The translations under genes were made by a program, and so were the position numbers. Of a stretch of DNA of 34,055 bases, positions 1-34,055 are shown piece after piece. Position 1 is the first letter of the stretch, and the number at the start of each line of letters is the position of its first letter. The stretch lies in contig NZ_AQWL01000019.1 of the NCBI RefSeq assembly GCF_000376425.1, forward strand, positions 1-34,055, given 5' to 3'. The stretch is from Thiobacillus denitrificans DSM 12475. Its GTDB lineage: Bacteria > Pseudomonadota > Gammaproteobacteria > Burkholderiales > Thiobacillaceae. The notes under the pieces are model-generated. The model did no database searches. It worked only from the letters and a program-made list of their open reading frames with translations, and was not told where the DNA came from.

Positions 1-23
1 TGTGATGTTTCAGTAGGTTGTTC
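1..23 (+). repeat. IS481-family left inverted repeat
   Basis: Begins TGTGATGTTTCAG. Aligned with the reverse complement of 1003-1025 it differs only at positions 4-6 and 14. Similarity continues weakly inward (ATCCGTAT against ATGGCCGGTAT). Confidence 0.85.
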
Positions 24-85
24 ATCCGTATCTGATCTGGGAAGCTGGTGTTGTCGAGACAGCAACCCCCATCTCAGGAGTACGG

Positions 86-1030
86 ATGAACAGCCATAAG
101 CATGCGAGATTGACGGCCAAAGGTCGAGCCCTGTTGGTGAAACGGGTGACCGAAGAGGGCTGGACAGTGCGGGAAGCCAGCGAGGCTGCCGGCGTCAGTC
201 AACGCACCGGGTTCAAATGGCTGGCGCGTTTCCGGGAGGAAGGTGAAGCCGGCCTGGCAGACCGCAGTTCACGTCCTCGGCGTTGCCCGCACGCCATTCC
301 TCCGGAACGGAAAGAGTACTGGGAGTCGCTACGACGCCAGCGTTGGCCGCAATGGCGGATTGCTGCCGAGACGGGAAACAGCCTGGCATCGGTCAGTCGC
401 CATCTGCGCCGGATCGGGCTGGCACGCCTGAAATCACTCGACCCCGTCGAGCCGGTCGTGCGCTACGAACGGGCGACGCCTGGCGAATTGCTGCACATCG
501 ACACCAAGCGCCTGGGGCGGATCGATGGCATCGGACATCGCATCACCGGCCAGCGCCAGCACCGCAGCCGCGGTATCGGCTGGGACAGCGTGCACCTGGC
601 CATCGACGACCACTCGCGGGTGTCCTTCGCCCGCATCAAAGCCGACGAGACCGCCACGAGCTGTGTGCAGTTTCTGCGTGAGGCCGTGGCCTACTATGCG
701 AGCCTGGGTGTGCGCATCGACCGTGTAATGACCGATAACGGCAGTGGGTACAAGAATGCCTTCCGGGCCGCGTGCGTGGAGCTGGGCATTCGCCATCTGC
801 GCACCAAGCCGTACACACCCAAGACGAACGGCAAGGTCGAGCGCTTCGTACAGACCAGCCTGCGGGAATGGGCGTATGCACGCCCTTACGAGAGTTCAGC
901 CCAGCGGGAAGCCGCCTTGCAGCCCTTCATCCACCGCTACAACTGGCATCGACCACACTCGGCCATCAACCACCAGCCACCCATGACCCGCATACCGGCC
1001 ATGAACAACCTGCTGAAACTCAACAGCTAG
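86..1030 (+). CDS. IS481-family DDE transposase
   Basis: A 314-aa transposase that moves the element by DDE chemistry. The N-terminus is a helix-turn-helix with the family signature (VREASEAAGVSQRT, then GLADRSSRPRR at about 50-60). The rve/integrase core follows, with catalytic acidic residues in LLHIDTKR, VMTDNGSGY and NGKVERF. The C-terminal HRYNWHRPHSAI motif is typical of this family. The start follows CAGGAG at 75-80. The length is normal, so the enzyme looks intact. The stop codon TAG lies beyond the right terminal repeat, inside the target-site sequence, so the host target supplies the end of the gene. Confidence 0.95.
   Translation: MNSHKHARLTAKGRALLVKRVTEEGWTVREASEAAGVSQRTGFKWLARFREEGEAGLADRSSRPRRCPHAIPPERKEYWESLRRQRWPQWRIAAETGNSLASVSRHLRRIGLARLKSLDPVEPVVRYERATPGELLHIDTKRLGRIDGIGHRITGQRQHRSRGIGWDSVHLAIDDHSRVSFARIKADETATSCVQFLREAVAYYASLGVRIDRVMTDNGSGYKNAFRAACVELGIRHLRTKPYTPKTNGKVERFVQTSLREWAYARPYESSAQREAALQPFIHRYNWHRPHSAINHQPPMTRIPAMNNLLKLNS
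1003..1025 (-). repeat. IS481-family right inverted repeat
   Basis: The reverse complement reads TGTTGAGTTTCAGCAGG and so on, pairing with the left end. It overlaps the last codons of the transposase. Confidence 0.85.
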
Positions 1031-1031
1031 A
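1026..1031. other. IS481 target site GCTAGA carrying two stop codons
   Basis: GCTAGA immediately follows the right terminal repeat and fits the NCTAGN target. Its central CTAG palindrome is read as TAG on both strands. It ends the transposase on the plus strand (1028-1030) and the tyrosine recombinase on the minus strand (1027-1029). Confidence 0.7.
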
Positions 1032-1641
1032 TCTCGGTCTGCTCCGAGATCTCCAGTGCGTCATCGACCTCGATCCCAAGGTATCGAACAGTGCTCTCCA
1101 GCTTGGTGTGACCGAGAAGGATCTGGACGGCCCTGAGGTTCTTGGTTCGCTTGTAGATCAGTGTTGCTTTGGTCCGCCGCATGGTATGCGTGCCATAGAC
1201 CGCCGGATCAAGTCCGATGGCCGCAACCCACTGATGCACGATGCGGGCATACTGGCGGGTAGAGACATGAGGTGATTTCGCCAGGCGACTTGGAAACAGA
1301 TAGTGTTCCGGCCGCAAATTCGCCATTTCGATCCATGCCGATACAGCAGACCTGGTCGGCTCCGTCAATTCGAACTGCACTGGGCGTTGGGTCTTTCGCT
1401 GCACGACCATCGCGCGGGGCAATATCTGGTTGCCGTGCGCAACGTCCCGAACGTGCAGATTCACCAGATCGCAGCCACGCAACTTGCTGTCGATCGCTAG
1501 GTTGAACATGGCCAGGTCGCGAACGCGATGTTCGTTCTGGAGGTGGATTCGGATGGCCCAGATGTCCTTGGGTTTGAGTGGTGGCTTTTGGCCGACCAGC
1601 TTGCCTTTGTTCCAGGGTTCCGGAGTTAGATTGGATTCCAT
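1027..1641 (-). CDS. Short tyrosine recombinase (phage integrase family, catalytic domain only)
   Basis: A 204-aa site-specific recombinase of the tyrosine integrase family. The catalytic residues are visible: Arg in SKLRGCDL, the His-x-x-Arg box in GTHTMRRTK, His in LLGHTKL, and the Tyr nucleophile in STVRYLG. The usual SAM-like core-binding N-terminal domain is absent or very short, as in small single-domain integrases. I chose ATG 1641 because AAGGAG lies 8 nt upstream; an in-frame ATG at 1674 has no such signal. The stop codon falls in the IS481 target site, so the insertion seems not to have shortened the protein. The enzyme may still be active. Its DNA substrate is unknown. Confidence 0.85.
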   Translation of the reverse strand: MESNLTPEPWNKGKLVGQKPPLKPKDIWAIRIHLQNEHRVRDLAMFNLAIDSKLRGCDLVNLHVRDVAHGNQILPRAMVVQRKTQRPVQFELTEPTRSAVSAWIEMANLRPEHYLFPSRLAKSPHVSTRQYARIVHQWVAAIGLDPAVYGTHTMRRTKATLIYKRTKNLRAVQILLGHTKLESTVRYLGIEVDDALEISEQTEI

Positions 1642-1711
1642 GTCAGACTCTCCTTCGTGGTTGATGGGAGCCAAATTTTGTTAGCGAGTCTCGGTCGACA
1701 GCTTCCTGGCA

Positions 1712-3373
1712 TCAGTAGCCATCGGCCAGTTCAGATAAGTCCACCAGTTCCAGCAGCTTGTTGAACATCGAGGAAACCGCGACAGCCACTTCAGGATTGC
1801 CACTGGTATCGGCTTCCTTGACAGTCCCATCGGGCTTGTAGGTCATCCTGATCTGTCCCACCCCCTCAAGCGTTATCACCGAGGCCTTAGCGATCTGCGG
1901 ATCGTAGACCAGGTTAACTGTCCGTCCTATGCCTTCACGCAACTCGGCGATATTGCCGTCTGCGTCATAACCCACCGCCAGCTGTTGCTTATAACCCTCG
2001 CCAGATTTGCTGGCGTGGATTAGTCGGCCATATTGGTCATGCCGGTAGCGAAATGCTGTAAGGCTGCGTGAAGTCCCTATCGAATCTGTGCGATCGATGC
2101 GGATAGGCTGGGCCTGGCCAGGCAAATAGTGGAACCGATAGACTTGGAAACCATCTTGATCCAATCGGACTAGGCGTCCTTTTTGGTCCCATTGCGCACG
2201 GGAATCCACACCGTCCGAATAGGTGTGGATTGCAAAGCCATACAGGTCGTAGCGTGCAGATCGCGTGGTGCGATTCCATTGCGTCTTCCGGATCGAAACG
2301 ACATCTTGCCGGCCATCAAACTGACCGCCATACGTCAGTTCGTAGCGGGCATGCTCAGGCGGGCTCTCCCCCTCCGCGCAGTGAAACATGGCATCCACCA
2401 GTTGGTGTCCGCGATCGAACAAATACTGGAACAACTGGACGCACTTGCCGGCCGTGTGGGCAACCACGCGCTGGCTGGTCGCGTCGTAGGCAATGGACTC
2501 CGCATGCCCGTCGGCGGACATATATTCAGTCATCAGCCCGCGCCTATCGTAGCGGTAGACCTCCTGCTTCCCGTCGTGATCGACGTGCTTCGTCAGTCGT
2601 CCCTCGCCGTCGTAGTGGTACATCGCCTGCCTGCCGTTCACGCCACGTACCTGCGTCACCCGGCCGGCCGCGTCATATTCGACATGCAGTACCGCTCCCT
2701 GCACATCGCCCACTGATGTGAGGCGATCCCCATCATAGGTGTAGATCTGGCGTGCGCCTACGCTGCTGCGGACTTCCAGCAAGCGGCCATCCAGGGCGAA
2801 GAGCCATTCCTTGCCATCCGTCATCCGAATGCGATACCGCTCCCCTTCCAGCACCGCATAGGACAGGCCACGGCCGTCGCGCAGCAGGCGCTTGCCAGGC
2901 TTGACCGAGTCCATGATCCCATAGGCCCTGGCGAACATTTCACGCAGTTCGTCATCTGCGAGCAGAGCCTTGCGGAAGGCGACCAGGCGCCGCGAGGGGG
3001 CGTGACCTTCAGCCCGCACGGCCGCCATGATCCGATCGACAAACCGGGCGATGGCCCGGGCGCCATAGCCCTTGGGTGCGAACAGCTCTTCCCGGCCGCT
3101 ACCGCAATGCACCAACAGCAGGTTGCCGTCCACTGTCGTGCGTACACGCGTTTCCAGCGACGAGCACCAACCCGCGCCGAACAACCCGCTGCTCTCCCGC
3201 ACACTGCTATAGGAACGCACCACGGTGAAATCCAACAGCCCTGGCCGCCACACCCGGATGTCCTGCATGTCAAGCTGGTAATTGCCGCGCATCACATCCA
3301 CCGCCGCCCAGGCCGGCGAGGCCATGGCCAGAACCAGCGTGCAAGCAGTCAACCACCGGGGCATCGTACTCAT
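1712..3373 (-). CDS. Secreted short RHS/YD-repeat protein
   Basis: A 553-aa protein starting with a signal peptide (MPRWLTACTLVLAMASPAWAA). An RHS-type N-terminal region follows (YQLDMQDIRVWRPGLLDF, then FGAGWCSSLE), like DUF6531 and adjacent RHS segments. From about residue 210 there are several degenerate YD repeats (YDAAGRVTQVRG, YDGEGRLTKHVD, YDRRGLMTEYM, YDADGNIAELRE). Full RHS proteins exceed 1000 aa and end in a DPxG core boundary plus a variable toxin. Neither is seen here, so this is a short secreted shell or binding protein or a naturally truncated form. The start overlaps the stop of the upstream 93-aa gene in ATGA, indicating translational coupling. Its function is unknown. Confidence 0.82.
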   Translation of the reverse strand: MSTMPRWLTACTLVLAMASPAWAAVDVMRGNYQLDMQDIRVWRPGLLDFTVVRSYSSVRESSGLFGAGWCSSLETRVRTTVDGNLLLVHCGSGREELFAPKGYGARAIARFVDRIMAAVRAEGHAPSRRLVAFRKALLADDELREMFARAYGIMDSVKPGKRLLRDGRGLSYAVLEGERYRIRMTDGKEWLFALDGRLLEVRSSVGARQIYTYDGDRLTSVGDVQGAVLHVEYDAAGRVTQVRGVNGRQAMYHYDGEGRLTKHVDHDGKQEVYRYDRRGLMTEYMSADGHAESIAYDATSQRVVAHTAGKCVQLFQYLFDRGHQLVDAMFHCAEGESPPEHARYELTYGGQFDGRQDVVSIRKTQWNRTTRSARYDLYGFAIHTYSDGVDSRAQWDQKGRLVRLDQDGFQVYRFHYLPGQAQPIRIDRTDSIGTSRSLTAFRYRHDQYGRLIHASKSGEGYKQQLAVGYDADGNIAELREGIGRTVNLVYDPQIAKASVITLEGVGQIRMTYKPDGTVKEADTSGNPEVAVAVSSMFNKLLELVDLSELADGY

Positions 3374-3651
3374 TGCTCGCCCGCCTCATTTGCCTGCTCC
3401 AACCGGGCGCGCATATCCCGTGGCAGATAGATACTGAAGCGAGCCAGCTCGCTGAACGCCTGGGGTCGCAAAGGCGGCGCCAGATTGACGCACACCTCCT
3501 TGTCCGTGAACCCCTGCTTCACGACCGTCTCTTGCCGGTCACGGATTTGAGCGGGATCCGACTCGCAAGCGCAGGCCGCACCGGCCCAGATCCACATCAA
3601 CGCACCCGCCGTGAGCAGGTACCCTGAAACCAAGCCAGACAACGTTGCCAT
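3370..3651 (-). CDS. Small exported protein, coupled to the RHS gene
   Basis: A 93-aa protein with a hydrophobic N-terminal segment (LVSGYLLTAGALMWIWAGAACA) that looks like a signal peptide. Cys residues at its end could be a non-canonical lipobox. The mature part of about 65 aa is rich in charged residues and has one further Cys (KEVCVNLAPPLRP). GAGGAGA lies 5 nt before the ATG. The stop overlaps the RHS start by 4 nt, so the two are made together and may form an exported pair. I do not recognise a family. Confidence 0.65.
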   Translation of the reverse strand: MATLSGLVSGYLLTAGALMWIWAGAACACESDPAQIRDRQETVVKQGFTDKEVCVNLAPPLRPQAFSELARFSIYLPRDMRARLEQANEAGEQ

Positions 3652-4056
3652 GTACTTCTCCTCTGCAAGGCATGTTCAATGCAGACAAAGACGCGGGGGA
3701 AACAAAATTGTCAGGTAGATCGACCGTATAGTCGCCGCTGCCAGCCACCATTTACGGCAATGGCCTCGATGGCAATAGACACACGGTTTCACGCAGCGGC
3801 GGCACGCCATGGTGGTTATGGATCGTGGGTATGCCGAAATTCCCTACGAGGCCATCCCTATGCCGTAGGGGTCGATTCTCAAGGCATGCGGCGCTTGCCA
3901 GGTTCTGCACAAACCAAGGCGGTTTGTCAGAAATCGTTCACCGCAAGAAAATCCTGACAAACGTTGATCCGCCCCGTCCAAGCCTGCAGATGCCCCCTGA
4001 ACGGCTCCAGCCATTATTAGGGAAACGTAACCACGGAAAAAGGAGGAGAGAAACCA
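3652..4056. other. Intergenic region, no convincing gene
   Basis: About 400 bp between divergent genes, presumably holding the promoter of the RHS pair near its left end. It contains a 9-bp inverted repeat, GTTTGTCAG at 3922-3930 and CTGACAAAC at 3954-3962. A 7-bp one (CCCTACG/CGTAGGG) lies around 3843-3871. Neither has a T tract. Open frames here on both strands have no homology or start signal that I can recognise. Confidence 0.4.
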
Positions 4057-4317
4057 ATGGCCGATCATTTTCTGGAGAGCATGCAGCACGCCTCGGCCCG
4101 GACATGCTGCCAGGACGACGTGAATGCCGATGACCCTATCCTCGTAATCGTGCAGCCCTTCCGCCGAGTATGCGGGGTGCTTGACAGCTATTATCAACGC
4201 ATGGCTAGATTTGCAAAAAAGCGCAACAAAAACCGCGTTCAGCGGCGCCAGGGCCATGACCTACCCACTCAGGATGGGGTGTGGATAAAGCCTCTCCATT
4301 TTGCCGAAATGTCATGA
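4057..4317 (+). CDS. Hypothetical 86-aa protein
   Basis: A small frame preceded by an unusually good ribosome binding site (AGGAGGAGAG at 4041-4050, 6 nt from ATG), the main reason to call it. The product is basic in its middle (RFAKKRNKNRVQRRQ) and has a CC pair near residue 17. It has no signal peptide or membrane segment. I recognise no family. It stands alone on the plus strand ahead of the Cys-rich exported protein. It could be spurious. Confidence 0.4.
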   Translation: MADHFLESMQHASARTCCQDDVNADDPILVIVQPFRRVCGVLDSYYQRMARFAKKRNKNRVQRRQGHDLPTQDGVWIKPLHFAEMS

Positions 4318-4435
4318 GGAGGAACGCGATCAACCACAATAAATTCAGCCACACGCCACGCGACACCTAGCCAATATTGTTTTGTGAACCTTATTCAATG
4401 ACCCGGCAATACCATTTACCAATAGGAGAAACGAC

Positions 4436-4735
4436 ATGAACAAACTCATCCCCACCCTGCTCGCTGCCCTGATCCTCCCAATGGCCAGCATGAATGTCTA
4501 CGCAGAGAAAGCTTGCAATCGCGGTGATACACGTTGTGCTGCCGATGGATACGTACAAGAGTGCATTGGTGCCGGTGACTTTACCTCCTGGTCTCCATCT
4601 TTGATGGGAAAAAGATGCGCTAATCCAGTCGCAGGCTGCACTGAAGGCGATAAGAAATGTGGTGTTGATGGATTCATCATGCGATGCACTTATGAAAACA
4701 GATGGGAATCAACAGTAACGGCGTGCAAGAAGTAA
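4436..4735 (+). CDS. Small Cys-rich exported protein with a duplicated motif
   Basis: A 99-aa protein with a clear signal peptide (MNKLIPTLLAALILPMASMNVYA, cleavage likely after YA). The mature part of about 76 aa has two copies of a Cys module: C-x2-GDTRCAADGYVQEC, then C-x-EGDKKCGVDGFIMRC. The 8 cysteines suggest a disulfide-stabilised periplasmic or secreted fold. AGGAG lies 9 nt before the ATG. A strong hairpin follows the stop, so it is probably a single-gene transcript. Base composition is more AT-rich than the neighbouring sigma-factor genes. The family is not recognised. Confidence 0.78.
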   Translation: MNKLIPTLLAALILPMASMNVYAEKACNRGDTRCAADGYVQECIGAGDFTSWSPSLMGKRCANPVAGCTEGDKKCGVDGFIMRCTYENRWESTVTACKK

Positions 4736-4748
4736 TGTGGCACAGACC

Positions 4749-4777
4749 AATCAGCCGCCTATGCTGGGCGGCTGATT
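4749..4777 (+). terminator. Hairpin terminator after the Cys-rich gene
   Basis: An 11-bp perfect stem, AATCAGCCGCC (4749-4759) pairing with GGCGGCTGATT (4767-4777), with a 7-nt loop. It lies 14 nt after the stop codon and is followed by a T/A-rich stretch. The A/T ends of the stem would let it act in both directions. Confidence 0.75.
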
Positions 4778-4916
4778 TGAATTAAAAATTTGTCGGTTGA
4801 GCCAAGGGCACCAACGAGAAATCTCAGATTGCGCTCACTGCTAGACAGGTGGTGACCACGCCCGCCGCCCCCGGCAAGATCATCAACTCCCTCTTCGCGA
4901 CCTAGCCTCACGAGAG

Positions 4917-5549
4917 ATGCCACATACATCTGAGCCGCCGACCATCGAATCCACTCAGGATACCGCCTGGCTGGCACAGATCGCGCTGGGCGGCGAGAAG
5001 GCGTTGATGGAACCGCTCAAGGGCTTGATGACGCGTCACGGCCCGGGCTTGTACCGTTTTTTCAAGCGCCACAGGCTGAGCGATGAGGAGAGCGAGGAAC
5101 TGGTCCAGGACGTGTTCACCAAGGTCTGGCAGCAGGCGCACAGCTTTGAAGGCCGTGCCAGCGTGAAGACCTGGATCCAGGGCATTGCGCGCAACTGCAT
5201 GATCGATCTGATCCGCAAGAAGCAGGTTCGCAAGACATCGGAGCACACGTCACTGAGCGCAACCGAAGATGGCGAGGATGCCGAACTCACCCTGGATATT
5301 CCCGACCCGGATGCGGATGGCCGGCTGCACGACTGGTACATCTGCATGAAACAGGGCCTGGAACGCTTCCATAAAAAATATCCGGAACACCACCACGCGC
5401 TGGAGTTGCGCAGCATGGGGCTGGAGTACGAGGAGATTGCCGACCAGACCGGACGCAACAGCCCGGGGGCGGCGCGCGAGTTTTTGCGCGTCTGCCGCGA
5501 GCGGTTGGAAGCCTTCATTGGCGAATGCCGCAGTCTGGCCACTGTGTAG
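4917..5549 (+). CDS. ECF-type RNA polymerase sigma factor
   Basis: A 210-aa sigma-70-family factor with only regions 2 and 4, as in extracytoplasmic-function sigma factors. Region 2 (about 28-102) includes the core-binding ELVQDVFTKVWQQ and the -10-recognition helix KTWIQGIARNCMIDLIRKK. Region 4 (about 149-203) contains the helix-turn-helix LEYEEIADQTGRNSPGAARE, followed by FLRVCRERLEAFI. The start ATG is 9 residues before the first helix and its ribosome binding site is weak. It is followed 9 nt later by a 190-aa gene, so the two form an operon. No classical membrane anti-sigma factor is present. Control may be through the neighbour or the downstream STAND protein. Confidence 0.93.
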   Translation: MPHTSEPPTIESTQDTAWLAQIALGGEKALMEPLKGLMTRHGPGLYRFFKRHRLSDEESEELVQDVFTKVWQQAHSFEGRASVKTWIQGIARNCMIDLIRKKQVRKTSEHTSLSATEDGEDAELTLDIPDPDADGRLHDWYICMKQGLERFHKKYPEHHHALELRSMGLEYEEIADQTGRNSPGAAREFLRVCRERLEAFIGECRSLATV

Positions 5550-5558
5550 GGATCGACC

Positions 5559-6131
5559 ATGTCGAAACCGGATGATGACACCTGGCTGAATGCGCTCGCG
5601 GCGAGCAGCCCCCCGGGGTTGGATGAAAGCGACGCCCGGGAAATCCAGTTGCTGCGGCAGGTTCTGCTGGAACAGGGATTCGCCCCTCCAGAAGAAGCCA
5701 CAGAAGAAACCAAAACGGCCGATGTGTCCTCATCGGGCCCGTCTGGCTTCGATCCAGACCTTGCCCACCAGCGACTGGTGTTCCGGCTGAAGCGCAAAGG
5801 CCTGGTCACCCCGGCTTGGTTCCACGATGAACGCGTTCTACTGATGGCGGCGGCAGATGACAGCACCGGCGTGTCCGCGCCCCGTATCCTCACCGACCAA
5901 GGTTTTGCAATCACCCCCTTTTACCGTCTGGGGGCCACAGCCGGCGAGCCGCCAACAGCGGTGGTGATCGAGTGCCCCAAGGGGCAGATCGAGAACTACC
6001 GCCAGCGCACCGCCTACCTGGAACTCGGCGGGCAGCTTATCGAAGTCGGCCCGTTCGGCGAAGACGGCAAGGCGCAGGGCACGCTGCCGGCTGGGGTGAA
6101 GTTTGAACTGGAGAGCTTCAAGATCCGTTAA
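5559..6131 (+). CDS. Hypothetical 190-aa protein co-transcribed with the ECF sigma factor
   Basis: Starts 9 nt after the sigma factor stop, so it shares its transcript. It has no signal peptide or membrane helix, so it should be cytoplasmic. The N-terminal 50 residues are acidic (for example LDESDAREIQLLRQVLLEQG). The rest is a globular region with alternating beta-like stretches (LAHQRLVFRLKRKGLVTP, PTAVVIECPKGQIENYRQ, QLIEVGPFGEDG). A position next to an ECF factor makes a soluble anti-sigma or partner role plausible. No anti-sigma motif (such as the ZAS His/Cys site) is visible. I do not recognise the family. Confidence 0.75.
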   Translation: MSKPDDDTWLNALAASSPPGLDESDAREIQLLRQVLLEQGFAPPEEATEETKTADVSSSGPSGFDPDLAHQRLVFRLKRKGLVTPAWFHDERVLLMAAADDSTGVSAPRILTDQGFAITPFYRLGATAGEPPTAVVIECPKGQIENYRQRTAYLELGGQLIEVGPFGEDGKAQGTLPAGVKFELESFKIR

Positions 6132-6202
6132 TTGATTGCAATTAACGTACTTGTAAATGATTTCATGTCATCAATTTACTTCAGTTTCAATTGGGACCAC
6201 AT

Positions 6203-6586
6203 ATGGACACAATCAAAAAACTATTGATCAAATTAGCCATCATAAACATGGTTATCTTCGGCACCTCGTCAGCGCTTGCCGAAAGTGGCGAGATTTTTCT
6301 GAACTGCACAAACGTCTCTTTAGAAAAACACGATGGCAAACTTGTTAACCGCGTAAAGGTTGCCGATTTTGGATACACGATATCCGCGGACCGTACAAAA
6401 ATTAAGGAATGGGGAGATTCATCATGGAGACCATTGCAGGTTACGGAGGATAAATACATATTCGGAAACGAGACATACATTAGCCGCACTACAGGCCGCT
6501 ATTTCAGCATTGATAAGAGAGAGACTTATTTTTATGTAGTAGAAGCTGCATGCAGCAGAGCAAAAAAGGAACCCTTCAAATTTTAA
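6203..6586 (+). CDS. Small exported protein
   Basis: A 127-aa protein with a signal peptide (MDTIKKLLIKLAIINMVIFG, then TSSALA). The mature part of about 100 aa has Cys residues near both ends (FLNCTNVS and EAACSRA), a likely disulfide. It is strand-rich: VADFGYTISAD, KYIFGNETYIS, RYFSIDKRETYFYVVE. I chose ATG 6203 over an in-frame TTG at 6191 because it places the lysines directly before the hydrophobic core. The gene is much more AT-rich than its neighbours, suggesting separate acquisition. The function is unknown. Confidence 0.72.
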   Translation: MDTIKKLLIKLAIINMVIFGTSSALAESGEIFLNCTNVSLEKHDGKLVNRVKVADFGYTISADRTKIKEWGDSSWRPLQVTEDKYIFGNETYISRTTGRYFSIDKRETYFYVVEAACSRAKKEPFKF

Positions 6587-6620
6587 GTGGCATATACAGT
6601 GAAGCTACGAGCCAAACCGC

Positions 6621-6656
6621 CTGAGTCTGTCCGGGAATCAACCCGGACAGACTCAG
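6621..6656. terminator. Strong hairpin between convergent genes
   Basis: A 15-bp perfect stem, CTGAGTCTGTCCGGG (6621-6635) pairing with CCCGGACAGACTCAG (6642-6656), and a 6-nt loop AATCAA. It lies between the end of the plus-strand exported-protein gene and the end of the minus-strand 86-aa gene, so it probably separates the two transcripts. No clear T tract follows on either side. Confidence 0.65.
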
Positions 6657-6688
6657 CCGACTCGGGTCAGAGAAGGCCCTATCTTTAA

Positions 6689-6949
6689 CTACCGCCTGTC
6701 CTGCTCGTTCTCCAGCGCTTTCCGGCGCTCCGCGTCACTTTCAGTATCCGGCTTGAACTCGTGGGGCTTGACGGGGGGGTACCGCAGCGACTCCTCGCCG
6801 CGCTTGCGAGCTTCCCGCTGGTCCTGTTCCATAGCCTGCTCGATTGCCAGCGTCGTCTGCGATGCCTGCGCGAATCCCGGGACCATGCCGGCCAGGCACA
6901 GAACGGAAAAGGCAGTCAGTTGCTTGATGGTTTTGAGACGGGTCTTCAT
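6689..6949 (-). CDS. Small exported charged protein
   Basis: An 86-aa protein with a signal peptide (MKTRLKTIKQLTAFSVLCLA, then GMVPGFAQA). The mature part of about 57 aa is highly charged and probably helical (AIEQAMEQDQREARKRGEES, then SDAERRKALENEQDRR). AGGAGG lies 7 nt before the chosen ATG, which decides the start. It is transcribed away from the YbjN-like gene, with the terminator-like hairpin at 6621-6656 beyond its 3' end. No family is recognised; it could be a periplasmic helical protein. Confidence 0.68.
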   Translation of the reverse strand: MKTRLKTIKQLTAFSVLCLAGMVPGFAQASQTTLAIEQAMEQDQREARKRGEESLRYPPVKPHEFKPDTESDAERRKALENEQDRR

Positions 6950-7264
6950 GTGCATTCCTCCTGTGGTTGATTGATGCGCGCAATTCCATGGACGCGGCGC
7001 CGTAAGACTTGTCAGGGGTTTTTTAGCACAAGCCTGCTGCTTTTCCAGAAGTGCCCGGGAAGCGCCGCATGTCCTGCTCAGCGCCTGCCCGGCAGACGCT
7101 GCATGTTGTGTGCCCCATATCCAGCAACCATGTGCGCAGCCACACGCCTCCCATGGCCGAACGATGCAGAAAGTCCTGACACATCGCTCTCTCTTTGCGT
7201 CTGGACAGGTGTTCAGTTGCCGCTGCAACTGCAATGCGTCCAACTCATCGTGGAGGATTCAACC
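6950..7264. promoter_or_regulatory. Divergent intergenic region with a hairpin before the YbjN-like gene
   Basis: About 315 bp between the divergent 86-aa gene and the YbjN-like gene must hold both promoters; I cannot assign -35/-10 boxes with confidence. A perfect 7-bp hairpin, CAGTTGC (7214-7220), loop CGCT, GCAACTG (7225-7231), lies 33 nt before the YbjN-like ATG. It would fall in the 5' untranslated region. Nothing else is seen. Confidence 0.4.
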
Positions 7265-7834
7265 ATGAAGAAGCTTCTGGCCGCCAGCCTGTTCAGGCTG
7301 GCCGTTATGTCTGCCCATCTGACGAAAGCCGCCATGTTTGCACGTCTTCGATTGACTGCTGGATCGGGGGCGCCAGCAATCTTGACCGATATCTGCACAA
7401 CCGATCTGCTGCAGATTCTGGAACAGGAGGGCGTATTGGCTTACCAGGCTTCGCCTTCCAGCCTGCTGGCGAATATGGACGACATGAAGGTCTTTTTTCT
7501 GACCCCGAACGACCGGAAAGCCCTGCAGGCATACATTGGGTTCTGTTCCGATCAGTCCGAGGAACTGGAGAAATTGAACGCGTGGAACCGGACACACTGC
7601 TACTCGCGCGCCTATCTGGACGATGAAGGCGACGCCGTGCTGATGCTGGATCTCGACATGGAGGGCGGCGTCACCCGGGAGCGCATCGTCGATTTCATCA
7701 GAACAGTGTACGTATCGCTGCGCACCTTCGACGAATTCTTGCGCACGGGTGATTGGGACGTCCACGGCCAGGCTGATGGCGACGACTTGCCGGCCGTGAT
7801 CGGCACAGGAACAATGTCTATCTGGAAACATTAG
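7265..7834 (+). CDS. YbjN-domain protein
   Basis: A 189-aa protein whose residues about 55-165 match the YbjN fold (PF10722 type): the helix DRKALQAYIGFCSDQSEELE, then LNAWNRTHCYSRAYLDDEGD, the strand AVLMLDLDMEGG and the helix RERIVDFIRTVY. YbjN-like domains resemble type III secretion chaperones and are thought to bind proteins in stress signalling. The first 25 residues are hydrophobic and basic (MKKLLAASLFRLAVMS) and may be a signal or anchor. GTGGAGG lies 9 nt before the ATG. The STAND/WD40 gene starts 44 nt downstream, so both are probably co-transcribed and may work together. Confidence 0.82.
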   Translation: MKKLLAASLFRLAVMSAHLTKAAMFARLRLTAGSGAPAILTDICTTDLLQILEQEGVLAYQASPSSLLANMDDMKVFFLTPNDRKALQAYIGFCSDQSEELEKLNAWNRTHCYSRAYLDDEGDAVLMLDLDMEGGVTRERIVDFIRTVYVSLRTFDEFLRTGDWDVHGQADGDDLPAVIGTGTMSIWKH

Positions 7835-7878
7835 CGGACAACAAGGTCCAGCCCTGACGCGAGGGACGCACGATACTG

Positions 7879-10800
7879 ATGTCGATCTGGATATTACTGA
7901 CCGCAGGCGAACATGAAGCGCACGCAGTTCGTCTTGAAACCCGGGGGGTTTACGCCGCCCCACCGGGTGGTCAGGGGGTGGACGTCCATCTTGAGCCGAA
8001 GCGCACCGATATGCTGGCCCTGTCCGCGACGGACATGGCGAACCTGGCCTATCGCCTCATCGTCCGCGAGGGCATCAGCCGCTCACAGCTCTATCTACGC
8101 TATGCCCTGGAGAGCGGTTCGATCCAGGCCAAAGGCCGAAGCGCGGACTTGGCCTTCCTGCTGGCGCACCTAGTGAGCGTGCTGCAGGCGCTGGACCCTT
8201 CACGCCGCTTTCCCGCCTTTGCCGCCACTGGCAGGGTGGATGACGACGGCCAGGTGCTGTCAGTGGAGTCCGTCCCCGCCAAGGTAAGTGCCGCACGTGA
8301 CGCCCTGGCCGGCGATCCGGACAGCGTGATCCTGATACCGCGGGCGAACTGGAACGAGGCCGAATATGCACCGCAACAGTCCGGCCCCCGTGTTCAGCCG
8401 GTGGAGACCGTTTACGAAGCCTTGGAGTTTCTGGGCATCCACCTCACACGCAGCTGGCTGGGCTGCCCCTACCGCGGACTGGAGCACTTCGGCTTCGAGC
8501 ACCGCGCCGTGTTCTTCGGCCGTGATGACGAGGTGCAGGCCTGCCTGACACAGCTCAACCAGCGGGCCAGTGCTGGCCACCCCGGTCTGCTGGTCCTTGG
8601 CCCGAGTGGCAGCGGCAAAAGCTCTTTCCTGGAGGCGGGTGTGCTCGCCGGGCTGCTGGCACCCACCCTGGAGCAGGGGTACGCCTCCTCTGCCTTCGCA
8701 CGAGACTGCGCGCACAACCTCTGGCGCCCTGCGCAGGTGGGCGATGCCACGGAAGCGGCCCTTGTGCAAAGCCTGCTGCATGGCTGGTCAGGTGTTCTGC
8801 CCGGCCTTGACGCGGACAGGCTCAAGCATCTGGATCAGGTGGTGCCTTGCCTGTTGCGCCACATGACGAATGGTTCTTCCATGCTTTGGGTGATCGATCA
8901 GCTGGAGGAACTCTTCACCACCCACACCTACCCCCACGAACTGCTGGAACGATTTGGCGCGTTCCTGCTCGACCTGCAGCAGGCCGGAGTCTGGGTACTC
9001 GCCAGCCTGCGCGACGACTACCTGGCTGCCCTGATGCGTGTCGACAGCCTGCGGCAATGGCTGGCGACAGTGGGCGGCCCCTACTACCTCAAACCGCTGT
9101 CGGACGCGGCCGCGCTGAGCGCCGCGATCACGCGGCCGGCGGCGATGGCAGGTCTCGAATTCGAGACCAACGCACAAGGCTACAGCCTCGCCCAGCAGCT
9201 CCAGGAAGATGCTCTGGGCGCCGCCGACCCGCTGCCGCTGGTCGAATATTCGCTGCTGCAGCTCTATCAGGGGCGTGAGGGCAGGCTTCTCACCTGGGAA
9301 ACCTACGCTGCGATGGGGGGGCTGGTCGGGGCAATCGGACAGCGAGCGGAAGCGGTCTACACCAGCCTCCCCATGCAGCAGGCAGGTGAGCTAAACGACC
9401 AAGCCCAACTGCAAGCCACCTTGCGCCGCCTCCTGCGTGCCCTGGCGAACAGCGGCGATGGCAGGCGCGAACAGCTGACCGCGCGCGTGGTGCCAGTGAC
9501 CCGCTTCGACCATGACGCGGGCGCCAAGGACTTGATCGACGCTCTGGTCAGCGAGCGTTTTCTGGTGAGGTTCGAGGCAGAGCAGGGTCTGTGCCTGCGT
9601 GTCGCGCACGAAGCCTTCCTGTCGCAGTGGCCTACGGCGCGGGCGCTCATTGAACAGGACAAGAATGACCTGCAACGGCTGCAACGACTGGAAACGGCTT
9701 ATGACCGCTGGCTGCAGGCAGGCCAGACCCAGGACCTGCTGCTGCCGCCGGGATTGCCCCTCGGCGAGGCCGCCGAACTGCGCACCCGCTGGGGCGATGA
9801 CCTGGACGCGCCCCTGCATGGCTACATCGAGCGTTCAGCGCACAAGGCGCGACGGGGCACCCTCATCCGGAATGCGTTTATGGCCTTGCTGGCATTGCTG
9901 GTGGTGGTCGCCTCAGGCGGCTTCTGGTGGGCAGACAGGCAAACGCAGGCAGCGCAGCGGCAGGCCCTGATCTCGCAGCAGAAGAGCCTGGAGGCGAACA
10001 GAAAATCAGCCGAGTTGGCCCAGGCCAACCTCAATCTGGAAAGACAAACCGCCATCGCCAATGCCCAAACGAAATCCGCGCAGGATGCAACCCGACGCGC
10101 AACCGATGCACTGATCCGCTCGACGGTGCTTGCCCTGGTGGGGCAGGCACGATCCGACGCGCAAACTTACCCGAATCGTGGTGAAAACCTGATGCGTGTC
10201 CTGATTGCCCGCAAGATCTCGGAAAGTCCTGAGGTCCTGCATGCGCTGCAAACATTGGAAAGCCAGTCAAGAAACAACTGGATCAGCCTTCCATTGAGCG
10301 GGCACAGGCATTCGGTTACCAGCGTGGCCTTCAGCCCGGACGGCAAGCGCATGGTCTCGGGGAGCGACGACAGGACCCTGCGCCTGTGGGACACGCAGAC
10401 CGGCGAGCCCGTCGGTCTGCCATTGCGGGGGCATGCGCGTTCGGTCACCAGCGTCGCCTTTAGTCCGGATGGCAAGCGCGTCGTCTCGGGGAGCATGGAC
10501 AACACCCTGCGCCTGTGGGACGCCCAGACAGGCCGTCCCATTCATCAGCCCTTACGTGGGCACAAAGCTTATGTCAGTTGCGTCGCCTTCAGCCCGGATG
10601 GCAGGCAAATCGCCTCTGGGAGCTTCGATGAAACGCTGCGCCTTTGGGATGCACAGACCGGCCAGCCGATTGGTCAGCCGTTGCAGGGGCATAAGCAGTG
10701 GGTCAACGGCGTGGCCTTCAGTCCGGATGGCAAACATATCGCCTCGGCGAGCGAAGACGGCACCCTGCGCCTGTGGGATACGGCGACTGGCCAGCCGATC

Positions 10801-12216
10801 GGCAAGCCGATGAAAGGGCGTTCTGAATCCTTCACCAGTGTCGCCTTCAGTCCGGATGGCAGGCAGATCGTGACGGCCAGCGATGAGGCCACCCTGCGCC
10901 TGTGGGATGCGCTGACCGGCCGCCCTCTGGGCGAACCCTTGCAAGGCCACCGGCTAGCGGTCAGAAGTGTGGCCTTCAGCCCAGATGGCAAGCGCATCGC
11001 CTCCGGGGGCACGGACCGCACCCTGCGCCTGTGGGATGCGCAGACTGGCCGCCCCATCGGCCAGCCGCTGCTGGGACATGAGGATGACATCAAGGGTGTG
11101 GCCTTCAGCCCGGATGGCAAACGCATCGCCTCGGCGAGTTTTGACAACACCCTGCGTCTCTGGGACACGCAACCCGGCCGGCTCTCCGACCAGCCCTTGC
11201 GTGGCGAATGGCAACAGTCGGATCACCTTGCATTGAGCCCCGACGGCCGACGCATCGTCTCGACGGCACATTCGGAGACACTGCATTACGTACTGCAATT
11301 CTGGGATGCCCGGACCGGTCAGCCCGTCGGCCATTCGCTCCAAGGGCACAAAGACTGGATCAACCACGTCGCCATCAGCCCGGACGGCCGGCGTATCGCC
11401 ACGGCGAGCGACGACAAGACCCTGCGCCTGTGGGATGCCCATTCCGGCCGCCCCATCGGCCAACCGTTGACGGGGCATCAGGACGAAGTCACTACTGTCG
11501 CCTTCAGTCCGGATGGCCGGCGCATCGCCTCGGGGAGCGAAGACAAGACCCTGCGCCTCTGGGATGCCCATTCCGGCCGACCCATCGGCCAAGCGTTGAA
11601 GGGGCACCAGGACAAAGTCACCACTGTCGCCTTCAGTCCGGATGGCCGGCGCATCGTCTCGGCGAGCGAGGATGGCACTCTCTACCAATGGGATGCCCAG
11701 ACCGGCCGACAAATACTGCAAGTCGTGCGGGTGAATGAGACAGCCGTCCGCAGCATTGCCTTCAGCCCGGATGGCCGGCGCATCGTGGCTGGGAATGGTG
11801 ACCATACCCTCCGGCTATTGGACGCGCGGACCGGGCGGCCAATCGGACAGCCGCTGCGGGGGCATGAGGATGAGATCGCCAGTGTGGCCTTCAGTCCGGA
11901 TGGTCGGCATGTCACATCCGGGAGTTTCGACACGACGCTGCGGCTGTGGGATGCACAGACTGGCCGCCCCATCGGTCAGCCACTGCAGGGCCATAAAGAC
12001 TGGATCACCAGTGTCGCCTTCAGCCCGGATGGCAAGCAAGTGGTCTCCGGCAGCGATGACGAAACCATCCGACTGTGGCCCGTACTGGACGGCTGGATCG
12101 ATGCCCTCTGCGCCCGCCTAACCCGAAATCCCACCCAGGAGGAGTGGCGGATGTGGGTGGGCAGCGTCATCCCGTATAAACCGGTCTGTCCCAAGCTGCC
12201 TGTGCCGAAAAACTGA
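7879..12216 (+). CDS. Lon-like protease domain / nSTAND NTPase / TM / 14 x WD40 fusion protein
   Basis: A 1445-aa signalling protein. Residues about 1-160 resemble a Lon (S16) proteolytic domain: GRSADLAFLLAHL with Ser88, then FAATGRVDDDGQVLSVESVP, Lys135 and VILIPRAN, which line up with the Lon Ser-Lys dyad and the PK-N end. An nSTAND1-type NTPase follows: GRDDEV at 214-219, Walker A GPSGSGKSS at 241-249, Walker B LWVIDQLEELF at 336-346, and LASLRDDYLAAL at 374-385. One membrane helix lies at about 666-684 after a basic stretch, then a coiled coil to about 745. From 807 there are 14 WD40 repeats of about 43 aa, enough for two seven-bladed propellers. By family knowledge, STAND proteins assemble when a ligand binds the repeats and then switch on the N-terminal effector, here probably proteolysis. 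The gene is intact and probably co-transcribed with the YbjN-like gene. Confidence 0.88.
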   Translation: MSIWILLTAGEHEAHAVRLETRGVYAAPPGGQGVDVHLEPKRTDMLALSATDMANLAYRLIVREGISRSQLYLRYALESGSIQAKGRSADLAFLLAHLVSVLQALDPSRRFPAFAATGRVDDDGQVLSVESVPAKVSAARDALAGDPDSVILIPRANWNEAEYAPQQSGPRVQPVETVYEALEFLGIHLTRSWLGCPYRGLEHFGFEHRAVFFGRDDEVQACLTQLNQRASAGHPGLLVLGPSGSGKSSFLEAGVLAGLLAPTLEQGYASSAFARDCAHNLWRPAQVGDATEAALVQSLLHGWSGVLPGLDADRLKHLDQVVPCLLRHMTNGSSMLWVIDQLEELFTTHTYPHELLERFGAFLLDLQQAGVWVLASLRDDYLAALMRVDSLRQWLATVGGPYYLKPLSDAAALSAAITRPAAMAGLEFETNAQGYSLAQQLQEDALGAADPLPLVEYSLLQLYQGREGRLLTWETYAAMGGLVGAIGQRAEAVYTSLPMQQAGELNDQAQLQATLRRLLRALANSGDGRREQLTARVVPVTRFDHDAGAKDLIDALVSERFLVRFEAEQGLCLRVAHEAFLSQWPTARALIEQDKNDLQRLQRLETAYDRWLQAGQTQDLLLPPGLPLGEAAELRTRWGDDLDAPLHGYIERSAHKARRGTLIRNAFMALLALLVVVASGGFWWADRQTQAAQRQALISQQKSLEANRKSAELAQANLNLERQTAIANAQTKSAQDATRRATDALIRSTVLALVGQARSDAQTYPNRGENLMRVLIARKISESPEVLHALQTLESQSRNNWISLPLSGHRHSVTSVAFSPDGKRMVSGSDDRTLRLWDTQTGEPVGLPLRGHARSVTSVAFSPDGKRVVSGSMDNTLRLWDAQTGRPIHQPLRGHKAYVSCVAFSPDGRQIASGSFDETLRLWDAQTGQPIGQPLQGHKQWVNGVAFSPDGKHIASASEDGTLRLWDTATGQPIGKPMKGRSESFTSVAFSPDGRQIVTASDEATLRLWDALTGRPLGEPLQGHRLAVRSVAFSPDGKRIASGGTDRTLRLWDAQTGRPIGQPLLGHEDDIKGVAFSPDGKRIASASFDNTLRLWDTQPGRLSDQPLRGEWQQSDHLALSPDGRRIVSTAHSETLHYVLQFWDARTGQPVGHSLQGHKDWINHVAISPDGRRIATASDDKTLRLWDAHSGRPIGQPLTGHQDEVTTVAFSPDGRRIASGSEDKTLRLWDAHSGRPIGQALKGHQDKVTTVAFSPDGRRIVSASEDGTLYQWDAQTGRQILQVVRVNETAVRSIAFSPDGRRIVAGNGDHTLRLLDARTGRPIGQPLRGHEDEIASVAFSPDGRHVTSGSFDTTLRLWDAQTGRPIGQPLQGHKDWITSVAFSPDGKQVVSGSDDETIRLWPVLDGWIDALCARLTRNPTQEEWRMWVGSVIPYKPVCPKLPVPKN
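10297..12093 (+). repeat. Fourteen tandem 129-bp WD40-coding repeats
   Basis: The WD40 part repeats with a period of about 129 bp. Nearly every unit contains GTxGCCTTCAGxCCGGATGGC and CTGCGCCTGTGGGATGC-like blocks. Units 9-11 and 13-14 are especially alike. Unit 8 is divergent and slightly longer, and units 5 and 12 lack the GH dipeptide. Such DNA-level similarity implies recent duplication or gene conversion between units. Confidence 0.85.
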
Positions 12217-12418
12217 TCTATTTGCTGGCAGAGGCAGGAGTAAGGGGAAAGCGTCAGTCTTCGGCCAGGATTCCGCCCACGAGATATTAGAATTTCTGGC
12301 TGCCTAGCCCGGATTAGCGCCGCTTTTGAACTGAGTCATGACTAGCGGCGTGGACCATTGCAGCCGTGCGCCGCCTGCTCCGCCCAAAGCAATATGCACT
12401 GGTCGGAATACAGCAAGA

Positions 12419-12553
12419 TCACTGTCCGTCTCTAACCAACCTCACCGCATAGGAACTGCTGCGGAAGCGGTGGTCGAAACCATCGAAGCCTGAGAGAAAG
12501 CTAACCACGCCCCAGCCATTGGGGTCCAGGCTGGGCGTGCTGGTCCAGTAGTA
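12419..12553 (-). other. Candidate DGR variable region of the larger DUF1566 gene
   Basis: The last 45 codons from YYWTSTP to AVRLVRDGQ. The ends are nearly identical in protein to the paralogue's C-terminus. The middle differs at most positions, and most differing codons there end in C or T, as expected if a template had AAC/AAT codons. Two or three codons (CTG, GTG, TCA) break the pattern. Confidence 0.5.
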
Positions 12554-13153
12554 CTGCTCAATTTTCAAGTCCATACCCGGGAAAGCATCGGTATCGATCG
12601 TCGGCAAAGTCCTTGATGACCTTCGATCTTTGTCGATCAGGGTCATCAACTCGCGCTGGCTGGGCATGCGCCAACCATTCCCTCCTTGAGCTTGGGCTTC
12701 ATCGAACATAAATCGTTTCACAATACCAGCGCAGCCAATACCATCTTTCCACTCCTGACCCAGGCTGCAGCGCATCCAGGTCAGGTTGGTCGCGTTGTCA
12801 TATACCGTGTCGCCCTTGATCACATAGCGCGGATTTGTGGCCGTGCGCGCTTTGGGTTGCGGGGTGCTGGGCTTTGGCTCACGAGCAGTATGACAACCTT
12901 CAAGGTAAACTCCTTCGACAATGGAACGGCAATCCCTGTATTGCGGGACGCAGGTTGTGCGTACGTAACTATATTCGCGTAGCGCCACAAAATCTGCTTT
13001 ACATTCATCGTACTGCGAGCGACACACAGCAAGCTCACGTTCGGCGCCCTCAGGGTTGCAATACCCCTTGCTATAGGTCGCGGGACTCACAAGAACGCCA
13101 ATGATCAAAATTGATATTTTTTTCCAATCAGGCCACATTGAACCATCCCCCAT
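12419..13153 (-). CDS. Exported DUF1566 (Lcl-type, C-type-lectin-like) protein with DGR-like variable C-terminus
   Basis: A 244-aa protein. The hydrophobic N-terminal segment (WKKISILIIGVLVSPATYS) is a signal peptide or anchor. A Cys-rich region follows at about 30-85 (CNPEGAERELAVCRSQYDEC, CVPQYRDC). The rest is a DUF1566/Lcl domain: PRYVIKGDTVYDNATNLTWM, then GGNGWRMPSQRELMTLID, YYWTSTPS and the ending AVRLVRDGQ. The start at 13153 has GAGGG 5 nt upstream; an in-frame ATG at 13138 is possible. It is a paralogue of the gene at 13387-13872, which lacks the Cys-rich part. DUF1566 is a known target fold of diversity-generating retroelements. A role in ligand binding outside the cytoplasm is likely. 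Confidence 0.8.
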   Translation of the reverse strand: MGDGSMWPDWKKISILIIGVLVSPATYSKGYCNPEGAERELAVCRSQYDECKADFVALREYSYVRTTCVPQYRDCRSIVEGVYLEGCHTAREPKPSTPQPKARTATNPRYVIKGDTVYDNATNLTWMRCSLGQEWKDGIGCAGIVKRFMFDEAQAQGGNGWRMPSQRELMTLIDKDRRSSRTLPTIDTDAFPGMDLKIEQYYWTSTPSLDPNGWGVVSFLSGFDGFDHRFRSSSYAVRLVRDGQ

Positions 13154-13200
13154 TTTTCCCTCTGACAATTCAATCAAGAACACATTGAACAAACCGCCCC

Positions 13201-13349
13201 CACATTCAGGGCCTGTTCGCGCAGCTGCGGCCCCAAGGTGTACTTGTGATAGCGTGCGAATCGACGCAACCCCTGCTCCGTCCATAGCCCTGCGCGTCGC
13301 GCCACAGGGGTAGATGCGGCGGGCCCATCCGTCCCTTGCGCCCCGCCAT
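13201..13349 (-). pseudogene. avd: Remnant of a DGR Avd-like (four-helix bundle) gene
   Basis: On the same strand as, and just downstream of, the small DUF1566 gene. From the ATG at 13349 one frame reads LPLWRDAQ (13313-13290). After a 2-nt shift another frame reads LWTEQGLRRF, then ARYHKYTLGPQLREQALNV (13287-13201). Joined, these resemble the N-terminal half of the accessory variability determinant proteins of DGRs, which have LPxWRDA at the start and a FxRYHKYTLGxxLRxQA segment. The homology stops abruptly at 13201, so the C-terminal half, and any template repeat or reverse transcriptase behind it, is gone. The assignment is from memory of the family. Confidence 0.55.
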
Positions 13350-13356
13350 GCTCACC

Positions 13357-13370
13357 CCGCCTGACGGCGG
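13357..13370. other. GC-rich hairpin downstream of the DUF1566 variable region
   Basis: A perfect 5-bp stem CCGCC/GGCGG with a 4-nt loop (TGAC on the plus strand), 16 nt beyond the stop of the smaller DUF1566 gene. No T tract follows on either strand in the needed direction, so it is a poor terminator. Short GC-rich hairpins with 4-nt loops just after the variable region are a known DGR feature, although usually with stems of 7 bp or more. Confidence 0.35.
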
Positions 13371-13386
13371 AATAAAAAGTCAAAAA

Positions 13387-13509
13387 TCACTGTCCGCCTC
13401 TCACCAACCTGACCGCATTAGTATCGCTGCGGAGGCAGTTGCCGACGCGGCCGGCACTGAAACCGACGCACCAGGCATCGGAGGCGTTGGGCGTACTTGT
13501 CCAGTACCA
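13387..13509 (-). other. Candidate DGR variable region of the smaller DUF1566 gene
   Basis: The last 41 codons, WYWTSTPN to AVRLVRGGQ. Around fixed W, V, F, G and R codons, the variable positions (A, S, D, C, G, S, A, R, G, N, C, L, S, D, T, N) are all encoded by codons ending in C or T. This is what adenine mutagenesis of a template rich in AAC/AAT would give. Confidence 0.6.
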
Positions 13510-13872
13510 CAGCTCAGCGCCTTGTCTGGCCATGTCCGGGAAGGCATCCACGTCGATGGTCGGTCTCCGTTCCTGTTTCTTGCGCGCCTGATCGATCAGG
13601 GTCGCCAGCTCGTCCTTGCTCGGCACCCGCCAGCCGCCCCCGCCCTGTTTCTGCGCGTCTTCAAAGGTGAAGGTCTTCTGCACCCCAACGCAACCCATGC
13701 CTTCCTTCCAGCGCATGCCCACGCTGCACCGCTTCCAGGTGAGGTCGGTCTGCTTGTCGTACACCTCGTCGCTGCTGATCACGTAGCGCGGGTCGGCCGC
13801 CGCCGCAGGCAGCGCCAAACAGGCAATGAAACACAGCATGGCCATGCGCAAGACACCCTGAAATATCTTCAT
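13387..13872 (-). CDS. Exported DUF1566 (Lcl-type) protein with DGR-like variable C-terminus
   Basis: A 161-aa protein with a signal peptide (MLCFIACLALPAAAA in the first 25 residues) followed by a single DUF1566/Lcl domain: PRYVISSDEVYDKQTDLTWK, then FEDAQKQGGGGWRVPSKDEL, LWYWTSTPN and AVRLVRGGQ. GGGAGA lies 5 nt before the ATG. Its gene organisation (target gene, then Avd-like remnant on the same strand) is that of a DGR target. The C-terminal 40 residues are the presumed diversified ligand-binding face of a C-type-lectin fold. It is probably periplasmic or secreted. With no reverse transcriptase nearby it may now be fixed, or be served by an RT outside the window. Confidence 0.85.
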   Translation of the reverse strand: MKIFQGVLRMAMLCFIACLALPAAAADPRYVISSDEVYDKQTDLTWKRCSVGMRWKEGMGCVGVQKTFTFEDAQKQGGGGWRVPSKDELATLIDQARKKQERRPTIDVDAFPDMARQGAELWYWTSTPNASDAWCVGFSAGRVGNCLRSDTNAVRLVRGGQ

Positions 13873-13929
13873 GTTTTCTCCCTGATGCGCTTATTCACCG
13901 CAGCCCTGCGGCTGAAAGTATAAGTTAGA

Positions 13930-14772
13930 TCATTTGGCAATCTGGCTCAAGATCCGTGCGGCCCGATCATGGGGATCCGGATGGGAAGCCACCAGGCTGA
14001 AGCCGCGCGGGCCGCCATCCGCCAGCTTGCGCAGTGCGGTCACGGCAGCGTTCTGGTTGTACCCATGCCGTTTGAGCAGGGCCAGGCCATAGTCATCCGA
14101 CTCTTTCTCTTCGCTTTGGGAGAACTGGGCGTTGACAATGGTATTGACGAACCCGCCCATCTCGCTCGCCGCGAGACGGCCAGCCGAGTTGCTTTTGGCG
14201 GCAAGTGCCTTCCGCACAGAGGAACTCATCAACGCCATCCTGAGCTTGCTCTTTCTGTGCTGGTGGCGGACATGCCCGATTTCATGGCCGATGACAAACC
14301 GCAATTCGTCATCGGTCATGACATCCATCAGGCCGCTGTATACCCTGACGCTGCCATCGGCCATGGCGAACGCGTTTTTTTCCTTGTTCAGATACACCTT
14401 GTAGTTGATGTTCAGCCCATCCTCGTTCCGGTGCTTGGAGAAGATCCGGTCAAGACGGCGCGCATAGCTGCTGTTCGCTGAGGCAACCACGTTCTGGCGG
14501 TCCATTTTCGCGATGGCTCCCGCTGCCTCGCTTTCCAATTGATGGTCGGATATGAGGCCGGCCTGAAGCATTTCCATGTTGGCAGCGTTGCGCAGCGAGG
14601 CAGCCGCGCTGTATGCGCCGCCCGAAGATTGGGAAGCGCCTTTTGATGCAGCGGCAATGGTGGCGACGCCGACGATCACCCCGAGGGTTGACGCCAAATC
14701 GGGGCCACCCGAGGCGCAGCCTGTCAAAACTGACACCATGCAGACTACCAGGCCGTTTCGAATCGATTTCAT
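13930..14772 (-). CDS. M48-family metallopeptidase, lipoprotein
   Basis: A 280-aa zinc endopeptidase of the M48 (Ste24/HtpX/LoiP-like) family. Lipoprotein signal peptide with lipobox LTGC (Cys19), so it is membrane-anchored in the periplasm. The zinc site is HEIGH at 163-167 in DDELRFVIGHEIGHVRHQH. The third ligand is probably a Glu in EEKESDDYG (221-229). The C-terminal ASHPDPHDRAARI motif is also typical of the family. CAGGAG lies 7 nt before ATG. Relatives degrade misfolded outer-membrane proteins or process lipoproteins under envelope stress. It looks complete and starts its own transcript. Confidence 0.9.
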   Translation of the reverse strand: MKSIRNGLVVCMVSVLTGCASGGPDLASTLGVIVGVATIAAASKGASQSSGGAYSAAASLRNAANMEMLQAGLISDHQLESEAAGAIAKMDRQNVVASANSSYARRLDRIFSKHRNEDGLNINYKVYLNKEKNAFAMADGSVRVYSGLMDVMTDDELRFVIGHEIGHVRHQHRKSKLRMALMSSSVRKALAAKSNSAGRLAASEMGGFVNTIVNAQFSQSEEKESDDYGLALLKRHGYNQNAAVTALRKLADGGPRGFSLVASHPDPHDRAARILSQIAK

Positions 14773-15074
14773 GGTGGGTCTCCTGAGTGCAATGTTTCCA
14801 AGAAGGCTTATTGGCCAGCCGCTTACCCCGATCCTGTCTGTCCTCGTTCAGGGGCAGGATGGCTTCGCATGCTGGTCGCCCCTCACCGCGCTGATCTTCA
14901 AATACCAGGTGCGCGTGATGGACGAAAATGCCCTACAGGGACAGAGACGTGACGAAGGTGCGTTTGTCAGGCCCGGCCTGGAGACAAACTAATGAAACAC
15001 ACGACCTGTTGGCCGAAGCGCACCAAGGAATGGTGTCTGAATGAACATGCCGCCCTGCATGTGGGCGACCCGTA
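14773..15074. other. Intergenic region upstream of the M48 gene
   Basis: About 300 bp between the M48 start and the PhoD-like stop, both on the minus strand. It presumably holds the M48 promoter. A weak inverted repeat (ATCCTG/CAGGAT around 14831-14860) is present. No gene, RNA or mobile-element trace is recognised. Confidence 0.4.
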
Positions 15075-16070
15075 CTATGACCTGACCGGGTGATTCCAGT
15101 CATTGAACGGTATCCGCCAAGGCCTGGGGTTGTTGTCTCTCCTGGAATGCAGCCTAACCTCAACGCCCTGCGCATTAAGCGTCAGCAGCCCCCAGTTCCT
15201 GCGGTCGTCGAACCACCACGGCAGCCCCAGGTAATTGATGTGTATACCCGAGGACACCACCTCGTGGACGGGCCGAATTTTCTTGCCATCCCGCCCGATC
15301 TCGCTAGCAGAACCGAAAAAATTCTTGTGGATATCGCCCCCCAGAAACAGGATGCGCCGCTCTGGGTTGCTCGTCAGGATTCGCCAGAGATGAGCGTAGT
15401 CGGGTGAGTTTTTGAAATTCTCACTGCCTTGCGTCAGGGTCAGGCCTGCACAAACCAGGGTGTACGTGCAATCGTTCTGGATTTCCTGCTCGAGGAAAGC
15501 CAGTTGGTTCGTCCCCAGCAATGACCCGCCCTTCGTGGCGTGGTAGCGGTTGTCGAGGAAGATCGCCTGGATACCGGGAAGAACATGGCTGCAGTAGACC
15601 TCCGAGCGCCCGGTGGAACAGTTCATCCAGTGTTGGAAGAGCTCCCTCGCCACATCGCGCTTCCCGTGCTGCTTAGTGTCTTTCGAATTTTCCATATCCA
15701 TGCCGCACGCGCCGTTCCAGGCAAAGTCGTGGTCGTCCCACACGCCGAAGATGCGCTTTTCCTTTGGGGATTTTGCCGCAAGGTAGGCGCGTAACTCTGT
15801 AAAGTGCGGATCGTCCCATTGCTTGCTGTAGCGGTCCGCCATGTCATCCCTGAATTTCTGCAGGCTGAAGATTTTCGGACGTTCTACGTAGTCATCCCAG
15901 GGCAAGTAGCCATAGTCCATGTAGATCTGGTCACCGAGCAGGAAGAGGTAGTCTGGCTCTGCCGCCCGAATCCGGCTCCAGACGACCTGCTCGCCCGGAC
16001 GCCACTTGCTGCGGCGCGCGCAGGACCCGAATGCGATCTTGACGGTTTCGTCACCGCTCAATTGGCACAT
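15075..16070 (-). CDS. PhoD-like phosphatase/phosphodiesterase
   Basis: A 331-aa metallophosphoesterase of the PhoD (alkaline phosphatase D) family. The metal-binding motifs are in the family order: FGSCA (14-18), LLGDQIYMDYG (44-54), WDDHDF (111-116), FLDNRYH (171-177) and FLGGDIH (242-248). PhoD enzymes hydrolyse phosphate mono- and diesters using Ca and Fe ions. Unlike classic PhoD there is no Tat signal and no N-terminal Ig-like domain, so it is likely cytoplasmic. A GGAGGAG Shine-Dalgarno sequence lies 5 nt before the ATG. The substrate is unknown. Confidence 0.88.
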   Translation of the reverse strand: MCQLSGDETVKIAFGSCARRSKWRPGEQVVWSRIRAAEPDYLFLLGDQIYMDYGYLPWDDYVERPKIFSLQKFRDDMADRYSKQWDDPHFTELRAYLAAKSPKEKRIFGVWDDHDFAWNGACGMDMENSKDTKQHGKRDVARELFQHWMNCSTGRSEVYCSHVLPGIQAIFLDNRYHATKGGSLLGTNQLAFLEQEIQNDCTYTLVCAGLTLTQGSENFKNSPDYAHLWRILTSNPERRILFLGGDIHKNFFGSASEIGRDGKKIRPVHEVVSSGIHINYLGLPWWFDDRRNWGLLTLNAQGVEVRLHSRRDNNPRPWRIPFNDWNHPVRS

Positions 16071-16309
16071 GTGGTTCTCCTCCCGGATTATTGGTCAGTT
16101 TCAGTCAGAAAGCCGATTCAGGAGTTGCTCTCCTTCCCATGGCGTCGTCGCTGAACGGGAAAGTTCGGCATTTCAAGCTTCGCACTACGGCCCTGAGGCG
16201 GGCTGCACAGAACAACATCGTAAATATGCGTCGGAGATACGAGGGAATCGAAAACTCACCAGGAATCGATCTCCAGGCATTGGCATCGCTGGTGCAACAG
16301 CAAGGATTC

Positions 16310-17134
16310 TCAGTCAAGCGTAGAAAGATCCCCGCAGATGGCGCCTCTAAGCTCCGCTAGCTCCGGCGACCAGTGCGCTCCTAACGCCAGCAGATTCATC
16401 GCCATGACGTCGATGCTATGCTGTTTGAATGCCTTGACACCAACAAACCCTTTGCTGAAGTCGAATAGCGCGTCGTAATGCAACTGCCACCCCCTGCGCG
16501 CGCTTGGGTTGCCCCGGATAACCGCCAGGGGATCATGCTTTTCCCTAAAGATTGCCCGGTAGTTTGCATAACCAGATTTTTTCAGGCCGATCCGGGGGGA
16601 CGGGTTGAAGCCTACAGCAGCGACGTTCTTAATCCGATGGCTCAACTGCAGCGCGAGGCCGCCGCCCAGGGAATGTCCCGTGAGCATGACCCGCCTTCCA
16701 GGCCTTTCCGCAATGATGTTCTCAGTGTGTTGCATGGCGGGCCGACTCTGCGTTTTGAAGAGCGGATTGACGTTGTGATACCAATCCTTGGGAGAATGGG
16801 CCTCGGTACCTCGATACGCGATAACGAGCTCGTTCTTCTCCGCATTCTCGAAGACCGCAACGAAGAGTCCAGAGTCGTGAGTTCTGGACGGCAGGCGCAC
16901 CCACCCCTCGGGCAGCTTGTACATGCCAAGTCCCTCGTCCTCGTACGCCACCGCGCTAAGGACGGATAGCAGTGCGTGCCGTGTCACTAGATCCCGTTTC
17001 TCCGAAAACCCATCGAGGCGTTGCTTCTCTGGGTCCGGTACGACTTTGCACAGGTCGTTCGCGGCATGCGCGCTCGCAGCGCAGCCTGCCGCGACCATGG
17101 CTACCGCCACGAGGAATTGCGACATGGCTTTCAT
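16310..17134 (-). CDS. Exported class 3 lipase
   Basis: A 274-aa alpha/beta hydrolase of the lipase class 3 (fungal-lipase-like, PF01764) family. Signal peptide MKAMSQFLVAVAMVAAGCAA; the VAAGC could be a lipobox. Strand LVIAYRGTEA (103-112) leads to the nucleophile elbow LTGHSLGGGLALQL with Ser155. Asp201 (EKHDPLAV) and His239 (FKQHSIDV) complete a plausible triad. The start at 17134 follows a GGGGGG run 4 nt upstream; an in-frame ATG at 17149 would put a short odd extension before the signal. Expected activity is on triglycerides or phospholipids outside the cytoplasm. Confidence 0.87.
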   Translation of the reverse strand: MKAMSQFLVAVAMVAAGCAASAHAANDLCKVVPDPEKQRLDGFSEKRDLVTRHALLSVLSAVAYEDEGLGMYKLPEGWVRLPSRTHDSGLFVAVFENAEKNELVIAYRGTEAHSPKDWYHNVNPLFKTQSRPAMQHTENIIAERPGRRVMLTGHSLGGGLALQLSHRIKNVAAVGFNPSPRIGLKKSGYANYRAIFREKHDPLAVIRGNPSARRGWQLHYDALFDFSKGFVGVKAFKQHSIDVMAMNLLALGAHWSPELAELRGAICGDLSTLD

Positions 17135-17289
17135 TGTTCCCCCCAACATTTCGTGCCGAATTCAAAATAGGATAGGTTAGCTCGGAGCGCAATATGCACG
17201 CGGCACAACGAATTGCCTCACAAAAAATTCAACCGAATGAAGTGGCCGGACAAGTACGTTGACTCAAATTAAAGGTAACCGAACCGATC

Positions 17290-17388
17290 ATGGGCAAGCA
17301 CGAGCGTCAGGTCTATCTGGAGGTGATCCAGGGTCGTTACCGCAAGGCGAACCGGGCCGGCAAGGTGCGGATGCGGTCGTTGAGGTAG
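17290..17388 (+). pseudogene. Remnant of a transposase/integrase gene N-terminus
   Basis: A 32-codon fragment, MGKHERQVYLEVIQGRYRKA, then NRAGKVRM, followed by unrelated residues and a stop. The conserved opening resembles the N-terminus of rve-type (integrase core) IS transposases that begin MGKHERQVYLE; the remaining several hundred residues are missing. The upstream bases GTTGACTCAAATTAAAGGTA look like the element's leader. Between here and 17547 no other gene is recognisable. The IS family is not assigned. Confidence 0.45.
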
Positions 17389-17547
17389 AGCGCCGCACCA
17401 ACGTCGGCAAGCTGGGCAATACCAGCCAGTCAATTGAGCCACGGGCACCGGCAGCTAAGGCCGAACAGCAGTCAAAGCTAACAGGTCAAACATTCTGGCA
17501 ACACCCCCTTGGTATCTCAGTACGATAATGCGGTGGACTCGAAGTCC

Positions 17548-18468
17548 TTATGAGCATTTCTGACTCCGTGGGTGCCGCGACTTGTGAATCAGCAGCTTCC
17601 TCTTGGTTGTGACCTGAGTGTATATCTGTGTAGTTGAAATACTGGCGTGCCCAAGCAGCATCTGGATTGATCGCAGATCTGCGCCTGCGTCCAGGAGATG
17701 GGTCGCGAATGCGTGTCGGACGCTGTGCGTGGTCATCCGGCGCTCGATGCTGCTCGACTCTGCATGTTTTTTCACAACTAGCCTGATAGCCTCAACCCGC
17801 ATGGGCTTCCCGCGAGTCGACAGAAAGATGTGGTTCTCCCGGTACTCATGCCTGAGCGCAGGCCTCGCACGGCTGACATAGAGATCCAGCCAGAAAGCAG
17901 CTTCCTCACCGTACATGACCAGTCGTTCGCGTTCCCCTTTACCCTGGACTCGTATCGTCCTGGTCTGGTGATTGAGGTCGTTCATCTCCAGAGCTGAAAG
18001 TTCGGATGCACGTAGTCCAGTGGCATAAAGCAGTTCCAGCATCGCCTTGTCTCGGAGGCCTGTCAGAGAGTTGAGTTCGGTGATGTCGAGCAGGGAAACC
18101 ATGTCGCTGCTGGACGGCGCGTCAGGAAGACTTCGCGGGATGCGCGGCTTGACCAGTTGAAGGGTAGGGTCAACATCGATCCTCCCTCGCGTCTTCAGGA
18201 AACCGTAGAAGCGCTTCAAGACGATCTGGTCACGTGCAACAGTTCTGGGTGATGCGCGGCGTGCAAATCTGACTTCAAGCCACTTTTCGATGACATCCGG
18301 CTGGGCCTTCAGGAGATCGTGGCCATTCTGGATGAGCCAGTCGTTGTAAACCAGCAAGTCAGATCGGTAGGAAGCTGTCGTCGAGTCGGCCAGGCTCTCA
18401 ACGAGCCAAAGATGGTTGATGAACTGGTCGATCCAGAAAGGAATAGCTGCGGTACGTTTTCGGCCCAT
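17548..18468 (-). CDS. XerD-like tyrosine recombinase
   Basis: A 306-aa site-specific recombinase. The N-terminal SAM-like core-binding domain is at about 8-95 (INHLWLVESLADSTTASYRS). All catalytic residues are present: Arg153 (ATGLRASELS), Lys177 (VQGKGERERL), His248 and Arg251 (THSVRHAFATH), His274 (LLGHASIS) and Tyr283 (TQIYTQV). AAGGGG lies before the ATG. Length and motifs match XerC/XerD, but the setting among mobile genes argues for an element-borne paralogue rather than the chromosomal dimer resolvase. It is 50 nt downstream of the thermonuclease gene on the same strand, so possibly one operon with it and the large integrase. Confidence 0.92.
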   Translation of the reverse strand: MGRKRTAAIPFWIDQFINHLWLVESLADSTTASYRSDLLVYNDWLIQNGHDLLKAQPDVIEKWLEVRFARRASPRTVARDQIVLKRFYGFLKTRGRIDVDPTLQLVKPRIPRSLPDAPSSSDMVSLLDITELNSLTGLRDKAMLELLYATGLRASELSALEMNDLNHQTRTIRVQGKGERERLVMYGEEAAFWLDLYVSRARPALRHEYRENHIFLSTRGKPMRVEAIRLVVKKHAESSSIERRMTTHSVRHAFATHLLDAGADLRSIQMLLGHASISTTQIYTQVTTKRKLLIHKSRHPRSQKCS

Positions 18469-18518
18469 TGGTAGCCCCTTGTAATGATATTAGGGCTCCG
18501 CAACGAGCGTGGGGGTTG

Positions 18519-19037
18519 TTATTGTTTTTGTTTGCGCCACTCCCAGGGAGGGACAGGCGCAGGATCCGACCACAATCCCCGCCGCAGCGAGCGCGCCTCG
18601 TTTTCGAGGCGGGCGTATTCCAGGCGATCAGCGAGGGGCTGCTCATTTTCGTATTTTTTGTAGTGCCACGCCAACCCCTCACCCACGAGGGCCAATCCCG
18701 CATCCTTGCCATCCACGATCACCTTGCCGACGATGCGGCCGTAGCGATCGCGTTTTGACCAGTCGACGCGCACGTCTCGGCCGAAAACTCGGTCGGACAG
18801 GGCCTGTTTGGATTTCTGCCCCCAGGGCATGGCCTTTTCAGGTGCGTCGATGCCGGCCACCCGGATCTTGTACTCGGTCTTTGCGGCATCGATCACAGTC
18901 AAGGTGTCGCCATCCGTGACGCCGACGACCCGGCCGTCGAGGACGTCGGCACCGGCCGCCGAACAGCTCATGGCCAGGCCCAGCAAAAGAACGACAGGGG
19001 AGAGCAGGGAGCCAGCTTTGGTTACACAGCTAGGCAT
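18519..19037 (-). CDS. Exported thermonuclease (SNase-like)
   Basis: A 172-aa Ca-dependent nuclease of the staphylococcal nuclease family. Signal peptide (LLSPVVLLLGLAMSCSAAGA), then an OB-fold: VVGVTDGDTLTVI with the metal-binding Asp residues, YKIRVAGIDAPEK with Arg59 and Glu67, and SKRDRYGRIVGKV with the second catalytic Arg. Chosen ATG 19037 overlaps the stop of the upstream integrase by 8 nt, so translation is coupled. In-frame ATGs at 19067 and 19094 are alternatives. It would cut DNA or RNA in the periplasm or outside. It sits between two recombinase genes of one strand. Confidence 0.88.
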   Translation of the reverse strand: MPSCVTKAGSLLSPVVLLLGLAMSCSAAGADVLDGRVVGVTDGDTLTVIDAAKTEYKIRVAGIDAPEKAMPWGQKSKQALSDRVFGRDVRVDWSKRDRYGRIVGKVIVDGKDAGLALVGEGLAWHYKKYENEQPLADRLEYARLENEARSLRRGLWSDPAPVPPWEWRKQKQ

Positions 19038-20967
19038 TCGGTCTGAGGGCAGCGCTGACAGTTTCATCGAGGGCACGGTATAGGGATTCTTCATCGGTGG
19101 AAGTGTATATCCCCGTCGTCGCCACGCTGGCATGTCCCAGCAGGCGCTGGATCAGATTGATCGGCATGGTCTCGGCAGAGTGGCTGCCACGCGTATGTCG
19201 CAACCAGTGCGTCGTCGCCAGCTCGATCTTCCGGGCGTCCTCCAGGTGGCCCTGCTGGCCAAGTGAATGGGCAGCGTCCTTGAAGAACCCCCGCATGGCC
19301 TTGTACAGGGTCGAGGGATCCAGGGGTTCCAGGCTGTCCCGGGCGACGAGCGGTGCAATGAGGGGGGCGTCGGGTAGATTGGCTCCGGGCTCGGGATCCA
19401 GGCCGCGCCTGGTCAGATACACACGCAGCGCATCCATCACCATGGCTGGCATGGGTACCGAGCGCCACCGGTTGCCCTTGCCAAGTACCTTAAGCATCCA
19501 GCGCACCCCCAGCTCGTCCTTCAACGGCATGGAATAGAGCCGTCCCAGGCGCGCGTCGACCAACTCGGCAAGTCGTAGGCCAGTCGCGTAGGCGAAGGGT
19601 ATGACAAAGCGCATCCGATGGGCCGCATCGTTATCGGGCAGGGTGCCGAGATAGCCGATCAGGTAGCGCCACTGGCTGCGCGTGAACGCATGTGTGACTT
19701 CGAATGAAGGACTCGACGGGGTTCCGGTATATCTTGCCGCGACGGCCTCCCAGGGGTTGCTGTCCAGATACCGTACCTTGCAAAGCCACTCGAAGAGGGA
19801 TTTCAGGATCGTGTATGCATGAACCTGGCTACGAGCGGAGAGGGCACCTTCGAACGGACGCCAGGATGGCGACCAGCGGGGCGTCGACCTGGGGGCAAGC
19901 CATTCCGCCTGCGCGATACGCCATGTCCAGCGCTCGGGCGGGGTCTGTGCCAAACCGCCAAGCCAGTCGCGGTACGCGGTCACGTCGTCTATCGTCAGGG
20001 AGGAGAGCGCCAGGCCGCGCTCCAAGACGGCCCAGAGCAGCAGACGTTCGGCTTCCCGCCGGTAGGCTCGCTCCGTATGGGGACTCAAAGCCCGGGCCCT
20101 GAGCCAGGCCTGTATCGCCTGATAGTCGTTTCCGGCGTCGATCTGGCACCGGCCAAGGCTGCGGTTCAGCCCACGGGAGCCATCGATCGCCGCCGGCGGA
20201 ACGAAGGACTCCAGCGGCATGATGGCGGTGGAGGCTGGCCGCATGAGCGCAGTCGCCGGAATCGAGCGTAGCGGCGCATGGCCTTGCGCCGGCAGGTTGC
20301 CGAGCGAGGACGCATGCTGACTGAGCCACGCGACCAGACGCGTGGCCCCTTTTTCCCCGAGGCGCGGCACCGTGACCCACCAGCGGTAGCCGTGTGTACG
20401 GATCCGTTCGAGGAGGTCGCGGAGCGTGCCGATACTGGCGAGGATCAACCTTGCCGCCAGACGATCATCGAACCAGGCCGCGACCGAATCCTGCGGCTGC
20501 GGATCGGTGGCCAGGAGATCTTCCAGCCAGACCAGCGCAGCCAGCTGGCGCTCGATCAGGCGGGCACGGTGGCGGGCCTGCTTGTCGTGGCTTTGCGGAT
20601 GGGCATCGAGGTAAAGCGCGGTCAGCTCCGCCTCCGAATAGAAGCCATCCGGATCGGTCGCGGAGCGAAATTCATCGAGGGACGGCGCGGATGAGGCCTC
20701 GTTCGAGGCCGCCGGCGGGGGCGGGCCGAGCGGAAGCCGGAGCAGGCGTACCAGCGCATGTTTGCCATGCCGCCGAGCCGCCATGGCGAGCGCCGCCTGG
20801 ATCCAGCCCAGGGTCGCGCGTGCCAGCCTCAGGTCCAGGCCGGATTCAAGGTAGCGGTCGGCCGCGACCTTGAGATCCATACCCTGCAGCCAGCCCCGGT
20901 AGAAGGCCAGGTGGTGCCGGCCGATCTTCCGGTGCGAAGAGAAGGCGATAAGTGCCTGATTTGACAT
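19030..20967 (-). CDS. Large phage-type integrase with DUF3701 N-terminus
   Basis: A tyrosine recombinase of about 645 aa. The N-terminal half begins FSSHRKIGRHHLAFYRGWLQ, the signature of the DUF3701 phage-integrase domain. The core-binding segment (AIQAWLRARALSPHTERAYR) and catalytic domain follow: Arg in ATGLRLAELV, Lys in LGKGNRWRSVP, THWLRHTRGSHSAE, LLGHASVATT and Tyr in GIYTS. The 20967 ATG fits family N-termini; an in-frame ATG at 20988 is possible, and neither has a strong ribosome binding site. Such integrases mark genomic islands in beta- and gamma-proteobacteria. It is transcribed divergently from the LexA-like repressor and overlaps the thermonuclease start. Confidence 0.9.
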   Translation of the reverse strand: MSNQALIAFSSHRKIGRHHLAFYRGWLQGMDLKVAADRYLESGLDLRLARATLGWIQAALAMAARRHGKHALVRLLRLPLGPPPPAASNEASSAPSLDEFRSATDPDGFYSEAELTALYLDAHPQSHDKQARHRARLIERQLAALVWLEDLLATDPQPQDSVAAWFDDRLAARLILASIGTLRDLLERIRTHGYRWWVTVPRLGEKGATRLVAWLSQHASSLGNLPAQGHAPLRSIPATALMRPASTAIMPLESFVPPAAIDGSRGLNRSLGRCQIDAGNDYQAIQAWLRARALSPHTERAYRREAERLLLWAVLERGLALSSLTIDDVTAYRDWLGGLAQTPPERWTWRIAQAEWLAPRSTPRWSPSWRPFEGALSARSQVHAYTILKSLFEWLCKVRYLDSNPWEAVAARYTGTPSSPSFEVTHAFTRSQWRYLIGYLGTLPDNDAAHRMRFVIPFAYATGLRLAELVDARLGRLYSMPLKDELGVRWMLKVLGKGNRWRSVPMPAMVMDALRVYLTRRGLDPEPGANLPDAPLIAPLVARDSLEPLDPSTLYKAMRGFFKDAAHSLGQQGHLEDARKIELATTHWLRHTRGSHSAETMPINLIQRLLGHASVATTGIYTSTDEESLYRALDETVSAALRPNA

Positions 20968-21092
20968 GGGGGAGGGGAGGACCATGTGCCTGATCTGCTG
21001 ATTACAGCACAAAAGCAACACTCATGATAATAGTAGTTATCAAGAATCATGTACCGCAAATTTTGATCCTCCTTCGGATTTCCAAATACAGC

Positions 21093-21104
21093 CTCAGTAC
21101 TGAG
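21093..21104. promoter_or_regulatory. 12-bp perfect palindrome in the divergent promoter region
   Basis: CTCAGTACTGAG, perfect, lying between the large integrase and the LexA-like repressor, 38 nt before the repressor's -35 box. It may be an operator for a regulator of either gene. No second copy was noticed. Confidence 0.4.
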
Positions 21105-21142
21105 ATTGGATCGAGAACCCATATCAAACAGCTTTCCAAGGC

Positions 21143-21171
21143 TTGTACGGTGGACGTTCGTACACCATAAT
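21143..21171 (+). promoter_or_regulatory. Promoter of the LexA-like repressor operon
   Basis: TTGTAC (21143-21148) and CATAAT (21166-21171) with a 17-nt spacer fit sigma-70 -35 and -10 boxes. The expected start of transcription is at about 21178, next to the ATG at 21179, so the mRNA would be leaderless. No Shine-Dalgarno sequence precedes that ATG, which agrees. Confidence 0.6.
21149..21166. promoter_or_regulatory. Palindromic operator within the promoter spacer
   Basis: GGTGGACGTTCGTACACC has the symmetric form GGTGnACGnnCGTnCACC. An outer repeat TGTACG/CGTACA overlaps it. It fills the spacer between the -35 and -10 boxes, the classic position for an autorepressor. It is most likely bound by the protein encoded just downstream. 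Confidence 0.6.
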
Positions 21172-21178
21172 GTGCAAC

Positions 21179-21811
21179 ATGACGATTTCCAATACAGATG
21201 CTGGCTACTTGGGCAAATTGCAGGACTACCATGCCCGGCATGGGGTGCTGCCGTCTTACTCTGGTCTCGGCGAGATCGTTGGGTTTAAGACAAAGAACGC
21301 CGCTTCCAAGCTGGCGAAGCGATTGATCTCAGCCGGTTTTCTCAAGCGCGCGCCAGGAGGGAAACTCGCACCCACAGATGAATTTTTCGGCCTGCCCCTA
21401 ATGTGCGAAGCCGTCCGGGCTGGGAGCCCTGAGGGCATCGATGGCCAGACGTCTGCCGATCTGGTAACTCTGAATGGCTTGCTTTGTGATCGCCCATCCA
21501 GAACTGTGCTACTACCGGTAAAGGGTGACTCAATGCGTGATCTGGGCGTATTGGATGGCGATATTGCCGTAGTAGAAAGGACCGAGACCGCCAGTTCAGG
21601 TCAACTTGTTGTGGCCATTGTCGATGACGAGTTCACCTTCAAGGAGCTTGGTTACGAGAAAGATCATCCCGTTCTCATTCCGCACAATCCTGATTTCTCA
21701 GTGATCCGCCCCTCCCAGTCACTTCATATCTACGGGATCGTTCGGAGCGTTGTTCGTCGCTACCCGGATTCAGCGAGAAGCCAACAACGAATTTCAGGAG
21801 CACCATTGTGA
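21179..21811 (+). CDS. LexA/UmuD-like self-cleaving repressor (S24 family)
   Basis: A 210-aa protein. The N-terminal winged-helix-like DNA-binding region (about 9-60) contains HARHGVLPSYSGLGEIVGF, the LexA N-terminal pattern. Cleavage site Ala81-Gly82 in EAVRAGSPEG. The S24 peptidase domain has Ser118 (KGDSMRD) and Lys155 (EFTFKEL). The spacing is nearly the same as in E. coli LexA (Ala84-Gly85, Ser119, Lys156). By family knowledge, RecA filaments stimulate self-cleavage and release the operon. It overlaps the next gene by 4 nt (GTGA), so it heads an operon with the DUF5131 and TcmP genes. Longer in-frame starts at 21143 and 21170 would overlap the operator or the -10 box. Confidence 0.88.
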   Translation: MTISNTDAGYLGKLQDYHARHGVLPSYSGLGEIVGFKTKNAASKLAKRLISAGFLKRAPGGKLAPTDEFFGLPLMCEAVRAGSPEGIDGQTSADLVTLNGLLCDRPSRTVLLPVKGDSMRDLGVLDGDIAVVERTETASSGQLVVAIVDDEFTFKELGYEKDHPVLIPHNPDFSVIRPSQSLHIYGIVRSVVRRYPDSARSQQRISGAPL

Positions 21812-22560
21812 CTACCACCAGCCGGATTGAATGGACTGAGCAAACCTGGAACCCTGCAGTGGGTTGCACCAAAATATCGTCGGGGTGCAAGCACTGCTAC
21901 GCCGAAACCATGGCAAAGCGCTTAAAAGCAATGGGTACGCCTGGCTATGAGAATGGGTTTGCATTGCAGATCCTTCCCCAGCGTCTGCTTGATCCAATCA
22001 AACGCAAGAAGCCGACGGTCTATTTTGTGAACTCGATGTCGGATCTCTTTCACGATCGGATACCAGATGGCTACATCGAGCAGGTATTCGAAGTTATTGA
22101 ACAGACGCCTCAGCACACCTATCAGATACTTACCAAACGTGCTGCTCGAATGGCGCGCTATTTCAAGAACAGGTCTGTTCCGGACAATGCTTGGCTAGGT
22201 GTTACTGTTGAAAATCGGAAGCATGGCGTGCCCAGGATCGATTACCTGAGAAAGGTACCTGCTCGCATTCGATTTCTAAGTATCGAGCCTTTACTAGAAG
22301 ATATTGGTGCCCTGGACTTGAAGAACATCCAATGGGTAATCGTGGGCGGAGAATCTGGTCCTAAAGCGCGTCCAATGAAGCAAGAATGGGCCGACTCAGT
22401 CCGCTTGCAATGCGCAAAGCAGAAGGTCGCTTTTTTCTTCAAGCAATGGGGTGGCTGGGGTGCAGACGGGCAGAAGCGCGCGAAATCAGCCAATGGGCGT
22501 GAACTCAATGGTCGAACATGGGATGAGATGCCTAGGGAAGCACTCTTGGCAGTTGGATAA
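21808..22560 (+). CDS. DUF5131 (phage Gp37/Gp68) three-Cys-motif protein
   Basis: A 250-aa protein of the Gp37/Gp68 family (PF07505). N-terminal Cys cluster Cys20-x6-Cys27-x2-Cys30 in AVGCTKISSGCKHCYAETMA, resembling radical-SAM iron-sulfur sites. Conserved blocks follow: VYFVNSMSDLFHDRIPD, QILTKRAARM, WLGVTVENRK, RFLSIEPLLEDIG, WVIVGGESGPKARPM and FFFKQWGGW. It starts with GTG, with CAGGAG 7 nt upstream. The reaction is not established; a radical-SAM-like chemistry on nucleic acid or protein is a guess. Members are often found next to TcmP proteins, as here. Confidence 0.88.
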   Translation: MTTTSRIEWTEQTWNPAVGCTKISSGCKHCYAETMAKRLKAMGTPGYENGFALQILPQRLLDPIKRKKPTVYFVNSMSDLFHDRIPDGYIEQVFEVIEQTPQHTYQILTKRAARMARYFKNRSVPDNAWLGVTVENRKHGVPRIDYLRKVPARIRFLSIEPLLEDIGALDLKNIQWVIVGGESGPKARPMKQEWADSVRLQCAKQKVAFFFKQWGGWGADGQKRAKSANGRELNGRTWDEMPREALLAVG

Positions 22561-22615
22561 CCTGGTATCTTGGTATCTGCCAAAGCCCACAGCAATAAAC
22601 CAATAGAATTCGCTC

Positions 22616-23917
22616 ATGACCAAGCGAAGCGATAAATATTTGTGGTGCGTAGGCAGCAAGCCACCGCCTATCGACCCACATAGTCAGGTGAAGCATCAGA
22701 TCGTACAACGCTACCTTGAGCGGTATGTACATGTCCTGATGAGCAACTTCCTGATGGAGAAACTGACTTTGTCGATTGTAGATGGCTTTGCCGGCGGGGG
22801 GGAGTATTCATCGGACGATGGGACTGAATACTACGATGGCTCACCTCTGATTGCCTTGCGGACTATACGGGAGCAAGAGGCAATAATGAACGTAGGTCGG
22901 ACGAAGCAACGCAGAATCGACGCGAGGTACTACTTCGTCGAAAAGCTCAAACCTCACTTCGACTACCTAGAACATCTGCTGAGTGCACGGCTCCCAGCAG
23001 AGAGGTTCGGCAATGATGTTTTTCTGTTCGAGAACGCTTTCCAGAACGTAGTGGATAACGTGATTCAAGATATACGCAGAAGAGCAGGGGGCGAGCGGGC
23101 TATATTCCTATTAGATCAGTATGCTTACGATCAAGTTCCGGCACCGCTTCTAAAGAAAATATTCAATGAGGTAAAAGGGGCTGAGGTAATTCTCACATTC
23201 AACGTTGATTCACTGATCTCTTTCCTTAGCGACACTAAAATCAGTCGCAAGAAACTGGATGAGACAGGGCTGAGCAGATATATCGATTGGGATGGCCTTC
23301 AGGCGCTCAAGGATCAGGGGCCGATGGTGTGGCGAGCTGCAATTCAACGCAATTTGGCACGCGGCCTGATTGAATCAAGTGGGGCTCTGCACTACACAAT
23401 CTTCTACATTACCCCTATGGGTAGCACCCCTTGGACTTACTGGCTGATTCATCTATCGAATAGCTACAAGGCAAGGGATGTCATGATGGAACTTCACTGG
23501 GAGATGGCGAACCACTTTTCTCACTACCTGGAGCCGGACATATACAGCCTTAACCTTGGCTATCAGGCTAAAAGCGACTCGAATGCCACAAGGCAGATTG
23601 AATTCGATTTGGGCGAAGCACATTACTTTGATGAAGTCGCTTCCAGAAAGACAAGCAGCGGCCTCACCCAAAAGTTAATTCCTGCAATTTACGACAGTGG
23701 GGAATCTCGGCCGTTTGGACATTGGCTCGAAACAATTGGCAGTTCGACCCCAGCCACTGCCGGGATGATCCGACAAGCACTTGACCCAGGAATTCGCTCC
23801 GGCGACATCATTGCGCGGTCCAAAGATGGGGCCCTGCGCAAAAGAGGCGGATCATTAAAGCCAACGGACATTCTGTCACCCTCGTCACAGAGACCTTTTA
23901 TTTTTGTTCCCCGGTAG
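22616..23917 (+). CDS. tcmP: TcmP-type three-Cys-motif partner protein, copy 1
   Basis: A 433-aa protein of the TcmP (three-Cys-motif partner) family. The first residues have DKYLWCVGSKPPPIDPHSQV, leading to KHQIVQRYLERY. A Rossmann-like methyltransferase motif follows (LSIVDGFAGGGEYSSDDG, 52-69) and a motif-IV-like acidic site FLLDQYAYDQVP (164-175). The C-terminal part (about 340-433) looks like a winged-helix end (GMIRQALDPGIRSGDIIARS). It lies 55 nt after the DUF5131 gene on the same strand, with no strong ribosome binding site. The fold suggests SAM-dependent methyl transfer or a catalytically altered relative. Confidence 0.85.
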   Translation: MTKRSDKYLWCVGSKPPPIDPHSQVKHQIVQRYLERYVHVLMSNFLMEKLTLSIVDGFAGGGEYSSDDGTEYYDGSPLIALRTIREQEAIMNVGRTKQRRIDARYYFVEKLKPHFDYLEHLLSARLPAERFGNDVFLFENAFQNVVDNVIQDIRRRAGGERAIFLLDQYAYDQVPAPLLKKIFNEVKGAEVILTFNVDSLISFLSDTKISRKKLDETGLSRYIDWDGLQALKDQGPMVWRAAIQRNLARGLIESSGALHYTIFYITPMGSTPWTYWLIHLSNSYKARDVMMELHWEMANHFSHYLEPDIYSLNLGYQAKSDSNATRQIEFDLGEAHYFDEVASRKTSSGLTQKLIPAIYDSGESRPFGHWLETIGSSTPATAGMIRQALDPGIRSGDIIARSKDGALRKRGGSLKPTDILSPSSQRPFIFVPR

Positions 23918-23940
23918 TAAGTTTGAGAGGCACAGACAGA

Positions 23941-24795
23941 ATGGTGAAATCGCGGCTTGTAAGGTCAGTTGAACCCGACCCCTATCCACACCTGCCGGTA
24001 GAGCGGGGCAAAAAAGACAAGGGCGTAGGTATCTGGGTACCTCAGGACAAACACCGACTTCTATGCGACTACCTGTATGCGAGTCGATATGCCTGGAAAA
24101 AGTGGCCCGAACGCATCTTTATCGACCCATTCTGTGGTCCTGGAAGAATTCAGGTCGAAGGGGAGTCGTTTACACGGGAAGGTGGAGCAGTTCTGGCTTG
24201 GAGAACACTTGCCGAAGAGGCACCATTCAGCCGCATGCTAGTTGGCGATATCGATCCAATTCGAGCAGCGGCATGCGAACGACGGCTGCAAGCTGGCGGC
24301 GCATCAGTCAAATCCTTTGCAGGGCCTGCTGTAGAGACAATAAAGGACATGGTGCAGGAAGTGCCACGTAATGCGCTATGCATCGCATACATAGACCCCT
24401 ACAATCTTGAGTACCTGTCATTCTCGATCATAGAAGAGCTAGCAAAGTTGAGAGTCGATCTTGCAATCAATTTTTGCACGATGGACCTACAGCGAAATGC
24501 TGAGTTCGAGTTCGACCCTGAGAGGGCAAGATTCGACGATGCAGCCCCTGGCTGGCGTGAAGACAAGGATGTTCTTGAGGCCAGCAAGCAGAACGTAAAA
24601 TTGGCCTTTTTCCGTTATTGGTGCCGACTCGTAGGGGGGTTGGGATTTGAACATAGCCGAGAAATGCCTCTGGTACACAACAATGCGGGCCAACCGATAT
24701 ATCGCATGGTCTTCTTCGCTAGAGGACACGATCTGCCAAAAAGGATCTGGAGTGATGTCGCCAGAGGACAAAATCGATCTCTTGAGTTCTTCTGA
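23941..24795 (+). CDS. TcmP-type three-Cys-motif partner protein, copy 2
   Basis: A 284-aa protein related to TcmP but very different from the upstream copy. Methyltransferase-like motif I is FIDPFCGPGRI (60-70), an acidic motif II is LVGDIDP (100-106), and the motif-IV-like site is AYIDPYNLEYLSF (149-161). The DPY tripeptide is closer to amino-methyltransferases than in copy 1. The N-terminal VGIWVPQDKHRLLCDYLYA is typical of the family. ATG 23941 is preceded by GAGAGG; it starts 23 nt after the first copy and shares its transcript. The substrate is unknown. Confidence 0.82.
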   Translation: MVKSRLVRSVEPDPYPHLPVERGKKDKGVGIWVPQDKHRLLCDYLYASRYAWKKWPERIFIDPFCGPGRIQVEGESFTREGGAVLAWRTLAEEAPFSRMLVGDIDPIRAAACERRLQAGGASVKSFAGPAVETIKDMVQEVPRNALCIAYIDPYNLEYLSFSIIEELAKLRVDLAINFCTMDLQRNAEFEFDPERARFDDAAPGWREDKDVLEASKQNVKLAFFRYWCRLVGGLGFEHSREMPLVHNNAGQPIYRMVFFARGHDLPKRIWSDVARGQNRSLEFF

Positions 24796-24894
24796 ACAAA
24801 CCCAGATTTAGCAGGCAGCAAGTCATTGATAACAATCATAGCTACAATAACTTATTGAAACATAACACTCCAATGAGCGGCCATGAGGTCATAA

Positions 24895-27810
24895 ATGACC
24901 TCGTTTGATTTGCTTGCCCAGAGCAAAGCCAACCCGCAGCAGGTAGAAGCCATCCTTGCCACCGATGGCCCGGTGCTCATCATCGCGGGCCCAGGTTCCG
25001 GCAAGACCTTCACGCTGGTCGAGCGCATCGTTTATCTCATCACGCAGAAAGGCGTCGTGCCGGAGTCGCTGCTCGTCGTCACCTTCACTGACAAAGCCGC
25101 GCGGGAGCTGACAACCCGCATCTCCAACCGGCTGACCGATCTGGGCATCAAGTTCAACTTGAACGAGATGTACCTCGGGACGTTCCACTCCATCTGCCTG
25201 CGGCTGCTGGAGGACTACCGCGAGTTCACCCGGCTCAAACGCAGCTTCACGCTGTTCGACCAGTTCGATCAGCAGTATTTCCTCTACCAGCACATCAAGG
25301 ATTTCCGCGAACTGCCCGACGCCCAGCTCGTTATGGGCGACGACCAGACGGGCCGCTGGGCGCAGTCGGAAAGCCTGCTCAAGTGGGTCAGCAAGGTCAG
25401 CGAAGAGGCGCTCGACCCCACCACGCTGGCGGCGGCCCCAGAGCCGGAAATCCGCGCCTTGGCCACATGCTTTGCCAAGTACCAGGAGCTGCTGCACGAG
25501 CACAACTCACTGGACTTCTCTGGCATCCAGTACGAGGCGCTGCAACTGCTGGAAAAGCGCCCCGAGGTGCTGGGGCAACTACGCGAAAAGCTCACGCACC
25601 TGATGGTGGACGAGTACCAGGACACCAACACCATTCAGGAACGCATCCTTCTGCTGCTGGCGGGCGAGAACAAGAATCTGTGCGTGGTCGGCGACGACGA
25701 CCAGGGCCTGTACCGCTTTCGCGGAGCCACCATCCGCAACATTCTGGAGTTCCCCGCGCTGTTCGATGACGGCCAGTGCAAGCAGGTCAAGCTCACCGTC
25801 AACTACCGTTCGCACCCGGACATCATCCGCTTCTACAACGAGTGGATGAAGGAGCAGGTCTGGGACGACGGCACGCGTGTTTTTCGCTTCGCCAAGCAGA
25901 TCGTCCCGCGCGAGGACGACTTCCCTGACATGCCCACGGCGGTGCGGCTGGCCGCCAGTGACGACAAGGGCGACACCACCAACTGGCACGCAGAGGTGCT
26001 GTCCTTCCTCAATGGGCTGAAGGCATCCGGACAGCTTCAGGATTGGAACCAGGTCGCCTTCCTGTTCCGTTCGGTGAAGAACGACAAGGCGGTGGCGCTC
26101 GCACGCTTCCTCGAAGCCGAAGGTGTGCCCGTCTTCTCGCCACGCTCGAACATGTTCTTCGAGCGCGAGGAAATCCGCCTGATGATCGGCGCGCTGATAT
26201 TCCTGTTCCCACAGTTCCCAAAGGTGCGGGCATGGGCCGAAGGCGTGCATCTGGACATCTGGGACTACTACGACCAGCTCTGCTTCAAGCACTTCACCGA
26301 CGAGCTGCGCAAGCCAGAAAACAAGCCGCTGCTGGATTGGGCTCGCCCGCTGGCCAAGCGCCACGCCGTACTGACGCAGAACACCGACTACGCCTTCTCC
26401 GGTCTGTTCTACCAACTGCTCCAGTTCCCGCTGTTCTCGCGCTTCCTCACGGAAGAGGCCGTGCAAGGCGTGGACAAGGGGCGCGCGGCGCGCAACCTCG
26501 GCACCTTCTCCAAGCTGCTCACCAAGTTCGAGTACCTGCACTTCGTCAGCGTATTGAACCCGGAGTGGCTGGAAAAGAACATCCGCGACCTGTTCAACCA
26601 GTTCCTGCGCTTCCTGCAGGACGGCGGCATCGGCGAGTACGAGGACGAAGCCGAGTACGCGCCCAAGGGCTGCGTGTCGTTCCTGACCATCCACCAGTCC
26701 AAGGGGCTGGAGTTCCCGGTGGTGGTGTGCGGCTCACTGGAGGCGGTGCCGCGCAAGCAATACAGCGCGCTGGACGTGTTGCTGGAGGATGGCGGCTACC
26801 TCTCGAAGGAGCGCTTCGAGCCGCTCGATCACATCAAGAACTTCGACTTTTGGCGGCTGTTCTACACCGCCTTTTCGCGTGCGCAGAACCTGCTGGTGCT
26901 GGCGGCGCAGGAGAAGCAAGGCCGAGGCAAGTCGCCGTCGAAGTATTTCGAGCGCCTGTTCTATGAGCTGCCCAGTTGGCGTGACGTCAATCTGTCGGCG
27001 CTGACCTTCGAGGCCGTCAAGCAGATCAACCTCAAGCGCGAGTACTCGTTCACCTCGCACATCACAGTGTTCGAGAACTGCGCTGAGCAATACCGCTTCT
27101 TCAAGGATCTGGAATTCGCGCCCATCCGCGAGAGCCCGATGCTCTTCGGTACCTTGGTGCATCAAACCATCGAGGACATCCACAAAACCGTGCTGCGCGG
27201 CGAGGAAGGCAGCATCACCTTCGACGCCATCAAGGGCTGGTTCTCGGCCAACTACGCGATGCTGTCAAAGAAGGAGCGCGTCTACCTCGCGCCCAGCTCG
27301 CAGCAGGCGGCGCTACTGCACGTCATGCGCTACTACGAGCGCGAGAACGGCAACTGGGATCGCATCAAAGAAGCCGAGGTCGAGATCTCGCTGGTCAAGG
27401 ATCAGTACATCCTCAAAGGCAGCGTCGACCTGATTCGCGGCGAGCACGACACGGTCGAGATCATCGACTTCAAGTCGGAGAAGAAGCCCGACATGGAGAA
27501 GGATCGGGATCGCCTGCGTCAGTACCAGAGCCAGTTGGAGGTGTACGCCCACCTGGTTGAGGAGCGCACCGGCCAGAAGGTCAGCCGGATGCATCTGTAC
27601 TACACCGGCGAGGACGGCGGGAACCCCTACGTCTCCTTCAGTAAGGACGACCGTGCCATCGGCAAGACCATCGCGCGTTTCGACGACATCGTGGCCCGCA
27701 TCGAGCGGCAGGACTATGGGCTGTCGGCACGCCCGGCCAAGCTGTGCCAGAACTGCGACATGCGCGCCTACTGCGACAACAAGAATTGGAAATTCAGGAA
27801 AAACGACTGA
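24895..27810 (+). CDS. UvrD-family helicase fused to a Fe-S PD-(D/E)XK nuclease
   Basis: A 971-aa superfamily 1A helicase-nuclease. Q-motif-like NPQQVEAI, Walker A GPGSGKT (about 32-38), LVVTFTDKAARELTTRI, LGTFHSICLR, Walker B VDEYQDTN (about 237), GDDDQGLYRFRGA, LTVNYRSHPDI and the late motif FLTIHQSKGLEFPVVV. The C-terminus is a RecB/Cas4-like nuclease with Asp845, Asp858 and Lys860 (GSVDLI, EIIDFKSEK). Cys729, 951, 954 and 960 would hold an iron-sulfur cluster. It should unwind and degrade DNA ends. An AT-rich gap of about 100 bp precedes it, probably its promoter (TACAAT around 24842). Its stop overlaps the mod start (TGATG). Confidence 0.93.
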   Translation: MTSFDLLAQSKANPQQVEAILATDGPVLIIAGPGSGKTFTLVERIVYLITQKGVVPESLLVVTFTDKAARELTTRISNRLTDLGIKFNLNEMYLGTFHSICLRLLEDYREFTRLKRSFTLFDQFDQQYFLYQHIKDFRELPDAQLVMGDDQTGRWAQSESLLKWVSKVSEEALDPTTLAAAPEPEIRALATCFAKYQELLHEHNSLDFSGIQYEALQLLEKRPEVLGQLREKLTHLMVDEYQDTNTIQERILLLLAGENKNLCVVGDDDQGLYRFRGATIRNILEFPALFDDGQCKQVKLTVNYRSHPDIIRFYNEWMKEQVWDDGTRVFRFAKQIVPREDDFPDMPTAVRLAASDDKGDTTNWHAEVLSFLNGLKASGQLQDWNQVAFLFRSVKNDKAVALARFLEAEGVPVFSPRSNMFFEREEIRLMIGALIFLFPQFPKVRAWAEGVHLDIWDYYDQLCFKHFTDELRKPENKPLLDWARPLAKRHAVLTQNTDYAFSGLFYQLLQFPLFSRFLTEEAVQGVDKGRAARNLGTFSKLLTKFEYLHFVSVLNPEWLEKNIRDLFNQFLRFLQDGGIGEYEDEAEYAPKGCVSFLTIHQSKGLEFPVVVCGSLEAVPRKQYSALDVLLEDGGYLSKERFEPLDHIKNFDFWRLFYTAFSRAQNLLVLAAQEKQGRGKSPSKYFERLFYELPSWRDVNLSALTFEAVKQINLKREYSFTSHITVFENCAEQYRFFKDLEFAPIRESPMLFGTLVHQTIEDIHKTVLRGEEGSITFDAIKGWFSANYAMLSKKERVYLAPSSQQAALLHVMRYYERENGNWDRIKEAEVEISLVKDQYILKGSVDLIRGEHDTVEIIDFKSEKKPDMEKDRDRLRQYQSQLEVYAHLVEERTGQKVSRMHLYYTGEDGGNPYVSFSKDDRAIGKTIARFDDIVARIERQDYGLSARPAKLCQNCDMRAYCDNKNWKFRKND

Positions 27811-29666
27811 TGAGCAAGAACACACCCGCGCAGGAAAGCCTGCAACTGGCCACGCCCGATGGCGGCACCACCAACGTCGAGAAGTACGAGTTCGAGCCCA
27901 TCAAAGGCTACCCGATGCTCAACTGGCGCGGCAAGCGCCCGTTCACCTCAACGCAGTATTACCCGGCGCAGTTAAAGGAAGTCCACGGCGAGGAGGTGGA
28001 CGGCTGGCGCAACAAGATTTTCTGGGGTGACAACCTGCAGGTGATGAGCCACTTGCTGAAGGAATTTCGAGGCAAGGTTGATCTGATTTACATCGACCCG
28101 CCATTTGATTCCGGCGCTGATTACAAGAGGAAAGTACAGCTGGGAGGCCAGTCAACGACCACGGATCAGCTTGTCTTTGAAGAAAAGCAGTACACGGACT
28201 TGTGGTCGAACGATGAATACCTACAGTTCATGTTTGAGCGGCTTGTTCTAATGCGCGAGCTACTTTCAAAGACCGGGAGCATTTACCTTCACTGTGATTC
28301 CCACAAATCACATCATCTTCGCTGCATCATGGAAGAGGTGTTCGGTCAGGAGCACTTCTTGAACGACGTGATTTGGTGCTATTCGGATGCCGCAAACAGC
28401 AAGAAATACTGGAACACCAAGCACGACACTATTTTGTTCTTCAAGAAGTCCGAGGAGTGGACCTTCAACTACGAAGCAGTATTGCGCCCCCACACAGAGG
28501 AGAACATCAAGAAGTACAGATATGAAGATGAGAATGGCCGCTATAGGCTTTTTGGCAAGAACGTGGCAGGAAGCCCCATACAGTGGCATCGAGACGTAAG
28601 TCCTGAATGGGAGAAAACTAATCCTGAGCTTGTCTTTAGGCACTATCTAAAGGATGGCAGCCTTCCGCTGGACTGGTGGAACATCAACCCCGTAAACCAA
28701 GCTGCAAAGGAGCGAACTGGCTATCCAACGCAAAAGCCAGAAGAGCTTTTGGAGCGAATTCTCCTTGCTAGCTCAAAGCCGGGGGATATTGTTTTTGACT
28801 GTTTCATGGGGTCAGGAACCGCCCAAGCCGTAGCAATGAAACTCGGGCGCCGCTTCGTTGGCGCTGATATCAACCTCGGTGCGATCCAGACAACTACCAA
28901 GCGCCTGCTGAGCGTATCTGAAGAGTTGCGTCAGCGACCCCTTGATGGGGAAGCGAAGTCCTTCACCGGATTCGAGCTACACAACGTCAATCACTACGAT
29001 GTTTTCCGCAATCCGGCTCAGGCCAAAGATCTTCTCATTGACGCTCTTGAGGTGCAGAGGCTCGATTTCAGCACCGTGTTCGACGGTGAGAAGGACGGGC
29101 GCATGGTCAAGATCATGCCTGTCAACCGCATCGCCACCCGCGCCGATCTGAACGAGCTGATTGCGGGCTTCGACTACAAGGCGTGGGAGCGCAAGCAGAA
29201 CGAAAGCCCGAACCGACCGGTCGAGAAGATCACCCTCGTCTGCATGGGGCACGAGCCTACCTTGCGGGCGGAACTGGAACTTGCCGCCAAGCCCTTCAAG
29301 ATCGACGTGGAAGTGGTGGACATCCTGCGCGACAAGGCCGATCTGGAGTTCAAGCGCGATTCGCAGGCCAAGGTGTCCATCAAGACGGGCGAGTTGGTCA
29401 TCGAGAAGTTCTACCCGATGAACCTGCTGCAGAAGCTCTCGTTGCAGAAGGAGTCAGTCGAGGACTGGAAGGAATTGGCCGAGTCGGTGCTGATCGACTG
29501 GAACTACGACGGTGCTGTGCTGCAACCGGCGGTGGTGGACATCCCCGGCAGGAACGAACAGGTCAAGGGCACGTACAAGGTGCCGGGCGACGCGGGCACC
29601 ATCCGCGTGAAGATCACCGACCTGCTCTCGGAGTCGTGGGAAGGGAGCGTCAGCAATGGCGACTAA
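27810..29666 (+). CDS. mod: Type III restriction-modification DNA methyltransferase (Mod)
   Basis: A 618-aa site-specific adenine-N6 methyltransferase. Motif IV is IDPPF (95-99) and motif I is FDCFMGSGTAQAV (330-342). This order, with the target-recognition region between them, is that of beta-class enzymes such as type III Mod. The C-terminal 200 residues are a conserved extension (for example VVDILRDKADLEFKRDSQAK). In type III systems Mod sets the recognition site and is needed for both modification and cutting. The ATG overlaps the helicase stop, and the end overlaps res by 11 nt. The central part (about 28060-29050) is visibly less GC-rich than both ends. Confidence 0.93.
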   Translation: MSKNTPAQESLQLATPDGGTTNVEKYEFEPIKGYPMLNWRGKRPFTSTQYYPAQLKEVHGEEVDGWRNKIFWGDNLQVMSHLLKEFRGKVDLIYIDPPFDSGADYKRKVQLGGQSTTTDQLVFEEKQYTDLWSNDEYLQFMFERLVLMRELLSKTGSIYLHCDSHKSHHLRCIMEEVFGQEHFLNDVIWCYSDAANSKKYWNTKHDTILFFKKSEEWTFNYEAVLRPHTEENIKKYRYEDENGRYRLFGKNVAGSPIQWHRDVSPEWEKTNPELVFRHYLKDGSLPLDWWNINPVNQAAKERTGYPTQKPEELLERILLASSKPGDIVFDCFMGSGTAQAVAMKLGRRFVGADINLGAIQTTTKRLLSVSEELRQRPLDGEAKSFTGFELHNVNHYDVFRNPAQAKDLLIDALEVQRLDFSTVFDGEKDGRMVKIMPVNRIATRADLNELIAGFDYKAWERKQNESPNRPVEKITLVCMGHEPTLRAELELAAKPFKIDVEVVDILRDKADLEFKRDSQAKVSIKTGELVIEKFYPMNLLQKLSLQKESVEDWKELAESVLIDWNYDGAVLQPAVVDIPGRNEQVKGTYKVPGDAGTIRVKITDLLSESWEGSVSNGD

Positions 29667-32340
29667 ACGCGCAGTCAAGGCGGTGAGTGCGTCGCTCGAC
29701 TTTGCCTTCTTTCAATTCCTCTGGCAGTTCTATCAGGCCAACCGGGGCACGATCCGCTCGCACTACAAGGAACTGACGCGCAAGTTCCTCGACTTCAACA
29801 ACCCGGAGAAGAATCCCAAGGCCTTCCTGCGCCAGCCGCAGTTCGAGGCGCTAGAAACCTACGTCTTCCTCAAGGAGTTCCTCGGCAACGCCAAGGTTGA
29901 GGAGATCTTCCAGCAGTGGTTCGAAAAGCAAGGCCGCTTTGCGGGCCGTGCCGAGGGTGGCGTGGTGTCCGGAAGTGCGGGGCAAGTTGGCCTGTTCGAC
30001 AAGATCACGCAGGATCAGTACAAGGCCGTGTTCGCGGCCATGCGCAAGAACTCGCGCGCCTACCCGAACTACATCTTCGCGCTAACGATGGGTACGGGCA
30101 AAACCATCCTGATGGCGACCTGCATCTTCTACGAGTTCCTGCTGGGGAACAAATTCGAGAAGGACGCGCGCTACTGCCACAACGCGCTGGTGTTCGCGCC
30201 GGACAAGACGGTGCTGCAGTCGCTGAAGGAGATCGAGGCGTTCGACCTCACCCGTGTGGTGCCGCCGGAGTACGTCAACTTCCTGACCACGCACCTGCGC
30301 TTCCACTACCTCGAAGAAGCAGGCACCTCGCTGGACACGCTGGATCGTTCGCGCTTCAACATCATCGTCTCGAACACGCAAAAGATCATCCTCAAGCGCC
30401 AGCACAAGGAGAAGACCTCCGTCGACAAGCTTTTCGGCGCGACCGGCGAAACGCTGTCGGCCACCGGCGTCTATGCCGATGCCGCCGACCTCTACAACTT
30501 CGACCAGCCGGAAGAGGAAGGCGAGCTGACCACCAATCAGCGTTTCGAGAAGCTGCGCCGCCTGGAGCAGTTGGGCATCTTCGTAGACGAGGCTCACCAC
30601 GCCTTCGGTAAGGCGCTGGCCAAGGACATGGGCGTGGGGGCCAAGGAAACCGACACCAGCCTGCGAACCACCATCGACATCCTGGCCGCCAGCCTGAGCG
30701 CGGCGGGCACGCGGGTGGTGGCCTGCTACAACTACACGGGCACGCCCTACGTGGGGCGCGAGGTATTGCCCGAGGTGGTCTACGCCTACGGACTGAAAGA
30801 GGCCATCGACAAGGGCTTCCTCAAGAAGGTCACGCTGTACGGCTACGCCAACACCCGTACCGATGAGTTTGTTGACATCGCCATCGAGAACTTTCTGAAG
30901 GAAGCGGGTGCTCTTCGCCCGGAAGGCTTGCTGCCCAAGCTGGCTTTTTTCGCGGCCACCATCGATGAGCTGACCGGCGAACTGCGGCCAGCGGTGGAGC
31001 GTGCGTTGCTCAAGCACGGCATCCCAACCTCGCGCATCCTGGTCAACGTGGGCGATGACAAGCTCACTACCAACGATGACATCCGCGAGTTCAACCGCCT
31101 CGACACCGAAGGCTCGGACAAGCAGTTCATCCTGCTGGTCAACAAGGGGCGCGAAGGCTGGAACTGCCGCTCGCTGTTCGGTGTGGGCCTGTTCCGCGAG
31201 CCCAAGTCCAAGGTGTTCGTGCTTCAGGCCACGATGCGCTGCCTTCGCGCCATCGGGCAGGCCCAGCACACCGGCCACGTCTTCCTATCCGACGACAACC
31301 TCAGCACCCTGAACGACGAGCTCCAACATAACTTCCGCATAAGTGCCGACGAGCTGCAGAAAACCGGCAAGGACAAGGAGCGCGTTGAGATCCGGGTGGT
31401 CGAGCCGCTGGTCAAGATCAAGCTGGTGCGCGTGCGCAAGCAGTACCAGATGCGCGAGAAGCAGTTGGTGACCGGGCAAAAGTTGATACCTGAACGGGCA
31501 GACTCGCAGAAGTGGGGTGAACTGGTCGAGAAGTACCGGCTGATTGAAACGCAGCAGGACGGACTCACCGCCGCCGACGCGGCGCGCGCTTCCGGTAGCC
31601 GCACCTTCGACCTGACCTCGCGCCGGGAAAAGCGAGCTTTCTCAAGGCTGTCGCTGGTTGCCGAGGTGTCCCGCTATCTCAACCGAAACCCGCTGGAGAT
31701 CGAGGAGCTACTGGACTCGACGAAGGAAGGCACCAATGAACTGGTGGTCATCACCAACGAGTTCAACGAGCTGCTGTACGACGAGATCATTCCGCGCCTG
31801 TTCCGCCAGCTCTACGACCTCGACGAGTCGCAGCAAACCGAGGAGCACGAGGTCGATCTGATCAAGCTGCCCCCGAACGGCTACTACGAGGTGTCGGCGG
31901 CGAAGGACAAGATCGTCCGGATGCACGATGCGCAGATCAAGGACGACGAGCGCGCCAAGAGCTTTCACCTCGACACCTACTGCTTCGACTCCGGCTCGGA
32001 GAACTGGCTGTTCTGGGATATGCTGCGCGAGCAGCGTGTGAAGAAGATTTACTTCACCGGAATGCTGACCCACGGCCAGTCCGATTTCTTCATCCAGTAC
32101 ATCGACCCGGATTCACGCACCGTGCGTAGCTACTACCCAGACTTCATCTTCCAGCGTGAAGAGCCGGATGGCAGCCTGAAGTACGTGATCGTCGAGGTGA
32201 AGGCCGACAACCAGATCGAGGACGCTGTGGTGCAGGCCAAGAAGGACTTCGCCCAGCAGATTGCGGTGGCAAGCGGGATGGAATATCGTCTAATAAGGTC
32301 CACTGACGCGGACAATCGCCACTATCGCGTATTGATGTAA
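29656..32340 (+). CDS. res: Type III restriction endonuclease subunit (Res)
   Basis: An 894-aa superfamily 2 translocase-nuclease. Walker A FALTMGTGKT (141-150), DEAH-type Walker B GIFVDEAHHAF (about 306-316), YTGTPY (motif III, about 360) and the later helicase block NKGREGWNCRSLFGVGLF (about 495-513). The C-terminus is a PD-(D/E)XK nuclease: SYYPDFIFQREE, then VIVEVKAD (about 825-850). With Mod it forms the ATP-dependent complex that cuts unmodified foreign DNA. GGGAG precedes the ATG, which lies inside the end of mod. It is the last gene of the helicase-mod-res operon and looks complete. Confidence 0.94.
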   Translation: MATKRAVKAVSASLDFAFFQFLWQFYQANRGTIRSHYKELTRKFLDFNNPEKNPKAFLRQPQFEALETYVFLKEFLGNAKVEEIFQQWFEKQGRFAGRAEGGVVSGSAGQVGLFDKITQDQYKAVFAAMRKNSRAYPNYIFALTMGTGKTILMATCIFYEFLLGNKFEKDARYCHNALVFAPDKTVLQSLKEIEAFDLTRVVPPEYVNFLTTHLRFHYLEEAGTSLDTLDRSRFNIIVSNTQKIILKRQHKEKTSVDKLFGATGETLSATGVYADAADLYNFDQPEEEGELTTNQRFEKLRRLEQLGIFVDEAHHAFGKALAKDMGVGAKETDTSLRTTIDILAASLSAAGTRVVACYNYTGTPYVGREVLPEVVYAYGLKEAIDKGFLKKVTLYGYANTRTDEFVDIAIENFLKEAGALRPEGLLPKLAFFAATIDELTGELRPAVERALLKHGIPTSRILVNVGDDKLTTNDDIREFNRLDTEGSDKQFILLVNKGREGWNCRSLFGVGLFREPKSKVFVLQATMRCLRAIGQAQHTGHVFLSDDNLSTLNDELQHNFRISADELQKTGKDKERVEIRVVEPLVKIKLVRVRKQYQMREKQLVTGQKLIPERADSQKWGELVEKYRLIETQQDGLTAADAARASGSRTFDLTSRREKRAFSRLSLVAEVSRYLNRNPLEIEELLDSTKEGTNELVVITNEFNELLYDEIIPRLFRQLYDLDESQQTEEHEVDLIKLPPNGYYEVSAAKDKIVRMHDAQIKDDERAKSFHLDTYCFDSGSENWLFWDMLREQRVKKIYFTGMLTHGQSDFFIQYIDPDSRTVRSYYPDFIFQREEPDGSLKYVIVEVKADNQIEDAVVQAKKDFAQQIAVASGMEYRLIRSTDADNRHYRVLM

Positions 32341-32469
32341 TCGCTCGGATCTTTCATCAGACATGAACTCGTTACTTTTTCGGACATATATACGGAAATG
32401 TAACGCTTTGCGGAATCCGGCATCAGCGCTTGGATTGCACGATGCTACATGCCAAGCGACCCGTTCTGT

Positions 32470-33051
32470 TCACCCTATCGCCTCAATCAATCCCGTACCT
32501 TCTTCCGCCGACCGGCTCACACGCCGATCAACCGGCCAGGATTGCATGGTCTCTGGTGGGTACGGTCGAACCAGGCTCAGCGCGGTATCTGCATCTGCAG
32601 TCAGCCAGGCCTCGAAATCGGCCGGTGCGACGATGACCGGCATCCGGTCATGCACAGGCACCATGACCTCATTCGGCCCGGTAGTGATGAGACAGCATGT
32701 GCGAAGGATCTGGCCGTCCGGGCCTTTCCAGGATTCCCAGAGACCGCCCAGCGCGAAAGGTTGGCCATCCGCCATGCTGAAGTAGTAGGGCTGCTTCTTG
32801 CCGCCTTCGACCGCCTTCCACTCGTAGAAGCCATCCGCAGGCACCAGGCAGCGACGACGCTGGAAGGCAGAGCGAAACGAAGGCTTCTCGGCGACGGTCT
32901 CTCCGCGTGCGTTCGACAGTTTGGCCCCGATGGTCGGGTCTTTCGCCCAATTCGGTACCAGGCCCCAGCGCAGCAGGTGCATGACGCGCCGGCCGTCTGG
33001 CGCGTGCCGGATGGAGGGGATGTCGGTACCGGGTGAGATGTTGGGAGTCAG
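32470..33051 (-). pseudogene. SRAP/HMCES-family (YedK-like) gene lacking its N-terminus
   Basis: Encodes most of a SRAP domain, the family that forms a protein-DNA crosslink with abasic sites. Clear family blocks: MHLLRWGLVPNWAKDP, GAKLSNARGETVAEKPSFRS, RRRCLVPADGFYEWK and MPVIVAPADFEAWL, with the catalytic Glu and His environment (FYEWK, PVHDRMP). In-frame homology runs upstream of the only good ATG (32982) through TPNISPGTDIPSIRHAPDGR. It ends at about 33051, before the essential MCGR start whose Cys2 makes the crosslink. No start codon precedes this segment. It is therefore a 5'-truncated gene, probably cut by the Tn3-type element beyond it. A 170-aa product from 32982 could be made but should be inactive. 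Confidence 0.8.
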
Positions 33052-33182
33052 CCGGGATGAAGCAAAAATTAGGACATTGGCTGTTTAGTTGATTGTTTTT
33101 CTGAAGGTTTTTATGACTGTCACCTTCAAGTCATCTACCCCAACTACGCTTACACCCTCATTTTGCACCCGAGGGGCAGCGC

Positions 33183-33803
33183 ATGGTGTCGATAGACCGG
33201 ACGGCTTATCCGCGATTCAACAAGACCATCGCAGGCAAAGAGCTTCAGCGAAACTTTACTCCGACTGACGAGGAACGAGCATGGGCTGAGCGCACCACCC
33301 GTGCGCCGCGTCAACGACTCGGACTCATCCTGCTGCTCAAAACCTTTCAATACCTGCACTACTTCGCGTCATTGGAAGAAATCCCGCCTGAGGTCATCAA
33401 TCACGTTCGCGAGTCCCTGGGTTACGCGAAGCGCGTCGTTGCCGATTACTCCATCCCACGTACCTTATACCGACACATGGCCGCCGTGCGGAGCTATCTT
33501 CGGGTCAAGGCATACTACGGCACGGATGCCGGCGAAATAGCTGACATGCTGGCTCATGAATCGGCGGAGTTGCTGGATCAGCGCATCGATATCATCAACG
33601 CACTCGTCGATGAATTGGTGCATCGTCAAATTGAACTGCCAGCCTTCTCAGCACTGGACACTCTCGCGGAGCGCGCACACGCCGAGATTCAGGAACGGAT
33701 TTTCGGAACGGTCTTGAGCCGAATTCCTGCCGTCCAACTTAAAAGTCTCCAAGCCCTGTTGTTAACTGACGCGAGTTCAAATTCGAAGTGCAACTCTGAT
33801 TAA
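33183..33803 (+). pseudogene. Truncated Tn3-family transposase (N-terminal DUF4158 part)
   Basis: 206 codons corresponding to the DUF4158 N-terminal region of Tn3-family transposases: FTPTDEERAWAERTTRAPRQ, then RLGLILLLKTFQYLHYFASL, IPRTLYRHMAAVRSYL and ALVDELVHRQIELPAFSALD. Full enzymes are about 1000 aa and carry a C-terminal DDE domain, absent here. GAGGGG precedes the ATG. Homology seems to end near residue 196 (about 33770). The last codons are read from sequence that probably belongs to the following IS30-family element, so that insertion probably broke the gene. The rest may lie beyond the window. Confidence 0.82.
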
Positions 33804-33868
33804 CAGGTTGGGTGGGCAAGATGTGAGAGCATCCGAGCCCCTCGACCGCCAAGTCAAAGTTGCCTGGA

Positions 33869-34055
33869 ATGAAATACGCACATCTCACCCGAGACGAACG
33901 ATACCAAATTGCCATCCTTCTGAAAGCCGGACATAAGCAGCGCGACATCGCCCGCATCATGAACCGCCATCCCTCCACGATCAGCCGCGAGCTTCGCCGA
34001 AACCGGGGCCAACGCGGCTATCGGCCTAAACAGGCGCATGAATTCTCGCAGGCAC
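33869..34055 (+). CDS. IS30-family transposase (start only)
   Basis: The first 62 codons of an IS30-type transposase, cut by the window end. The helix-turn-helix opening KYAHLTRDERYQIAILLKAG, then HKQRDIARIMNRHPSTISRE and LRRNRG, is typical of IS30. The left end of the element probably lies at about 33770-33800, where a sequence of the form CAAATTCGAAGTGCAA occurs. I could not fix the terminal repeat without the other end. Confidence 0.88.
   Translation, partial: MKYAHLTRDERYQIAILLKAGHKQRDIARIMNRHPSTISRELRRNRGQRGYRPKQAHEFSQA

Follow-up and report, generated by a model that had tools for sequence, protein, structure and literature searches.

The window, that is, the whole stretch of DNA analysed in this study, is the complete contig C19 of 34,055 bases. 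Two genes encoding proteins with the Lcl_C domain (DUF1566, PF07603) lie in tandem on its minus strand and are referred to as VP1 (the smaller protein) and VP2 (the larger one). Both open reading frames were real, as the initial annotation had described them, and the proteins scored 76 and 80.8 bits against PF07603, for which the Pfam cut-off is 34.9. The flanking motifs YWTSTP and AVRLVRxGQ were also present as claimed; the segment between them, which had been given as 30 residues, actually comprises 24 residues in VP1 and 28 in VP2. The N-terminus of VP1 looks like a signal peptide, as judged by eye. About the first 34 codons of the listed VP2 frame overlap, in a different frame, a fragment of an avd-like gene. 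Since the listed start falls inside this fragment, the ATG at 13153 (codon 45, after AGAGGGAAAA) is more likely to be the start of VP2. The constant 3' end of VP1 lies at the position where a DGR has its IMH.

Table 1 Features of the two Lcl_C genes and the intervening fragment (positions in the window).
Feature	Positions	Strand	Description
VP1, smaller Lcl_C (DUF1566) protein, probable former DGR target	13387..13872	-	ORF of 161 aa; PF07603 E 1.2e-22
VP2, larger Lcl_C protein	12419..13285	-	ORF of 288 aa; PF07603 E 3.7e-21
VP1 variable segment	13417..13488	-	24 codons, 23 ending in C/T
VP2 variable segment	12449..12532	-	28 codons, 24 ending in C/T
VP1 constant 3' end	13387..13416	-	AVRLVRGGQ + stop
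VP2 constant 3' end	12419..12448	-	
avd-like gene fragment	13183..13316	-	two pieces in different frames, homologous to residues 18-26 and 25-61 of the G250 frame (153 residues)

Several other genes were found on the same contig, among them those for an IS481 transposase and an integrase. An nSTAND1 NTPase with 13 WD40 stretches is encoded at 7879-12216 on the plus strand, convergent with VP2, and this neighbour of the DGR remnant is possibly a sensor-type conflict protein. A protein weakly similar to radical-SAM mobile pair protein A (below the cut-off) was followed by two consecutive three-Cys-motif partner (TcmP) proteins at 21808-24795 (plus), a region that was matched by the PADLOC candidate models PDC-M30 and PDC-M41. 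Farther along the plus strand (24895-32340), one row of genes is perhaps a restriction or defence operon; it encodes a UvrD/PcrA-like helicase whose end is Cas4-like, a DNA methyltransferase that is type II/III-like according to PADLOC, and a protein with weak similarity to a BPTD_3080 restriction enzyme. The NCBIfam scores of this row were under the cut-offs.

The domains of VP1 and VP2 were 55% identical, indicating that the genes are not recent copies. Their last 30 bases were identical at 27 positions, and longer DNA matches showed 68-69% identity. The near-identical 3' ends would fit a past common template, in a short stretch that is also under protein constraint. Upstream of the variable segment, the two genes differed at 29, 28, and 52 of the first, second, and third codon positions, respectively (103 codons), a third-base bias like that of genes maintained for their protein product. 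Inside the segment, the corresponding numbers were 14, 9, and 10 (24 codons), and the shift of the differences away from third bases was not significant (Fisher P 0.11). The third base differed in 10 of the 24 aligned variable codons, which, together with the difference in segment length, indicates that no single template gave rise to both segments recently.

The initial annotation had regarded the codon endings in the smaller gene as the mark of adenine-directed mutagenesis. All 16 codons it named do end in C or T (11.9 expected given the amino acids, P 0.004). However, its statement that the fixed codons lack this pattern did not hold: V, F, G, and R codons in VP1 also end in C or T, and therefore variable and fixed codons cannot be told apart by such endings. 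Across the whole segment, 23 of the 24 codons of VP1 had these endings, as against 16.7 expected from the amino acids and the codon use of the contig (P 2e-4), and 24 of the 28 codons of VP2 as against 19.9 (P 0.03), the excess in VP2 being weak. These tests were run after the pattern had been spotted, so that the P values are optimistic, and a window count is the fairer control; the highest count per 24-codon window was 20 among 8,583 windows from 21 other, hand-picked genes of the contig.

The same test was applied to nine of 14 planned segments (G341, G370, G367, and G238 were missed by the motif and G250:C78 was not entered). The target of a real DGR, described below as G250, showed an excess (P 8e-4), and no clear excess was observed in five Lcl_C segments for which no serving DGR is known, namely two from the own genome (P 0.53 and 0.9) and those of G089 (P 0.98), G081 (P 0.78), and G057 (P 0.067), although the last approaches an excess. 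In the real DGR region of G038, one of the two real DGR regions so tested, there was no excess (P 0.51); hence, a missing excess does not exclude a DGR. Residues K, E, Q, and M, which are unreachable from AAY codons by changes at A, were absent from the 52 positions of the VP1 and VP2 segments and occurred once among the 29 of the G250 target, and three to six times in each of the five comparison segments.

The best match of the VP2 domain outside the own genome, among 399 genomes of the order searched, was at 33560-33955 of contig G250:C86 (50% identity), and six of the 398 other genomes matched at E 1e-15. This contig, JANXYG010000028.1, belongs to the Betaproteobacteria MAG GL140_3_metabat_338 and carries a cassette in the order target gene, Avd-like gene, template, and RT. 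The target is an Lcl_C gene in which the same segment is diversified as in the window genes. Its VR occupies the final 114 bases of the coding sequence (33670-33557 on the contig). The TR, which is 105 bases long and rich in AAC, is a near-copy of the VR and lies at 32876-32772; in the best ungapped 70-base match between the two, 14 of the 16 mismatches were at template A. Judged from these sequence features, the Lcl_C gene of G250:C86 is a genuine DGR target. The difference in segment length between VP1 and VP2 had been taken as an argument against a DGR, and it was dropped because VR and TR of this cassette also differ, by 9 bases. The RT has the motifs IGNLSSQFF and YVDD. As a separate observation, the C-terminal part of the RT frame (L073:7179-8921, minus strand) matches MutS domain I (PF01624, E 2.3e-6). 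The Avd-like frame between target and template (153 residues) matched bAvd PF22296 at E 1.2e-5 with 26.2 bits, below the curated cut-off of 40; it had no convincing match among solved structures (best E 0.13) and none among plasmids or phages in protein searches.

When the Avd-like protein of G250 was compared with the window by tblastn, two minus-strand pieces were found between VP1 and VP2, at 13302-13183 (57.5% identity over 40 columns) and, in another frame, at 13316-13290, with E 1.6e-10; the next place in the window had E 0.39. The same place was also the best in the whole own genome (E 2.5e-8; next E 0.03). The DNA of this region scored 53.6 bits against G250, whereas the maximum in 1000 shuffles was 29.2. 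No intact Avd gene was found beside the targets, only this frameshifted fragment corresponding to about 44 of 153 residues; no homology was seen beyond the two pieces, and the fragment in single-frame reading matched no Pfam family.

The homology to the G250 cassette was also colinear. At the DNA level, 34 bases over the 3' end and stop codon of VP1 were 82% identical, as were 84% of 49 bases in the 5' part of avd. The homology begins in VP1, crosses the stop codon and the spacer into avd, and stops near 13183-13198, just ahead of VP2, and the gene order of the window is that of the cassette without the template, the RT, and the remainder of avd. In 55 aligned bases, the VP1 segment differed from the G250 template at 8 of 13 template A positions and at 7 of 42 other bases (one-sided Fisher P 0.003). 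The window holds a VR-like segment that bears a fingerprint of changes at template A and is homologous to a real DGR cassette, in target genes of a known DGR kind with a C-terminal VR (PF07603, homologous to the G250 target in the same segment).

A genome search for a near-copy of 13387-13509 as template repeat and for a DGR RT had been proposed in the initial annotation, which had named the lack of both as the first half of what would speak against its claim; neither was found. The own genome consists of 3,609,948 bases (3.61 Mb) in 38 contigs, with completeness 100 and contamination 0.55. The RVT_1 profile had no match in it (three of 14 control genomes match), nor had the DGR RT of G089, and the sole match of the G250 RT frame (E 0.017) involved query residues 447-570, which lie within the MutS_I-like part. 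In DNA searches of the own genome for a template repeat, the 3' ends of VP1 and VP2 each found only the other, with further matches up to E 10 of at most 31 bases and E of at least 0.0098, and an A-tolerant scan covering the window plus 9 kb from contig C3 gave no template. As a control, all four VRs examined (G038, G089, and the two G250 cassettes) retrieved their own TR, with E values from 1.4e-25 to 7.5e-48; these were blastn comparisons of each VR with its own stretch of 12-17 kb, scaled to a database of 3.6 Mb, rather than runs through the genome search itself. A template of such a kind should therefore have been detected.

Among 100 relatives, the best match of VP1 was in G089 (E 2e-22, 43% identity) and the highest identity was 45% (G006, E 3.5e-13). 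In six aligned proteins, the stretch bounded by the YWTS-like and VRLV-like motifs varied in sequence and length, and no TR-VR pair was found in the 5 to 13 kb surrounding each of eight further Lcl_C loci. A two-domain Lcl_C protein was also observed in the genus (G000:C3:189722-190567 and several of L012-L035); the loop of its second domain, YWSSTTSLFEPDWAWALYLEKGATG, is nearly constant in many of the members compared, unlike the window genes. VP1 matched eight distant records among plasmid proteins, and the plasmid DNA search, the phage protein searches, and the searches of viral contigs and, with the small protein, of genome contigs yielded nothing useful.

Further DGRs and a DGR-like pair were encountered in the course of these comparisons. 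Within the genus, the G089 RT was compared with 57 genomes, the own one among them, and matched in seven; when motifs were read at nine of the ten loci, an RT of the GxxxSQ type was seen only in G038:C91. RVT_1 matched in 11 of 25 other genomes with Lcl_C hits (20 + 5); RT motifs were read at eight of the 12 matches of the 20-genome set and at G038:C91, and at G250:C86 only of the four matches in the 5-genome set, while G250:C78 was recognised by its TR-VR pair alone. The DGR of G038:C91 (L059) belongs to the same genus, appears prophage-like by eye, and has an RT with IGNLLSQ (RVT_1 E 1e-18), a TR at 7297, and a VR at 6711; the two differ at 12 of 70 bases, each of them a template A. Its target had no Lcl_C family match and only an E1_FCCH domain in Pfam, and the Lcl_C hits listed for G038 are on a different contig. 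At G089:C12 (L045), the target combines a caspase domain with an FGE-sulfatase domain, and the TR (8825) and VR (7074) differ at seven of 70 bases, again all at template A; the G089 template had no match in the stretch that holds the Lcl_C protein of G089. A second DGR-like pair in G250 (G250:C78, L078) has its TR at 4681 and its VR at 4459; all 17 mismatches over 70 bases fall at template A, and a further near-copy (84%) lies on the other strand at 6481-6616.

Regarding the question of a C-type-lectin fold in the window proteins, a search with sequence profile A1 against the PDB gave 8q4e (listed as HbP1; presumably the Lcl domain) at E 3e-5 and 4eps at E 0.047. The comparison with known systems begins with DUF1566 itself, which is a common DGR target domain in print, as the initial annotation had stated (PMC4159848, PMC6642488). 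The C-terminal domain of Legionella Lcl is the same Pfam domain as that of the window proteins (DUF1566/PF07603); Lcl is extracellular, and the monomer of this domain is reported to be similar to C-type lectin-like domains (PMC11162425). Unlike the window proteins, in which no collagen-like stalk was seen, Lcl has such a stalk, and a DGR role is absent from its description in the available text of that report (PMC11162425). The G250:C86 DGR resembles the window in having an Lcl_C gene as its target, variable in the same segment, in the Avd-like gene that directly follows this target, and in the colinearity of the DNA. In contrast to the window, where no TR or RT was found, it retains a TR and an RT, the latter in the frame with the MutS_I-like part; the window further differs in its broken avd and its second target.

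Target genes remaining after loss of the core DGR have been described in Treponema denticola, where targets without TR or RT occur in eight of 17 isolates according to Table 1 of the report (PMC4891356). In that species, sister isolates reveal the template; the window, by contrast, has an avd fragment in place and no close relative at hand. In cyanobacteria, the accessible text of another report describes one paralogue with remnant TR-VR homology and no nearby RT (PMC7517822). Since leftover targets in both groups are already in print, the kind of system is known. An avd fragment in place as a tell-tale of a DGR had no earlier description in a partial literature search, which mostly covered papers outside subscription.

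Taken together, these findings suggest, at a probability of roughly 0.85, that VP1 and VP2 are retained variable-protein genes of a decayed DGR, of which an avd fragment was kept and the RT and template were apparently lost. This reading is supported by the homology of the proteins to a real DGR target, the colinearity, the avd fragment, the codon fingerprint, and the finding of neither RT nor TR in the assembly. The adenine-directed mutagenesis claimed in the initial annotation accordingly stands as the probable origin of the segments, the nearest outside homologue found being a DGR target diversified in the same segment, and a broken avd-like gene colinear with that DGR lying between VP1 and VP2; as an ongoing process it is not supported, no RT or template having been found in the genome. 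The ancestral cassette would have had the order VP, avd, TR, and RT, plus a second VP. An error-prone RT would have copied an AAC/AAT-rich template, placing random bases at template A and keeping the third codon base, and would thereby have diversified the C-terminal loops of Lcl_C proteins that are probably secreted and probably C-type-lectin-like. A later loss, presumably by deletion, would have removed the RT and TR together with the 3' part of avd, leaving VP1, the avd fragment, and VP2. Diversification would no longer run in the living cell, and the proteins, with frozen variable regions, would now most likely be fixed binding proteins.

Ordinary divergence of paralogues was the explanation favoured at first. 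It holds that Lcl_C loops vary by normal substitution and selection, that the C/T endings are chance, and that the genes were never DGR targets; the loop variation among the six aligned proteins and the lack of a TR-VR pair around the eight other Lcl_C places agree with it. It was overturned by the G250 locus and the avd fragment, whose colinearity with a real DGR cassette largely refutes it, and the five comparison Lcl_C segments, on which no DGR is known to act, show no clear codon excess. We therefore consider it very improbable. It also seems improbable that the genes are still being rewritten in trans by an RT and template in assembly gaps or on an unassembled element. Gaps do exist, the window being a complete contig in an assembly of 38, and remote targets are known in Treponema denticola (PMC4891356); however, the completeness of the genome and the outcome of the three RT searches speak against such a source, avd is both frameshifted and cut, and the divergence between the domains of VP1 and VP2 indicates that they have not been homogenised lately by a shared template.

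Arrival of VP1 and the avd piece by horizontal transfer without TR and RT, with diversification never having run in this lineage, overlaps with the decay of a DGR and is rather unlikely as a separate account. The modest identity of VP1 to its matches in relatives and the IS481 transposase and integrase genes on the contig are consistent with it, but it requires that the cut was made elsewhere and that VP2 was carried along, and the data do not separate it from a local deletion. A more specific history of the decayed DGR can be put forward tentatively, as a possibility less probable than not: the DGR found useful binders, the target was duplicated, the mutator was lost, and both frozen variants were kept by selection. 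If true, this would be domestication of DGR products and not plain decay.

The decayed-DGR reading of this locus suggests that DGR targets may be recognisable after the loss of RT and template, via their codon endings and an avd fragment. A survey starting from the RT would miss such leftover targets, and a missing RT does not rule out the DGR ancestry of a suspected target. The pair of genes in the window also provides a defined case for asking whether selection keeps frozen variable regions.
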